From Acrocarpospora phusangensis (GTDB taxonomy: Bacteria > Actinomycetota > Actinomycetes > Streptosporangiales > Streptosporangiaceae), in NCBI RefSeq assembly GCF_016862995.1, contig NZ_BOOA01000056.1, positions 1 through 56,938 of the forward strand: 56,938 bases of DNA, given 5' to 3'. Positions 1 to 56,938 of the stretch are shown here, one piece after another. How positions within the stretch are numbered: the first letter of the stretch is position 1; every line of letters starts with the position of its first letter. Under the pieces are notes generated by a model that searched no databases, was not told the DNA's origin, and was given only the letters and a program-made list of their open reading frames with translations. The position numbers were made by a program, and so were the translations under genes.

Positions 1-963
1 GGCGGCAACCCCAGCCCGACCCCGACTCCGACCCCGACCCCGACGCCGACCGGCACGTGCAACCTGCCCTCGACCTACCGGTGGACCTCCACCGGCGCGC
101 TCGCGCAGCCGAGGTCGGGGTGGGTGTCGCTCAAGGACTTCACCGTCGCCCCCTACAACGGGCAGCAGCTCGTCTACGCCACCACACACGACACCGGGAC
201 GAGCTGGGGTTCGATGAACTTCGGCCTGTTCTCCACCTGGTCACAGATGGCCTCGGCCAGTCAGAACGCCATGTCCTCCGCCACCGTGGCGCCCTCGCTG
301 TTCTACTTCGCCCCCCGCAACATCTGGGTGCTGGCCTACCAGTGGGGCGGACCCGCCTTCTCCTACCGCACCTCCAGCAACCCTGCTAACGCCAACGGCT
401 GGTCCGCGCCGCAGACGCTGTTCTCGGGCAGCATCTCCAACTCCTCCACCGGGCCCATCGACCAGGCGCTCATCGGTGACAGCAGCAACATGTACCTGTT
501 CTTCGCCGGCGACAACGGCCGCATCTACCGGGCCAGCATGCCCATCGGCAACTTCCCCGGCAGCTTCGGCAGCACCTCCACGGTGATCATGACCGACACG
601 ACCAACAACCTGTTCGAGGCCGTCCAGGTCTACAAACTCGCCAACCAGAACCGCTACCTCATGATCGTCGAGGCGATCGGCGCCCAGGGCCGCTACTTCC
701 GCTCCTTCACCGCCACCAGCCTGGGCGGCTCCTGGACACCCCAGGCCGCGACCGAGAGCAACCCCTTCGCCGGCAAGGCCAACAGCGGCGCCACCTGGAC
801 CAACGACATCAGCCACGGCGAACTGCTGCGCACCAGCGCCGACCAGACCATGACCGTCGACCCCTGCAACCTGCAACTGCTCTACCAGGGACGCAGCCCC
901 AGCTCCGGCGGCGACTACGGCCTCCTGCCCTACCGGCCGGGCCTGCTGACCCTCCAGCGCTGA
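1..963 (+). CDS. Secreted GH62 alpha-L-arabinofuranosidase, 3' part (5' end outside window)
   Basis: The frame is open from base 1 and ends at TGA 961-963, so the N-terminus lies upstream. The first 17 or so residues are a Pro-Thr linker ([10 protein letters not shown]), which normally joins a carbohydrate-binding module to a catalytic domain. The remaining 300 residues read as a complete GH62 beta-propeller domain: it starts CNLPSTYRW and contains [41 protein letters not shown], a FEAVQVYKL strand and the closing [15 protein letters not shown]62 enzymes remove arabinose side chains from arabinoxylan outside the cell. The linker implies a CBM and signal peptide before the window. It fits the xylose genes further downstream. 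Family call is confident; substrate is from family knowledge. Confidence 0.9.
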
Positions 964-978
964 CGGCTTGACCCGATC

Positions 979-1264
979 TCAGGCATAACCGCCCTCGCGG
1001 AGGCTGCGCCCGGTCTCGACGATCACGTCGTCGGTCGGGCGCGGCCTCCAGCCGAGCACCCGGGTTGACGACGTCAGCTCCATCTCGCCCCGGTCGAACG
1101 CCCAGGCCGCCCGCTCGGCCAGCGTCTTGGACTTCACGTAGGGCGCGATGTCGGTCTCGACGTCGCTCCAGTCCTCCTCGGTCAGGCCGTTCCTCTGCGG
1201 GATCCCGAAGCTCCTGGTAGCCGAACCGGTGATCGCCCTCAGCTCCCGCGGCCGTCTGAGCTGA
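979..1264 (-). pseudogene. Decayed NAD-dependent epimerase / dihydroflavonol-reductase-like SDR remnant
   Basis: On the minus strand a frame ending at TGA 979-981 encodes GLTEEDWSDVETDIAPYVKSKTLAERAAWAF, which carries the YxxxK catalytic motif (Y-V-K-S-K) and flanking residues typical of dihydroflavonol-4-reductase-like extended SDRs. The next stretch GEMELTS runs almost directly into GWRPRPTDDVIVETGRSLREGGYA, which is the usual C-terminal end of the same family. About 100 or more residues of the middle and the whole Rossmann N-terminus are absent, and no start codon with a ribosome site is seen. It is therefore a gene remnant with an internal deletion, lying between the GH62 gene and the ADP-ribosylglycohydrolase. 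Boundaries are approximate at the 5' side. Confidence 0.7.
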
Positions 1265-2320
1265 TCAGAAGCCGGGATACTTCTCCGCCGAGAGGTGGCC
1301 GCCGCTCATCTTCGTGGTGAGGTCGTCGGCCATCTCCTCGATGACGTCCCTGCCTTCCAGATGCCGCAGCCATCGCCGCGGAAGAACCGCCTCCCCGTAC
1401 TGAACGCCGAGGATGTTCCCGCACACGGCCCCCGTCGAGTCGCTGTCGCCGGAGTGGTTGACGGCCAGCAACAACGCCCTCTCCACGTCATCCCCGCACA
1501 CGAGCGCACAGTAGATCGCGATCGCCAGCGCCTCCTCGGCGACCCAGGCGCCCCCGAGCGTCTCCACCGCCTCCGGCGAAGGTTCCCCCTTCCCCGCCAG
1601 TTCGACCGCCGCCCGTACCGCCGCCGTCGTCTCCTCGTGCCCGGCCTGCTCCCCAAGCAGCCCCAGCATGTCCTGTACGGCCTCCGCCAACTCCATCCCC
1701 TGCCCGAGCAGGCAGACAAGCGCCGCGAACGCCCCGGCCGCCAGATACCCGGTCGGATGCCCATGCGTGATCTGCGCACACTCCGCCGCGAACCCGAACG
1801 CCTGCCGCGGATCATCCGTCACCAGGCCGAAGGGTGCGGAACGCATGACGGTGCCACACCCCTTGGAGCCCGGATTGACTGGTCCGGGCGCCCCAGGCTC
1901 GGCCAGCGGACCCAGCTCGGTGTGCAGCCCGGACAGGCAGGTGTTGCCGGGCGCCCGACGCGAATACAGCCAGGCCTGCTCCCGAAGCCACCCGGTGCGG
2001 ACCACGCCGTCCGCCGGTGGCGGCGACTGATGCCGCTGCGTGTCGAGCCACCGCAGGTACGCGTTCCGCATGACGGTGACCCCCGTCCCGCGGATCAGCC
2101 CTTCGACGGTGAACAGCGTCATCTGGGTGTCGTCGGTGATCAGGCCGAGCCGGCCACGCCAGTTGGCGGCGTAGTCCGTCAGCCCTTCCCGGCCGTGGTT
2201 GCGGCGGATGACCGCGAGGGAGTCGAACTCGATGGTCGCGCCCAGCGCGTCACCGATCGCGCCGCCGAGCAGGCAGCCCCGCACCCTGCTCCGTAAGTCG
2301 TCCGGAATGTCCGTGCCCAT
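1265..2320 (-). CDS. ADP-ribosylglycohydrolase (DraG/ARH) family protein
   Basis: 351 residues from ATG 2320 (MGTDIPDD); the open frame continues upstream but only through the divergent low-complexity extension, so this start is preferred. Family signatures are clear: LLGGAIGDALGA near residue 17, the metal-binding TDDTQMT at 62-68, GCGTVMRSAPFG in the middle and GDSDSTGAVCGNILG at about 291-305 which supplies the second set of magnesium-binding aspartates. Members hydrolyse ADP-ribose from modified arginine, serine or nucleic acid, or related ADP-ribosyl compounds, in the cytoplasm. No ADP-ribosyltransferase partner is next to it, so the substrate is unknown. Confidence 0.85.
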   Translation of the reverse strand: MGTDIPDDLRSRVRGCLLGGAIGDALGATIEFDSLAVIRRNHGREGLTDYAANWRGRLGLITDDTQMTLFTVEGLIRGTGVTVMRNAYLRWLDTQRHQSPPPADGVVRTGWLREQAWLYSRRAPGNTCLSGLHTELGPLAEPGAPGPVNPGSKGCGTVMRSAPFGLVTDDPRQAFGFAAECAQITHGHPTGYLAAGAFAALVCLLGQGMELAEAVQDMLGLLGEQAGHEETTAAVRAAVELAGKGEPSPEAVETLGGAWVAEEALAIAIYCALVCGDDVERALLLAVNHSGDSDSTGAVCGNILGVQYGEAVLPRRWLRHLEGRDVIEEMADDLTTKMSGGHLSAEKYPGF

Positions 2321-2346
2321 GATCCGACCGTAGCGAACAGGGCGGG

Positions 2347-2892
2347 CTAGCGTCCGCCCAAGCCGTTGAGGAGGGTGTCGACGACGAGGTCGGCCGCCTG
2401 CGGTGGGTCGAGGCCGGGGAAGCGGTGGGCGGCGGTGTCGACGAGGTGGTCGAGGGTGGCGCGGGCCCAGGCGACGGGGATGCCGGGGCGTAACAGGCCC
2501 TCGTCGGAGGCGCGTTGGACGAAGCGGTCGAGGCGGGCGCTCTGTTGTTCGCGGCGGGCGCTGGCGGCCGGGTCGGCGCGCATCATGCGGCGGGTGTCCA
2601 CGGGCCACTGGCGGCTGACGGGGATGATGGTCTCCACGTAGCGGTGGAGTGCGACGGCGACCGGGGCCTCGACGAGTCTGGCCTCGTCGAGGACGCGCTC
2701 TGAGGAGTCCAGTTTCGCCTGGAAGACGGCCGCGAGCAGGGCCTCCCGGGTGGGGAAGCGCCGGTAGACGGTTCGGCGGTCCACGCCGGCTTCGGCGGCG
2801 ATGGTGCTCATGCTGGTGGCCGGGTCTTCGGCCAGCAGGCGCGCCCCCGTACGCAGCACGGCGTCCAGGTTGCGTACGGCGTCGGCTCTCAT
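2347..2892 (-). CDS. TetR/AcrR family transcriptional regulator
   Basis: 181 residues from ATG 2892 (MRADAVRN), chosen over the ATG at 2928 because TetR proteins normally begin just before the first helix. The N-terminal HTH is typical: AILxAG-like helix LDAVLRTGARLLAEDP, then MSTIAAEAGVDRRTVYRRFPTREALLAAVF. The C-terminal ligand domain is not diagnostic. It is divergent from the SDR gene at 2991, with an inverted repeat between them, the usual arrangement for a TetR repressor controlling itself and the neighbouring oxidoreductase. The inducer cannot be read from sequence. Confidence 0.85.
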   Translation of the reverse strand: MRADAVRNLDAVLRTGARLLAEDPATSMSTIAAEAGVDRRTVYRRFPTREALLAAVFQAKLDSSERVLDEARLVEAPVAVALHRYVETIIPVSRQWPVDTRRMMRADPAASARREQQSARLDRFVQRASDEGLLRPGIPVAWARATLDHLVDTAAHRFPGLDPPQAADLVVDTLLNGLGGR

Positions 2893-2934
2893 GCTCCCCA
2901 GTGTGACATCTATCGGGTTGACATGCACGTTCGC

Positions 2935-2960
2935 GTGACATAAGGATAAATTAGTGTCAC
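2935..2960. promoter_or_regulatory. Candidate TetR operator between the TetR and SDR genes
   Basis: GTGACA (2935-2940) and TGTCAC (2955-2960) form a perfect 6-bp inverted repeat with 14 bases between. It sits in an AT-richer stretch about 30 bases upstream of the SDR start and about 45 bases upstream of the TetR start, where a repressor would block both promoters. A further TGTGACA half-site occurs at 2902-2908. Binding is inferred from position only. Confidence 0.4.
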
Positions 2961-2990
2961 AACAGTGTGGCAGATAGGACAGGGGTCATC

Positions 2991-3830
2991 ATGGCGAAGA
3001 CATGGCTCATCACCGGGAGTTCACGGGGGCTGGGGCGCGCGCTGGCGGAGACCGCGCTTGAGCGCGGCAACCGGGTGGTCGCGACCGCCCGCCGGCCGGA
3101 ACAACTCGACGACCTGGCTAGGAAGCACGGCGACCTCGTGCGCACCTTCGCGCTCGACGTCACCGACGCCCGGGCCGCGTCCGCCGCCGTACGGTTCGCG
3201 GTGGCGGAGTTCGGCGGGCTCGACGTGGTCGCGAACAACGCCGGTTACGCGAATTCGTCGCCCATCGAGGAGACGCCGGACGAGGACTTCCGCGCGCAGA
3301 TCGAGGCCAACTTCTTCGGCGTCGTCAACGTCACGAAGGCCGCCCTGCCGGTGCTGCGCGCCCAGCGGGCGGGGCATATCGTGCAGTACTCCTCGATCGG
3401 TGGCCGGGTGGGCGGATCGCCGGGCCTGGCCGCGTACCAGGCCGCGAAGTTCGCCGTCGAAGGCTTCTCGGAGGTGCTCGGCAACGAGGTGCGTCCGCTG
3501 GGCATCAAGGTGATCATGGTGGAGCCGGGGGCGTTCCGTACCGACTGGGCGGGCTCGTCCATGCGCGTACCGGCGGTGGGGCCGGACTATGAGGAGACGG
3601 TCGGCGCCATGAACCGGCGGCGTGCCGGTTTCGACCGGTCGGCGCCGGGTGATCCGGTGCGGGCGGCGCGGGTCGTGCTGGACGTCGTGGACCTCGACGA
3701 GCCGCCGTTGCGGCTGCTGCTGGGTGCGGATGCGGTGGATTTGGCGGACAAATCGTCCCGTGCGCGGGCCGCGGAGGCGGAGCGCTGGGCGGAGCTGAGC
3801 CGTTCTACGGCTTTTCCGCCCGGCGAATAG
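2991..3830 (+). CDS. SDR family NAD(P)-dependent oxidoreductase
   Basis: 279 residues. ATG 2991 (MAKTWLITG) is preferred because the Rossmann strand starts immediately after it. Classical short-chain dehydrogenase motifs are present: TGSSRGLG cofactor-binding glycine motif (TGxxxGxG), a D after the third strand, NNAGYA, catalytic serine in YSSIGGRVG and YQAAK (YxxxK). The C-terminal third resembles SDRs of the ketoreductase/oxidoreductase type frequently paired with TetR regulators. Cytoplasmic; substrate unknown. Likely repressed by the divergent TetR protein. Confidence 0.88.
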   Translation: MAKTWLITGSSRGLGRALAETALERGNRVVATARRPEQLDDLARKHGDLVRTFALDVTDARAASAAVRFAVAEFGGLDVVANNAGYANSSPIEETPDEDFRAQIEANFFGVVNVTKAALPVLRAQRAGHIVQYSSIGGRVGGSPGLAAYQAAKFAVEGFSEVLGNEVRPLGIKVIMVEPGAFRTDWAGSSMRVPAVGPDYEETVGAMNRRRAGFDRSAPGDPVRAARVVLDVVDLDEPPLRLLLGADAVDLADKSSRARAAEAERWAELSRSTAFPPGE

Positions 3831-4153
3831 TCGCCTTGCAAGTTTTCACGGACTTGCGCAAAGTTCTCTAGAGAACTTTGCACTTCCCTCTGAAAGGTTT
3901 TGCGGGGGATTCGGGTCGGCTCAACCACGCTCAAATCGTGGGAATCTCAGACCACTAGACAGTCAGGTTAACACTGAGTCAAATGCTGGGTCAACCCCAC
4001 TCCTGGGGGACCACTCTCGGTGTTCCGAAACGATAGTCCAATCGGTTTCGCGTCGCCACTGAAAACAACAAGCGTCCCAATGTGGCCAGAATCCGCACGG
4101 TCTCGGGACTGTTCACTCTGGTCTGTCGATAGCGGACAAGCCAGGATGATCTC
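3831..4153. other. Intergenic region with a perfect 24-bp palindrome, otherwise no gene seen
   Basis: This 323-base gap between the SDR gene and the esterase is less GC-rich than its surroundings. It contains the 24-bp perfect palindrome described separately at 3858-3881. An open frame on the minus strand (3991-4227) overlaps the esterase start, has no family resemblance and was not accepted. No terminator with a T-run was seen. Confidence 0.6.
3858..3881. promoter_or_regulatory. Perfect 24-bp palindrome, probable operator
   Basis: The sequence GCAAAGTTCTCTAGAGAACTTTGC is split here as GCAAAGTTCTCT and its exact reverse complement AGAGAACTTTGC, with no spacer. A hairpin with zero loop is a poor terminator and no T-run follows, so a dimeric DNA-binding protein site is more likely. 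It lies 27 bases after the SDR stop and about 270 bases before the esterase, so the controlled gene is not obvious; it could be the relic of a lost gene. Confidence 0.5.
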
Positions 4154-5116
4154 ATGACCCGCAGGTGGCTCTGGGCAGTCGCGCTCCTGGCGGTCGCCGC
4201 TGTCGTGGCGGCCCTCGTGTGGCCCACGTCGTCCGATCCCGTCGATCAGTCCGCCGATCAGTCCGATCAGTCGGGGAACGTCCAGATCGAAGCCCCGGAC
4301 GACCGCACGCGCGTGCTCACCGTGCGCTCGGCCGCGCTCGGCCGCCCCGCCAAGGCGACCGTGCTGCTTCCGCCGGGCTGGATGCCGGGATCAGGGCCGT
4401 GGCCGGTGCTGTACCTGCTCCACGGGTGCTGCCAGTCGTCCTCCAGCGGCGGATGGCTGGAGGACGACGGCACCGCCCGGATGACCGCCGGCGCCCCGGC
4501 GCTGATCGTGATCCCCGACGGCGGGCCGACCAGCTGGTACTCCGACTGGCTGGAAGGCCCCAAGTGGGAGACCTTCCACCTCAAGGAGCTGCGCGAGATC
4601 CTGGAGGAGGAGTTCGGCGCGGGCGACCGGCGCGCGATCGCCGGCCTGTCCATGGGCGGCCTCGGCGCGATGGGCTACGCCGCGCGCAACCCCGGCATGT
4701 TCCGGGCCGCCGCGTCCTATTCGGGCGTCCTCGACAGCCAGGCCCAGGCCGACGCGATCCTCGACATCACCAGGAACTGGGGCGAGGACCCCGCCAAGCT
4801 CTGGGGCCTGGACCCTTCCTCCCGGGTCTGGGACGACCACAACCCGGCCAAGCTCACCGACCGCCTGAAGGGAGTCCGGCTCTACGTCGCCTGCGGCGAC
4901 GGCACTCCGGGCCCGCTCGACCCCGACGGCACCGGCGACGACAGCAGTGAACGTTTCCTGCTCGGCGAGGCCCAGACCTTCGTCCAGCGGGCGGAGCAGA
5001 GCGGCCTGGACGTCACCACCGACTTCTACGGTCCCGGCACGCACACCTGGCCCTACTGGAGCCGCGCGTTGGAGCGCTCGCTGCCCATGCTGATGGAGGC
5101 CCTCACCACCGAATGA
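4154..5116 (+). CDS. Membrane-anchored or secreted alpha/beta-hydrolase esterase (Ag85/esterase D-like)
   Basis: 320 residues from ATG 4154. An N-terminal hydrophobic segment (RRWLWAVALLAVAAVVAALVW) acts as signal peptide or anchor, followed by a short Gln/Asp/Ser linker. The rest is a putative-esterase domain of the type shared with antigen 85 mycolyltransferases and S-formylglutathione hydrolase: oxyanion motif YLLHGCC, nucleophile elbow GLSMGG with Ser about residue 166, ARNPGMFRAAASYSG after it, and a late GTHTWPYW with the catalytic His. Extracytoplasmic ester hydrolysis or acyl transfer is the expected activity. It stands alone as a transcription unit. Confidence 0.85.
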   Translation: MTRRWLWAVALLAVAAVVAALVWPTSSDPVDQSADQSDQSGNVQIEAPDDRTRVLTVRSAALGRPAKATVLLPPGWMPGSGPWPVLYLLHGCCQSSSSGGWLEDDGTARMTAGAPALIVIPDGGPTSWYSDWLEGPKWETFHLKELREILEEEFGAGDRRAIAGLSMGGLGAMGYAARNPGMFRAAASYSGVLDSQAQADAILDITRNWGEDPAKLWGLDPSSRVWDDHNPAKLTDRLKGVRLYVACGDGTPGPLDPDGTGDDSSERFLLGEAQTFVQRAEQSGLDVTTDFYGPGTHTWPYWSRALERSLPMLMEALTTE

Positions 5117-5125
5117 CACCCGAAA

Positions 5126-5338
5126 TCACGCGACCTTGGCGGAACTGACCGTCCACGTGTTGCAGACCTCGGGCGACACCGCCTTGAAGACGGTGAAGCG
5201 CATCTCCTTGTCGCAGTACTCGGCGACCCCGCCGCCCCAGCGCCCCCGCAGTTGCGGCGGGGTTTGGTCAGGAGGCCGGGCAGCAGGAGGAGCCCGGATC
5301 AGCGGCGAATATTCATGGAAAGCCCCACGGTCCGAAGG
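5126..5338 (-). pseudogene. Possible remnant of a secreted protein gene
   Basis: A short minus-strand frame ends at TGA 5126-5128 and encodes a C-terminal stretch WGGGVAEYCDKEMRFTVFKAV followed by SPEVCNTWTVSSAKVA. This part has two cysteines and an alternating hydrophobic pattern that looks like real coding sequence, whereas the upstream half is Pro/Arg low-complexity with no start codon and a stop at 5339-5341. I do not recognise the family. It may be the leftover tail of a gene; it could also be chance. Confidence 0.3.
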
Positions 5339-5382
5339 TCATCATCTTCCGGGCGTTCCATTCGGTTCCACCGTGTGTCCGG

Positions 5383-6878
<1,496 letters not shown>

Positions 6879-6882
<4 letters not shown>

Positions 6883-8600
6883 CCCGACTCCCCCCGGATC
6901 GGCCGGTACCGAGGCTGCCACATCGCGTCCTGGACCTGCTGGACCGGGTCCTTCAGGTCCACGCGGGCCAGGTTCTCCGCGGCGGCCTGCCGGCAGACGG
7001 CCACCGCGACCGTGGCGGAGACCTCGCGCAGGTTCTCCACCTGCGGCAGCAGCGACGCGCCCGGGGTGGAGACGTCCACAAGACCGCCCACCGCGTCGGC
7101 CGCCGCGTGCAGCATGCCCTTGCTCACCTGCCGCGCGCGCGACACGACCGCGCCCAGTCCCAGACCCGGGTACAGCAGGGCGTTGTTGGCCTGGCCGATG
7201 ACGTGCGTGACGCCGTGGCAGGTGATCGGGTTGATCGGCACGCCGGTCGCGATCAGGGCCCGGCCGTCGGTCCAGGTGATGAGGTCCTGCGGCATGGCCT
7301 CGATCCGGTCGGTCGGGTTGGAGATCGGGAAGATGATCGGCCGCTCCACGTTCGCCGCCATGGCCCGGACGATCTCCTCGGTGAACGCGCCGTGCGCGGT
7401 GGAGGTGCCGAGCAGCATCGTCGGCTTGACCCGGCGTACGACCTCGCCGAGGCGGATGCCGCCTTCGTCCCTGCGCCAGCCGGCCACCTCGGACGACGGC
7501 CGCGCGTACGGGACCTGGAAGTCCCGCAGATCGGACATGTCGTCGACGAGCAGGCCCTGCTTGTCGACCGGCCAGATCCGGCGTCCGGCCGTCTCGGGGT
7601 CGAGGCCGTCGCGCACCATGGCGTCGCGGAGCTGGTCGGCGATGCCGATGCCCGCCGTGCCCGCGCCGAAGACGACGACGCGCTGGTCGCGCATCGGGGT
7701 GCCGGTGACGCGGGTCGCGCCGAGCATGGCGGCCAGGACGATCGCGCCCGTGCCCTGCATGTCGTCGTTGAAGGTGGGCAGCCGCCCGGTGTACTTCTCC
7801 AGGATGCGGCGCGCGTTGGACGGGCCGAAGTCCTCCCAGTGCAGCATGGCGTTGGGGAACAGGCGGGTGGCCGTCGTCACGTACGCGTCGATGAAGTCGT
7901 CGTAGCGCCTGCCGCGCTTCCTGGAATGGCGTTCGCCCACGTAGAAGGGGTCGTTGAGGAGCCCTTCGTTGTCGGTGCCGACGTCCAGGGCGACCGGGAT
8001 GACACGGCCGGGGTCGATCCCGGCGGCGGCCGTGTAGACGGTCAGCTTGCCGACGGCGATTCCGGCCGCGCCGCCGACCCCCCAGTCGCCGATGCCCAGG
8101 ATCTCCTCGGCGTCGGAGGCGACGATCAGATCGACCTGGTCGGCCTCCAGGCCGAAGTTGCGGAAAGCCTGCTCGATGCCGTCCATGTCGTCGATGGACA
8201 GGTAGACGCCGCGCGGACGACGGTACTCCTGGCTGTAGTTCTTGATCGCCTGGGCGACCGTCGGGTCGTACACGATGGGGAGCATCTCCCGCAGGTGGTC
8301 GCTGAGCAGGCGGTAGAAGAGCACCTCGTTGCGGTCCTGCAGGCCGGTCAGGTACACGTTCTTCTGCAGGTCCGTCGGCTGCGCCAGATACTGGGCGTAC
8401 GCGCGGGCGACCTGCTCGTCGATGGTCTCCACCACCGGCGGGATCAGCCCGTCGAGACCCAGCTCCTGCCGTTCCTCCAGGCTGAACGCCGTGTCCTTGT
8501 TGAGCAGCGGATTCTCCAGGACGGCCAAGCCGCCCTCCGAGGTCACATAGCCCTCGGCGGTCTCCTCGAAGGTCATGCTGGACCGTCTGTGGTGGGTCAT
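6879..8600 (-). CDS. NAD-dependent malic enzyme
   Basis: 573 residues from ATG 8600 (MTHHRRSS), preceded by GAGGAGG at a good distance; the longer open frame upstream is not needed. Family blocks include ENPLLNKDTAF and LGLDGLIPP near the N-terminus, YDPTVAQAI, GDWGVGGAAGIAVGKL, HWEDFGPSNARRIL with the metal-binding acidic residues, and the dinucleotide motif FGAGTAGIGIADQL. The length and blocks match large-subunit malic enzymes (SfcA/MaeA type) that oxidatively decarboxylate malate to pyruvate. It is the first gene of a two-gene operon with fumC, consistent with control of the malate pool. Confidence 0.93.
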
Positions 8601-8721
8601 CGACGCCTCCTCCCGCAGGTCCAGCCTCACTCGGGCCGCGCTGCGCGCACAACAAAGCCGCAACAAATATCCGTTTGCCGGACAAACCGGTCAGTCGATT
8701 GGGATCGGGAACATTCCGAAG

Positions 8722-9207
8722 ATGCAGACCTTCCTGCCGTACCCCGACTTCGACGCCACGGCCCGCGTGCTCGACCCGCGCCGCCTCGGCAAACAGCGCG
8801 TCGAAGCCCTCCAGGTCCTGCGCGCCCTCACCGTGAGCGGGTACGGCTGGCGCCACCACCCCGCCCCGAAGATGTGGGCCGGCTACGAAGAAGCCCTCGT
8901 CCGGTACGGCCTGCAGATCTGCGCCGCCTGGTGCGCCCTCGACCGCGCCGACACCTGCTCCGCCACGATGCGCCGGGACCTCTCCTCCTCCTGCGCGATC
9001 ACGAGGATCCGCTCCCAGCGCGCACTCGGAGAATCGGGCGACCTTCCCCCCTGGCTCGGCGACCCCGCCTTCCACCTGAGCCACCGTTCCGCCCTGCTCC
9101 GCAAGGACCCGCGCTTCTACCGCCCGCTGTTCGGCGACGAACCCGACGACCTCCCGTACGTCTGGCCGGACTCCGACAGGCTCCCCGGCGTCACCGGTCC
9201 GTCATAG
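8722..9207 (+). CDS. MSMEG_6728-family protein (pyrimidine-dimer DNA glycosylase-like)
   Basis: 161 residues from ATG 8722 (MQTFLPYPDF). The sequence DFDATARVLDPRRLGKQRVEALQVLRAL, followed by WRHHPAPKMWAGYEEAL and a late HLSHRSALLRKDPRFYRPLF, matches the actinobacterial MSMEG_6728 family, which is distantly related to T4 endonuclease V-like pyrimidine-dimer glycosylases. Actual glycosylase activity has to my knowledge not been established for this family. The 3' end overlaps the convergent PNPOx-like gene by 17 bases. The upstream region holds GTTTG-N5-CAAAC (8673-8687), no SOS box. Confidence 0.75.
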   Translation: MQTFLPYPDFDATARVLDPRRLGKQRVEALQVLRALTVSGYGWRHHPAPKMWAGYEEALVRYGLQICAAWCALDRADTCSATMRRDLSSSCAITRIRSQRALGESGDLPPWLGDPAFHLSHRSALLRKDPRFYRPLFGDEPDDLPYVWPDSDRLPGVTGPS

Positions 9208-9853
9208 CCGTCACATGCGCGGGCACGGCGAACCCGGTCGGCAGCACCGGATCGGTCACGGGCGCGCCCCACGCGGGCGCGACGGGCACCACGCCCGCCC
9301 AGAGCCCGAGTTCCGCGTCAGGCGTGTCACCGTCATCCGGCGGCCCGGTACGGATCTTCACCGACGCCTCGTCGAGCGAAAGCGCCAGCACACTCGTCGC
9401 CGCCAGTTCCTTCCGATTGGGACGGCGCGCGTAATCCCACTGACCGGGCGCGCACTGTTCAGTGATCACCCGCAGCGCGTCGAATTTCTCCTCGGGATCC
9501 GTGACCAGCCGGGGAACGCCGTAAATCATCGCGCTGCGGTAATTCATGCTGTGTTCCATGACCGAACGCGCGAGCACCAGCCCGTCCACGTGCGTGACCG
9601 TCACGCACACCGTCTGATCCGGCGAATTGACCAGGCTCCGGCTCGCCACCGACCCGTGGAAATACAGGGTCTCCTCGGTGGCCCCGTAATTCGTCGGGAT
9701 CACCATGACGGTCCCGTCGACGTTCAGCCCGAGATGGCAGACGAATCCCGCCGCCAGCACGGCGTGCAGATCGGCGCGCACGACCCGGGCCCGCTCCTTC
9801 ATCCGGCGAAGTCTCGTACGGTCGGTGACTCCCAGTTCCTGCGGTGTACTCAC
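9191..9853 (-). CDS. Pyridoxamine 5'-phosphate oxidase-fold (flavin/F420-binding) family protein
   Basis: 220 residues from GTG 9853 (MSTPQELG). The split-barrel pattern is visible: an N-terminal helix with RMKERARVVRADLHAVLAAG, then HLGLNVDGTVMVIPTNYGATEETLYFHGSVASRSL, and later TVTHVDGLVLARSVMEHSMNYRSAMIYG. These match the PNPOx-like family (Nim-type) that binds FMN or F420. The central GVPRLVTDPEEKFDALRVITEQ block is characteristic of this subgroup. Function is unknown beyond a predicted flavin-dependent redox or binding role in the cytoplasm. Confidence 0.82.
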   Translation of the reverse strand: MSTPQELGVTDRTRLRRMKERARVVRADLHAVLAAGFVCHLGLNVDGTVMVIPTNYGATEETLYFHGSVASRSLVNSPDQTVCVTVTHVDGLVLARSVMEHSMNYRSAMIYGVPRLVTDPEEKFDALRVITEQCAPGQWDYARRPNRKELAATSVLALSLDEASVKIRTGPPDDGDTPDAELGLWAGVVPVAPAWGAPVTDPVLPTGFAVPAHVTAMTDR

Positions 9854-9924
9854 CCAGAGCCCTTCCGGCGGGGGGACGGCGTCGCGCTCAGGATAAGACG
9901 CCCCTGCCGGCTCCCGGTCGGCGG

Positions 9925-10620
9925 GTGACCTCCGTTGTTTGCCTCCGAGGCGTGGCCGGGCATCTGACCAGGGTGGATGTCGGCGGTCGTGACCTGCTGC
10001 CGCCCGCGATCCTGACGCTCACCGTGGTGAGCGGCCTGGTCGACGCGGTCAGCTTCCTGGGGCTCGGAAACGTGTTCACGTCGGCCATGACCGGCAACAT
10101 CGTCCTCCTCGGCCTGGCCCTCGGCGGCGCCTCCGGCTTCGCGGTCGGCCCCCCGCTCGTGGCCGCCGTGGCGTACGTGGCCGGGGTCTTCGCTGGAGGC
10201 TTCATCGGCCGCACCGGACCCAGGTGGCTGCGGATCGCCCTGGCCGCCGAGACGCTGCTCCTGGCCGTCGCCGGTCTGCTGGGCTTCGCGAAGGTCTCCC
10301 CGTACGCGGTGATCGTGACCCTCGCCCTGGCCATGGGCATGCGCAACGTCACCACCCACCAGCTCGACGTGCCCGACCTCAAGAACACCACGGTGATGAC
10401 CACCACGGTCACCACCATGATCATCAGCTTGCCGGTGGTCGGCGGGAGCCACCGCAACGTCTGGCGGCTGCTCGCCTCCGTGCTGGCCCTCGTCTGCGGC
10501 ACGACCGTCGGCGCCTGGCTCGTCGACCACCACGGCATCGGCTGGCCCCTCCTGCTCTCCGCCGTCCCCATCGCCGTGCTGACCGCCCTCCTCTGGCGGT
10601 ACGCGGACCCGCACGGCTAG
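9925..10620 (+). CDS. DUF1275 (YoaK-type) integral membrane protein
   Basis: 231 residues if it starts at GTG 9925; GTG codons at 9952 and 9973 are also in frame and possible, the last one being closest to the family start (GGRDLLPPAILTLTVVSGLVDAVSFL). The family signature GLVDAVSFLGLGNVFTSAMTGNIVLLG is followed by about six hydrophobic segments. The membrane part also has a conserved-looking GMRNVTTHQLDVPDLKNTTVMTTT. DUF1275 proteins are uncharacterised inner-membrane proteins, possibly transporters. The stop TAG is embedded in a 4-base overlap (CTAG) with the stop of the convergent sigma-factor fusion gene. Confidence 0.85.
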   Translation: MTSVVCLRGVAGHLTRVDVGGRDLLPPAILTLTVVSGLVDAVSFLGLGNVFTSAMTGNIVLLGLALGGASGFAVGPPLVAAVAYVAGVFAGGFIGRTGPRWLRIALAAETLLLAVAGLLGFAKVSPYAVIVTLALAMGMRNVTTHQLDVPDLKNTTVMTTTVTTMIISLPVVGGSHRNVWRLLASVLALVCGTTVGAWLVDHHGIGWPLLLSAVPIAVLTALLWRYADPHG

Positions 10621-12440
10621 CGGACGTTCTGGAACGCCTCCCCGGATCTGGTGGGGGTGCCGTCCTCGTGGAACAGGCCGCTGCCGGGTTTGCCAGCGGT
10701 GGCGGGGAGGCCGAACCAGGCGTAGCGGTGGACGTACGGGAGGGTGGAGAGCATGCGGGTGGAGGCGGTGAGGAAGGCGGCCTGTTCGGCGTCGGAGGCG
10801 TACGTGGAGTTGCCGTCGCTGAAGTCGATCAGGGCGTACTCGGTCAGCCAGATGGGCTTGCCGTACCGTTTGTGGACCGCCGCCAGGTACGACTTCAGGT
10901 GCGACACCGCCGGCTGGGTGCGGAAGTCGGAGCCGTACCAGTGGAGGGTGATGAAGTCGACGCGGTAGCCGCGCTCCTTGGCGCCCTTCATGAAACGGTC
11001 GAGCCAGCTGCCGGGGGTGTCGCCGCCGAAGGCCACGCCGGGGCTGCCGAGGATGCGGCCGGCCTTCATGAGCTTGGGCCAGTGGGAGAGGGCCTCCTCC
11101 ACGGACATGTTGGCCTGGGAGGCCAGGTCGGGCTCGTTGAAGCTGAGCAGGTAGGGACCCGCGCTCCTGGCCTGGGCGAGGGCTCCGGGGTTGACGTTCT
11201 CGGCGGCTCTGATCATCGGGACGAACTGGGTGTTCGCCGGGGTGGTGATGCCGTCGTGGTGGCTGGCCCAGGTGTAGTACCAGCTCGTCTTGGACCGGGC
11301 GAGCCCCTGGCTGACGTTGGGGGCGTTCCAGACGGCCACGCCCTTCTTGCCGGACGGCGCGGCGGCGACGCTCGCCGGTGACTCCTCGGGCTTGGCCGCG
11401 ATGACGCGGTCGAGCGTGGGGGACGACCGGGGCGAGGGCGAGAACGACGGGGGCGGCGCGGCGGAGGTGGTCACGGGGGCCGCCTGCGCGGGCGGCTTCT
11501 CCGGGGGCGGCATCACCTGGGTGACGACCAGGGTGCTGATCGCGATCGTGGCCACCCCGGCGGTCGCCGCGATGGCGGTCTTGCCGCGCGGGGTCAGCGT
11601 GTGGGCGAGGGTGTGGGAGACGGTCGCGTACTCGATCGGGGGCGGGGAGACGAGCATCGCGAAGCCGACCGGGATCGGGATGAGCGGCAGGCCGGCGAGC
11701 AGGCGGTCCAGGGGGATCAGCCCCCGGGTGTGGGGGGTGCAGTTGGAGCAGTCCCGGACGTGGCGGGCGAACCGTTTGCGCCAGAGCGGCGTCGGCACGC
11801 CGTCCCAGTCCCACATGAGGCCGCGCAGGTCGGCGCACCCGGCCGCGTTCCCCAGCGCCCGTACGACCATGTGCGCGGTCTGCACCTGGTCCTTCATGCG
11901 CTGGACCCGGACCGCGGCATGCCGTGCCGACAGTCCCAGCGCGCTCGCCAGGTCGGCCCGCCCCAGCTCGCCGGTCTCCTCCAGCCACCAGAGCGCCAGC
12001 AGGGCCCGGTCGTCGTTGTCCAGCCACCGGGTGGCCTCGGCGACCTCGCGCCGCTGGTCGGTCAGGCCGAGCTGGAGGATGGTGACCATCGCGAAGTCGG
12101 AGGCGGGATCCGGCAGCTCGGTCGCCGTGTCCAGGTCCGCCGTGCGGTGGTTCTCCGACCGCCGGTCCTGCTCGTGGTCGCGCACCTGCCGTACGGCGAT
12201 CGCCACCAGCCACGACCGGTACGCGGACAGGTCGCGGAGCCCGGGCAGACCCCGCACGACCCGGATCAGGGTCTCCTGGACGACGTCGTCCACGTCCGTG
12301 TGGCCGTTGAGGGCGCGGCCCACGATGTTGTAGAGCAGCGGGAGCGAGTCGGCGACCAGGGCGTCCAGCGCCCGCTGGTCCCCGTTCCTGGCGGCCTCGA
12401 TCAGCGCCGTGTCCGGCCCGCTTCTGAGTTGACTCGCCAT
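10617..12440 (-). CDS. ECF sigma factor fused to zinc-binding anti-sigma segment, membrane helix and extracytoplasmic glycoside hydrolase
   Basis: 607 residues from ATG 12440 (MASQLRSG). Order of parts: sigma region 2 (about 10-85, with DVDDVVQETLIRVVRGL), sigma region 4 (about 125-185, a HTH with LASALGLSARHAAVRVQRMK), a zinc-binding anti-sigma motif H227-x3-C231-x2-C234, one hydrophobic helix at about 284-306, a Pro/Ser linker, then an Asl1/GH128-like catalytic core from about 366. The hydrolase has FNEPD near residue 435 and WLTEYALID near 531, the expected acid/base and nucleophile glutamates of a clan-A beta-glucan hydrolase. The topology puts the sigma part in the cytoplasm and the hydrolase outside. 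Family fusions of this sort are known among ECF sigma groups; its target genes are unknown. Confidence 0.85.
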   Translation of the reverse strand: MASQLRSGPDTALIEAARNGDQRALDALVADSLPLLYNIVGRALNGHTDVDDVVQETLIRVVRGLPGLRDLSAYRSWLVAIAVRQVRDHEQDRRSENHRTADLDTATELPDPASDFAMVTILQLGLTDQRREVAEATRWLDNDDRALLALWWLEETGELGRADLASALGLSARHAAVRVQRMKDQVQTAHMVVRALGNAAGCADLRGLMWDWDGVPTPLWRKRFARHVRDCSNCTPHTRGLIPLDRLLAGLPLIPIPVGFAMLVSPPPIEYATVSHTLAHTLTPRGKTAIAATAGVATIAISTLVVTQVMPPPEKPPAQAAPVTTSAAPPPSFSPSPRSSPTLDRVIAAKPEESPASVAAAPSGKKGVAVWNAPNVSQGLARSKTSWYYTWASHHDGITTPANTQFVPMIRAAENVNPGALAQARSAGPYLLSFNEPDLASQANMSVEEALSHWPKLMKAGRILGSPGVAFGGDTPGSWLDRFMKGAKERGYRVDFITLHWYGSDFRTQPAVSHLKSYLAAVHKRYGKPIWLTEYALIDFSDGNSTYASDAEQAAFLTASTRMLSTLPYVHRYAWFGLPATAGKPGSGLFHEDGTPTRSGEAFQNVR

Positions 12441-12864
12441 CGGCCCCCGCTTCCCTCGGCTTCCCGTCCTACTACCGGAGACGCCCCCGAAGCAGGCCAG
12501 ATAACAAAATTTCGGAATTTGTGTTGTCCGGCGTTGCCGGCGGGGTCTCCGAGTACAAGGGGCGACGGGCACATCCCACAGGCCCGCATCCCGCCACCCA
12601 TCGCCCCCGACTCCTCATCGCCCTCGGACAAAGGACCTCATCCGTAAATGAGTGAGACCAGTATCAGAGTTTCCCGCCTCGCGGCGACCCCTCGGCCCGC
12701 GGCGGCCCGCGAGCGCTTCCACGCCTGGCCCGAGCGGGAGCGGGAGTGCCGCATCCTCCCGGGCCGTGAAGTGCGGTCCTGACGGCACCGCCTGATCAGT
12801 CCACCCCTCCCGGCGGGGTCCGGAGCGCTCCCGGGCCCCGCCTCACCCCATCGCTAGGTGCGCC
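12441..12864. other. Intergenic region upstream of the sigma-factor fusion
   Basis: 424 bases between the divergent sigma fusion and the DUF305-type lipoprotein. It contains AAATTTCGGAATTT (about 12508-12521), an imperfect AT-rich palindrome about 70 bases upstream of the sigma gene start that could be part of its promoter or operator, and GC-rich inverted stretches near 12810-12840 just before the lipoprotein gene. A 44-codon open frame at 12648-12782 is listed separately. No RNA gene recognised. Confidence 0.5.
12648..12782 (+). CDS. Possible small ORF (44 residues), unrecognised
   Basis: ATG 12648 opens a 44-residue frame ending at TGA 12780-12782, with AAAGGAC some 12 bases upstream. The predicted peptide is Arg/Glu-rich (for example RERFHAWPEREREC) with one cysteine and no membrane segment. 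Third codon positions are mostly G or C after the first eight codons. I do not recognise it and it may be a chance frame in a GC-rich spacer. Confidence 0.2.
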   Translation: MSETSIRVSRLAATPRPAAARERFHAWPERERECRILPGREVRS

Positions 12865-13446
12865 ATGAGACTGCCGGTCGTCGCAACATCCGCACTCGCC
12901 TGCCTACTGGTGACCGCCTGCTCCGGTGCCCGGGCGGCGGCGCCCCCACCCGCACCGCCGACGGCGGTCCAGTCCGCGGTCTCCGCGGAGCCCGGGAGCT
13001 ACAACGCCACCGACGTCGCCTGGCTGCAACTGGTCATCCCGATGACCGAGCAGGCCCTCGATCTCATGGACACGACCGCCACGAAGACGTCCAACCCGCG
13101 CGTCGTCCAGCTGGCCGCGGATATCGCCGCCGACCACAGGACGCAGCTGACCCAACTGCGCGACCTGCTGCGCCGCAGCGGCAACGGCGAGACCGACATC
13201 CACGACGGCCACGACCTCCCCGGCATCGTCACCCCGGACGACCTGCTGCTCGTCACCAAGACCCGGGGCCCCGCCTTCGACCGCCTGTTCGCCCAGCACA
13301 TCGGCGACTACCTCCGCCAGTCCGTCCTGGTGGCCAAGGGCGAGCAGGACTCCGGCGCAGACCCGGCCACCAAGTCCTTCGCCGCGAGCCTGTCGGCCGC
13401 CCGCAAGGCCCAGCTCGCCCGGCTCACCGGGAACGGCCCCGCATGA
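12865..13446 (+). CDS. DUF305/DUF4142-like lipoprotein
   Basis: 193 residues from ATG 12865. A lipoprotein signal peptide ends in the lipobox LVTAC, followed by a Pro/Ala linker. The mature part is helical and ferritin-like in pattern: DVAWLQLVIPMTEQALDLMDTTATKTSNPRVVQLAADIAADHRTQLTQLRDLL. This matches DUF305-type proteins, although the His-rich motif of the family (seen in the paralogue at 17404) is reduced to HDGHDLPG. It is lipid-anchored at the outer face of the membrane. The stop overlaps the start of the ferric-reductase-like gene (ATGA 13443-13446), so both are co-translated; a role in metal or redox handling is inference. Confidence 0.75.
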   Translation: MRLPVVATSALACLLVTACSGARAAAPPPAPPTAVQSAVSAEPGSYNATDVAWLQLVIPMTEQALDLMDTTATKTSNPRVVQLAADIAADHRTQLTQLRDLLRRSGNGETDIHDGHDLPGIVTPDDLLLVTKTRGPAFDRLFAQHIGDYLRQSVLVAKGEQDSGADPATKSFAASLSAARKAQLARLTGNGPA

Positions 13447-15011
13447 CCGCGGTCTCCGGCCGCCGCCCGGCCTCGCGCCAGGTCAACGCCGAAGCCGCCG
13501 AAGCCACCGAAGCCGCCGAAGCTACCGTCGTGAGCGCGGCCGCCCGCAGGCGGCGCTCGGCCTCACGTGCCGTGCGCGCCGCTGCCGCCGACCCCGCCGT
13601 CGTGAGCGCGGCCGCCCGCAGGCGGCGCTCGGGCTCGCGCGCCGAAGCCGCCGGAGCCGCCGATGCCGCCGGAGCCGCTGCCGTCCGTCCGGCCGCCCGC
13701 AGGCGGCGCACCCCCCCGCCTCCCGTCCACGCCAACCCCACCGCCGTCCTGTTCGCGGTGTACGCCGGCGCGGTGGCCGCCACCGCGGGCCCCTGGCTGG
13801 ACCTCTTCTCGGTCGACGGCGCCGCCGCCTGGTTCGCCTGGCTGGGCAGACTCTCCGGCCTGCTCGCCGGGTACGCCTGCGCCATCCTGCTCGGCCTGAT
13901 GGCCCGGCTGCCCTTCCTCGACCGCGGCGTGGGCACCGACCGCCTGGCCCGCTGGCACGCCATGGGCGGACGCTGGACGATCATCCTGTCCGTCGTGCAC
14001 ATGGTCTGCGTCGTCGCCGCCCGCGCCGTCGAGTCCGGCCTGGCCGAGGCCACGATCCGCCTGCTGGCGGACGGCGAGGGGATCTGGGAGGCGACCCTCG
14101 GGCTCGTCCTGCTCATCGGCGTCGGCGTCGTGTCCGCCCGGGGCGTCCGGCGGCTGATGCGCTACGAGATCTGGCACTACCTGCACTTCTTCACCTACGT
14201 CGCGGTCTTCGCGGCGTTCTCCCACCAGCTCACCGGCCCCGACTTCGCCGGCGGCGGCCTGGCCTGGCTGCTCTGGGTGACGCTCTACCTCGCCGTCGCC
14301 GCCTCCCTCTTCTGGTGCCGCTTCCTCACCCCCGTACGGCGCGCGCTCCGCCACCGGCTGCGCATCACCGAGGTCCGGTGGGAGTCGCCGAGCGTCGTGT
14401 CGGTGTACCTGTCCGGGGCGTACCTGCACGAGCTGGGCGCCGAGCCGGGGCAGTTCTTCCGGTGGCGGTTCCTCGCGCCGGGCATGTGGTTCACGGCCAA
14501 CCCGTACTCGCTGTCGGCGCCCGTCAATCCGCGCTATCTGCGCATCACCGTCAAGGCCGTCGGCGACCACAGCCGGGCGCTGGCACGGCTGCGGCCGGGC
14601 ACCCGGGTCATGGCCGAAGGCCCGTACGGCGCGCTCACCGGCGCGCGGCGGCGCAGCGAGCAGGTCCTGCTGATCGCCGGCGGGGTGGGCATCAGTCCGC
14701 TGCGCACCCTCTTCGAGACGCTGCCCGGCAAGCTCACGCTCGTCTACATGGCCAGGAGCGAGGAGGACCTGGTCCTGCGCGAGGAGCTCGACGCGATCGC
14801 CGCCGGGCGCGGCGCCACCGTGTTCTACACCCTGGACGAGACCCGCGTGGTCCCGCTCACCGGCCGCGCGCTCCGCGTGCTGGTTCCCGGGCTGGCCGAC
14901 CACGACGTCTACATCTGCGGGCCCACCGGCATGACGATGGCCGCCAGGAACGCCCTCCGACGTGCGGGAGTGCCCGGCCGCAGGATCCACCTCGAATGCT
15001 TCGACTTCTGA
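13443..15011 (+). CDS. Ferric reductase-like flavocytochrome (transmembrane heme + FAD/NAD(P)H domains)
   Basis: 522 residues from ATG 13443. Residues 1-95 are an Ala/Arg-rich low-complexity tail with internal repeats. Residues about 100-295 hold six hydrophobic segments with paired histidines (RWHAMGGRWTIILSVVHMV and EIWHYLHFFTYVAVFAAFSHQL) that should bind two b-type hemes. From about 300 a ferredoxin-NADP reductase module follows: FAD motif NPYSLS, then GPYG, NAD(P) motif AGGVGISPLRTLFE, YICGPTGM and a terminal ECFDF. It transfers electrons from cytosolic NAD(P)H across the membrane to an outside acceptor such as ferric iron, copper or oxygen. Coupled to the lipoprotein gene before it. Confidence 0.88.
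   Translation: MTAVSGRRPASRQVNAEAAEATEAAEATVVSAAARRRRSASRAVRAAAADPAVVSAAARRRRSGSRAEAAGAADAAGAAAVRPAARRRRTPPPPVHANPTAVLFAVYAGAVAATAGPWLDLFSVDGAAAWFAWLGRLSGLLAGYACAILLGLMARLPFLDRGVGTDRLARWHAMGGRWTIILSVVHMVCVVAARAVESGLAEATIRLLADGEGIWEATLGLVLLIGVGVVSARGVRRLMRYEIWHYLHFFTYVAVFAAFSHQLTGPDFAGGGLAWLLWVTLYLAVAASLFWCRFLTPVRRALRHRLRITEVRWESPSVVSVYLSGAYLHELGAEPGQFFRWRFLAPGMWFTANPYSLSAPVNPRYLRITVKAVGDHSRALARLRPGTRVMAEGPYGALTGARRRSEQVLLIAGGVGISPLRTLFETLPGKLTLVYMARSEEDLVLREELDAIAAGRGATVFYTLDETRVVPLTGRALRVLVPGLADHDVYICGPTGMTMAARNALRRAGVPGRRIHLECFDF
13526..13633 (+). repeat. Coding tandem repeat, two identical 36-bp units 72 bp apart
   Basis: A 36-base unit (starts CCGTCGTGAGCGCGGCCG) occurs identically at 13526-13561 and 13598-13633, and its GGCCGCCCGCAGGCGGCGC core recurs at 13691-13709. 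The period is 72 bases, exactly 24 codons, so the reading frame is preserved and the protein repeats VVSAAARRRRSxSRA. The unit is itself palindromic around GCCGCCCGCAGGCGGC. Likely variable in copy number between strains. Confidence 0.8.
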
Positions 15012-15226
15012 ACAAGATCCTGACTCATGTTTCCTTAAGCCTCGCTTGAGCTTTAGTTAATGTCACAAACTAGTGAAGACCGCTAGGTTACGGAAATCGC
15101 AGGCCATCGCCCCTGGCAGCCACGATCTGCCGGTCCCGTCACCTGGGCGATGGTGTCGCACGACATTTCCGTACTTGACATGTGCCTTGACCTGCGCGAG
15201 GCCCTCCGCCGGAAAGGCGTGATTAC

Positions 15227-16303
15227 GTGACGAAACAAAGGATCTTGGCGTGGTTCGCCGCCCTGCTGATGGCGGGCGCATTGGCGACGATCCTGCCAAC
15301 CTCCCCGGCCAGCGCCGCCGCCTGCGCGGCCCCGTGGAGCGCCAGCCAGGTGTACTGGGGCGGGACGACGGTCTCCCACAACGGCCGCAACTGGCTCGCC
15401 AAGTGGTGGACCCAGAACGAGGCGCCCCCCGGCACCACGGGTGTCTGGGCCGACCAGGGTTCCTGTGGCGGCACCACCAACCCGCCCCCGGGCACCTGCA
15501 ACCACCCCAACTGGCAGGCCGGCACCTGGTACCCGGCGGGCAGCATCGTCCGCTACACCAACGGCCAGTACTACGTCGCCGAGCATGACAACCCGGGCTA
15601 CGACCCTATCATCAGCACCTGGTACTGGGACCCGTACACCTGCGGTGGCTCCACCCCGCCGCCCACAAACCCGCCGCCCTCGGGCGGGTTCGTCGTCTCC
15701 GAGGCTCAGTTCAACCAGATGTTCCCTGGCCGGAACTCGTTCTACACCTACAGCGGCCTGGTGGCGGCGCTCAGCGCGTACCCGGGATTCGCGAAGACCG
15801 GCAGCGACACGGTCCGCAGGCAGGAGGCGGCGGCGTTCCTGGCGAACGTGAGCCACGAGACCGGCGGCCTGGTGCACATCGTCGAGCAGAACACCGCGAA
15901 CTACCCGCACTACTGCGACACCAGCCAGTCCTACGGCTGCCCGGCCGGGCAGGCCGCCTACTACGGGCGCGGCCCGATCCAGCTGAGCTGGAACTTCAAC
16001 TACAAGGCGGCGGGTGACGCGCTCGGCCTCAACCTGCTGGGCAACCCCTGGCTGGTGCAGAACGACGCCGCCGTGGCGTGGAAGACCGCGCTCTGGTACT
16101 GGAACACCCAGAGCGGGCCCGGCACGATGACCCCGCACAACGCGATGGTCAACGGCGCCGGCTTCGGGCAGACCATCCGGAGCATCAACGGCAGCCTCGA
16201 ATGCGACGGCCGCAACCCCGCCCAGGTGCAGAGCCGGGTCAGCAAGTACCAGAGCTTCGTCCAGATCCTGGGGACGACGCCCGGTGCCAACCTGAGCTGC
16301 TGA
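15227..16303 (+). CDS. Secreted GH19 chitinase with two CBM5/12 modules
   Basis: 358 residues from GTG 15227, with GGAAAGG upstream. A Sec signal peptide ends around PASAAA (residue 31). Two aromatic-rich chitin-binding modules follow: APWSASQVYWGGTTVSHNGRNW and, after a short Pro linker, HPNWQAGTWYPAGSIVRYTNGQYYVAEH. After a second linker comes a compact GH19 domain: VSEAQFNQMFPGRNSFYTY, catalytic Glu in NVSHETGG, second acidic region IVEQN, and GRGPIQLSWNFNY, ending NPAQVQSRV. It hydrolyses chitin outside the cell. It lies next to the LPMO gene, a pairing that speeds up attack on crystalline chitin. Confidence 0.92.
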   Translation: MTKQRILAWFAALLMAGALATILPTSPASAAACAAPWSASQVYWGGTTVSHNGRNWLAKWWTQNEAPPGTTGVWADQGSCGGTTNPPPGTCNHPNWQAGTWYPAGSIVRYTNGQYYVAEHDNPGYDPIISTWYWDPYTCGGSTPPPTNPPPSGGFVVSEAQFNQMFPGRNSFYTYSGLVAALSAYPGFAKTGSDTVRRQEAAAFLANVSHETGGLVHIVEQNTANYPHYCDTSQSYGCPAGQAAYYGRGPIQLSWNFNYKAAGDALGLNLLGNPWLVQNDAAVAWKTALWYWNTQSGPGTMTPHNAMVNGAGFGQTIRSINGSLECDGRNPAQVQSRVSKYQSFVQILGTTPGANLSC

Positions 16304-16347
16304 AGTCTCCCCTTGCGCCTTCCCGAAGGCTCAGGGATAGTCAATTC

Positions 16348-16363
16348 TTAGGAAGGTTTCCTT
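16348..16363. promoter_or_regulatory. Near-palindrome AGGAAGGTTTCCT upstream of the LPMO gene
   Basis: AGGAA and TTTCCT form an imperfect palindrome (16350-16362) about 120 bases before the LPMO start. Palindromes of the form TTAGGAAA-TTTCCTAA have been reported as operators of ROK-type repressors in front of chitosanase and similar polysaccharide-degradation genes in streptomycetes (from memory). A half-site GTTTCCTTA also lies at 15029-15037, upstream of the chitinase. Co-regulation is inferred. Confidence 0.4.
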
Positions 16364-16479
16364 TTAGTAGAGCTGTAGCTGGCGGCGTCACCCCGCACGG
16401 CAAAAGCGAACCTTCGTCATCGGGCACGGCAACCCCCAGTGCCCGCGTACCCGGAAGACCTCCCAAGGAGGAAAGTCAG

Positions 16480-17337
16480 GTGTACTTACGAAACAGGGTG
16501 GCGTCCGCCGCCGTCGGTCTGCTGACCGGCACGATCCTGGTGGCCCTGCCGGCGACCCCGGCCAGCGCCCACGGCACGATGTCCAACCCCCCGAGCCGCG
16601 TCTACGTCTGCAAGAACGAAGGCCCGGAGAACCCCCAATCGAACGCGTGCAAGGCCGCCGTCGCCGCCGGCGGAACCCAGGCGTTCTACGACTGGAACGA
16701 GGTCTCGCTGCTGGAGGTCGGCGGCCAGCACCAGGCGTTCGTTCCCAACGGCAAGCTGTGCAGCGCCGGCCGTGACAAGTACCGCGGCCTCGACCTGGCC
16801 CGCTCCGACTGGCCGGCCACCAACTTCTCGTCGGGCCCGCGGACCATCACCTACCACGCCACGGCGCCCCACGCGAACAGCAACTTCTCCTTCTACATCA
16901 CCCGCGCCGGGTGGAACCCCACGATGCCGTTGAACTGGTCGGACCTGGTGCACATCCAGACGTTCAACAACCAGAACCCGACCACCTTCACCAACTGGAC
17001 GATCAACATCCCGCAGCGGACCGGTCGTCACATCCTGTACTCGATCTGGCAGCGCGTGGTCGGCAGCAACGAGGCCTTCTACACCTGCTCCGACGTCAAC
17101 TTCGGCGGCAGCAACCCGCCCCCGACGACCCCGACCCCGACTCCCACCCCGCCGCCGCCCTCGCCGAGCCCGACGCCCAGCCAGCCGCCGGCCGGCGGAA
17201 CCTGGGCCGCCGGCGTCTTCTACGCCGTGGGCGCGCAGGTCACCTACGCGGGCGTCCGTTACCAGTGCCTCCAGCAGCACACCTCGCTGACGGGCTGGGA
17301 ACCGCCCAACGTGCCCGCCCTCTGGCGCAGGCTCTGA
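16480..17337 (+). CDS. Secreted chitin-active lytic polysaccharide monooxygenase (AA10) with C-terminal CBM5/12
   Basis: 285 residues from GTG 16480, with a strong AAGGAGG 8-14 bases upstream. The signal peptide ends PASA at residue 30, exposing His31 as the mature N-terminus (HGTMSNPPSR), the first ligand of the copper histidine brace; the second is in the ITYHATAPHANSNFSFY region. The catalytic domain runs to about 215 and ends with FYTCSDVNF. A Pro/Thr/Ser linker joins it to a small CBM5/12 module (WAAGVFYAVGAQVTYAGVRYQC). The enzyme oxidatively cleaves crystalline chitin and needs copper and an electron donor. It follows the chitinase in the same direction. Confidence 0.93.
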   Translation: MYLRNRVASAAVGLLTGTILVALPATPASAHGTMSNPPSRVYVCKNEGPENPQSNACKAAVAAGGTQAFYDWNEVSLLEVGGQHQAFVPNGKLCSAGRDKYRGLDLARSDWPATNFSSGPRTITYHATAPHANSNFSFYITRAGWNPTMPLNWSDLVHIQTFNNQNPTTFTNWTINIPQRTGRHILYSIWQRVVGSNEAFYTCSDVNFGGSNPPPTTPTPTPTPPPPSPSPTPSQPPAGGTWAAGVFYAVGAQVTYAGVRYQCLQQHTSLTGWEPPNVPALWRRL

Positions 17338-17346
17338 ACAAGCGGT

Positions 17347-17375
17347 CCGCGCCCGGGTCCCGTACCCGGGCGCGG
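17347..17375 (+). terminator. GC-rich hairpin terminator after the LPMO gene
   Basis: CCGCGCCCGGGT (17347-17358) pairs perfectly with ACCCGGGCGCGG (17364-17375) around a 5-base loop, 10 bases after the LPMO stop. There is no T-run, as is common for actinomycete terminators. Confidence 0.7.
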
Positions 17376-17403
17376 TCCCGCGCTCCCCTGAGCTGGAGGA
17401 TTC

Positions 17404-17943
17404 ATGAGGCGGTACGCCCTGCTCGCGGCCCTGCTCCTGACGGGTTGCGGCGCCGTTGAGACCCCGTCGGCCGTCAACGCGTCCGACGTGATGTTCCTGC
17501 AGATGATGGTCGCCCACAACCAACAGGGCGTCGGCCTCGCCAAACTCGCCGAAGGCCGGGACGTACGGCCCGAGGTGCGCACGCTGGCGGCGGCGATGGG
17601 CTCCACCCAGAGCACCGAGGTCCAGCGCATGTCCCGATGGCTGGTGGAGTGGGACCAGCCCCTGACGGCGGCGCCGGACGAGCACGCCCACCACGGCGGC
17701 ATGCCGGAGACCACCAAGGCCGAACTGGCCCGCCTCCGCGACGCGCCCGACGCCGACTTCGAGAGCCGCCTGCTGAACACGATGATCGCCCACCAGGACG
17801 ACGCCATCCAGCTGGCCCGGTACGAGACCGGCGGCGGCACGAACCCGGGCGCGCTGGAGCTAGCGCGCCAGATCGACGTGTCGCGCAAGGCGCAGATCGA
17901 CTACATGCTCGGCCTGCTCGACAGTGCGCCCCGCAAGTCCTAG
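17404..17943 (+). CDS. DUF305 family lipoprotein
   Basis: 179 residues from ATG 17404, preceded by GGAGGA. The lipobox is LLTGC (residues 11-15). The family motifs are complete: FLQMMVAHNQQGVGLAKLA, a His-rich HAHHGGMPE, and the repeated MIAHQDDAIQLAR. DUF305 proteins are four-helix, ferritin-like, often encoded with copper-handling genes, and the histidines and methionines suggest metal binding at the outer membrane face. Its place after a copper-dependent LPMO suggests a link with copper supply, which is inference. Distant paralogue of the lipoprotein at 12865. Confidence 0.87.
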   Translation: MRRYALLAALLLTGCGAVETPSAVNASDVMFLQMMVAHNQQGVGLAKLAEGRDVRPEVRTLAAAMGSTQSTEVQRMSRWLVEWDQPLTAAPDEHAHHGGMPETTKAELARLRDAPDADFESRLLNTMIAHQDDAIQLARYETGGGTNPGALELARQIDVSRKAQIDYMLGLLDSAPRKS

Positions 17944-17949
17944 ACCGCC

Positions 17950-18453
17950 TTAGACGGAGACTCCCACGCCGCCGCGGGTCTCCGCGCCGAAGCGCTCCTT
18001 CTCACGGGCGATGTTCAGCGGCTTGATCGCGGACTTGGCGTTGATGATGTCCTCGTCCAGGAGCGAGAGCGGCACCAGCCAGGAGACCTCGAACTCGAGG
18101 CCGTCGGGGTCCTTGGCGTACAGGGCCTTGGTGGTGGAGTGGTCGGAGGCGCCGACCAGCGAGCCCAGCTCGGTGAGCTTGGCGGCGACGCGCTCCAGCT
18201 CGGCGAGCGTGTCCACCTCCCAGGCCAGGTGGTACAGGCCCACGGAGGTACGGCCCGCGCCGGAGGCCGCCGCCTGGGCGCCGACCTGGAACAGGCCCAG
18301 GTCGTGGTCGTTGCTGGAGCCCTCCGCCTGGAGGAAGGCCGCGCCGGGGAACTCCATGACCACCCGGAAGCCGAGGGCCTCCCGGTAGAAGGCGACGCTG
18401 CGTTCGACGTCGCGGACGTAGAGCACGGCGTGGTTCAGACGCTGGACTGGCAT
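17950..18453 (-). CDS. VOC (glyoxalase/extradiol dioxygenase) family protein
   Basis: 167 residues from ATG 18453 with GGAGGAACC upstream. It begins with the vicinal-oxygen-chelate pattern LNHAVLYVRDVERSVAFYREALGFRVV and contains LYHLAWEVDTLAELE and DPDGLEFEVSW. The H (residue 8), H and E are in the positions of the metal ligands of catechol-2,3-dioxygenase-like members. The C-terminal tail (about 35 residues after LEFEVSWL) is longer than in minimal VOC proteins. Substrate unknown. Convergent with the DUF305 gene with 6 bases between. Confidence 0.85.
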   Translation of the reverse strand: MPVQRLNHAVLYVRDVERSVAFYREALGFRVVMEFPGAAFLQAEGSSNDHDLGLFQVGAQAAASGAGRTSVGLYHLAWEVDTLAELERVAAKLTELGSLVGASDHSTTKALYAKDPDGLEFEVSWLVPLSLLDEDIINAKSAIKPLNIAREKERFGAETRGGVGVSV

Positions 18454-18586
18454 GGTTCCTCCCAGGAATCTCCTCGGATCTCTTCAGCGATATCTCCGGC
18501 CGAAGTTGTTCCCGCCCCGGCGGAACCGGCGATCCCCGAAACTGTCGGTGGCGCGGCGTAGGGTAGCCGGCGGACCAGAGGGGGAC

Positions 18587-18802
18587 ATGATGATCATCGA
18601 CCGGGCGGCGTACGACCGCGAGGCCAACCGCCTGCTTTTCCGGGTCGTGCACGAGGTGGCCGTCCGCCACGCCGGCCGCCCTTTCGACGAGGTCGTCCAG
18701 GTGTTACGCCGCGACCTGCCCGGTTCCCCGTCGCTGGCCGAGGAGGAGATCCGCCGCATCGCCGAGCAGATCAGCGTGGGCCGGGACCCGTCCGGGCTTT
18801 GA
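18587..18802 (+). CDS. Small conserved-looking hypothetical protein (71 residues)
   Basis: ATG 18587 (MMIIDRAAYDREANRLLFR) follows AGAGGGGGAC, a good ribosome site. The protein is helical and charged: VVHEVAVRHAGRPFDEVVQVLRRDLP then SLAEEEIRRIAEQISVG. It has no signal peptide, cysteines or known motif. It is divergent from the VOC gene and sits 82 bases before the NACHT gene in the same direction, so it could be a short leader gene of that unit. I do not recognise a family; codon usage supports it as real. Confidence 0.6.
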   Translation: MMIIDRAAYDREANRLLFRVVHEVAVRHAGRPFDEVVQVLRRDLPGSPSLAEEEIRRIAEQISVGRDPSGL

Positions 18803-18853
18803 CCCCTACAACGGCGGACATTTCGGTCAGACCGCAACAGGAGTCGTAATCCG

Positions 18854-18869
18854 GAGGTGATTTCACCTC
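18854..18869 (+). promoter_or_regulatory. GAGGTGA-TT-TCACCTC palindrome containing an SD-like sequence
   Basis: GAGGTGA (18854-18860) and TCACCTC (18863-18869) are perfectly complementary. The left arm is a near-perfect Shine-Dalgarno (GGAGGTGA from 18853) but the NACHT start GTG is 15 bases beyond the right arm, so in RNA the arm would be closed and out of register. It may be a protein operator or an RNA hairpin affecting translation of the NACHT gene. Confidence 0.35.
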
Positions 18870-18884
18870 GGCACGATCTACGGC

Positions 18885-21800
18885 GTGTCTCCGCTACGAC
18901 GCAGAATCCTCCGCGCCGGCGCCGTGGTCGTCGCTGTTCTCCTGTTCGGTCTCGTCGTCTGGTTCGTGAACGGGACGATGGAGCAGAACGACCAGCGAGC
19001 CAGTGTGATCGCGATGCTGGTCTCGGTCGGCGCGCTGCTGCTGGCGCTGTATCCGATCCTGCGCGCGGCGCCGCCGGGAATCGAAGGGGTGGACTCGCGG
19101 CTGGTCGCCGACCACCTCGCGGCCGAACTGCTGCGGCAGTGGGAGGACGAGGCCCGCAGCCGTGACCTGATCGACTCCCCGGTCATCCGGCTCACCTGGG
19201 CGGCGGCTTCGGCCACGCTCACCGACGAGCCGGAACTGCCCCGGCGGGGCACGCGCCCGGTCCGCGTCCGCCTGGACGGTGGCCTCTCCGCCAGCCCGAC
19301 CGAGCTGGCCGACCGTTTCCTCCAGCTGCCCGGCCGCCGGCTGGTCGTGCTGGGCGAGCCCGGGGCGGGCAAGAGCGTGCTGGCGTTGCTGCTCACCCTC
19401 GGCCTGCTGCGCCGCCGCGCCTCGGGAGCCGCGGTGCCGGTGCTCTTCCAGGCGGCGTCCTGGGACCCGTTCCGGGAGAACTTCGAGGACTGGATCATCC
19501 GCGTCCTGGCGAGCGACTACTACAACGGCCAGGAGCGCTTCGCCCGGGCGCTGGTCGTGCACCGGCTGATCATCCCGATCCTGGACGGCCTCGACGAGAT
19601 CCCCGACAACCGGCGGGCCTTCGCGATCGGGGAACTCAACAAGATCGCGGTGACGGACCCCTTCATCGCCACGAGCCGGGTCCGCGAGTACGCCGACGTC
19701 GTCACCGAACTGGGGAAGCTGCGCAGCACCCCGGTGGTGGAGATCGCCTCCGTGGACCTGGACGACGCCATCGGCTACCTCACGGCCCTCCCGTGGCCGG
19801 CGGGGACCGACTGGGGTCCGGTCTGCGACCGCATGCGCGAGGACCCGGACAGCCCGCCGGCCCGGACGTTCTCCACCCCGCTCATGATCTCCCTCGCCCA
19901 GGACATCTACATGAAGGGCGGCGATCCCGGCGAACTCCTGGATTCGGCGAAGTTCCCGACCCGGCAGTCGGTGGAGGACGCGCTCCTGGATCGTGCCATT
20001 CCGGCCGCGTACCGTACGGCTCCGGGCGGGACGCCGGCGGAGCCGGAACGGTGGAACGGCGAGGACGCCGAACGCTGGCTGACCTTCCTGGCCACGTATC
20101 TGCAGGGCACGCACCGGCGCACGCTGGCCTGGTGGCGGATCTGCGGGGAGATCCACCGGAACACGACCGACTGGATCATCGTGCTGACCGTGGGGGCGGT
20201 CGTGACCGTGGCGAGCGTGTCGCTGGCCCGGTACTTCGGTCAGTCCGCGACGGGGTTCGGCGACACTCTCCTGGCCGATCTGATGTTCCCGGGGGCGCTG
20301 GTGCTGCTGGGCGTGACCTACCGGTGGGGTGCCACGATCTTCGTGGAGCCGTACCGGCTGGCGGGGAACCATCGGGCGCTTCCGGCGCTCGCCGGCCGGC
20401 TCATCGGCAGTTACGCGTCCTTCATGTGCGTGGGTTTCGTCCCCTTGATCGTCTTTCATCTGGTGATGAACAGCGAGCCGGACCGGGATCTGCTCCTCTT
20501 CGCCTGCGTGGGTTCCGCGTTGCTGATGACGGGCGCGCTGGCCCTGGCCGTCGGGGGGTGGACCACCGCGGCTCCGCCCCGGGTGGGCCACGCCGGGCCG
20601 AGCGCCTCGTTGCGCGACGACCTCGTCTCGACCCTGGTGTCCACGGTGGTGGCCGGATTGGTCGCCGTGGTGGTGGTCCGCGCGTTCGCCTTCGTGCAGC
20701 TGGTCATGACCGACCTGATCTGGGGCACGTTCGCCGGGCTGACCGGCCGCGAGATGCCCGAGTCGTGGTTCCTCGCGGTCGACTACGAGACCATCGTCAG
20801 CCGGCCCAACTCGCTGCTGCTGATCGGGACCGTTCTGATCGTCTTCCTGGCGCTCGTCGGCCGCGCCTCGCCCAAGTTCCTGACCACCCTGGTGATCCTC
20901 GCCTCCCGCAAGTCGGTGCCGTGGTCGCTCATGCCCTTCCTGGAGGACGCCCGGCGGCGTGGCCTGCTGCGGCGCAACGGCGGCTCGTACGAGTTCCGGC
21001 ACGGCAAGCTCCAGGAGCGGCTGGCCACCCGCGACGCCGTACGCGCGGAGGAGGGTTCCGGGTCCCGGAGTTCGGTCGGCCGCCTCTCGGTGGTCGCGCT
21101 CCTCCTCGTGGTGCTCGCGGTGACGCCGATCGCGAACCGCGCCCGCTGCGCGGACACCTGGGACCTGGGCCTGGACGCCCGGCTCAAGCGGGTGCCATCG
21201 GCGGACGGGAGCATCTGCGTGGGCGTGCTGGCGGAGTCGGAGTGGGAGCGGCTCACCCTCCCGGAGGGCTCCGCCGCCGAAGACGTGGCCGACTACGAGG
21301 AGGTCTTCGACCTTCTGCGGAAGTCCAACGCCGAGGCCGGGCGCGCCCGCGAACGGTGGACCGCCGTCGTCAGGGGAAAGCTGAGCGTGCCCGGGGAGGC
21401 CGCGCGGACGGCGTTGCTGGAACGCCTGCGCGGGCTCGCGCTCGCGCAGCGGCGGTTGCTGGCCGCCGGGAGGCCCGTCGTGGTCGTGCTCGCCACCCAG
21501 GGCACCGGGGAGGAGGAGTCGGTCGATCTCAGTGCGCGGATCGCCGGGCTGGTGCGGGAGGACCCGCGCCTGATGGGGCTCGATCTCGGCCCCTTCACCC
21601 ACCTGTCGAACGTCGAGGACCATTTCAGGGAACCGACCGCGCATTTCTACAGCCTGGACGGCGACGGCTCGCTCGTCAGGGACGCGGACTTCTCGGCGGG
21701 TTTCATCGCGGGCTCGGAGGTGTCCGCCCGGTTCTTCCAGGCGGAGTTCCCCGGCCGGGTCCCCGTCACCGTCATCGAGGACGACTACGCCGATCCCTAC

Positions 21801-22457
21801 ATCGGGCTCAACCGGAACGGCGACTTCGTCCAGGTGCCCTCCTCGGACGAGGGCGCGCGCCAGGTCTGCCGCTCCGGCCCGGCCCGGCCGCTGGCGTTCC
21901 AGGCGGAGTCGGACCAGGTGGCGGACTTCATGGAGGGGCTGCGGCGGCACTGCGCGGGGAAGTACCCGAGTGTCGTGGTGACCAACTCCAGCGCCGTCCC
22001 GCAGTTCGCCACGCTGGATTTCCCCGCCGGCCTCCGGGTCTTCTACCCGGTTCTGGCCAGCAGCAGGGCGTGGCGGGACTGCCGCACGGTGGGCTTCTTC
22101 CAGGAGTACGAGCGCCTCTTCGGGGCCGGGGACACCGTGTGCGCCCGTACGGCCGACGGCCAGGCGATGATCGCCCACGACCTGCTGACGCTCCAGGCGG
22201 ACGTGGCCTTCCGGACGGGCGCGGGCGGCTACGACCCCGACCTCTTCCGCGGCGTGGACGCGAAGCGCCCGGTGGTCGGCGTCGCGGGACCGATGTACTA
22301 CACCGACGAGGTCGACGAGTACGACCAGGAGCCCGACGTGCGCACGGTGCTCATGATGGAGGTGAACGGCACGACCTCCGGCGTACGGTTCGTCTGCGGT
22401 CCGCTGACGCCCGCGCCCGTGGTGACGCCGGCGCCCGAATGCGGGAAGAACTCCTAA
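18885..22457 (+). CDS. Membrane-embedded NACHT NTPase with C-terminal extracytoplasmic ligand-binding-like domain
   Basis: 1190 residues from GTG 18885. Two hydrophobic segments (about 9-29 and 40-60) precede a cytoplasmic NACHT domain: Walker A GEPGAGKSV at about 157, Walker B IPILDGLDEIPD at about 230, sensor-like ATSRVREY. A WLTFLA-type helical region (about 400) leads into several membrane helices between about 430 and 665. FLEDARRRGLLRRNGGSYEFRHGKLQERLA (about 685-714) is the winged-helix-like end common in actinobacterial NACHT proteins. A further helix (about 729-752) is followed by some 440 residues resembling a type-1 periplasmic binding protein (for example ADGQAMIAHDLLTLQADVAF near the end). 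NACHT proteins are STAND switches; the fusion suggests a transmembrane receptor. Ligand and output are unknown. Confidence 0.8.
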   Translation: MSPLRRRILRAGAVVVAVLLFGLVVWFVNGTMEQNDQRASVIAMLVSVGALLLALYPILRAAPPGIEGVDSRLVADHLAAELLRQWEDEARSRDLIDSPVIRLTWAAASATLTDEPELPRRGTRPVRVRLDGGLSASPTELADRFLQLPGRRLVVLGEPGAGKSVLALLLTLGLLRRRASGAAVPVLFQAASWDPFRENFEDWIIRVLASDYYNGQERFARALVVHRLIIPILDGLDEIPDNRRAFAIGELNKIAVTDPFIATSRVREYADVVTELGKLRSTPVVEIASVDLDDAIGYLTALPWPAGTDWGPVCDRMREDPDSPPARTFSTPLMISLAQDIYMKGGDPGELLDSAKFPTRQSVEDALLDRAIPAAYRTAPGGTPAEPERWNGEDAERWLTFLATYLQGTHRRTLAWWRICGEIHRNTTDWIIVLTVGAVVTVASVSLARYFGQSATGFGDTLLADLMFPGALVLLGVTYRWGATIFVEPYRLAGNHRALPALAGRLIGSYASFMCVGFVPLIVFHLVMNSEPDRDLLLFACVGSALLMTGALALAVGGWTTAAPPRVGHAGPSASLRDDLVSTLVSTVVAGLVAVVVVRAFAFVQLVMTDLIWGTFAGLTGREMPESWFLAVDYETIVSRPNSLLLIGTVLIVFLALVGRASPKFLTTLVILASRKSVPWSLMPFLEDARRRGLLRRNGGSYEFRHGKLQERLATRDAVRAEEGSGSRSSVGRLSVVALLLVVLAVTPIANRARCADTWDLGLDARLKRVPSADGSICVGVLAESEWERLTLPEGSAAEDVADYEEVFDLLRKSNAEAGRARERWTAVVRGKLSVPGEAARTALLERLRGLALAQRRLLAAGRPVVVVLATQGTGEEESVDLSARIAGLVREDPRLMGLDLGPFTHLSNVEDHFREPTAHFYSLDGDGSLVRDADFSAGFIAGSEVSARFFQAEFPGRVPVTVIEDDYADPYIGLNRNGDFVQVPSSDEGARQVCRSGPARPLAFQAESDQVADFMEGLRRHCAGKYPSVVVTNSSAVPQFATLDFPAGLRVFYPVLASSRAWRDCRTVGFFQEYERLFGAGDTVCARTADGQAMIAHDLLTLQADVAFRTGAGGYDPDLFRGVDAKRPVVGVAGPMYYTDEVDEYDQEPDVRTVLMMEVNGTTSGVRFVCGPLTPAPVVTPAPECGKNS

Positions 22458-23620
22458 CTCGGCAGGAGGGCGGCCGGGTCGGCGATGACGCGTTCGATCA
22501 CCTGGCCCGCCGCGCCCAGGGCCGCGGCCTCGAAGCCGAGGCGGGAGACGACCACCGGGGGCACGGAGACGCGCATCTGGCCGAGGCGTGATTGCAGGGT
22601 CTCGGTGACGACGGCGCCGATGTACGGAAATAGTGGGACGAAGACGCCGCCGAGGACGATGGTGTCGGGATCGACCAGGTTGACCGTGGAGGAGAGGGCG
22701 ACGCCGAGGGCCCAGCCGGCCTCCCGGCAGGCGGTCACCGCGGCGGGGTCCTGCGCCTCGACCCGGGTGACCATCGTCATGAGGCCGACGGAGCCCGCCG
22801 CACCGGTGGAGCGGAGCAGGGCGTCCTGGCCGGCGTACTGCTCCAGGCAGCCGCGGCCGCCGCAGCGGCAGGGGGGACCGTCGGGGGAGACGACCACGTG
22901 GCCGAGCTCGCCCGCGAAGCCCCTCGCGCCGCGGAACAGGGAGCCGGCCACGACCAGGCCCGCGCCGATGCCGATCTCGCCCGAGACGTAGAGGAAGTCG
23001 GTCGGTCCCGCGCCGAACCAGAGCTCGGCCAGCGCGGCCAGGTTGGCCTCGTTCTCGACGTGCAGCGGCATGCCCAGGTCCAGCAGCGAGAGCACGGGCA
23101 CGTCCCGCCAGCCGAGGTTGGGGGCGTTGTGCACGACGCCGCTCCCCAGATCCACCGGACCCGGTACGGCCAGCGCCCCCCCGACGATGCGCAGCCCGTT
23201 ACCCACAGCTTCATCCACAGCCGAAAGGGCCAGATCCCTGAGCCTGGCGATGACATCCACAGGCTGTGCGGAACGGTTATCCACAGCCTGTGTACGGCGG
23301 AGCCGTACCGAGCGGGAGAGGTCGACCACGCGGACGGCCAGGTAGTCGACGTTGATCTCCAGCCCGAGCGCCGCGATCCCCGCGCCCCGGATGCGCACCT
23401 CGACGCCCGGCCGTCCCCGCTCGCCGCCGCGCACGACGCCCGTCTCCTCCACCAGGCCGGTCTCGATCAGGTCGGCCACCAGCTTGGAGACGGTGGTCTT
23501 GGTCAGTCCGGTCACCTCGGCCAGGGCGGCTCTGGTCAGCGAGCCGCGCGCGCTGACCTCCCGGAGCACCAGCGCCAGGTTGCGGGCCCGCATCGCGTCG
23601 TGCCGTACGGCCTGGGTCAT
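22454..23620 (-). CDS. xylR: ROK family transcriptional repressor, probable xylose repressor
   Basis: 388 residues from ATG 23620 (MTQAVRHDAMRARN), with GGAGG at 23626-23630. The N-terminal winged HTH reads LREVSARGSLTRAALAEVTGLTKTTVSKLVADLIETGLV. The ROK sugar-kinase-like domain follows, with LGLEINVDYLAVRVVDL, NEANLAALAELWFG, the GIGAGLVVAGSLFRGARGFAGELGHV block and the zinc-binding CRCGGRGCLEQYA. It is divergent from xylA across a 117-base spacer with an operator-like palindrome, and so should repress xylAB in the absence of xylose. Its stop overlaps the NACHT gene stop in CTAA. Confidence 0.88.
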   Translation of the reverse strand: MTQAVRHDAMRARNLALVLREVSARGSLTRAALAEVTGLTKTTVSKLVADLIETGLVEETGVVRGGERGRPGVEVRIRGAGIAALGLEINVDYLAVRVVDLSRSVRLRRTQAVDNRSAQPVDVIARLRDLALSAVDEAVGNGLRIVGGALAVPGPVDLGSGVVHNAPNLGWRDVPVLSLLDLGMPLHVENEANLAALAELWFGAGPTDFLYVSGEIGIGAGLVVAGSLFRGARGFAGELGHVVVSPDGPPCRCGGRGCLEQYAGQDALLRSTGAAGSVGLMTMVTRVEAQDPAAVTACREAGWALGVALSSTVNLVDPDTIVLGGVFVPLFPYIGAVVTETLQSRLGQMRVSVPPVVVSRLGFEAAALGAAGQVIERVIADPAALLPS

Positions 23621-23646
23621 CCACACCTCCGCGCACCTGTCAGAAA

Positions 23647-23656
23647 ACTGATCAGT
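23647..23656. promoter_or_regulatory. ACTGATCAGT palindrome upstream of xylR
   Basis: A perfect 10-base palindrome 27 bases upstream of the xylR start, distinct from the TTAGTC/GACTAA repeat near xylA. It could be an autoregulatory site for the repressor or part of another regulator's site. Position only. Confidence 0.25.
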
Positions 23657-23676
23657 GAAATCCTAGACACGAGTAC

Positions 23677-23725
23677 TTGACCCGCGCCGACTCACCACCG
23701 ATATTTAGTCCACAACGTAGACTAA
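23677..23725 (+). promoter_or_regulatory. xylA promoter and XylR operator
   Basis: TTGACC (23677-23682) is a good -35 element; GATATT (23700-23705), 17 bases later, or TATTTA just after it, serves as -10. The inverted repeat TTAGTC (23705-23710) - 9 bases - GACTAA (23720-23725) covers the -10 and probable start point, and fits the TTAGT...ACTAA form of ROK xylose operators. GGAGG of the xylA ribosome site starts at 23728. Confidence 0.65.
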
Positions 23726-23737
23726 TTGGAGGCGCCA

Positions 23738-24880
23738 ATGTACACCCCCACTCCCGAGGACCGTTTCACGTTCGGGCTGTGGACGGTCGGCTGGCAGGCT
23801 CGGGACCCCTTCGGCGACGCGACCCGCGCCGCGCTCGACCCGGTGGAGAGTGTGCACCGGCTCGCTGAGCTGGGCGCTTACGGCGTGACCTTCCATGACG
23901 ACGACCTGCTCGCGGTGGAGTCCGACCGGGCCACCGCGATCGAGAGCTTCAAGAAGGCGCTCGCCGAGACCGGCCTGAAGGTCCCGATGGCCACCACCAA
24001 CCTGTTCACCCACCCGGTGTTCAAGGACGGCGGTTTCACCAGCAACGACCGCGAGGTCCGGCGGTACGCGATCCGCAAGGTCATCCGCAACATCGACCTG
24101 GCCGCCGAGCTCGGCGCCAAGACGTACGTGTGCTGGGGTGGCCGGGAGGGCGCGGAGTCCGAGGCGGCCAAGGACGTCCAGGCGGCCCTGGCCCGCTACA
24201 AGGAAGCGATGGACATCCTCTGCCAGTACGTCATCGACAAGGGCTACGACATCAGGTTCGCCCTGGAGCCCAAGCCGAACGAGCCCCGCGGTGACATCCT
24301 GCTGCCGACGATCGGCCACGCCCTCGCGCTGATCGGCGAGCTGGAGCACCCGGAGATGGTCGGCCTCAACCCCGAGGTCGGGCACGAGCAGATGGCCGGC
24401 ATGAACTTCGCGCACGGCATCGCCCAGGCGCTCTGGCACGGCAAGCTCTTCCACATCGACCTCAACGGCCAGAACGGCATCAAGTACGACCAGGACCTGG
24501 TCTTCGGCCACGGCGACGTGAAGAACGCGTTCTTCCTGGTCGACCTGCTGGAGAACGGCGGCTACGACGGCCCCCGCCACTTCGACTACAAGCCGCTGCG
24601 CACCGAGGACTCCGAGGACGTCTGGGTGTCGGCCGCCGCCAACATGCGGACGTACCTGATCCTCAAGGACAAGGTGGCCAAGTTCCACGCCGACCCCGAG
24701 GTGCAGGAGGCCCGCGCGGCCAGCCTGGTCCCGGACCTGTCGCTGCCCACCCTGGGCGAGGGCGAGAGCCTCGACCAGCTGCTGGCCGAGCAGAGCGACC
24801 CGGAGGAGCTGGCCAAGCGCGGCTTCCACTTCACCCGCCTCAACCAGCTGGCCCTCGAGCACCTCATGGGCGTTCGATGA
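23738..24880 (+). CDS. xylA: Xylose isomerase
   Basis: 380 residues from ATG 23738, 5 bases after GGAGG. It matches the short actinobacterial class I enzyme: [18 protein letters not shown] at the start, GVTFHDDDL with the catalytic His, [27 protein letters not shown] with metal-binding Glu, [37 protein letters not shown] and [16 protein letters not shown]. It converts D-xylose to D-xylulose (and glucose to fructose). First gene of the xylAB operon, controlled by the divergent ROK repressor. Confidence 0.97.
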
Positions 24881-26241
24881 CGCTGGTCGCGGGGGTCGAC
24901 TCCTCGACCCAGAGCTGCAAGGTAGTGATCAGGGAGGCGGCCACCGGCGCACTCGTGCGCGAGGGCCGCGCGTCCCATCCCGACGGCACCGAGGTGCACC
25001 CCGATCACTGGTGGCAGGCTCTTCAGCAGGCGATCGACCAGGCGGGCGGCCTCGGGGACGTGGCCGCCGTCTCGGTCGCCGGGCAGCAGCACGGCATGGT
25101 CGTCCTGGACTCCGGCGGCGAGGTCGTGCGGCCCGCCCTGCTCTGGAACGACACCCGTTCCGCGCGGGCGGCCCAGGACCTGGTCGACGAGCTGGGCGGT
25201 CCGGAGAAGTGGTCGGAGGCGGTGGGCAGCGTGCCGGTCGCCTCGTTCACGGTGACCAAGCTGCGCTGGCTGGCCGAGCACGAGCCGGAGAACGCCAAGC
25301 GGGTGGCCAGGGTCTGCCTGCCGCACGACTGGCTGACCTGGAAGCTGGCCGGCAGCCCCGAGACGATCACCACCGATCGCGGGGACGCCTCCGGCACCGG
25401 GTACTGGTCTCCGGCTACGGGGACATACCGGACTGATCTGCTGGCGCTGGCGCTGGGGTCGAACCCGGCGCTGCCGCGGGTGCTCGGCCCGGCGGAGCAG
25501 GCCGGCCAGATCCCCGGCGGGGCGCTGCTGGCGCCCGGCACCGGCGACAACATGGCCGCCGCGCTCGGCGTCGGCGCGCGCCCCGGCGACGTGGTGGTCT
25601 CCATCGGCACGTCCGGTACGGCTTTCGCCGTCGCGGACCGCCCCGCGAACGACCCCTCCGGGGCGGTCGCCGGGTTCGCCGACGCCACCGGCAGGTACCT
25701 GCCGCTGGTGTGCACGCTGAACGCGGCCCGGGTGCTCGACGCCACGGCCAGGATCCTGGGCGTGGGTACGGACGAGTTCAGCGAGCTGGCCCTGTCGGCT
25801 CCGGCGGGCGCGGACGGGCTGGTGCTGGTGCCGTACCTGGAAGGGGAGCGCACGCCGAACCGGCCGGACGCGACCGGGTCGGTGCACGGGCTGCGGCTGG
25901 CCAACGCGACGCCCGCGCATCTGGCGCGGGCGGCCGTGGAGGGCATGCTGTGCGGCCTGGGCGACGCCCTGGACGCGCTCGGCATCACGCCGAACCGCAT
26001 CCTGCTGATCGGCGGCGGAGCCCGCTCCGCGGCGGTGCGGCAGATCGCGCCGAGCGTCTTCGGCTGCTCGGTGCGGGTGCCCCCGCCCGGCGAGTACGTG
26101 GCCGACGGCGCGGCCCGGCAGGCGGCCTGGCTGCTGGCGGGCACCCCCGAACCGCCCGAGTGGGCGGCCGGGGAGACGGTCGGATACGAGGGGGAACCCA
26201 CCCCCGGGCTGCGTGACCGTTACCACGCGGCGACCGGCTGA
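24877..26241 (+). CDS. xylB: Xylulokinase
   Basis: 454 residues from ATG 24877, overlapping the xylA stop by four bases (ATGA). FGGY-kinase motifs: [15 protein letters not shown] at the start, [54 protein letters not shown] and [21 protein letters not shown] near the end. It phosphorylates D-xylulose to xylulose 5-phosphate for the pentose phosphate pathway. Second and last gene of the operon, followed by a strong hairpin. Confidence 0.95.
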
Positions 26242-26251
26242 CCTGGGATGA

Positions 26252-26282
26252 CCGCGGTGGGGTGAGGCAAACCCCACCGCGG
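26252..26282 (+). terminator. Strong hairpin terminator after xylAB
   Basis: CCGCGGTGGGGT (26252-26263) pairs perfectly with ACCCCACCGCGG (26271-26282) around the 7-base loop GAGGCAA, 10 bases after the xylB stop. No T-run follows. Confidence 0.8.
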
Positions 26283-26382
26283 ACCCTGAGGGAACCCTGA
26301 TGCCGCCTCGGGGGTGGGCATCAGGGGTATATCGGTACTTAGCCGGATGGTTGCGGCAGGCGTTTCGCGGCACGCTTTTTGC

Positions 26383-26997
26383 ATGGTCAAGAGGTTTGCT
26401 CCCCTGGTCGCCTGCGCGGGCGTGGTCGTCGCGCTGGCCGCGCTCGTCCCGGACCAGGTCGATCCGGTGAACACGACCATCAGCGCGGCGCTCGCCCACG
26501 GTGGGAGCACCCGCCTGGCGCTGGCCGCCCTCGGGCTGGCGGCCCTGGCGCTGTGGGCCGGGATGCGGGCCGGCAAGGCTCCGGTGGGCGGCTGGCCGGA
26601 GCGTCTGATCCTGGCCTGGGCGACGGCGATGGCCGCCGCGCCGTTCCTGCCGGAGATGGTCTGGCAGGTGCTGGCCTTCACCACGCTGCCGGCCGCGACC
26701 GCGCAACTGGTCGGCCGGTTCGCCGACGACGAGCGGTGGCGGGTGGTGGCCCGGCCGGTGGAGTGGCTGACCCTGGCCGCGGGCCTCGGGGTGGCCGCGC
26801 TGACCTACGTGGCGCTGCCGGGCGACGGCGTCATGATGGGGCTGGTGGAGCGCGCCCTGCTGGGCGTCGAGGTGGCCGTGCTGGCCGTGCTCGCGGCCCG
26901 CCTGGTCCACCTGAGCTGGGCACACATCCTCCCTAAGCTGCCCAGTCCGGCATTTCATAACATGTCTCGTAACATGTCTTTAACTAGATCCAAATAG
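26383..26997 (+). CDS. DUF998-like multi-pass membrane protein
   Basis: 204 residues from ATG 26383 (MVKRFAPLVACAG); ATG 26347 is an alternative. Six hydrophobic segments are visible, starting with APLVACAGVVVALAALVP and DPVNTTISA, an arrangement resembling DUF998 proteins, then TLAAGLGVAALTYVALPGDGVMMGLVERALLGVEVAVLAVLAARLV. The last residues HNMSRNMSLTRSK are encoded by a direct DNA repeat. No catalytic motif seen. It precedes the conservon-type histidine kinase by 51 bases in the same direction and could be co-transcribed, though the repeat between may be a promoter region. Confidence 0.65.
   Translation: MVKRFAPLVACAGVVVALAALVPDQVDPVNTTISAALAHGGSTRLALAALGLAALALWAGMRAGKAPVGGWPERLILAWATAMAAAPFLPEMVWQVLAFTTLPAATAQLVGRFADDERWRVVARPVEWLTLAAGLGVAALTYVALPGDGVMMGLVERALLGVEVAVLAVLAARLVHLSWAHILPKLPSPAFHNMSRNMSLTRSK
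26958..26979. repeat. Direct repeat TAACATGTCT x2 upstream of the orphan conservon kinase
   Basis: TAACATGTCT occurs at 26958-26967 and 26970-26979, a 12-base period, each with an ACATGT palindrome. It lies at the 3' end of the preceding gene and 70-90 bases upstream of the kinase start, in an AT-rich patch (through TTTAACTAGATCCAAATAG) suited to a promoter or activator site. Confidence 0.45.
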
Positions 26998-27048
26998 CAC
27001 GCAGCAAACTGCTACTCTCATCGGCTACGTACGGCCATTGAGGGTGCC

Positions 27049-28962
27049 ATGACAGCAAGCAGGTCAGTCCGCTTCAAGATTTCTACGTTGCTGGTCATCC
27101 CACTGGTATCGCTGGTGGCGCTCTGGGGATTCGCCGCGACGATCACCACCAGTGAGTCTCTGAAGCTCCTGGACATCTCCACCCTGTATCAGGCGATCGG
27201 GGTGCCCGCCGACAAGCTGGCCCGCTCGGTCCAGCGGGAGCACCTGCTCTCCGCCGAGTACCTGGCCACCGGCTCCGCCGAGGCCCGGAGCCTCCTGGCC
27301 GACCAGCGCAGGATCGCCGACGACGACCGCCAGGAGCTGCGCAGCCGCTCCGGCGCGGACGACGCCCAGAACGCGATGTCCGCGCCGATGAAGGCCAGGT
27401 ACAGCGACGTGATGGCCGCCGCGGACGAGCTGGACGACCTCCGCCAGGACGTGGACGCCCGCCGCATCGACCTGGTCACCCTGGGCCAGCGCTACTCCTG
27501 GCTGCCCACGGCCATGATCGCGCTGATCAACAGCATGACCCTGAGCAACAACGTCGAGCTCTACCAGCAGTCCCGCAGCCTGACCTCGATCGGCCTGGCC
27601 GAGGACCACATGACCAGGGAGATCGCGCTCGCCTCCGGGCTGCTGCTGGTCAACAGCCGCTGGGAGGAGTCCGAGCGGCGGGCCTTCACGCAGCTCGCGG
27701 CCAAGCGGGAGTTCCTGTTCGAGCAGGGCATGCTGGAGCTGGAGCCCGACCTGCGCGCCCCCTTCGAGAAGCTGCTCGTCTCGGACGCGTACCGGCAGTT
27801 CCAGCGCATGGAGTCGCGGATCGTCGGCGGAGCCATCGGCCCCGACCTCACCCACGCCGCCTGGCGGCAGGTCGCGCAGGACGTGGACAAGGCGTTCCGG
27901 GCGGCGATCGACGTCGGCGGCGAGGCCCTGGCCTTCCGCGGCGAGCCGGCGGCCATCGGCACGTTCGTCCGGGCCGGCGTGGCCGGCGTCCTGGGCCTCG
28001 TCGCGGTCATCCTGTCCCTGTTCGTCTCCTGGCGGGCCGCCGGGGCGATCTCCCGCGAGCTGGGCGGCCTCCGCTCCGCCGCCCAGGAACTCGCCGAGGT
28101 ACGGCTCCCGCGCGTCGTGGAACGCCTCCGCCGCGGCGAGAAGGTGGACGTGGCCACCGAGGCCCCCGAACTGGAACCCCCGGGCACCACCGCCGAGGTC
28201 CGCGACGTGGCGTACGCTTTCAGCGCGGTGCAGCACACGGCCGTGGACGCCGCGGTCGACCAGGCGCGGCTGCGGGAGAGCGTCGGCCAGGCCCTGCGCA
28301 ACCTCGCCCGCCGCAGCCAGGGGCTCCTGCAGCGCCAGCTCAAACTGCTCGACGCGATGCAGCGGCAGACCGAGGACTCCGCCGCGCTGGAGGATCTGTT
28401 CCGGTTGGACCATCTCACCACTCGGATGCGGCGGCACGCCGAAGGCCTGATCGTGCTGTCGGGGGGCACGCCGGGCCGTACCCACCGCAATCCCGTGCCG
28501 GTGGCCGAGACGCTGCAGGGCGCGGTCGCCGAGGTCGAGGACTACCCGCGCGTCCGGGTCTACCCGATGCCCGAGGTGGCGCTGAACGGGTCGGCGGTCA
28601 CCGACCTCATCCACCTGTTCGCCGAGCTGCTGGAGAACGCCACCACGTACTCGCCGCCGCACACCGAGGTGTCGGTCCGGGGCGAGGCCGTGGCCAAGGG
28701 CTTCGCCGTCGAGGTGGAGGACCGCGGCCTGGGCCTGCCCGCCGCCGACATCGAGGCCATCAACCGGCGCCTGGCCAGCCCGCCCGAGTTCAACCTGGCC
28801 GACACCGACCGGCTGGGCCTCGTCGTGGTCGGCCGCCTGGCCACCCGCCACGGCGTCAAGGTCGAACTGCGCCCGTCGCCGTTCGGCGGGACCACCGCCA
28901 TCGTGCTCATCCCCGCAGCCGTGCTGGCCCCCGAGGCCGTCCTGGAAGGGGCAGGCGCATGA
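27049..28962 (+). CDS. Conservon A-type sensor histidine kinase-like protein (nitrate/nitrite-sensing-like domain)
   Basis: 637 residues from ATG 27049, with GAGGGTG upstream. TM1 (STLLVIPLVSLVALWGFAATI) is followed by a roughly 290-residue helical extracytoplasmic sensor of the NIT type, TM2 (ragvaGVLGLVAVILSLFVSW, about 310-330), a HAMP-like linker, a dimerisation helix region with LDHLTTRMRRHAEGLIVLSGG (about 447-467), and a HATPase domain with N box ELLENATTYSPPHT and G boxes DRGLGLP and GLVVVGRLATRHGV. CvnA proteins form membrane signalling complexes with roadblock, DUF742 and GTPase partners. Here only the DUF742 gene follows, overlapping by ATGA. Paralogue of the protein at 32755. Confidence 0.88.
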   Translation: MTASRSVRFKISTLLVIPLVSLVALWGFAATITTSESLKLLDISTLYQAIGVPADKLARSVQREHLLSAEYLATGSAEARSLLADQRRIADDDRQELRSRSGADDAQNAMSAPMKARYSDVMAAADELDDLRQDVDARRIDLVTLGQRYSWLPTAMIALINSMTLSNNVELYQQSRSLTSIGLAEDHMTREIALASGLLLVNSRWEESERRAFTQLAAKREFLFEQGMLELEPDLRAPFEKLLVSDAYRQFQRMESRIVGGAIGPDLTHAAWRQVAQDVDKAFRAAIDVGGEALAFRGEPAAIGTFVRAGVAGVLGLVAVILSLFVSWRAAGAISRELGGLRSAAQELAEVRLPRVVERLRRGEKVDVATEAPELEPPGTTAEVRDVAYAFSAVQHTAVDAAVDQARLRESVGQALRNLARRSQGLLQRQLKLLDAMQRQTEDSAALEDLFRLDHLTTRMRRHAEGLIVLSGGTPGRTHRNPVPVAETLQGAVAEVEDYPRVRVYPMPEVALNGSAVTDLIHLFAELLENATTYSPPHTEVSVRGEAVAKGFAVEVEDRGLGLPAADIEAINRRLASPPEFNLADTDRLGLVVVGRLATRHGVKVELRPSPFGGTTAIVLIPAAVLAPEAVLEGAGA

Positions 28963-29351
28963 GTCACTACGAGGAATGGGTCGACGACGGCCCCGTGGTC
29001 CGCTCGTACGCGCTGACCCGCGGCCGGGCCGCGACCTCGGCCCCGCTGGACCTGCTGTCCGTGGTGGCCGCGACCGGCGCCCTCATCCCGGCCAACGCCG
29101 ACCTGGGCCGCGAGCACCGCCGCCTGCTGGAGCTCATCCCGCGCTCCCGCCAGGTGGCCGAGGTCGCCTCCGAGGCCGACCTCCCGCTCGGCGTGGTCCG
29201 CGTCCTGCTCGGCGACCTCCTCGACCACGGCCTCATCCTGGTACGGCCTCCGGCCGGCGGCGGCTACGTGCCCGGCGCCGACCAGTCCCCGGCCCCGCCC
29301 CCGTCCGAGAGCATCCTCCGCGAGGTGATCACCGGCCTGCGCGCGCTCTGA
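28959..29351 (+). CDS. DUF742 (conservon C-type) protein
   Basis: 130 residues from ATG 28959. Typical DUF742 pattern: YEEWVDDGPVVRSYALTRGRA at the start, then LLELIPRSRQVAEVASEADLPLGVVRVLLGDLLDHGLILVRPP, a MarR-like winged helix, and a terminal ESILREVITGLRAL. CvnC proteins bind the A-type kinase. The protein ends with the same LREVITGLRAL-type tail as the full conservon's C protein. No roadblock or GTPase gene follows, so this is a two-gene module; the missing partners may come from the conservon 2 kb away. Confidence 0.88.
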   Translation: MSHYEEWVDDGPVVRSYALTRGRAATSAPLDLLSVVAATGALIPANADLGREHRRLLELIPRSRQVAEVASEADLPLGVVRVLLGDLLDHGLILVRPPAGGGYVPGADQSPAPPPSESILREVITGLRAL

Positions 29352-29376
29352 CCGCGCTCTGACCGCGCTCTGACCG

Positions 29377-29399
29377 CGCGAGGGTCAGTGCCCCTCGCG
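29377..29399. terminator. Hairpin between convergent DUF742 and sulfotransferase genes
   Basis: CGCGAGGG (29377-29384) pairs with CCCTCGCG (29392-29399) around a 7-base loop that contains the sulfotransferase stop codon. Just before it the 11-base unit GCGCTCTGACC is repeated three times (29344-29376). It can stop transcription from both sides. Confidence 0.55.
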
Positions 29400-30659
29400 G
29401 GGGACCGCGAAGTGGTCGTAGTAGAAGGTGAAACGTTCCCGGAGGGCGGGCACGCTGAGCCCGAAGTCGGCCGGCTCATAGGAGTGCACGCCGTGGCGTC
29501 CCCTGCGGTGGCGCGGGTACCAGACGGTCATCAGGCGTTCGGTCTCCTCGCTCAGCTCGGCGCCTGCGGCGGCGTAGATCCGCCGTACGGTGCCCATGGG
29601 GTCGGCGTTGAGCTGGGCGAAGTGCACGTCCACGAAGCGGCGGTCGACGGGGGAACGGTCCCGGATGGCGGCGCGGAGCAGGCGTTCGGTCTGCTCGGTG
29701 ACGTAGTGGCCGATCAGGTGCGGGTTGGGGTGGCGGAAGTTCTGGCGGAAGGCGTACGACAACATCGCGGACAGGGCCAGGACGCTGCCGACGGGGTCGC
29801 GGTGGGTCTGCACGACCGTGCCGTCGGGGAAGGCCGCGGTGAGCGGGCCGAACTGGGCCAGGTGCTGCGAGGACCGCAGGAGCCAGCGTTCGCCCTCCGG
29901 GCGTCCCCACTGCATGGCCTGAAGGGTGCGGCGCAGGTACGCGTAGCCGGCGGTGTGGTCGGTCGCGGCGTGCCAGGGGAGGTAGCCGGGGAGCGGGCAC
30001 ATCTCCAGGAACGTGGCGGCGAAGCCCATCGCCAGCGGCATCGTCTCCTCGCAGGCGGACTCGTTCTCCAGCTCGAACATCTTGATCGTCTCCGGGCAGC
30101 TCCACTGGAGGAACGAGAGCATCCGGGCGCCCGCCTTGACGCGGGGATCGGGAGCCGGCACCGGCGTCGCCGGGGGGAGCGGGTTCACGCTCTCCCAGAA
30201 CGGGATCCAGCGCGTCGCGGGATCGCGGGCCAGCAGCCGCTGGAGGAACGTGGCCCCGCTGCCCGGCAGCCCGGCGATCACGGTCGGCGGCGGCACCGGG
30301 CGCTCGAACACGTGCGGCCGGCGCCGGGCCAGGTCCTCCAGCCGCAGCCGGTGGCTGAGCGCCGACAGCAGCGCCGAATGGACGTTCCAGCGCCCCAGCG
30401 CGTGCATCTGGGCGTCTTCCTCGAGCGCGCGGCAGAGCAGCCCCAGCGGCTCGTCCAGCGGCGCGAGCCCGCCGAAGTCCCGCAGCCGGGTCCGCCGCCG
30501 CGCCTTCGCCTTCAGCGCCGCCGCGTCCAGCGGCCAGAGCACGCGCGCGAACGGCAGCCGCGACACCACCCGTAACGGGATCGGCAGCCGCGGATTCTGA
30601 AACGCCAGCGCACGCGCGGTCAGGTCGGCGCGCCGAGGCTGAGGGATGCCCTTCAGCAT
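29385..30659 (-). CDS. Sulfotransferase family protein
   Basis: 424 residues from ATG 30659, which has GGGAG five bases upstream; ATG 30722 would add 21 residues. The PAPS-binding P-loop-like motif is PTVIAGLPGSGATFLQRLLARDP, and a late block WLLRSSQHLAQFGPLTAAFPDGTVVQTHRDPVGSVLALSAML contains the 3'-phosphate-binding Arg and Ser of sulfotransferases. The family transfers sulfate from PAPS to hydroxyls of sugars, lipids or small molecules. No signal peptide; cytoplasmic. It sits between the two conservon modules with no obvious pathway partner. Confidence 0.82.
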   Translation of the reverse strand: MLKGIPQPRRADLTARALAFQNPRLPIPLRVVSRLPFARVLWPLDAAALKAKARRRTRLRDFGGLAPLDEPLGLLCRALEEDAQMHALGRWNVHSALLSALSHRLRLEDLARRRPHVFERPVPPPTVIAGLPGSGATFLQRLLARDPATRWIPFWESVNPLPPATPVPAPDPRVKAGARMLSFLQWSCPETIKMFELENESACEETMPLAMGFAATFLEMCPLPGYLPWHAATDHTAGYAYLRRTLQAMQWGRPEGERWLLRSSQHLAQFGPLTAAFPDGTVVQTHRDPVGSVLALSAMLSYAFRQNFRHPNPHLIGHYVTEQTERLLRAAIRDRSPVDRRFVDVHFAQLNADPMGTVRRIYAAAGAELSEETERLMTVWYPRHRRGRHGVHSYEPADFGLSVPALRERFTFYYDHFAVPREGH

Positions 30660-30812
30660 GCGAACTCCCGAATCCGGGAACCCCCGAAGTATCCGGCGAA
30701 CCTCGGGAACCGTGAATCTCACCTATGCCGAGTGTCCCAGCGACACTCCGCTCTGACCAGGGCCGCCCAGTTCGCAAATATCTCGATATTTGATGATTCT
30801 GGGTGGGTTGAT

Positions 30813-31400
30813 ATGGCGGAGCGGCCGGGCGGCCCCTCACCTAAACTGCTGAACGTGAGTGTCGATCAAGTGCTGGCGTCCCGGGTCATGATCCGAACGA
30901 TCACGGCGGCGGACGAGAAACGATTTCTCGAACTGGCCAACCTCAGCGTCGAACTCCACCGTCCATGGGTGGGACTGCCCCTCTCGCCGAGCGGCTTCGC
31001 CGATTATCTGGCCAAGTGTGACCAGGTCACGATGGTCGGCATGGTCGCCTGCCGGGCCGGGGACGGGGACCTGCTCGGCATGGTGAACATCAACGAAATA
31101 GTGCGCGGCCCCTATCAGCGGGCCAGCCTCGGATACGCCGTATTCCTGCCGTACGCGGGGCGGGGCTATATGTCGGCGAGTGTGGCCCTCGCGGCCCGTC
31201 ACGCTTTCGAACGCCTGGACCTCAACCGGGTCGAGGCCGATATTCAACCGGCGAATGCCGCGTCACTGAAATTGATCAGGCGGCTGGGTTTCCGGAAGGA
31301 AGGCTTCTCGCCCGGATTCATCAAGATCGGCGATTCCTGGCGGGACCACGAACGCTGGGCGCTCACCCGCCAGATGGACCTGTCCGGCATCGGCGGCTGA
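30813..31400 (+). CDS. GNAT family N-acetyltransferase (RimJ/RimL-like)
   Basis: 195 residues from ATG 30813 (MAERPGG); GTG 30855 (MSVDQVLASR) is an equally plausible start. Domain pattern: MIRTITAADEKRFLELANLS, LLGMVNINEIVRGPYQRASLGYAVFLPYAGRGYMSASVALAARHAFERLDLNRVEADIQPANAASLKLIRRLGFRKEG, which is the acetyl-CoA-binding core of RimJ/RimL type enzymes acetylating N-terminal residues or small amines. Substrate unknown. The gene ends in a strong hairpin shared with the convergent conservon operon. Confidence 0.85.
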   Translation: MAERPGGPSPKLLNVSVDQVLASRVMIRTITAADEKRFLELANLSVELHRPWVGLPLSPSGFADYLAKCDQVTMVGMVACRAGDGDLLGMVNINEIVRGPYQRASLGYAVFLPYAGRGYMSASVALAARHAFERLDLNRVEADIQPANAASLKLIRRLGFRKEGFSPGFIKIGDSWRDHERWALTRQMDLSGIGG

Positions 31401-31431
31401 CGCCGTGAGCGGGAGACGACCGCTCACGGCG
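31401..31431. terminator. Bidirectional hairpin terminator between GNAT gene and conservon operon
   Basis: CGCCGTGAGCGG (31401-31412) pairs perfectly with CCGCTCACGGCG (31420-31431) around a 7-base loop. It begins directly after the GNAT stop and ends 2 bases from the stop of the GTPase gene, so it can terminate both convergent units. Confidence 0.8.
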
Positions 31432-31432
31432 A

Positions 31433-32008
31433 TCACCGCTGGCTGGCGGTCAGCGTCTTCAGGGCGTGTTCCACCAGGGTGACGAGCACGACCTTGGCCG
31501 AGGCCCGGCGGCGTACGTCGCAGAGCAGGACCGGGACCTCCGGGTCCAGGTCGAGGGCGATGCGGACGTCGTCCGGCTCGTACCGCTCGGCCCCGTCGAA
31601 GCAGTTGACCGCGACGATGAACGGGGTGCCGCGCTGCTCGAAGTAGTCGATCGAGGGGAAGCAGTCGGTCAGGCGGCGGGTGTCGGCGATGACGACCGCG
31701 CCCAGGGCGCCGTAGGAGAGCTCGTCCCACATGAACCAGAAACGTTCCTGGCCGGGCGTGCCGAACAGGTAGACGACCAGGCCCTCGCGAATGGTGATGC
31801 GGCCGAAGTCCATGGCGACGGTGGTCGTCGTCTTGGTCTCCACGCCACCCACGTCGTCCACGCCGACGCTGCGGTCGGAGAGCACCTCTTCGGTGCGCAG
31901 CGGCCTGATCTCGCTGATGGCTCCGACCAGTGTGGTCTTGCCGACGCCGAAGCCGCCGGCGACGAGGATCTTGAGTGCGACCGGCTCGTCAGAGGGCGCG
32001 AAGGCCAT
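31433..32008 (-). CDS. cvnD: Conservon D: small Ras-like GTP-binding protein
   Basis: 191 residues from ATG 32008. G motifs: G1 AGGFGVGKTTLVGA (P loop), G3 LFGTPGQERF (DxxG replaced by GTPGQ with F-G, as in this family), G4 AVNCFDG in place of NKxD, and the ERFWFMWDELSYGALGAVVIADTRRL block that defines the CvnD/MglA-like ATP/GTP-binding family. It is a cytoplasmic switch acting with the other conservon proteins in a complex likened to eukaryotic G-protein receptors. Its start lies 20 bases inside the end of the DUF742 gene. Last gene of the operon. Confidence 0.92.
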   Translation of the reverse strand: MAFAPSDEPVALKILVAGGFGVGKTTLVGAISEIRPLRTEEVLSDRSVGVDDVGGVETKTTTTVAMDFGRITIREGLVVYLFGTPGQERFWFMWDELSYGALGAVVIADTRRLTDCFPSIDYFEQRGTPFIVAVNCFDGAERYEPDDVRIALDLDPEVPVLLCDVRRRASAKVVLVTLVEHALKTLTASQR

Positions 32009-32357
32009 TGATCACTTCCTTGAGAATGCGCTCGCTGGGCAGCGGCGCGACCTGGGCGGGGGGCCGTACCCGGATCAGGCCTTGGTCCTGTAGGTCACCG
32101 AGGAGGACGCGGACGACGCCGAGGGCGAGATCCAGCTCGGACGCGATGTCCACGACCGAGGTGGCCCTGGCGGTGATGTCCAGGATGCGCCACTGCTCGG
32201 GACCGATGTCCGTGGGGTCCCGAGGCGTCTTCCCTACGGCCGTCACCATGGCGATCAGGTCCATGTCGTCGGCCGAGGAATGGGCCCGCCCGCGGGTCAG
32301 GGCGTAGGGGCGGACGATCGGCCCGGCCTCGTCGTCCAGCCACTCCGGCGGCGTCAC
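31989..32357 (-). CDS. cvnC: Conservon C: DUF742 protein
   Basis: 122 residues from ATG 32357, overlapping the roadblock gene stop by four bases. MTPPEWLDDEAGPIVRPYALTRGRA, then WRILDITARATSVVDIASELDLALGVVRVLLGDLQDQGLIRVRPP and ERILKEVINGLRAL are characteristic. A winged-helix-like fold of about 120 residues, cytoplasmic, interacts with the A-type kinase. It is clearly homologous to the DUF742 protein at 28959 (shared VVRxYALTRGRA, LGVVRVLLGDL, EVIxGLRAL). Confidence 0.92.
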   Translation of the reverse strand: MTPPEWLDDEAGPIVRPYALTRGRAHSSADDMDLIAMVTAVGKTPRDPTDIGPEQWRILDITARATSVVDIASELDLALGVVRVLLGDLQDQGLIRVRPPAQVAPLPSERILKEVINGLRAL

Positions 32358-32758
32358 GGTGAACGCCGGGGATTGGTGGATATGTGCTGCCCGACCCGCT
32401 TGACGAGCATGGCCATCTCGTACGCGATGTGGCCCACGTCGGCGTCAGAGGCGGCCAGCACGGCCAGGCAGGTGCCCTGCCCGGCCGCCGTGACAAAAAG
32501 GAAGGCGGCTTCCATCTCGACGATGGTCTGGCGCACCTCGCCACCCGCGAAATGTCGTCCCGCGCCCCTGGCCAGGCTCTGGAAACCGGCGGCCACGGCG
32601 GACAGGTGCTCGGCATCCTCGCGGGTGAGCCCTTGGGAGGCCCCGACGACCAGACCGTCGGTGGACAGGATCACCGCTTGGCGGACGGCGCCGACTCGGC
32701 TGATCAGGTCGTCCAGCAACCAGTTCAGCTCGCCGGATGCAGTCACTTTCCCGGTCAT
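32354..32758 (-). CDS. cvnB: Conservon B: roadblock/LC7 domain protein
   Basis: 134 residues from ATG 32758, overlapping the kinase stop by four bases. ELNWLLDDLISRVGAVRQAVILSTDGLVVGASQGLTREDAEHLSAVAAGFQSLARG and VEMEAAFLFVTAAGQGTCLAVLAASDADVGHIAYEMAMLVKRVG are typical roadblock/LC7 strands and helices. CvnB acts as the GTPase-regulating or scaffold subunit. Cytoplasmic. Confidence 0.92.
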   Translation of the reverse strand: MTGKVTASGELNWLLDDLISRVGAVRQAVILSTDGLVVGASQGLTREDAEHLSAVAAGFQSLARGAGRHFAGGEVRQTIVEMEAAFLFVTAAGQGTCLAVLAASDADVGHIAYEMAMLVKRVGQHISTNPRRSP

Positions 32759-35268
32759 TCCTCACCCTTCTCGCCATTATTTGTCTCTGCGTAGTCTGCA
32801 TCCTCACGGCCCCTCCGCGCTCCCTGCTGGAAGGCGGAGAACATGGCCCGTGCCTCCTCCGGCGTACGCTCCGGGGACGTGGGCGCGGACAGCGGCTGCG
32901 CGTGCTCCGGCTCGGTGGACTTCAGCTGGGGAGCGATGTGCGACTGGCGGACCCGGCGGGGGAGGCCCGCGTGGGTGCCGCTGGCGACCGACGAGCCGGG
33001 TTTCTGGGTGGAGGGCCCGGACGGGCCCGTCGGGCCCGAGGGCGCGGTTGAGGGCGCGCCCTGGGCCGGATCCTGCGGGCGGGAACGCCGCCGGGACGGC
33101 AGCGCGGGGGGTGCGCCGTTGGACTGCGCGGCCTGGGGCACCATCGACAGGGTCGTGTCGCTCCGGGGCGCCGGCGGCACCGGCTCCGTCCGCAGCGCTG
33201 CGGGCGTGAAGAACGGCGAGGTGTCCGGTCCTGCGCGCTCCGGGTCGTCCACGTCCGGCACCTCGCCGGTCGGCGGCATGACCGTGGCCTGGACGGTGGT
33301 CACCGCGGTCACCTTCGGCGCGGCGTGCGCTCCTCTGGAAGCCTGCGCGGGCGCCGGCGGGATCGCGGCGGGCGAGCCGTCCTCGGCCACCAGGGACCGG
33401 GGGACCAGCACGATGGCCGTGGTGCCGCCGTACGGGGAGGAGCGCAGGACGACGCCGATGCCGTACCGGGCGGCGAGCTGGCCGACGACGAACAGGCCGA
33501 GGCGGTCGGAGTCGGCCAGGTCGAACTCCGGCGGCACGGCCAGCTTCTCGTTGATCGCCTGGTACTCCTCGGGGGACAGGCCCAGGCCGCGGTCCTCCAC
33601 CTCCAGCACCAGCCCGTTGGCGACCATCTCGGCGCGCACCTGCACCTTGGTCTGCGGCGGCGAGAAGACGGTGGCGTTCTCGATCAGCTCGGCCACCAGG
33701 TGGATCAGGTCGGCCACCGAGGCGCCGGCCACCGCGGACTCCGGCATCGGCAGCACGGTCACCCGGGTGAAGTCCTCCACCTCGGCGACGGCGGCCCGGA
33801 CCACGTCGATGATCGGCACCGGCTTGCGCCAGGACCGGCCCGGGGCCGCCCCCGAGAGGATGATCAGGCCCTCGGCGTGGCGGCGCATGCGGGTGGTGAG
33901 GTGGTCCAGGCGGAACAGGTCCTCCAGCACCTCCGGCTCGGCGGCCCTGCGCTGCATGGAGTCGAGCAGGGTGAGCTGGCGGTGGAGCAGGCTCTGCTTG
34001 CGGCGGGCCAGGTTGAGGAAGACGTGGTTGACGCCGCGGCGCAGGTTGGCCTGGCCGACGGCGGCCTCGACCGCGGTGCGCTGCACCGAGCTGAACGCGT
34101 TCGCCACGTCCTCGACCTCGGTGGAGCCGCCCGCCACGATCGGCGGGGCCTCCGTCTCGATGTCGACGTCCTCGCCGCGCTTGAGGCGGTCCACGACGCG
34201 CGGGAGCCGTACGTCGGCGAGTTCCAGGGCGGCGTGGCGGAGCCCGGCGAGGTCGCGCACCAGGCGGCGGCCGAAGCGGACCGAGAAGATGATCGTGGCC
34301 ACCACGGCGATGAGGCCGACGCCGCCGGCGACGGCGATCCTGGCCATGATCCCGGTGGCCACCGCGGTGGCGCTCTCGGTGAGCGCGGCCGAGGACCGGA
34401 TCCGGGCGTCGTCCAGCCGGACGATGAGGCTGTCCACCGTGGACTTCCACTTGGCGGCCTCGGCCGGCAGCGGCCCGCCGGACCGCACCTGGTTGACGAT
34501 CTGCCCTTCCAGCACCTGGAACTGGGTGAACAGGTCGGAGCTGAGCACCGCCTCGTACGGCGCGCGGTGGCCGCCCTCGAGCACCGGCAGGTTCTTCGCG
34601 TAGAGGAACTGCCGGGTGGCGACCCACTCGCTGAAGCTGTTGTGCTCCTCGGCGGTCAGCTTGCCTCTGGCCAGCGCGCCGCGGATCAGGCCGTCCTCTC
34701 TGGCGATCATCTCGTGCGCGTTGCCCATCGCCTGCATGGCGTTGGCCTGCTGGAAGATGCCCAGATCGGGGACGGAGACCATCCGGTCGTAGACCCGGAA
34801 CAGCTCGTCCATGATCGCGTTGTACGCCTTGATCGCGTCCAGTCGCGTGGTGTTGCCCAGGGCGATCGAGTCACGGATGCGCGGCAGGGCCTCCAACTCG
34901 GTGAGGAGGCTGTCGAGGGGCGCGTGGAGTTCCTCGCTCATTGAGTCGCGCGTCTTCTGATCGCGGGCGGCCTTGTTGAAGGCGTCCACGGCGACGGTCG
35001 TCTTGGCCTGCATGGCGCTGAGCTCCGCCGAGCCCGTCTGCCCGTTGCTGAGCACGTCGGCGGAGAGTGCCCGCTCTTCCTGGATCCGCAGCCCGAGGTC
35101 TGTGGAGGTGACCCCGATCGTCTCGTACAGCGCGTTGGCCCGCAGAAGCGCGAGGCCGTCGCCGACGGTCAGATTGAGGACAAATCCCCACAAAGCACTC
35201 AGAGTCAGCAGAGGTAAGAGCAGCAACAAAAAGATCTTGAACCGAATCGACCGGTTTCTTGAACCCAT
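32755..35268 (-). CDS. cvnA: Conservon A: sensor histidine kinase-like membrane protein
   Basis: 837 residues from ATG 35268 (MGSRNRSIRFKI), preceded by CAGGAG; the upstream open frame has no good start. TM1 is FLLLLLPLLTLSALWGFVL, then a NIT-type helical sensor of about 270 residues, TM2 (about 315-338, IAVAGGVGLIAVVATIIFSVRF), a HAMP-like linker, LDHLTTRMRRHAEGLIILSGA, and a HATPase domain with ELIENATVFSPPQT and DRGLGLSPEEY. After the kinase core a Pro/Ala/Ser-rich tail of about 230 residues, ending EARAMFSAFQQGARRGR, is typical of CvnA. First gene of the A-B-C-D operon. Confidence 0.9.
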   Translation of the reverse strand: MGSRNRSIRFKIFLLLLLPLLTLSALWGFVLNLTVGDGLALLRANALYETIGVTSTDLGLRIQEERALSADVLSNGQTGSAELSAMQAKTTVAVDAFNKAARDQKTRDSMSEELHAPLDSLLTELEALPRIRDSIALGNTTRLDAIKAYNAIMDELFRVYDRMVSVPDLGIFQQANAMQAMGNAHEMIAREDGLIRGALARGKLTAEEHNSFSEWVATRQFLYAKNLPVLEGGHRAPYEAVLSSDLFTQFQVLEGQIVNQVRSGGPLPAEAAKWKSTVDSLIVRLDDARIRSSAALTESATAVATGIMARIAVAGGVGLIAVVATIIFSVRFGRRLVRDLAGLRHAALELADVRLPRVVDRLKRGEDVDIETEAPPIVAGGSTEVEDVANAFSSVQRTAVEAAVGQANLRRGVNHVFLNLARRKQSLLHRQLTLLDSMQRRAAEPEVLEDLFRLDHLTTRMRRHAEGLIILSGAAPGRSWRKPVPIIDVVRAAVAEVEDFTRVTVLPMPESAVAGASVADLIHLVAELIENATVFSPPQTKVQVRAEMVANGLVLEVEDRGLGLSPEEYQAINEKLAVPPEFDLADSDRLGLFVVGQLAARYGIGVVLRSSPYGGTTAIVLVPRSLVAEDGSPAAIPPAPAQASRGAHAAPKVTAVTTVQATVMPPTGEVPDVDDPERAGPDTSPFFTPAALRTEPVPPAPRSDTTLSMVPQAAQSNGAPPALPSRRRSRPQDPAQGAPSTAPSGPTGPSGPSTQKPGSSVASGTHAGLPRRVRQSHIAPQLKSTEPEHAQPLSAPTSPERTPEEARAMFSAFQQGARRGREDADYAETNNGEKGEE

Positions 35269-35379
35269 GGCCACTCCTGCAGTGCGTGGAGGCTCGCGCC
35301 GCATTTGGGGGGAAATGCACCTCCGGAAGATCGCACAGGAGACTAGCACCGATACTGTTCTGGCGCAGTGGAGGAACTG

Positions 35380-36177
35380 ATGATTACTGTGATTACCGGG
35401 GCAAGCGCGGGAATCGGCGCAGCTGCCGCCCTTGATCTGGCCAAAATGGGACACCAACTTGTCCTCGTGGGCCGCGACCGCGAACGGCTGACTTCGGTCG
35501 CCGAGCGTGCGGCGGCGGTTTCGGACAGTCACCCCAAGATCGTTATTACGGACTACGGCTCGTTCGCCTCGGTACGGCAGGCCGCCGACGAGATCCGCGA
35601 GCAGTACGACCGGATCGATGTGCTCGCCAACAACGCGGGGGTCATGACTCCGCGCCGCGAGACGACCTCGGACGGCCACGAGCTCATGATCCAGGTGAAC
35701 CACCTGTCGCCGTTCCTGCTGACCAACCTGCTCCTGGACCGGGTGACCCGCGTGGTGACCACGGCCTCCCGCGCCGCGTACACCGCGAAGCTCGACATTT
35801 CGGATTTATCCCGAAATGGGAGGAAATGGAATGGTTGGTTGCAGTATGGGGATTCGAAGCAGGCGAACATCCTGTTCACCGTGGGGCTCGCCCAGCGTGG
35901 CACCCCCGCCACCTGCTTCCACCCGGGCGTCATCCGCACCGGATTCGCCGCGGGAACCTTCATGATGCGCCTGCTCACGCTGCCCGGCATGGCCGAACCC
36001 CCCGAGGCCGGGGCGGGCCGCCTGGTCCACCTCGCCACCTCCCAGGACGGGCTCGACCATCCCGGTCGCTACTTCAAGAAGAACGAGCCTCAGCGGCTCA
36101 CCTCCGCGATGAGCGACCCGGCCCGCGCCGAGGCCCTGTGGGCCGCCAGCGCCGAAGCCACCGGCCTGACCGTCTGA
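35380..36177 (+). CDS. SDR family NAD(P)-dependent oxidoreductase
   Basis: 265 residues from ATG 35380 (MITVITGASAGIG), with GGAGG 6 bases upstream. Motifs: TGASAGIG (TGxxxGIG), NNAGVM and YGDSK (YxxxK) with a preceding TTASRAAYT serine. LANNAGVMTPRRETTSDGHELMIQVNHLSPFLLTNLLL resembles retinol-dehydrogenase/protochlorophyllide-reductase-like SDRs. Substrate unknown. Divergent from the conservon operon with 111 bases between the starts. Confidence 0.87.
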   Translation: MITVITGASAGIGAAAALDLAKMGHQLVLVGRDRERLTSVAERAAAVSDSHPKIVITDYGSFASVRQAADEIREQYDRIDVLANNAGVMTPRRETTSDGHELMIQVNHLSPFLLTNLLLDRVTRVVTTASRAAYTAKLDISDLSRNGRKWNGWLQYGDSKQANILFTVGLAQRGTPATCFHPGVIRTGFAAGTFMMRLLTLPGMAEPPEAGAGRLVHLATSQDGLDHPGRYFKKNEPQRLTSAMSDPARAEALWAASAEATGLTV

Positions 36178-36519
36178 ATCGGCGTCCTTATATATAGGTC
36201 GGCATTGGAACGGTTGAGCACGCCGACCATTCCGGGCCAGGCGCCGGGATCTCGCCGTTATCCGGCGTCGTTCACGCAGGTGACGCGTCTCGCCGCGTCG
36301 GCGCCAAGAAGGTCGGTCCATCCCCTCGACGGGTGGGGCCTTGGAACGGTCTGACACCCACCGGCGCACGAGCGTCGTCTTCGGCGTGCCGCGTCGCCGC
36401 GCCCTCCGGCCCATGGTTGGCGTGGTGGGTTTGGCGTGGGGTCGGTTGTCGGGATGAGTTCGGCGGATGTTCGGGTGGTGTTGGCCGTGGGCTAGGAAGC
36501 GGCCGTTAGCCTCCGGCGC
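36178..36519. other. Intergenic region, no gene seen
   Basis: 342 bases between the SDR gene and the acyltransferase. A TATATATAGG run occurs at 36189-36198, and GGTCGGC (36198-36204) can pair with GCCGACC (36226-36232) around a 21-base loop, a weak candidate terminator for the SDR gene. The ten-base TTGGAACGGT occurs twice (36208 and 36341 regions). Nothing else recognisable. Confidence 0.5.
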
Positions 36520-37575
36520 GTGACAGCGCCGTCTTCCGCCCGCCCCGAAGCGCCCGCGACCCCGACCGCTCCCGCACCGGCCCCGCCCGCCCCGGCGGCG
36601 AAGGAGCGCGATCCGTTCCTGGACAACGCCAAGTTCCTGGCCATCGTGATGGTGGTGGCCGGGCACCTGATCGAGGACCTGCGGGACGTGCAGGCCGCGC
36701 ACGCCCTGTACTTCTTCGTGTACCTGTTCCACATGCCGCTCTTCATCGTCATCAGCGGCTACCTGTCACGAAATTTCCGGGCCCTGCGCGCCCGCAAGCT
36801 GATCACCAGCCTCGCCGTCCCGTACGTGATCTTCGAGCTGGCCTACTCCCTGCCCCGCTACTTCCTGTACGGCAAGCTGGAGATCACCCTCCTCGACCCG
36901 TACTTCCTGACGTGGTTCCTCATGTCGCTGTTCCTGTGGCGGCTGTCGACCCCGCTCTGGTTCCAGGTGCGGTGGCCGCTGGCGGTGGCGGTGGGGATCT
37001 CCCTGCTGTCCGGCATGAACCCGCTGCCGGACGAGCTGTCGATGAACCGGACGATGGGCCTGCTGCCGTTCTACGTCCTCGGCCTGATGCTCAAGCCGGA
37101 GCACTTCCAGCTGCTCAAGCGGAGGTGGGTCAGGATCACGGGGGCGGTGGTGCTGGTCGTGGGGCTGGGCGTCGCGTTCGCCGTGCACCGGGGGGTCAAG
37201 ACCGAGTGGATCCGGTGGCGGCACGCCAACGGCCAGATCGGCGTGGACGACCTGACCGGGAGTGCCATCCGGCTGGCCCTGCTCGTGGTGGGGGCGCTCC
37301 TGGTGGCCGCGTTCCTGGCGGTGACCACCTCGCGGCGGACCTGGTTCACGGCTCTGGGCGCGGTCACGATCTACGCGTATCTGCTGCACGGATTCGCGGT
37401 GAAAGTCATCGAACGATTCCACGATTATCTGGTCAATCCGCTCGGAGTGGCGCTGATGCTCGTGGTCGCGGTGGGACTCACCGCCGTACTCTGCACGCCA
37501 TTCGTGCGAAAACTCACGCGCTGGGCCGTGGAGCCGGACATGTCGTGGGCATTCAACCGGAGAGCGCGCCCCTGA
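36520..37575 (+). CDS. Acyltransferase family 3 membrane protein (fucose 4-O-acetylase-like)
   Basis: 351 residues from GTG 36520, after a Pro/Ala-rich N-terminal tail of about 28 residues. The membrane domain begins ERDPFLDNAKFLAIVMVVAGHLIED, with the catalytic His typical of acyltransferase-3 proteins, then YLFHMPLFIVISGYLSRNF and roughly ten hydrophobic segments. This subgroup (COG3594, NolL-like) O-acetylates surface sugars from cytoplasmic acetyl-CoA. Its position just ahead of the glycan cluster suggests decoration of that polymer, which is inference. Confidence 0.85.
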   Translation: MTAPSSARPEAPATPTAPAPAPPAPAAKERDPFLDNAKFLAIVMVVAGHLIEDLRDVQAAHALYFFVYLFHMPLFIVISGYLSRNFRALRARKLITSLAVPYVIFELAYSLPRYFLYGKLEITLLDPYFLTWFLMSLFLWRLSTPLWFQVRWPLAVAVGISLLSGMNPLPDELSMNRTMGLLPFYVLGLMLKPEHFQLLKRRWVRITGAVVLVVGLGVAFAVHRGVKTEWIRWRHANGQIGVDDLTGSAIRLALLVVGALLVAAFLAVTTSRRTWFTALGAVTIYAYLLHGFAVKVIERFHDYLVNPLGVALMLVVAVGLTAVLCTPFVRKLTRWAVEPDMSWAFNRRARP

Positions 37576-37669
37576 CCCCGCACCTGGCTGGGCATTCCCG
37601 ATTGCCGGCGTAACTGTCGGCCGGGCGGAATACTCTGTTCGGCGTCGCCGAATTCGAGGGGTTCCGTAA

Positions 37670-38356
37670 ATGCGGAAAATACGCGATGTCGTATTAGCGG
37701 GCGTATGGATGTGCGTTGTTCTGGGCTGTTCTCCGCCGCCGGTTTCGTCACCGGCCCCGCAGGCGGAAAGCCGGGGCGCCGGGGGCCTGACCGAACTGCT
37801 GCTCACCCACGTCGACGGCATGCGCCGGGTGTACGGCCCCGAAGCGGGCGCCTACGGGCAGCTGCACGCCACCAGGGCCGGCCTCCAGGCGTTGGGCGCG
37901 GCCAGGCTGGACAAACCCGAGTGCCGCTCCTCCGGCCAGCTGGACGCCCGCGCGGTGGCCGGCGCCCCCGGAGCGGTCGTCTCCTTCGCCACTCCCTCGG
38001 CGACCGCCTCGGGCCCGGCCCGTACGGTCACCCAGGCGGTCGTGGCGGCCGACTGGTTCCCCGGGCCGCCCCCGGCCGCCTGCGCGCGCTACACGGCCAC
38101 CGTGGGCCGCGAGCGGATCGCGTACGTGACAACGCCCGTCACGGCGCCCGTCACGGCGCCCGGCTGGGGCCAGGACGCCCAGGGCTTCCTCACGGCCGCG
38201 GCGGGCGGCGGGCGGCACACGACCATCGGCTCGGTCGTCGTGCGCTACCGGGGCGTCGTGATGAGCCTGCTGGTGGTCGGCGCCACCGTGAAGCAGGCGG
38301 ACGTCGTCCGGCAGACCGATCTCGCGCTGGCCGGCCTCCGCCGCGTGATGGTTTAG
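37670..38356 (+). CDS. Hypothetical lipoprotein
   Basis: 228 residues from ATG 37670 with GAGGGG upstream. The signal peptide ends in the lipobox VVLGC (residues 16-20). The mature part is Ala/Gly/Pro-rich with two further cysteines (PECRSSG and AACARYT) that may form a disulfide. No known domain is recognised. Its stop overlaps the stop of the convergent glycosyltransferase gene (TTAG, 38353-38356). Confidence 0.7.
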   Translation: MRKIRDVVLAGVWMCVVLGCSPPPVSSPAPQAESRGAGGLTELLLTHVDGMRRVYGPEAGAYGQLHATRAGLQALGAARLDKPECRSSGQLDARAVAGAPGAVVSFATPSATASGPARTVTQAVVAADWFPGPPPAACARYTATVGRERIAYVTTPVTAPVTAPGWGQDAQGFLTAAAGGGRHTTIGSVVVRYRGVVMSLLVVGATVKQADVVRQTDLALAGLRRVMV

Positions 38357-40419
38357 ATCATCACGTGCTGTTCGGGGTGGCCGACGAAGCTGAACTGCGC
38401 GTTGCGGGTCAGCTTGTAGTCGGCCGCCTGCCAGGTGTGCGCCGTGGCGTCCGAGCCGCGCATGTAGACGAAGTTGAACCGGTCCGCCGAGTAGATGCGG
38501 ATGCCGTCCTCCTTCAGCCGCCGGACCAGCCGGGTGTCCTCGCCCGCGTTGACCGGTTCGAACGGGATCGAGCGGAGCAGGTCGGCCTTGGCCAGGATGG
38601 TGGCGCCCTGCACCAGGTGGGCGTAGCGGTGCTCCAGGCCGGGCAGCCGGTAGACCGTCGTGTTCGTGTCCGGGAAGTACGTGTAGTGCGCGCCCTTGCC
38701 GACCATCTCCGCCTCGGAGTAGTCGAACGAGCGGACCAGGTCGGAGAGGTAGTGCTCGCCGTACAGGTTGTCGTCGTCCATCTTGGCGATGAGCTCGCCC
38801 TCGGCGTGCGCGATGCCGTGGTTGAGCACCTCGCCGAGCGTGAAGGCCGGGGGCGCGGTGAGCACCTTCACGGCCGGGATGCCGGCGGCCAGCGCCTTGT
38901 CCCTGACCACGCCCGGGTCCTCGGACAGGCCGTGCAGCACCAGCACGAGTTCGAGGTTGCGGTGCCGCTGCCGGGCGACCTGGCTGATCGCGTGCTCCAG
39001 CTGCCCGGCCCGGTTGGTGGGCAGCACCACCGAGATCGAGTACGACCGCGGCGCGACCGGACGCCCGAGCGCCCGCAGGATCTGGTCGACCCGGTGCGAG
39101 AACAGGTGCTTGTCGAACACCTCACGCATGGCCAGGTGACCCTGCCGGGCCCGCAGCTCCGGACTGTTGATCAGGTACAGCGCCCGGTTGTACGCCTCCT
39201 CCTGCGAGTGCGCCACCGGGATGAGCTCGCCGAACGTCTCCTCGATCGCTCGGGACCACCCCGACAGCACGGTCGTGGCGGAGGCCGACAGCTCGAACAC
39301 CCGCCGCGCGCACATGGTCGGTGAGTCGATCACCGAGTTCACGTTCAGGAAGACCTTGTACATCTTGTACGCGGCCAGCATCTGCTCGTACGGCAATTCG
39401 CCCACGATGTGCGGCCGGTACTCCTCCGGCCAGGCGTACTTGTCGGCGACCGTGCCATTGCGGGCGAAAATGTGCAGCCCGAGCTCGCGGGCCGGCGCGA
39501 GAATCGTCTCCATCTGCTCGCGGCGTTCGGGGTGTTTGTCGCGGAAATACATGCCGCCGAAGACGATGTCGTACATGCGGCCCTGCTTGGTCTGGATCGG
39601 ATTGTGAATCCGGGGCTGGGCCGCGAACTGCAACACATCCACCCGATCATGTCCCAATATTTCGCGATATTTGGGGATCATGTCGCCGTCACACGTGTAC
39701 ACGTGGTCGAACAGCTTCGCGGTGTCGATGAAGAAGTCGAAGTTCGGCGGGTCCTCCTTGTTCCAGAAGACCGAGGGGATGCCCTCCCGCTTGCACCAGG
39801 CGAGCAGATCCCGGAGCTCCTGCTTCGGGGCGTTCGTCCCGGTCATCTGGTAACGCCAGCGGCCCTGGTTGCCGTGCCACGCCGACTCGCAGAACAGCAG
39901 GTCGGGCCGCTCCTCCGCGAAGATCTCCGGCCAGTCGGTGAGCCCGAACTCGATCTGGTTCCACTCGTACCGGAAGGCCATCCGGGAGAAGTCGTCCAGG
40001 ATCACCGCCACCTTGAGGTCCGGGCGGTTCATCACGCCTTCCGGCCACTGCAGGGTGGGGATCCTGACCTCGGGGCCCTTCAGCTCGGCCTGCGCCGCCG
40101 CCTCCACCACCGAGATGGGCGCCTTCGGGCTCTTGCGCCCCTTCATGGCCTTGGACAGGTCCCGCGGGAGCCGTACGAACTTGGCGGGCTTGGCGGCTCC
40201 CGTGAGGGCCTGGGCGACCCGGAACGGCCGCTGGGTCTGGGTGGCCTTGAGCTTCCAGATGGCGTACTCGGCGCGCGCCTCCTGAGTCGCCAGCTTCTTC
40301 TCCAGCTCGCGGATGCGCTGCTCGTAGCGCTCGACGACCTTGCGCTCCTCGGGCAGCCAGTTCACCGGCCCCAGCCGCTGGAACCGCGGCTCGTCGAAGG
40401 TCTCGTCGCTCTCAGCCAT
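38353..40419 (-). CDS. CgeB-like glycosyltransferase fused to a GT2 domain
   Basis: 688 residues from ATG 40419. An N-terminal coiled coil (about 22-50, ERKVVERYEQRIRELEKKLATQEAR) precedes a GT-B-like CgeB domain: LKVAVILDDFSRMAFRYEWNQIEF, PSVFWNKEDPPNFDFF, HVYTCDGDMIPKYREILG, and a SPTMCARRVFELSASATTVLSG acceptor/donor region to about 440. From about 465 a GT-A family 2 domain follows: SISVVLPTNRAGQLEHAISQVARQ, DDD in AKMDDDNLYGEHYL as the DXD motif, then AHLVQGATILAKADLL. Two transferase activities in one chain suggest alternating sugar addition to a polymer. It is encoded back-to-back with wecB on the same strand, the downstream gene of that unit. Confidence 0.85.
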   Translation of the reverse strand: MAESDETFDEPRFQRLGPVNWLPEERKVVERYEQRIRELEKKLATQEARAEYAIWKLKATQTQRPFRVAQALTGAAKPAKFVRLPRDLSKAMKGRKSPKAPISVVEAAAQAELKGPEVRIPTLQWPEGVMNRPDLKVAVILDDFSRMAFRYEWNQIEFGLTDWPEIFAEERPDLLFCESAWHGNQGRWRYQMTGTNAPKQELRDLLAWCKREGIPSVFWNKEDPPNFDFFIDTAKLFDHVYTCDGDMIPKYREILGHDRVDVLQFAAQPRIHNPIQTKQGRMYDIVFGGMYFRDKHPERREQMETILAPARELGLHIFARNGTVADKYAWPEEYRPHIVGELPYEQMLAAYKMYKVFLNVNSVIDSPTMCARRVFELSASATTVLSGWSRAIEETFGELIPVAHSQEEAYNRALYLINSPELRARQGHLAMREVFDKHLFSHRVDQILRALGRPVAPRSYSISVVLPTNRAGQLEHAISQVARQRHRNLELVLVLHGLSEDPGVVRDKALAAGIPAVKVLTAPPAFTLGEVLNHGIAHAEGELIAKMDDDNLYGEHYLSDLVRSFDYSEAEMVGKGAHYTYFPDTNTTVYRLPGLEHRYAHLVQGATILAKADLLRSIPFEPVNAGEDTRLVRRLKEDGIRIYSADRFNFVYMRGSDATAHTWQAADYKLTRNAQFSFVGHPEQHVMI

Positions 40420-40495
40420 GCCTCAGCCCTTGCTTGGTCGTCCGGATCAGTCATGCTACGGCCGAAGCCGTGGTCATTTGGGGGTTTTGTACGAC

Positions 40496-41635
40496 TTAGC
40501 CCACTGTTCCCCTGGCGGCCGGAGAAAGGTTCTCACCGCGCAACCACGCTGCGACCACGCGCGCGATCCGCAGGCCGGACTTGCCGTCCCAGAGCGGCGG
40601 CAGCTCCTCGCTCGGCGTCGCGGCGCCCTCGGCCAGCGCCACCGCGGCGGCGGCCGGCAGCTGCGCCGGGGTCACCAGCCGGTTGGTCCCGTGGGTGACG
40701 GTGATCGGCCGCTCGGTGTTCGGCCGGATCGTCAGGCAGGGCACGCCCAGCATGGTCGTCTCCTCCTGCACGCCGCCGGAGTCGGTCAGCACCAGCGCCG
40801 CCCCCCGGACCAGGGACAGGAACTCCACGTAGCCGAGCGGCTCGACGATCTTCAGGTTGGGTCCGTCCACCAGGCCGGCCTCGGCCAGGCGCTGCCGGCC
40901 GCGCGGGTGCAGCGGCACGACCACCGGCAGCTGCTCGGCCACCCCGAGCACGGCGTCCACCAGCTCCTTGGCAGAGGCGGGATCGTCCACGTTCGCGGGG
41001 CGGTGCAACGTTCCCACCGCGTACCGGCCGGAGAGTCCGAGCCGTTCCTGGACGGGGGCGGGGTCCAGCTTCGGCAGCGCCGAGAAAAGGCTGTCGATCA
41101 TCGGGTTGCCGACCAGGTGCGCCTTGCCGGCGGGCACGCCCTCGTGCGCCAGGTGGGAGAGCGCGTCCGGCGAGGTGCAGAACAGGATGTCGGCCAGCGC
41201 GTCCACGACGATGCGGTTGACCTCCTCCGGCATGCCCCGGTCGAAGGAGCGCAGGCCCGCCTCCACGTGCGCGGTCGGCACGCCGAGCTTGGCGCAGACC
41301 AGGATCGCGGCCAGCGTGGAGTTCACGTCGCCGTAGACGATCACCAGGCCGGGCTGCTCGCGCAGCACGACCTCCTCCAGGCCGGTCAGCAGCGCGGCGG
41401 TCTGCTGCGCGTGCGAGCCGGAGCCGACGGCCAGGTTGGCGAGCGGCTCGGGCAGGTTCAGGTCGACGAAGAAGACATCGGACATGAGGGCGTCGTAGTG
41501 CTGCCCGGTGTGGATGATGCCCTGCCGCACCCCCAGCTCGGCCAGACCGGATACGACTGGCGCGGCCTTCACGAAGTTGGGCCGGGCGCCCAGAACGTGC
41601 AGGACGAGCGTGTCGCTAAGCCGTGAATCCCTCAA
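40496..41635 (-). CDS. wecB: UDP-N-acetylglucosamine 2-epimerase (non-hydrolysing)
   Basis: 379 residues using TTG 41635 as start, with AAGGCAAGG upstream; no ATG or GTG lies between the conserved start of the fold and that codon, and this gives the usual family length. Motifs: VLGARPNFVKAAPVV, HTGQHYDALMSDVFF, VYGDVNSTLAA, HVEAGLRSFDRGMPEEVNRI, TLHRPANVD and LTDSGGVQEETTMLGVPCLTIRPNTERPIT. It converts UDP-GlcNAc to UDP-ManNAc. Together with WecC at 43459 it makes UDP-ManNAcA for a cell-surface glycan. Confidence 0.93.
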   Translation of the reverse strand: MRDSRLSDTLVLHVLGARPNFVKAAPVVSGLAELGVRQGIIHTGQHYDALMSDVFFVDLNLPEPLANLAVGSGSHAQQTAALLTGLEEVVLREQPGLVIVYGDVNSTLAAILVCAKLGVPTAHVEAGLRSFDRGMPEEVNRIVVDALADILFCTSPDALSHLAHEGVPAGKAHLVGNPMIDSLFSALPKLDPAPVQERLGLSGRYAVGTLHRPANVDDPASAKELVDAVLGVAEQLPVVVPLHPRGRQRLAEAGLVDGPNLKIVEPLGYVEFLSLVRGAALVLTDSGGVQEETTMLGVPCLTIRPNTERPITVTHGTNRLVTPAQLPAAAAVALAEGAATPSEELPPLWDGKSGLRIARVVAAWLRGENLSPAARGTVG

Positions 41636-41691
41636 TGACCTTGCCTTTCTTCTGGGACTGGGGCAAACGTTGCCTATGGTACGGTCACGCC

Positions 41692-43356
41692 GTGGTAAGC
41701 GAGCCCAATAAGCCAACGAAGGTGTCTGCGAAGACGGCGAGGGCCGGGGTCGGCGGACTTTTGCGGGGTTTTGTGAAGAATCCCGTCATCGTGTCGCGCG
41801 TCGTGGTGGGCAAGGTCAAGTCGGATCCCATGCGCGTGGCCCAGGCCGCCGCCGACGCGATGCCCGCCCGGATGCGCCCGCTGGTGGGCCGGGTGGCCTG
41901 GCCGGTCGCCCGGTACGCGCGCGTCACGATCCGGAAGATCGTCCGCCGGATGGCCGACGGACCGCTCGAAGCGGCCAAGGTGCACTGGGAGGCCGGGCGG
42001 ATCAGCAAGGCCGTCGAGGTGCTGCGACCGCACACCCGCTGGCCGTTCATCCGCCGCAGGATCGCCTACTACGAGGGCGAACTGGCCGCGATCGGCAAGG
42101 ACCCGATCCCGCCCAAGGCCAAGGTCATCATGGGTGACCGGGTGCCGGGCCGGGTGCTGCACATGGTGACCAACGCGCTGCCGTACACGCAGGCGGGGTA
42201 CACGGTGCGGACGCACCGGATCGTCACCGCGCAGAAGGCGGCGGGGCTCGATCCGCACGTGGTGACCAGCTGGGGCTGGCCCATGCTCCAGGGCCACACC
42301 GACGCCACGCCGTACGAGGAGATCGACGAGATCCCCTACCGGCGGCTGCTGCCCAGCGGCGAGGTGCCGTTCGAGAGCCGCGGCCGGATGATCCGCGGCG
42401 CCGCGGACGTGACCGAACTGGTCCGGCAACTGCGCCCGCAGGTCCTGCACGCCGCCACCGACCACCGCAACGGCTCGGTGGCCCTGGCCGTGCGGGAGCG
42501 TACGAACACCCCGTTCGTCTACGAGGTGCGCGGCTTCCTGGAGGAGACCTGGACCTCCCGGGACCCCAAGCGCATCGGCAGCGAGCGCCACCTGCTCCAG
42601 AAGGAGCGGGAGGCGCACATCATGCGCTCCGCGGACGCGGTGGTCACCCTCGCCGAGACCATGGTCACCGAGATCGTCGACCGCGGCGTGCCCCGCGATC
42701 GCATCTACCTGGCCCCCAACGCGGTGGACGACAGCCTGCTCACCGCCTCCTACGACGGCCACTCCCTGCGCCGCGAGTACGGCATCCGCGACGACGAGAT
42801 CGTGGTCGGCTCGGTGTCCAGCATCGTCGCGTACGAGGGCTTCGCCACCCTGCTGAGCGCCGCCGCGCTGCTGAAGGCCCAGGGCGCGCCGGTCCGGGTG
42901 CTCATCGTCGGCGACGGCGCCGAGCGGCCCGCGCTGCTCCAGCAGGTGGACAAGCTCGGCATCGGCGACGTCTGCCTGCTGCCGGGCCGGGTCGGCCCCG
43001 AGGAGGCCCTCCAGGCCCAGGCGGCCATCGACATCTTCGTCTGCCCCCGGGACGATCTGCGCGTCTGCCGGCTGGTGACCCCGCTCAAGCCGGTCGAGGC
43101 GATGGCGCTGGGCAAGCCGGTCGTGCTGAGCGACCTGCCGGCCCTGGCTGAGCTGGTCGGATCCGACGGCGCCGGGTTGCTGGTGAAGCCGGAGAGCCCG
43201 GAGGAACTGGCCAAGGCCATCGCCGAGCTGAGGGACGACCCGGAGCGCCGCCGCAAGATGGGCGAGGCCGGACGGGCAGAAGTTGCCGCGAAAAGGACAT
43301 GGAGCAGCCTCGCAAAGACCTATCGTGAAATTTACGAATCGATCGCCAGCAAGTGA
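41692..43356 (+). CDS. GT4 family glycosyltransferase
   Basis: 554 residues from GTG 41692 (MVSEPNKPTKVSA). An N-terminal basic helical region of about 150 residues (VGRVAWPVARYARVTIRKIVRRM) precedes the GT-B fold: VPGRVLHMVTNALPYTQAGYTVRTHRI, VYEVRGFLEETW, APNAVDDSLL, VGSVSSIVAYEGFATLLSAAALL, VLIVGDGAERPALL and the donor-site block PLKPVEAMALGKPVVLSDLPALAELV (EX7E-like). The active site likely uses a nucleotide sugar made by this cluster. Divergent from wecB with a 56-base spacer containing GGCAA-ACG-TTGCC. Confidence 0.88.
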   Translation: MVSEPNKPTKVSAKTARAGVGGLLRGFVKNPVIVSRVVVGKVKSDPMRVAQAAADAMPARMRPLVGRVAWPVARYARVTIRKIVRRMADGPLEAAKVHWEAGRISKAVEVLRPHTRWPFIRRRIAYYEGELAAIGKDPIPPKAKVIMGDRVPGRVLHMVTNALPYTQAGYTVRTHRIVTAQKAAGLDPHVVTSWGWPMLQGHTDATPYEEIDEIPYRRLLPSGEVPFESRGRMIRGAADVTELVRQLRPQVLHAATDHRNGSVALAVRERTNTPFVYEVRGFLEETWTSRDPKRIGSERHLLQKEREAHIMRSADAVVTLAETMVTEIVDRGVPRDRIYLAPNAVDDSLLTASYDGHSLRREYGIRDDEIVVGSVSSIVAYEGFATLLSAAALLKAQGAPVRVLIVGDGAERPALLQQVDKLGIGDVCLLPGRVGPEEALQAQAAIDIFVCPRDDLRVCRLVTPLKPVEAMALGKPVVLSDLPALAELVGSDGAGLLVKPESPEELAKAIAELRDDPERRRKMGEAGRAEVAAKRTWSSLAKTYREIYESIASK

Positions 43357-43458
43357 GTTCCACCGAAGACGCCGGATGTGGTGCATCAGGCATCCTTGGT
43401 GCCGAGTTGAGATAGCCTTTGCGACCATGAAGTGTTGTTCCCGCTCCCAGGTCTCATC

Positions 43459-44721
43459 GTGACCCGCTTCGATCTAACGATCATTGGATTGGGCTACGTG
43501 GGCATGCCGCTGGCCAAGGAGGCCACCGCGGCCGGCTTGACCGTTGCCGGGCTCGACGTGGACCCCGCCAAAGTGGACGCGCTCAACGCTGGCAGGTCGT
43601 ACATCGACGACCTGACCGACGCGGACCTCGACGCCATGCTCGGCAACGGCTTCACGGCCACGCTGGACCCGTCGGTGCTCGCCGAGTCGTCGACGATCGT
43701 GATCTGCGTGCCGACGCCGCTGGATGAGGACCACCGCCCGGACCTGTCCGCCGTCGAGGGGGCCACCGCGACCGTGGCCGCGCAGCTGCGGCCGGGCACG
43801 CTGGTGGTCCTGGAGTCGACCACCTGGCCGGGCACCACCGACGAGGTGGCGCGGCCGATCCTGGAGAAGTCGGGCCTGGTCGCCGGGACCGACTTCCACC
43901 TGGCGTTCTCGCCGGAGCGGATCGACCCGGGCAACACCAAGTACGGGCTGCGCAACACGCCCAAGGTGGTCGGCGGCTTCACCCCCGCCTGCCGCGAGCG
44001 GGCCGAGACCTTCTACTCGCAGTTCATCGAGCGGGTCGTGCCGGTCAGCGGCACCCGCGAGGCCGAGATGGCCAAGCTGCTGGAGAACACCTACCGGCAC
44101 GTCAACATCGCGCTCGTGAACGAGATGGCGATCTTCTGCGACGAGCTCGGGGTGAACCTCTGGGAGGCCATCGAGGCGGCGGCCACCAAGCCCTTCGGGT
44201 TCCAGAAGTTCCTGCCGGGTCCCGGTGTGGGCGGGCACTGCATCCCGGTGGACCCGTCGTACCTGTCGTACACGGTGCGCAAGCTCGGGTACCCGTTCCG
44301 GTTCGTGGAGCTGGCGCAGGAGATCAACGAGCGCATGCCGTCGTACGTGGTGGCGCGGGTGCAGCGGTTGCTGAACCGGCACCGCAAGCCGGTCAACGGG
44401 TCGAAGGTGCTGCTGCTCGGCGTGACGTACAAGCCGGACATCGCGGACGAGCGGGAGACGCCGGCGATACCGGTCGCGGAGGCGCTGCTCGAACTCGGCG
44501 CCGAGCTCACGTTCTGCGATCCGCACGTGCGCCAGTGGTCGGTGGAGGGCCGGCCGATCCCGCGCCAGGAGGACCTGGCCGAGGCCATCGTGGCCGCGGA
44601 CGTGACGGTGCTGCTTCAGCAGCACGCCGCGTTCGACCTGGACCTGATCGAGCGCCAGGGCAGCCTCGTGCTCGACACTCGTGGCGTGCTCGCCACGAGC
44701 GAACGCGTCGAGCGGCTGTAG
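43459..44721 (+). CDS. wecC: UDP-N-acetyl-D-mannosamine dehydrogenase (nucleotide sugar dehydrogenase)
   Basis: 420 residues from GTG 43459 (MTRFDLTIIGLGYVG). NAD-binding GLGYVGMPLA, TTIVICVPTPLDEDHRPDLS, ESTTWPGTTDEVARPILE, AFSPERIDPGN, LLENTYRHVNIALVNE and the catalytic Cys motif GPGVGGHCIPVDP (about 260) place it in the UDP-glucose/UDP-ManNAc dehydrogenase superfamily; the Y-R-H-V-N-I-A block and the wecB neighbour favour UDP-ManNAc as substrate. It makes UDP-ManNAcA with two NAD+ molecules. Follows the GT4 gene at 102 bases and is followed by another GT4 gene at 13 bases. Confidence 0.9.
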   Translation: MTRFDLTIIGLGYVGMPLAKEATAAGLTVAGLDVDPAKVDALNAGRSYIDDLTDADLDAMLGNGFTATLDPSVLAESSTIVICVPTPLDEDHRPDLSAVEGATATVAAQLRPGTLVVLESTTWPGTTDEVARPILEKSGLVAGTDFHLAFSPERIDPGNTKYGLRNTPKVVGGFTPACRERAETFYSQFIERVVPVSGTREAEMAKLLENTYRHVNIALVNEMAIFCDELGVNLWEAIEAAATKPFGFQKFLPGPGVGGHCIPVDPSYLSYTVRKLGYPFRFVELAQEINERMPSYVVARVQRLLNRHRKPVNGSKVLLLGVTYKPDIADERETPAIPVAEALLELGAELTFCDPHVRQWSVEGRPIPRQEDLAEAIVAADVTVLLQQHAAFDLDLIERQGSLVLDTRGVLATSERVERL

Positions 44722-44734
44722 GGAGGCCTGACGC

Positions 44735-45823
44735 GTGCACGTGCTCGTCATGACGGTGGTGCATCACCCCGAGGACGCCCGGATCCTGCACCGGCAGATC
44801 CGGGCTCTCGTCGACGCCGGTCATGAGGTCACGTACGCGGCGCCGTACACGGCGCGCGGAGTCGTCCCCCGGTCCTGGGTGACCGGCGTCGATCTGCCCA
44901 GGGCGGCGGAGCGGCGCAGGGTCACGGCCGTACGGGCCGCCCGGCGGTTGTTCAAGAGCATGCGCGGCAAGGTCGACCTGTGCCTGATTCACGACCCGGA
45001 ACTGCTCTTCGCGGTGGCCGGCGTGCGCAACCGGCCGCCGGTCGTCTGGGACGTGCACGAGGACACCCCGGCCACTCTGTCGCTGAAGCCGTGGCTGCCC
45101 GCGTTCCTGCGGCCCCCGACCCGCTTCCTGGCCCGCCTCCTGGAGGGTACGGCGGAGCGCCACCTGCACCTGCTGCTGGCCGAGACCGCGTACGCGGGCC
45201 GGTTCCGGCAGGCCCACCTGGTCGTCCCGAACGAGACCTGGGTGCCCGACAACGTCAGCGCCCCCGGCGACGACCGCGTCGTCTACCTGGGCTGGCTGTC
45301 GGAGGCGCGCGGCGTGCGCGAGGCCGTCGAGGTGGCCCGCCTGCTGCGCCCGCACCGCGTGGCCGTCGAACTCATCGGGTACGCAGACCCGCAGACTCGC
45401 CCGGTGCTCGCCCACGCGGTCGAGGAGGGCGTGCTGGAGTGGCGCGACTTCATGCCCAACGACGAGGCGCTCAAGCGGCTGGACGGCGCGCTGGCAGGCC
45501 TCTCGCTGCTGCACGACGAGCCCAACTACCGGCACTCCATGCCCACCAAGATCGTGGAGTACATGGCCCACGGCATACCGGTGATCACGACGCCGTCGCC
45601 GCGGGCGGTCGAGCTGGTGGAGCGTTACCAGAGCGGCATGGTCGTGCCCTGGCAGGATCCGCAGGCGGTCGCCAAGGCGGTGCTGTCGCTGCGGGACAAC
45701 ACCGAGGAGCGCCGGGGTGCGGGCGCGCGTGGCTACGCCGCCGCCCGAGCCAACCACCACTGGCCGAACTCCGCGCGCCGCTTCGTCGCCCAGCTCGAAG
45801 CGTGGGCGGGCGTCAGGCCATAG
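44735..45823 (+). CDS. GT4 family glycosyltransferase
   Basis: 362 residues from GTG 44735 (MHVLVMTVVHHPEDARILHRQI). GT-B motifs include HEVTYAAPYT, CLIHDPELL, VWDVHEDTPATLS, VVYLGWLSEARGVREAVEVARLL and the C-terminal MPTKIVEYMAHGIPVITTPSPRAVELV. The VHHPEDARI/HDPEL pattern is seen in transferases of the WbuB/RfaB-like group that add the second sugar of a repeat unit. Thirteen bases after wecC and in the same operon, so it probably transfers ManNAcA or a sugar next to it. Confidence 0.87.
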   Translation: MHVLVMTVVHHPEDARILHRQIRALVDAGHEVTYAAPYTARGVVPRSWVTGVDLPRAAERRRVTAVRAARRLFKSMRGKVDLCLIHDPELLFAVAGVRNRPPVVWDVHEDTPATLSLKPWLPAFLRPPTRFLARLLEGTAERHLHLLLAETAYAGRFRQAHLVVPNETWVPDNVSAPGDDRVVYLGWLSEARGVREAVEVARLLRPHRVAVELIGYADPQTRPVLAHAVEEGVLEWRDFMPNDEALKRLDGALAGLSLLHDEPNYRHSMPTKIVEYMAHGIPVITTPSPRAVELVERYQSGMVVPWQDPQAVAKAVLSLRDNTEERRGAGARGYAAARANHHWPNSARRFVAQLEAWAGVRP

Positions 45824-45865
45824 AGTCCGTACAAGCCTTAGTCATATAAGCCGAATACTTCAGGG

Positions 45866-47692
45866 GTGACGGTTTTGCGCTGGCTGGCTCTGATCTTGGG
45901 GGTGGCGATTCTCGGCGGGGTCGCGTCCGTCGTGCTCGCACTCAACGAGCCCGGCTCCCGTACCGCGAACGTGGGTAACAGCGCGCCGTCCTCGCCCAAG
46001 CCGAGTGAGTCGGTGAAGTCGAACGAGTTCACCGATCCGTGTGGAACGTTCGACACCAATGTGACGACTCCGTACTCCATCACGGGCTACTGGATCGTGC
46101 CGACCGCCGACCGCTGCAACTGGCGGCGGCAGTTAGAGGCGATCCACCACGTGGGCGGGGACACGGTGGTCCGGCTGGGCTTCGGACTCTCGCCCCGGCA
46201 GCTCGACCCCGAGGGCCAGGTCCTCGACCAGGTCACCGCCGAGGGCAAGGACCCGCTCCCCGACAAGCGGTACGCCGTCTGCGTCGAGAACGGCGTCCCC
46301 TGCGCCAAGGCCGCCGAGAACGACCTCAAGGCCGCCAACCCCGACAACCGCGTCAGCTGGAACTTCGTCTACCGCACCGACGAGCAGTACGGGAATGGCG
46401 TGTTCCGCTGCCCGGCCATGGAACGCAAGATCGTCGTCGGCGAGAAGGTGTTCTACCGCCTGATCGCCTCCGAGGACGGCTCCGACGACGCCACCTGCGA
46501 CTTCACCTCCAAGGGCCGCGCTTACCACGTCATCATCGTGTCCGCCGGCACCACCGACAGCCTCACCGAACTGCTCGACCTGGGCGACCGGTTCGGCATC
46601 CAGGTCTTCCCCGCGCTGCCGCTCGCCCCGCGCGACCCCACCGGCACGACCAGGGCCAACCCCCGGCACGTGGGCACGCTCACCACGCTGACCCGGCGCA
46701 TCCTCCAGGACTACGGCGACCGGCACGCCAACCGCAAGTCGCTCGGCGGGGTGTACCAGCCGTTCGAATTACAGATCCGGGACTGGGCCGAGCCGGAGAA
46801 CGTGCCGACGCTGCAGGTGTACGCCGAGCAGCACCGCATCGTGGAGCAGGAACTGCCCGGCAAGCCCATCCTGGTGAGTCCGTACCTGGACGCGCGCAAG
46901 CGCGTGGCGTACACCTCCACCCCGAAGCAGGTGGCGAGCGGGTTCAAGGCGCTGGCCAGGACCGGGGTCGGGATCATCGCCCCGCAGGACAGCCGGGGCA
47001 CCGGCAAGGTCGGCCTGTTCTGGCCGAACTGGAAGAACAAGCCGGTGGACGAACGGCTCAAGCCCGTCGTCGGTGAGAGCACCTACAACACCGCCTACTA
47101 CGGCGGCACCCGCGACTACTACCGCGAGATGTCCGAGGCCAGGAAGGAACTCCTGGACGAGGGCGTCGAGGTGCAGCTCTGGGCCAACGTGGAGTCCTTC
47201 GAGCCGTCGGCCACCGAGCGGTGCGGCACGCAGGGGTCGCGGGGGCGTACCGACAAGCCGCGCATGGACACGGCGGTGACGCTGGCCGGGCCGTACGTGT
47301 CGAAGATCATTTCTTATATGTGGACGGACTTCTACACCTGCGGCTCGCCGTCGCTGTCGGAGGAGATCGCGCGCGACTGGGACCGGCCGGTGGCGATCCA
47401 GGCGGTACGGGAGAAGCGCCAGATCCAGGACGGCCTGGAGATCCGGGGCTACCACGTCCAGGACGCCAAGATCACCTTAAGCTGGTCCGGACTGGACACC
47501 CCCCGCGTGGTGGACGCCTCCACCGTCGGCTGGTACGACGGCACGCCGATGCCGGACCTGCCGGAGAGCGTCGGTCGCGTCTGGATCCCGGTGGACTGGG
47601 AGTCCATTCCGCAGGACACCTGGGTCCGGGTGGAGGTGACCTCGGCCGACGGGCGCAAGGCGGCCGAGCCGGTGTACTACCGCCACGAGTGA
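45866..47692 (+). CDS. Secreted DUF4434 family protein (putative glycoside hydrolase-like)
   Basis: 608 residues from GTG 45866, preceded by TATAAG at 45845-45850 which may be its -10 element. One N-terminal helix (LALILGVAILGGVASVVLAL) anchors or exports it. After a Ser/Pro linker comes ITGYWIVPTADRCNWRRQLEAIHHVGGDTVVRLGFG, a TIM-barrel-like DUF4434 domain with LGGVYQPFELQIRDWAEPENV, ILVSPYLDARKR, IIAPQDSRGTGK and VQLWANVESFEP. The C-terminal part (about 515-608) is a beta-sandwich-like tail. Role in glycan turnover or export is inferred from its place at the end of the glycan cluster. Confidence 0.78.
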   Translation: MTVLRWLALILGVAILGGVASVVLALNEPGSRTANVGNSAPSSPKPSESVKSNEFTDPCGTFDTNVTTPYSITGYWIVPTADRCNWRRQLEAIHHVGGDTVVRLGFGLSPRQLDPEGQVLDQVTAEGKDPLPDKRYAVCVENGVPCAKAAENDLKAANPDNRVSWNFVYRTDEQYGNGVFRCPAMERKIVVGEKVFYRLIASEDGSDDATCDFTSKGRAYHVIIVSAGTTDSLTELLDLGDRFGIQVFPALPLAPRDPTGTTRANPRHVGTLTTLTRRILQDYGDRHANRKSLGGVYQPFELQIRDWAEPENVPTLQVYAEQHRIVEQELPGKPILVSPYLDARKRVAYTSTPKQVASGFKALARTGVGIIAPQDSRGTGKVGLFWPNWKNKPVDERLKPVVGESTYNTAYYGGTRDYYREMSEARKELLDEGVEVQLWANVESFEPSATERCGTQGSRGRTDKPRMDTAVTLAGPYVSKIISYMWTDFYTCGSPSLSEEIARDWDRPVAIQAVREKRQIQDGLEIRGYHVQDAKITLSWSGLDTPRVVDASTVGWYDGTPMPDLPESVGRVWIPVDWESIPQDTWVRVEVTSADGRKAAEPVYYRHE

Positions 47693-47760
47693 CCTCCCCC
47701 CGCCTGCCGGAGGAGCGCTCTGGCTCCCTGGTGATCCACTCACCGTGTAACGTGCCTGAC

Positions 47761-48417
47761 ATGGTCCCGCGTATTCCCGTCAGCGTGGATCTCGTTGTGC
47801 TCACCGTGCGGTTTCAGCAGTTGAGTGCGCTGGTGTGGCGGCGGGATCGGCCCCCTTACGACGACCTGTGGGCGTTGTCGGGTGGGTTCATCCAGCTGGA
47901 GGAGGATCTGCCCGCCGCGGCGGCCCGGGTGCTGGCCGAACGGGCGGGGCTGCCCGGGGCTCCCGTGCACTTGGAGCAACTCCAGACGTACGGGTATCCG
48001 GATCGGGATCCGCGGCAGCGTGTGGTGAGCGTCGCCTACCTCGGGCTCGCGCCCGACCTGCCGGCCTCGACCGAGGCCCACATGAGCTGGCAGCCTGTCG
48101 CCTCGCTGACCGCCATGGCCTTCGACCACCGCCGCATCGTCCTGGACGGGATCGAACGCGCCCGCGCCAAGCTCGAGTACACCTCGCTCGGCGCCGCCTT
48201 CTGCCCCGCGGAGTTCACCGTCGCCGAACTCCGCCGCGTGTACGAAATCGTGTGGGGGCGTCCCCTCGACCCGCGCAACTTCCACCGCAAGGTCACCAAG
48301 ACCGAGGGCTTCCTCATCCCCACCGGCCGCACCACCACCCGCGACGGCGGCCGGCCCGCCATGCTCTACCGCCGCGGCCCCGCCGTCCTCCTCCACCCCC
48401 CAATGCTCCGCATCTAA
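47761..48417 (+). CDS. NrtR-like transcriptional regulator (degenerate Nudix domain plus winged helix)
   Basis: 218 residues from ATG 47761 (MVPRIPVSVDLVVLTVR). The Nudix region reads LSGGFIQLEEDLPAAAARVLAERAGL: G and the first E are in place but the catalytic REUxEE has become RVLAER, so hydrolysis is unlikely. The C-terminal part FTVAELRRVYEIVWGRPLDPRNFHRKVTKTEGFLIPTGR is the winged helix of NrtR proteins, which bind ADP-ribose-like ligands and control NAD metabolism genes. No NAD genes are adjacent, so its targets are elsewhere. A downstream non-coding repeat follows. Confidence 0.82.
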   Translation: MVPRIPVSVDLVVLTVRFQQLSALVWRRDRPPYDDLWALSGGFIQLEEDLPAAAARVLAERAGLPGAPVHLEQLQTYGYPDRDPRQRVVSVAYLGLAPDLPASTEAHMSWQPVASLTAMAFDHRRIVLDGIERARAKLEYTSLGAAFCPAEFTVAELRRVYEIVWGRPLDPRNFHRKVTKTEGFLIPTGRTTTRDGGRPAMLYRRGPAVLLHPPMLRI

Positions 48418-48480
48418 CCGTTGTTGCCTTCGTCTCGGCTGATCGGGGTCCGTGACTTCGCACTCGCGGTGGTTCTCCCA

Positions 48481-48684
48481 CCCCCCTTTGTTGAGTTGGC
48501 GCTCTGCCCCTCTTTCGGCGCTCGCTGGCATGCCCGGCATTGCCTGCGGTGGTTCTCCCACCCACCCCCCTTCTGCTTGCGGGCTCGGCCCGCGCCTACG
48601 GAGGTCGCTCGCCGTGTGGCGGCTCGTCCGGCACGTGCCGCGCAGCGGCGAACAGGGTGGGCGGGTGGGGACAACCACGGCCAG
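48481..48684 (+). repeat. Dispersed intergenic repeat, copy A (inverted relative to copy B at 55880-56113)
   Basis: This non-coding segment between the NrtR-like gene and the AfsR-like gene is closely similar to the reverse complement of 55880-56113. The most alike parts are GCGCTCTGCCCCTCTTTCGG, GCCCGGCATTGCCTGCGGTG and CGCGCAGCGGCGAACAGGGT. Within it GCGGTGGTTCTCCCACCC (48547-48564) and its inverted relative ending at 48683 frame a roughly 137-bp unit like a miniature inverted-repeat element; a further copy of the end sequence occurs at 48468, and another, inverted, at 48752-48776. The whole gap 48418-48808 has no gene. Confidence 0.75.
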
Positions 48685-48808
48685 CGCGTGCACGGAAACC
48701 CCCACCGGAACCACTGCCGGGCAGGGTTGGTCGACCCGGCGGTGGCGAAGGGTGGGCGGGTGGGACGACCACCGCAACGGCGAAAGCGGAGCCCGGTGTC
48801 CAGCGGAG

Positions 48809-51800
48809 TCAGGGGTTGTCGAGAAGTTCGGTGTGTTCGCGGGAGCCGTACTTCTGGAAGATTTCCAGGGCGGTGGTGAGGGTGGATTGGGCGGTGGGGT
48901 CGGATTGGAGGGATTGGAGGCGGGCGACGTCGCGGAGGGTACGGGCGCGGAAGAGGGGGAGGTCCAGTTCGTCCCAGAGGTGGATGGACTGGTCGAAACA
49001 GGTGGCGGCTTGGGGGAGGCGGCCTTCGGCGAGGTGGAGTTCGCCGAGGGTGCGGAGGGTGAGGGCGGAGCCGAAGCGGTCGGCGGAGCGGCGGGAGACG
49101 GCGAGGGCGTTTTCGAGCTGGGCGAGCAGGCCGTCGAACTTGCCCTGGCGGAAGCGGGCTTTGGCCCAGGCCTGGACGCCGAAGGCTTCGAAGAGTTCGT
49201 CGCCGACCTCGCGGAAGATGGCCAGAGACTGGGCGGCGAGGTCTTCGGCCCGGGTGAGTTCGCCCATGGCGCGGTGGACCAGGGAGAGGCTGCGCAGGCT
49301 GAGGGCTTCGCCGCGGCGGCTGCCCGCCTTCCGGTAGGCGGCGAGGGATTCGGCGAGATCCTCCTGGGCGGGGGTGTAGTCGCCGAGTTCGAGGTGCACG
49401 GAGCCGCGTAGCCGGGTGATCTGCCCGATGGCGGCGTCGTCGCCCATGGCGAGGGCGGAGGTCCTGGCCGCGTCCAGGTAGTCGAGGGCTTCGGCGAAGC
49501 TGCCCTGCTCCCGGCAGGACGCCCCGAGCGAGGCCAGCGCGGAGGTCTCCCCCTGCGCGTCGCCGACCTCCCGGAACATGACCAGCGCCCGGACCAGGCA
49601 CTCGCGGGCTTCGGCGAACCGGTCCTGGGCGTACTTGAGCTCGCCGAGTTCGGCCAGCAGGCGGGCTTCGCCGTGTTTGTTCCCGGCCCGCCGGGCGGCG
49701 GCGAGCGCGGCGTCGTGGGTGCGCGTCCATGCCTGGAGCCGGTTGTGCACCACGAAGACGGACCCGCACAGCGCGGAGGCGAGTTCCCCGGCCAGCTCGT
49801 CCAGGTCCATCGCGGCGGCCACTTCGACGCCGACGACCAGGCTGTCCTGCTCGGCCTCGAACCAGGCGCGCGGGTCGGCGAGCACCCGCGCCGCCAGCCC
49901 GGGATCGGCCTCGATGGCGTGCGGGTACTCCTCCCGCAAGTGGATCGACCCGGAGGGTGCGGCCAACGTGATCTGCTGGATCAGCCACAGCCATCGTCCG
50001 AGCACACGCCGTACCGCTCCCAGACGTTCTTCTGAGGGTTCCTCGGATTCGGCGCGTTCCCTGGCGAAGATCCGTACCAGGTCGTGGATGCGGTAGCGCA
50101 GTTCGCCGAGGCCGTCGGTGCCGGTGTGTTCGACGAGTTGGGCGTCGACGAGGCCCTCGATGAGGTCTTCGGCCTCGTGGCGGGAGAGGCCGAGGAGTGC
50201 TCCCACCGTGGCCGCACAGAAGCCCGGCAAACCGAGCAGGCCGAGGAGGCGCAGGCCGCGCTGGGCCTCGACGGGCAGCGCGCGGTAGCTGAGCTCGATG
50301 CCGGCACGCACTTCCTGGTCGCCGACGGCGAGCTCGTCCAGGCGGCGCAGCTCGCTGGTGAGCCGCTCGGCCATGAGGTCCAGCGACCAGGCACGGCGGG
50401 ACATGAGTTTGGCGCCCGCGATCCTGATGGCGAGCGGCAGGTGGCCGCAGAGGGCGACGATCCGCCGCGCGGGCTCCTGCTCGCGTCCGACCCGGTCGGT
50501 GCCGACGATCCTGGTCAGCAACTCGACGCCTTCGTCCGGGCTGAGTACGGCAAGCTCGGTGAACGTGGCTCCGGCCAGCCCCGACAGCCGGTTGCGCGAA
50601 GTGATGAGGACGGCGGGACCGGGGGTTCCGGGAAGCAGCGGCCGTACCTGGCGTTCGTCGGCGGCGTCGTCGAGGACGATGAGCACGCGCCGCCCCGCGA
50701 GCAGGGACCGATAGCGGGCGGCGCGTTCCTCACGGCCGGTGGGCAGGTTGACGGGGTCGGCGCCGAGTTCGCGCAGCAGCCGGCCGAGCACCTCTTCCGG
50801 CGTGGCCGGGGCGTCGGACATGCCGCGCAGTTCCACGTGGATCTGCCCGTCGGGGAACTCCCGCGCCAACCGATGCCCGACATGCCCGGCAAGCGCGGAC
50901 TTGCCGCTTCCGCCCTGCCCGGAGACGACGGCCACCGGCACCGACGAACTCCCTGTCCGCGGCACGAGCAGCTCGGCCAGGAGTTCGACCTCGTTCCGCC
51001 GTCCGGTGAAGTCCGGGGGCTCCGGCGGCAGTTGGGCCAGCACGTGGCCGGGGCGCGGAGTCTCCGCCCGCTCTTCGCCGGGGGGCACGTAGCGCAGGTC
51101 CGCAGTCCCGAGGCGGGGGTCGTGCACGCCGTACCAGACGTCTTGGGGGCCGAGTCGTGCCTCCTGGGGGCGGGTTCGCGCGGCGCCGCTCCAGCCGAGG
51201 GCGGAGTCGTCGGCGCGGAGGACGGCTTCGTGGACGGCGCGCAGTTCCGAGCCCGGTTCGATGCCGAGTTCCTCCACGAGCAGGTCGCGTCCGCGCTGGA
51301 AGACGGCCAGGGCCTCGGCCTGCATGCCCAGCCGGTAGAGGGCGATCATGAGCTGGCCGCGGAGCCGTTCCCGGGTGGGATGGTCGCCGACGAGCGAGCG
51401 GAGCTCGGCCACGATCTCGGATTCGGCGTTGCGGGCCAGATCGACGGTGACGCGCTCCTCGACGGCCGACAGGCGCATCTCCTCCAGACGGGTGGCCTCG
51501 GCGCGCAACGCCTCCCCGAGCCCCCCGAGCGCCTCACCCCGCCACAGCCCGAGCGCCGCCGAGAACAACTCGCTCGCGCCTTCCAGATCACCCGCGGCCG
51601 CCTGCCGCCGCCCATCCGCGACGAACACCTCGAACTGGGCGGAGTCCACCTCTCCCGGCCGCGTACGGACGACGTATCCCGGCGCCCGCGTCTCGATCAC
51701 CTCACCGCGCCCGGCGGCGAGGAGTTCCTTGCGCAGCGCGGAGACGTACGTCTGGATGAGCGCGGGAGCGCTGCCCGGCGGCGCGGTCGGCCACAGGACG

Positions 51801-51946
51801 TCGATGAGCCGCTCCACGGAGACGACCCTGCCGGGCTCCAGCAGCAGAGCGGCCAGCAGCGTGCGCGGCTTCGGGCCCCCCAGGTGCAGGCTGCGCACCC
51901 CGTCCCACACCTCGACGGGCCCTAATATTCGAAACTCCACCGTCAC
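48809..51946 (-). CDS. AfsR/SARP family regulator (HTH-BTAD-NB-ARC-TPR)
   Basis: 1045 residues from GTG 51946 (MTVEFRILGPVEVW). Residues 1-95 are an OmpR-type winged helix (LGGPKPRTLLAALLLEPGRVVSVERLIDVLWP), about 100-250 the bacterial transcriptional activator domain (FEVFVADGRRQAAAGDLEGASELFSAALGLWRGEAL, ALYRLGMQAEALAVFQRGR). The NB-ARC STAND domain follows: Walker A VSGQGGSGKSALAGHV near 335, Walker B RVLIVLDDAADERQV near 415. From about 690 there are several TPR repeats (for example EARLLAELGELKYAQDRFAEARECL). Such proteins activate secondary-metabolite or developmental genes. The polysaccharide deacetylase is divergent from it; no biosynthetic cluster is visible here. Confidence 0.92.
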   Translation of the reverse strand: MTVEFRILGPVEVWDGVRSLHLGGPKPRTLLAALLLEPGRVVSVERLIDVLWPTAPPGSAPALIQTYVSALRKELLAAGRGEVIETRAPGYVVRTRPGEVDSAQFEVFVADGRRQAAAGDLEGASELFSAALGLWRGEALGGLGEALRAEATRLEEMRLSAVEERVTVDLARNAESEIVAELRSLVGDHPTRERLRGQLMIALYRLGMQAEALAVFQRGRDLLVEELGIEPGSELRAVHEAVLRADDSALGWSGAARTRPQEARLGPQDVWYGVHDPRLGTADLRYVPPGEERAETPRPGHVLAQLPPEPPDFTGRRNEVELLAELLVPRTGSSSVPVAVVSGQGGSGKSALAGHVGHRLAREFPDGQIHVELRGMSDAPATPEEVLGRLLRELGADPVNLPTGREERAARYRSLLAGRRVLIVLDDAADERQVRPLLPGTPGPAVLITSRNRLSGLAGATFTELAVLSPDEGVELLTRIVGTDRVGREQEPARRIVALCGHLPLAIRIAGAKLMSRRAWSLDLMAERLTSELRRLDELAVGDQEVRAGIELSYRALPVEAQRGLRLLGLLGLPGFCAATVGALLGLSRHEAEDLIEGLVDAQLVEHTGTDGLGELRYRIHDLVRIFARERAESEEPSEERLGAVRRVLGRWLWLIQQITLAAPSGSIHLREEYPHAIEADPGLAARVLADPRAWFEAEQDSLVVGVEVAAAMDLDELAGELASALCGSVFVVHNRLQAWTRTHDAALAAARRAGNKHGEARLLAELGELKYAQDRFAEARECLVRALVMFREVGDAQGETSALASLGASCREQGSFAEALDYLDAARTSALAMGDDAAIGQITRLRGSVHLELGDYTPAQEDLAESLAAYRKAGSRRGEALSLRSLSLVHRAMGELTRAEDLAAQSLAIFREVGDELFEAFGVQAWAKARFRQGKFDGLLAQLENALAVSRRSADRFGSALTLRTLGELHLAEGRLPQAATCFDQSIHLWDELDLPLFRARTLRDVARLQSLQSDPTAQSTLTTALEIFQKYGSREHTELLDNP

Positions 51947-52066
51947 TCCCAGCAGTGGGGACGTGAGGACAGGAACCGGCGCGGTATGGATACAACCGCA
52001 CCGATGTCGCTGGATGCAAGGAAATACCGAAAAGATCGTCGAGACGACGACTTAAGTGCTCGCCGA

Positions 52067-52072
52067 TAAGAT
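52067..52072 (+). promoter_or_regulatory. Possible -10 element for the deacetylase; leaderless transcript
   Basis: TAAGAT lies 9 bases upstream of ATG 52081, which would place the transcription start at or next to the start codon. No Shine-Dalgarno sequence is present before the ATG, so a leaderless mRNA is suggested. Confidence 0.35.
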
Positions 52073-52080
52073 TCGGCAGC

Positions 52081-52818
52081 ATGTGGTTGAAGGTTAAAGA
52101 TGTCAGAGTTTCCCGTACGGTCCGGACCGGCTTAGCCGCGGCGTGCGCGTCCCTGGCCCTGGCAGGGCTGATCATGCCTCCGGCGACGGCGCAGGCGGCG
52201 AAGCCGTACTGCCAGAAGTACAAGTGCATCGCGCTGACATTCGACGACGGGCCGTGGCCGTACACGCCGGAGCTGCTGGACACGCTCAAGAAGTACAAGG
52301 CCAATGCCACGTTCTTCGTACTCGGCAGGAAGGTGGCCAACCGTCCGGAGATGATGCAGCGCATGGTCAAGGAAGGGCACGAGGTCGGGAACCACACCTG
52401 GGACCACCCGAACCTGACCGAGCTCTCCGACGAGGAGATCGTCGCCGAGATCACCAGCACGCAGGAGGTGATCCACGACACCATCGGGCTGTGGCCGACC
52501 ATGATGCGCCCGCCGTCGGGGGCCACGAACGCGCGGGTGGGGGCGCGGATGGCCGAACTGGGGCTGCCGCAGATCCTGTGGACCGGTTCCACGCTCGACT
52601 GGCAGGCCAGGAACAAGAAGATCATCACGGCTCGTACGCTCAAGCTGGCCAAGCGGAACGGGGTGATCCTGCTGCACGACATCGTCCCCGAGACGGTGAA
52701 GGCCATGCCGACCGTGCTGAGCACCCTCAAGAAGAAGGGCTACAAGTTCGTGACCGTCTCGACCCTGCTCGGCGACCGCAAGCTCGCGCCGGGTGAGGTC
52801 TGGCCGAAGAAGAAATGA
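52081..52818 (+). CDS. Secreted polysaccharide deacetylase (NodB domain)
   Basis: 245 residues from ATG 52081. The signal peptide runs to about residue 40 (LAAACASLALAGLIMPPATAQAA). The NodB/CE4 motifs are complete: motif 1 TFDDGPW, motif 2 HEVGNHTWDHPNL (zinc-binding HxxxH), motif 3 RPPSGATN, motif 4 WTGSTLDWQ, and motif 5 ILLHDI. It removes acetyl groups from N-acetylglucosamine of peptidoglycan, chitin or a surface glycan outside the cell. Likely function with the glycan cluster or chitin module is open. Confidence 0.92.
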   Translation: MWLKVKDVRVSRTVRTGLAAACASLALAGLIMPPATAQAAKPYCQKYKCIALTFDDGPWPYTPELLDTLKKYKANATFFVLGRKVANRPEMMQRMVKEGHEVGNHTWDHPNLTELSDEEIVAEITSTQEVIHDTIGLWPTMMRPPSGATNARVGARMAELGLPQILWTGSTLDWQARNKKIITARTLKLAKRNGVILLHDIVPETVKAMPTVLSTLKKKGYKFVTVSTLLGDRKLAPGEVWPKKK

Positions 52819-52821
52819 ACT

Positions 52822-53946
52822 TTACGTGTCGGCGCGCAGCGAGCGGGCCAGCGCGGACTTGAGCCGGGGCTGGAGCGGGACCTCGACCAGGCGGTAGACC
52901 AGCCAGGCGACCCCCAGCACGGCCACCAGCACCAGCGGCAGCGTCACCCGGTTCCCCAGAACCGGGTGCAGCCACTGGATCAGCAGGAACCCGACATGGT
53001 GGTGGAACAGGTACAGCGGGTACGTGAGCGCGCCCAGCACCGTGAACCACTTCCAGTCGACGCCCTCGAACTTGCCCAGCGCCACCAGGCTCATCACCAG
53101 GAAGATGAGCGAGACCACGCCGACCACCAGCGCGGTGCCCGCCGCCTCCCCGAACCGGGCCAGCGCGGGGGGACGCTCGCCGAGCAGCTGGATGAGGCCC
53201 ATGATCCAGCCGACGACCACGAACAGCCAGGGTAGCAGCGAGCCGCCGAAGCGGTAGATCAGGAACAGCGCCATGCCCGCGATGAAGTACGGCGCGCTGA
53301 ACTGCACCAGAGCCACCTTGAGCAGGCTGATGTCCAGGCGCTCGCCGACCAGGAGCAGGAACACCCACCCGGCCATGAAGCCGAGGCAGCGCCGGTACGT
53401 GATGCCCACCGCGGCGAAGCAGCCGATCATCACGTAGAAGACGAGCTCCTGCCAGAGGGTCCAGTAGACGATCTCCAGGTCGCGGATGCGCATACCGTGC
53501 TGGAACATGGTCAGATTGGCCAGGAGCTCCGGCAGCGTCGGGCGATGGTCGGTGATCCATCCGGCCAGGGCGATGCCGCCGAGGATGATGACGCTCGCCC
53601 AGTACGCGGGGTAGAGGCGGGCGATCCGCGAGGCGGCGAACTCGCCGGTGCTGCGGCCCCAGGCGCTCATGAGGATCACGAAGCCGCTGATCATGAAGAA
53701 GAGGCGGACACCGTAGACGCCGAACATGGTGACGGCGCTGAGTTCTGGGAAAGCGTTGGGAGTGCCCCAGGCGCGGGTCTCCCCGAAGTGGAACAGCACC
53801 ACCGCGAGAGCCGCCACGAACCGCAACAGGTCGAGCACCCGAAGCCGCTGCTGAACAGGGGGTTCAACGGCGGCGGGTTCTCCGATGGCCGCCGAAGACG
53901 GAGGCGCCGAGATCAGCACAGGGGCGAATATATCCTGAGAAATCAC
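52822..53946 (-). CDS. Acyltransferase family 3 (OafA-like) membrane protein
   Basis: 374 residues from GTG 53946. After about 34 residues the acyltransferase-3 motif reads RLRVLDLLRFVAALAVVLFHFGETRAWG (catalytic His), then YGVRLFFMISGFVILMSAWGRSTGEFAASRIARLYPAYW, another hallmark, and about ten hydrophobic segments. These enzymes O-acylate surface sugars or lipids. Convergent with the polysaccharide deacetylase, only three bases between stops, which suggests a paired role in adjusting glycan acetylation, though co-regulation is not shown. Confidence 0.9.
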   Translation of the reverse strand: MISQDIFAPVLISAPPSSAAIGEPAAVEPPVQQRLRVLDLLRFVAALAVVLFHFGETRAWGTPNAFPELSAVTMFGVYGVRLFFMISGFVILMSAWGRSTGEFAASRIARLYPAYWASVIILGGIALAGWITDHRPTLPELLANLTMFQHGMRIRDLEIVYWTLWQELVFYVMIGCFAAVGITYRRCLGFMAGWVFLLLVGERLDISLLKVALVQFSAPYFIAGMALFLIYRFGGSLLPWLFVVVGWIMGLIQLLGERPPALARFGEAAGTALVVGVVSLIFLVMSLVALGKFEGVDWKWFTVLGALTYPLYLFHHHVGFLLIQWLHPVLGNRVTLPLVLVAVLGVAWLVYRLVEVPLQPRLKSALARSLRADT

Positions 53947-54018
53947 TGGGAGATCAGCTATATGACCGATTCTCCGGATTGGCGGGACCCCGGGGGATTC
54001 TCCATCCTTCTGATCAGG

Positions 54019-54798
54019 TCAGGGCGTTGTCGGGGCAGGACATAATCCTTCGGTCCAGGGACAGATGCGAGGGTTGAAGTCGCTGGTGAGGTGGGTTCGG
54101 ATGAAGTCCTGGTTGGTGCCGTACCCGGGATTGATCCAACGGGCGGCGACCATGATGGAGACCTTGCCCGCGCCGGCCGTCCGGAGCGCGAGGGCCGCGG
54201 ACTGTGCGTGACCGCCTTGCGTCCAGGTGTCGTCCATGAGAAGGACATGCGAGCCCGGCGGCAGAGTGGCGGCAGCTTGGAAGTGCTCCACGCTGAGCAT
54301 CCGCGGATTGGACGCCTGCTGCGCGGCTCGCAGGGGAACCTCGAGACCTCGCGCGGCGCGGGAAGCGAATCTGCGGAAGGGGTGTTCGCCCTGCTTGGCG
54401 GGAAGCGAAGGGACGAACGACCAGTGAGTGAAGGGTCGGCCCACGATTCGCTCAGCGCAGCCGGAGTGGAGGGATCCGCCTAGAAACATGAGCGCGGCCA
54501 GGACAACCTGGTGCTGCTCTTGCGGGGTCTGGCCTTTGTACAGGCGCATGAGGTATCCGGATTGAGTCCCTCCGAACACGTAGGTGAGGGCACAGACCAG
54601 GTCGGCGACACCGGGAGTTCTGCGGTGCCCCCAGCAGGGGCCGCAGAACATGGCGCCGTCGCTGGGAGTCGTACAGACGGCGCACGTCACACCGGACCGG
54701 CGTACGGGGTTGCGCAGATAGCCACCCGCCTGTGACACGAGTGCCGCAACGACCGCGTCGAGCACCTCGCGGGTCGGCGGGGCGTTCGGCGAGGTCAA
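54019..54798 (-). CDS. ComF-like zinc-finger phosphoribosyltransferase coupled to dprA
   Basis: 259 residues using TTG 54798, whose bases overlap the dprA TGA (TTGA, 54795-54798). After a helical N-terminus a ComF-type zinc finger is visible: VTCAVCTTPSDGAMFCGPCWG (CxxC-x10-CxxC). The last third carries a PRPP-binding motif in SHVLLMDDTWTQGGHAQSAALALRTAG (DDTWTQGG), typical of type I phosphoribosyltransferases, followed by a short C-terminal tail. ComF relatives act in DNA uptake or processing, but here the partner is DprA and the function is not known. Predicted cytoplasmic. Part of the SOS-controlled operon. Confidence 0.82.
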   Translation of the reverse strand: MTSPNAPPTREVLDAVVAALVSQAGGYLRNPVRRSGVTCAVCTTPSDGAMFCGPCWGHRRTPGVADLVCALTYVFGGTQSGYLMRLYKGQTPQEQHQVVLAALMFLGGSLHSGCAERIVGRPFTHWSFVPSLPAKQGEHPFRRFASRAARGLEVPLRAAQQASNPRMLSVEHFQAAATLPPGSHVLLMDDTWTQGGHAQSAALALRTAGAGKVSIMVAARWINPGYGTNQDFIRTHLTSDFNPRICPWTEGLCPAPTTP

Positions 54799-55706
54799 GC
54801 CATGACCAGCTTGTGCAGGGTGCCGCCGGCGTCGCGGTAGATGCGGACAAGCTCGTCCACGATGGCCATGACCTCGCTGATCCCCGAGGCCACGTGGACG
54901 CCAGGGCGTCCGACGAGCGCCTGCGCCCACTGATTGCCGTTCACCACCAGGTCAGTGAGGATCACCGGTCGGCCGTGCTCGACAGCCAGCCGGGCCTGGG
55001 TTCGCGCCCCGCTCGTCTCTCCGGCCTCCACCACGACGGTGGCGATGCCGTACCCGGACATGGTGGCGTTCCGCATCAGGTACGTGTGCTTTTGCGGCGG
55101 CGCGTCCGGCCAGAACTGCGACAGCAGCAGCCCCTTCTCCGCGATCTCCTGGTGGAGGGTGCGGTTCGCGGCCGGGTACACCTTGTTGATGCCGGTCGCG
55201 ATGACCCCGACGGTGCGTCCACCGGCGTCCAAGGCGGAGCGGTGCGCGGCCGTGTCGATACCGAGAGCCAGCCCCGACACGACGGTGACGCCGCGCGCGA
55301 CGAGTTCCCGCGCCACATTCGTCGCGATCTTGATTCCCTGCCTGGAGGCGGCGCGGGAACCGACGACGGAGACTCCGACATCATTCGGTCGGAGGGATCC
55401 TCGATAGAACAGCACCGGCGGGGCCTGATGCACTCCGCGAAGTCTTTCCGGATAGTCGGCGTCGAGCACAGTCAGGAACTCGGTGCCCTCGCTGGTCCAG
55501 CGCGCGATCTCTTTGGCAGCGGCCTGGACAGGATGCGGGAGGCCGGGAGGGGCGATCAGCGCCGCTGGCTCAAGCCGCTCCCACACCTGGGTCGCACTAC
55601 CCGTCTCCAGGACCTCGGCCGTGATCTCGGCCCAGCTCACACCCTGCGGGCGGGCGCGCAGCAGCGCGATGAGCGCAGCGCGTTCCTCAGAGCTGGTCGC
55701 CGTCAT
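54795..55706 (-). CDS. dprA: DprA/Smf-family protein (SLOG-type Rossmann fold)
   Basis: 303 residues from ATG 55706; ATG 55727 is an in-frame alternative. An N-terminal helical domain (about 1-95) precedes the DprA core: YPERLRGVHQAPPVLFYRGSL, VSVVGSRAASRQGIKIATNVARELVARGVTVVSGLALGIDTAAHRSALDAGGRTVGVIATGINKVYPAANRTLH, ISEVM at the end. GSR and SGLALGID bind ssDNA or nucleotide in the family. DprA loads RecA on ssDNA in transformation, but this gene is not beside topA/rnhB/comM-type genes and is coupled to a PRTase. A perfect LexA box lies 52 bases upstream. Confidence 0.88.
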   Translation of the reverse strand: MTATSSEERAALIALLRARPQGVSWAEITAEVLETGSATQVWERLEPAALIAPPGLPHPVQAAAKEIARWTSEGTEFLTVLDADYPERLRGVHQAPPVLFYRGSLRPNDVGVSVVGSRAASRQGIKIATNVARELVARGVTVVSGLALGIDTAAHRSALDAGGRTVGVIATGINKVYPAANRTLHQEIAEKGLLLSQFWPDAPPQKHTYLMRNATMSGYGIATVVVEAGETSGARTQARLAVEHGRPVILTDLVVNGNQWAQALVGRPGVHVASGISEVMAIVDELVRIYRDAGGTLHKLVMA

Positions 55707-55757
55707 GAGCCCAGAATACGAGAGCATCCCTCCGCGCTCTACGCCCACCTCAAAAAT

Positions 55758-55775
55758 ATCGAACACCAGTTCGAT
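55758..55775 (-). promoter_or_regulatory. LexA/SOS box upstream of dprA-PRTase operon
   Basis: ATCGAAC-ACCA-GTTCGAT is a perfect palindrome with the exact TCGAAC-N4-GTTCGA consensus of Gram-positive/actinobacterial LexA sites. On the minus strand it is immediately followed by TATTTT (55752-55757), a plausible -10, so LexA bound here would block the promoter of dprA, whose start is 52 bases away. No other gene starts nearby on the plus strand. Confidence 0.8.
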
Positions 55776-55879
55776 TTGGTCTGATTTGTGGGCTGGGGTG
55801 GGTGTCCCACCGTGTGCCGCCGCGCGGCGGCTTGTCCAGCTGCTGCGTCCCGGTTTGACCCTTCCCGGCTTCTGGCTAC

Positions 55880-56113
55880 GCGTCGCGGTTGCGGTGGTTG
55901 TCCCGCCCGCCCACCCTGTTTGCCGCTGCGCGGCGCTCGCCGAAGGGCGCCACGCGGCGGGGCACCACGCTAAGCGCGGCCCGAGGGCAGTCGGGGCGGG
56001 CGGAGCCCGCGAGCAATCAAGGGGTGGGTGGGTGGGAGAACTACCGCAGGCTATGCCGGGCATACCGGCGAGTGCCGGAAGAGGGGCAGAGCGCCAGCTC
56101 GACAAAGGGTGGA
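55880..56113 (-). repeat. Dispersed intergenic repeat, copy B (inverted relative to copy A at 48481-48684)
   Basis: The reverse complement of this stretch aligns with 48481-48684, with a somewhat longer centre. It carries end motifs GCGGTGGTTGTCCCGCCC (55889-55906) and, inverted, GGGTGGGTGGGAGAACTACCGC (about 56025-56046), framing about 158 bp; another end-like copy, GGGTGGGTGGGAGATCCCCGG, lies at 56117-56137. It occupies most of the gene-free gap 55707-56174. No reading frame in it is conserved in a way that suggests a protein. Confidence 0.75.
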
Positions 56114-56174
56114 AGGGTGGGTGGGAGATCCCCGGTAACCCGCCGCGGAGCGGTACTACCTGGAAGGCAAGGGG

Positions 56175-56828
56175 TTAGGGCCATTCCAAGGGGGAGTAGA
56201 GGGCTGATTGGGCGCCGGACAGGGTTGCCCAGTAGCGGTCGCCGTAGGACCAGTGCCACCACTCGGTCGGGTAGTTGACGAGGCCGGCGGAGCTCAGGGC
56301 GGTGGCGAGGATGGTGCGGTTGGAGCGGGCGGAGGGGGAGAGGCCGGGGGCGTTGGTGTAGCAGGCGTTGGCGCTTTCTTCGGGGCTGGCGTTGACCTCG
56401 GTGCCCATCGGGAGTTCGCGCCCTTCGGAGGTGCAGAGCGTGAGGTCGATGGCGCCGCCGCAGACGTGAGGCCCGACAGCGGGTGGGGCGAGGGACCGGG
56501 AGGCTTGGACGTACAGGTGTTCTTCGGACCACTCGGGATTGGCGGCGCGCAGCTCGGCCGCGTACTCGTCGAAGTAGCGGATCTGGAGGGACAGCGGACG
56601 GTAGCCCTCGACCACCAGGAATCGGAGCCCTCCGGGCAGGCGTTTCTGCGCGGTCGCCACTCGTTCGGCTACGCCGAGGCGAATCCGGGTGTACGCCCCT
56701 TCCGCGTCGGCCAGCCGCTCGTCGATCCGCACCCCGGGTATCTCGCGCAGATCGACCAGTGGCTCGCCGCACTCCTCCACCGGCACCGCCGCGACTCTCG
56801 GGTCGGACATCAGAATGATCTCTTGCAT
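56175..56828 (-). CDS. M15 family D-Ala-D-Ala dipeptidase (VanX/DdpX-like)
   Basis: 217 residues from ATG 56828, with GGAGACGG upstream. The peptidase motifs are LRFLVVEGYRPLSLQIRYF (catalytic Arg in the GYRP region), PHVCGGAIDLTL (zinc-binding His and Asp, SxHxxGxAxD-like) and EWWHWSYGDRYWA (catalytic Glu and third zinc His). YTNAPGLSPSARSNRTILATAL between them is typical. No signal peptide is seen, so it acts in the cytoplasm on D-Ala-D-Ala dipeptide or recycled peptides, as VanX does. No vanH/vanA neighbours are in the window, so vancomycin resistance is not implied. Confidence 0.85.
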   Translation of the reverse strand: MQEIILMSDPRVAAVPVEECGEPLVDLREIPGVRIDERLADAEGAYTRIRLGVAERVATAQKRLPGGLRFLVVEGYRPLSLQIRYFDEYAAELRAANPEWSEEHLYVQASRSLAPPAVGPHVCGGAIDLTLCTSEGRELPMGTEVNASPEESANACYTNAPGLSPSARSNRTILATALSSAGLVNYPTEWWHWSYGDRYWATLSGAQSALYSPLEWP

Positions 56829-56853
56829 GGTTCCGTCTCCGTAACGGGGAATA

Positions 56854-56887
56854 GCCGGTGAGCGTCGAGGAGTCGACGCCCACCGGC
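56854..56887 (-). terminator. Long hairpin upstream of the dipeptidase gene
   Basis: GCCGGTG-A-GCGTCGA, loop GGAG, TCGACGC-C-CACCGGC: fourteen base pairs with a single opposed A/C mismatch. It lies 26 bases upstream of the dipeptidase start and could be the terminator of a gene beyond the window edge, or an attenuator in the dipeptidase leader. No T-run. Confidence 0.5.
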
Positions 56888-56938
56888 GGGGATGAGCCGG
56901 GATGGTTCGGATCTAGCAGTCAGGGATCACGACTCCGC

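Follow-up and report, generated by a model that had tools for sequence, protein, structure and literature searches.

The window, i.e., the whole stretch of 56,938 nucleotides of Acrocarpospora phusangensis DNA that was analyzed, contains an open reading frame with a GTG start and no internal stops in its translation (18885..22457, + strand), which encodes a NACHT-TM-winged helix-TM-PBP-like protein of 1190 residues. The protein begins with a membrane hairpin, which precedes a NACHT NTPase and a membrane bundle; these are followed by a winged-helix end, a further helix and, at the C-terminus, 435 residues. All parts are given below in coordinates of the + strand. The hairpin (residues 6-63; 18900..19073), recognized by hydropathy and charge pattern, is followed by the juxtamembrane motif LRQWEDEARSRDL (residues 83-95; 19131..19169), which is conserved in the 67-row alignment at W86 (61/67), E89 (61/67) and R93 (55/67).

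The gene starts 82 bases downstream of a 71-residue open reading frame (18587-18802) and is followed by a ROK gene. The stretch between these two genes (18805..22463) is absent in three genus relatives, and, judged from this comparison, the site looks like a single-gene insertion. In three of the four other genus genomes, the 71-residue gene adjoins the ROK gene and the NACHT gene is absent; in the fourth (L174), the stretch examined contains the 71-residue gene but neither the NACHT gene nor ROK. The 71-residue gene, which the earlier note had suggested as a possible partner, is thus present in all five genus genomes, and no NACHT gene was seen beside it in the stretches examined of the other four. 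It was rejected as a partner on account of this lack of linkage; its product lacks hydrophobic segments (19-residue means peak at 0.25). No direct repeats of at least 6 bases were found between the ends of the insertion (50 bases each), and a scan for promoters and terminators found nothing. The GC3 of the NACHT gene (0.948) is similar to that of its neighbors, which include genes for a GH19 chitinase, an LPMO and the ROK repressor as well as two that we take to be xylA and xylB.

The NACHT NTPase core and HD1 (residues 145-426; 19317..20162) were delimited by motifs and by a profile match to bundle-free NACHT proteins of the same genome. The core contains Walker A (GEPGAGKS, residues 157-164), Walker B (ILDGLDEIPD, residues 232-241), a sensor-like arginine (R265) and TPL (residues 331-333). 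G157, G162, K163, D234, G235, D237, E238, R265 and, near the end of the module, F704 were invariant in all 67 aligned rows, including that of the window, and, in terms of this alignment, chance is ruled out by the 67/67 identity as the source of the NACHT motif pattern. The Pfam NACHT model matched the window protein with 17.3 bits, which is under the cut-off of 26.7; some relatives were above it (e.g., L050 with 28.1 and L126 with 41.0), and others were below (L122 with 21.2).

About six helices make up the membrane bundle (residues 427-664; 20163..20876), which was located between HD1 and the winged helix by hydropathy, charge pattern, alignment and profile comparison. When the bundle columns were omitted, comparison of the family profile with that of six bundle-free NACHTs from the same genome aligned 310 columns (score 197, E 1.1e-26); 254 columns were aligned for NBD-HD1 alone (score 178) and 255 columns with the bundle kept (score 182). 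By this comparison, HD1 and the winged helix follow the NTPase core once the bundle columns are left out. The winged-helix end (residues 665-722; 20877..21050), which contains YEFRHGKLQERLA at residues 702-714, was placed by alignment and, as a piece alone in hhalign, found its correct place in the profile of the other NACHTs at E 6.2e-5, with a probability of only 64.7%. In four of the eight NACHT loci examined from the same genome, Walker A and FxHxxxQE lie 310-322 residues apart with no membrane segments between them; in 47 of 69 family proteins, i.e., those in which both patterns were found, they are 413-770 residues apart and membrane segments lie between them. According to hydropathy, the bundles of the relatives have 2 to 8 segments. 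Taken at the level of profiles and motif spacing, the membrane bundle sits within the NACHT module and divides HD1 from the winged helix. The NACHT NTPase with its two Walker motifs and the winged-helix-like end had both been proposed before and are supported by the invariant residues and the profile comparison. The position of the bundle inside the module had been overlooked.

Hydropathy identified nine membrane segments (residues 6-33, 37-63, 427-451, 461-479, 505-531, 535-559, 578-614, 636-664, and 727-755), one of which, 461-479, is weak (1.63). This agrees with the transmembrane build, at least six membrane segments and a further helix, that had been read from the window. The last helix (residues 727-755; 21063..21149), to which the winged helix is joined by a short linker, aligns with the anchor of PBP-module proteins. 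Following the positive-inside rule, the loops assigned inside contain 1, 43, 3, 2, and 12 lysines and arginines, and those assigned outside contain 0, 0, 1, and 1; the 15 residues before the last helix and the 15 after it have three each, which is indecisive for its orientation. Eight of the 12 cysteines of the whole protein are at or past residue 755. Together with homology, the charge pattern and the cysteines predict that residues 756-1190 are extracytoplasmic, and the topology check therefore bears out, as a prediction, the proposal that the C-terminal domain is outside. If 461-479 were no helix, the bundle would have five helices instead of six and the topology would flip.

The window protein was found to belong to a broad NACHT family whose members carry WD40, TPR, M48 peptidase, SARP or kinase domains, in assignments that leave out the C-terminal additions of L142, L143, L136, L129, L034, L128, L147, L038, L133, L125 and L157. 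Domains on either side of the membrane seem to be exchanged freely within the family. The 69 family proteins were drawn from the best matches, seven wider stretches and 39 hand-picked loci, and proteins sharing the last 400 residues were counted once; because the 39 loci were picked mostly for long frames, members with extra domains are over-represented among the 69. Matches to the protein at E ≤0.001 in 171 of 297 and 67 of 394 genomes include weak NACHT-only matches and are not counts of the split form. In a tree of 67 of the 69 proteins (two with a matched stretch of <500 residues were dropped), the neighbors of the window protein are six proteins with a TM segment and a C-terminal propeller (SH-aLRT 100), five of which have WD40 over the Pfam cut-off. 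A scan of the genome contigs with the whole protein found no relatives, and one with the PBP-module alignment found four loci. The PBP fusion itself was found only in the window, i.e., in one of 209 loci examined. Membership in a family with exchangeable end domains is a further observation that the earlier note had overlooked.

The extracytoplasmic type-1 PBP-like domain (residues 756-1190; 21150..22454) was assigned by homology, cysteines, charge and models, and has no Pfam match. Residues 755-1190 match three actinomycete proteins (E 6e-15, 1e-11, and 6e-10 in a small set of 168 frames), and the last helix and the C-terminal 435 residues correspond by homology to the TM + type-1 PBP module of actinomycete proteins of ~880 residues. 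The model of the window's own domain is poor (pLDDT 48.3, pTM 0.56), and although its TM-scores by query are low (0.24-0.42), the PBP fold still leads among the Foldseek matches listed. Because of this weak model, the module of a relative was predicted (pLDDT 79.7, pTM 0.82); among the matches listed, its TM-score to target was up to 0.83, with type-1 substrate-binding proteins and mGluR ectodomains, at sequence identities of ≤19% to the structures. In searches of PDB sequences, the whole protein had one match (E 0.54), and an earlier 4-row profile matched the LivJ structure 4gnr at E 0.034 and NAD(P) transhydrogenases at E 0.12; the 19-row profile of the PBP-module family matched 4gnr at E 1.6e-8. 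These results support type-1 PBP ancestry of the C-terminus, with the relative's module predicted to be a flytrap of the LivJ/mGluR type. The PBP-like C-terminus read earlier is thereby upheld through homology, the relative's model and the LivJ profile match, although the structural matches are good for the relative's module and weak for the window's own.

C778 and C995 are invariant in 19/19 aligned modules. A lobe-1 segment, which we take to be the ligand-loop region of LivJ-type proteins, is present in the 18 other aligned modules and absent in the window row, where ATQG replaces ANAG and QAE replaces AGR. Because this segment is missing, ligand binding of the usual type by the window copy is doubtful, and of the suggestion that the C-terminal domain senses an extracellular ligand, the outside location stands as a prediction while PBP-type sensing is weakened. 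The same features might point to a worn-out PBP that does not sense and acts as an anchor or a dimerization handle, or to a recent fusion that is drifting. As an architecture seen once, it could be a chance fusion without a settled function, and the gene is missing from the site in three of the four genus relatives. The 435 codons are, however, free of stops, the invariant cysteines are retained, and GC3 is like that of the neighboring genes; we consider this explanation unlikely, albeit less so than the other alternatives discussed below.

Compared with bundle-free NACHT/STAND proteins (NLR-like, bNACHT), the window protein has Walker A, the DGxDE Walker B, the sensor arginine, the HD1 TPL and FxHxxxQE in the same order, but differs in having the bundle between HD1 and the winged helix, a front membrane hairpin instead of a recognized effector, and an outward C-terminal domain. 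The bNACHT clades are reportedly the subject of a paper by Kibby et al. from 2023. The TM+WD40 NACHTs of the same family (L010-L013, L019, and L204; L155 in a shortened frame; L015 more weakly) share the platform and the extra helix with the window protein, but carry a beta-propeller in place of the PBP-like domain; six of them are those that group with the window protein in the tree. The TM-PBP proteins of ~880 residues from Nonomuraea terrae (L057), Actinoallomurus iriomotensis (L059) and Actinocorallia populi (L060), and the TM-PBP module of Saccharopolyspora rhizosphaerae (L058), have a membrane helix and a PBP domain homologous to those of the window (identity 22-27%). Unlike the window protein, the TM-PBP proteins of the three genomes examined have a cytosolic front of ~390 residues in which neither a Walker A pattern nor a Pfam domain was found, and the modules keep the lobe-1 segment intact. 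LivJ-type binding proteins and mGluR ectodomains have the module fold in common (identity ≤19% among the matches listed), but the window copy is without their lobe-1 segment.

For the actinobacterial EACC1 two-gene conflict systems, Kaur et al. (2020; PMC7159879), in the parts consulted, describe TM helices with a PBP domain on the extracellular side as one of the variable C-terminal regions, a build that the window protein resembles; the constant part there is a caspase-like protein, and EACC1 itself is encoded by its own 5' gene. At the window locus, no 5' gene with one TM helix was found, the upstream 71-residue gene having no hydrophobic segment, and no Pfam match to a caspase or cyclase domain was found in the NACHT protein. 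Some targets among the DGR-diversified NACHT-lectin proteins of Thiohalocapsa PB-PSB1 have transmembrane regions, and at a locus with two NACHT targets, one of the two is predicted to have its NACHT and lectin domains in the periplasm; they differ in their lectin fold and diversity-generating retroelement, and a bundle inside the NACHT module is unmentioned in the portions consulted (PMC10907252). Among the open-access literature matches listed (titles and abstract openings), no description of a NACHT-TM-PBP protein or of a bundle-split NACHT was recognized.

We consider it fairly probable that the gene encodes a single-chain transmembrane STAND/NACHT receptor, in which a split NACHT and its winged helix are linked through the last helix to a PBP-derived ectodomain; receptor function is what we infer from this build. 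At rest, the protein would be ADP-bound and closed. Engagement or dimerization of the ectodomain would move the last helix and pull the winged helix, which would lead to nucleotide exchange and oligomerization in the membrane and, in turn, rearrange the inserted bundle. Because no enzymatic effector was recognized, the output would most likely come from the bundle itself, as a change in membrane permeability or the docking of a cytosolic partner. Movement of the bundle, or an effector role for it, is proposed by analogy with other STAND proteins. In relatives, SARP, kinase, TPR or peptidase domains seem to take over the output or input. As to its origin, the TM+PBP module probably replaced the propeller of a sister lineage, or the reverse, and the present state would be one inserted gene within a sugar-gene neighborhood. 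More tentatively, and with clearly less confidence than we place in the receptor build, we suggest a class of receptors with a bundle-split NACHT switch, whose STAND cycle would be driven mechanically across the membrane by a flytrap or propeller on the outside, with the bundle as the effector and the sensors exchanged between lineages.

A different role would be defense against phages by abortive infection, as with bNACHT/Avs proteins, the membrane location being incidental. The NACHT module and the accessory, patchy distribution are consistent with it, as are, in the parts of the sources consulted, phage defense by bacterial NACHT proteins (PMC12169576) and the proposal that Thiohalocapsa NACHTs with TM regions and predicted periplasmic sensors are antigen sensors (PMC10907252). 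The best matches to defense models, however, were a small unknown PADLOC model (E 0.0021) and NCBIfam EruA (E 0.15), and no defense gene was named among the few neighbors examined, so that we hold this role to be rather improbable. Somewhat less probable still is that the protein regulates nutrition or development from the outside in, for example through the nearby chitin and presumed xylose genes, with an ectodomain that reads sugars or amino acids, as these neighbors, the PBP ancestry of the ectodomain and the SARP regulator carried by one relative might suggest; the missing lobe-1 segment speaks against it, and because the neighborhood is conserved in relatives without the NACHT gene, the position says little about function. 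That the C-terminal domain is cytoplasmic and not a receptor ectodomain, as five family members (four with TPR, one with WD40) that have no membrane segment between the winged helix and the C-terminal domain might suggest, and as the weak helix 461-479 would allow, is very improbable in view of the strong helix 727-755, the single membrane helix preceding the homologous modules, the cysteine enrichment and the loop charges.

NACHT modules power immune sensors in animals and bacteria, and, to our knowledge, the well-characterized NACHT and NLR proteins are cytosolic. If the tentatively suggested receptor class is real, the window protein would be a bacterial NACHT receptor that monitors the cell exterior. 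An actinomycete family that combines bundle-interrupted NACHT modules with outside domains would illustrate how switches of this kind couple to signals across the membrane, and its natural chimeras, with PBP or WD40 on one platform, are material with which transmembrane coupling could be tested.

The NACHT gene (18885-22457, + strand) lies on contig C56 of a 9.1-Mb genome and encodes 1190 residues. The NACHT motifs claimed in the earlier note were found in its product, whose sequence places it in the NACHT family. Hydropathy analysis predicted nine membrane segments: an N-terminal hairpin (residues 6-33 and 37-63), a bundle (residues 427-451, 461-479, which is weak, 505-531, 535-559, 578-614 and 636-664) and a last membrane helix (residues 727-755).

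The position of the bundle was analyzed by comparison with eight NACHT loci from the same genome (L001-L008). In four of them (L001, L004, L006 and L007), the stretch of 310-322 residues separating Walker A from the winged-helix motif FxHxxxQE held no membrane segment; the membrane segments of L004 and L006 were N-terminal to NACHT. The bundle was present in L003 and L008, and the FxHxxxQE pattern was not matched in L002 and L005. Among the 69 proteins of the platform family, the 47 in which both patterns were matched had 413-770 residues between them, with membrane segments in the interval. When the family profile was compared with that of the six bundle-free NACHTs from the same genome (L001, L002 and L004-L007), removal of the bundle columns gave a match of 310 columns (score 197) that covered the NTPase core and HD1 and continued into the winged helix. 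With the bundle columns kept, the match ended after 255 columns (score 182), and NBD-HD1 alone matched over 254 columns (score 178). Used by itself, the winged-helix piece (58 columns) aligned with the winged helix of the bundle-free profile (columns 309-344, E 6.2e-5, probability 64.7%). The motif distances and the profile comparison together are good evidence that the NACHT module is split by a membrane bundle inserted between HD1 and the winged helix.

Proteins with the NACHT platform form a large family. Searches with the whole protein gave some match in 171/297 genomes of the GTDB family, 67/394 of the class and 5/5 of the genus, counts that take in weak NACHT-only matches, and a frame matching the platform profile was found in 123 of the 209 loci compared. 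Across an alignment of 67 rows, the invariant positions included R265, F704 of the winged-helix motif, the glycines and lysine of Walker A and the D, G, D and E of Walker B; H706 and Q710 were found in 63 and 58 rows, respectively. Three proteins (L206, L207 and L208) contained two tandem NACHT-TM platforms, and in the second copy of all three the Walker A lysine was replaced by R.

The end domains of this family are exchangeable, as found in an inventory of the 69 family proteins, which are a selected set. WD40 propellers C-terminal to a membrane helix were above the Pfam cut-off in L011, L012, L013, L019, L155 (a shortened frame) and L050, which holds the L010 gene; the WD40 match of L015 was weak, and the C-terminal WD40 of L141 had no preceding membrane helix. 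Other C-terminal additions included TPR repeats without a membrane helix (L127, L134, L135 and L138), an M48-type peptidase accompanied by helices (L132) and, in L122 and L126, additional membrane segments. Additions N-terminal to the platform included a Ser/Thr protein kinase in L130 and, by Pfam, SARP/BTAD in L017, with which L016 and L018 grouped in the tree; these three, with Pfam run on L017 only, are possible membrane-bound transcription regulators. The TM+WD40 form also occurred outside the GTDB family, in groups f18 (L204, by Pfam) and f17 (L205, by sequence only). In a quick-search, midpoint-rooted tree of 67 proteins, built with no bootstrap, the window protein and six TM+propeller members formed one group (SH-aLRT 100), within which the terminal branch of the window protein was long (0.88).

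The C-terminal domain alone matched 5/297 family genomes, its own among them. Three of the four other genomes encoded proteins of ~880 residues (E 6e-15 to 6e-10 in a small set of 168 frames), and the alignment with them included the membrane helix; the match in the fourth (G089, E 4.6e-4) had stops in frame. A four-row profile found the PBP module in 184/297 family and 80/394 class genomes, with some matches partial. When 19 modules were scanned alone, 6 matched Peripla_BP_6 and 5 matched ANF_receptor at E 0.01 or better, and the window copy matched neither at that threshold; one longer frame, L082, passed the curated Pfam cut-off. The 19-row profile matched 4gnr, a LivJ, in the PDB (E 1.6e-8). 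Structure prediction and a fold search had been suggested in the earlier note for a type-1 PBP. An AlphaFold2 model of the Nonomuraea terrae module, made with five sequences (pLDDT 79.7, pTM 0.82), bore out this fold, its listed Foldseek matches being ectodomains of metabotropic glutamate receptors and type-1 substrate-binding proteins, some of which bind leucine or aromatic acids, with TM-scores to target up to 0.83. The window copy was modeled poorly (pLDDT 48.3, pTM 0.56), and nearly all of its listed matches had the same fold. By homology, the C-terminus of the window protein is PBP-derived. Many of the actinomycete TM-PBP module proteins at L061-L119 had a long region N-terminal to the membrane helix, in which no Pfam domain was found in the 12 tested, some of them frames cut by the locus end.

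Among the loci compared, fusion of the two parts was found only here. The NACHT platform occurred in none of the 59 PBP-module loci examined (L061-L119) except the window's own, and the window protein was the only one of the 69 platform proteins to match the PBP profile. In 209 loci, which are part of all genome-search matches to the platform and the PBP module, the platform was matched by 130 frames and the PBP module by 73. Both were matched by three frames (L009, L039 and L061), each of them the window gene.

Prediction supports an extracytoplasmic C-terminus, in agreement with the earlier note. Counted from the N-terminus, K+R per loop was 1, 43, 3, 2 and 12 inside and 0, 0, 1 and 1 outside, the alternation that would be seen if NACHT lay inside and the C-terminus outside. 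The flanks of the last helix were equal in K+R (3 and 3) and did not decide its side. Eight of the 12 cysteines were at or beyond residue 755, and C778 and C995 were invariant in 19/19 aligned modules, a pattern that would fit a disulfide-bonded exterior domain. The chief source of doubt about the topology is helix 461-479, which is weak.

In such an arrangement, the ectodomain would control the winged helix via the last membrane helix, nucleotide exchange and oligomerization would follow, and the membrane bundle would serve as output. Alone among the 19 aligned rows, the window protein was without ~20 lobe-1 residues (the S...T..AI..L...G.PMV stretch), and it also deviated at ANAG and AGR. 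This lobe-1 stretch probably makes ligand contacts in LivJ-type proteins. Because it is missing, ordinary small-molecule sensing is disfavored, and a protein-protein or dimerization role of the ectodomain is as likely as small-molecule sensing.

The gene order of DUF305 lipoprotein, glyoxalase, 71-aa gene, ROK and two genes that we take to be xylA and xylB was kept without the NACHT gene in three genus relatives (L171, L172 and L173), where ~20 to 145 bases separated the matched end of the 71-aa gene from that of ROK. Since nucleotide similarity to genus relatives ends at 18799-18806 and restarts at 22464-22467, a single-gene insertion of ~3.66 kb appears to have taken place; loss of the NACHT gene in all three relatives is a less simple reading. 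For the insertion, no direct repeats of at least 6 bases joining its ends were found, and the GC content of the stretch (0.712) is like that of the window (0.700). Within it, shortly 5' of the GTG start, a perfect inverted repeat (GAGGTGA-TT-TCACCTC, 18854-18869) is a possible operator or RNA hairpin. The 71-residue gene (18587-18802), once suggested as a partner, does not go with the NACHT gene in the genus relatives: it had 70-82% identity in 4/4 other genus genomes and adjoined ROK in L171-L173. It had a weak Tautomerase match below the cut-off. In the fourth relative (L174), it was kept, the 12 kb examined contained no match to ROK, and other genes stood behind it (4980-9925), a Ser/Thr kinase with TPR among them. 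The site may thus be variable. Also near the NACHT gene were a GH19 chitinase and an AA10-type LPMO, both with CBM5/12 (15227-17337); in L171 the LPMO gene was matched as two pieces with a ~600-base gap between (7899-8503). A NIT-domain protein ending in a histidine-kinase-type ATPase (27049-28962) adjoined a DUF998 protein (26314-26997).

For actinobacterial EACC1 conflict systems, Kaur et al. (2020; PMC7159879) reported that the variable position of the caspase protein can be occupied by TM helices followed by an extracellular PBP domain. Use of a TM-PBP cassette as an exchangeable end is therefore already published on another platform, a caspase protein there but NACHT here. Thiohalocapsa NACHT-lectin proteins were proposed as antigen sensors in another report, with the NACHT and lectin domains of one predicted to be periplasmic (PMC10907252), so the idea of a NACHT protein with an outside domain has a precedent. 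None of the open-access literature matches listed dealt with a NACHT module split by a membrane bundle, and we consider the split-NACHT family the more interesting part.
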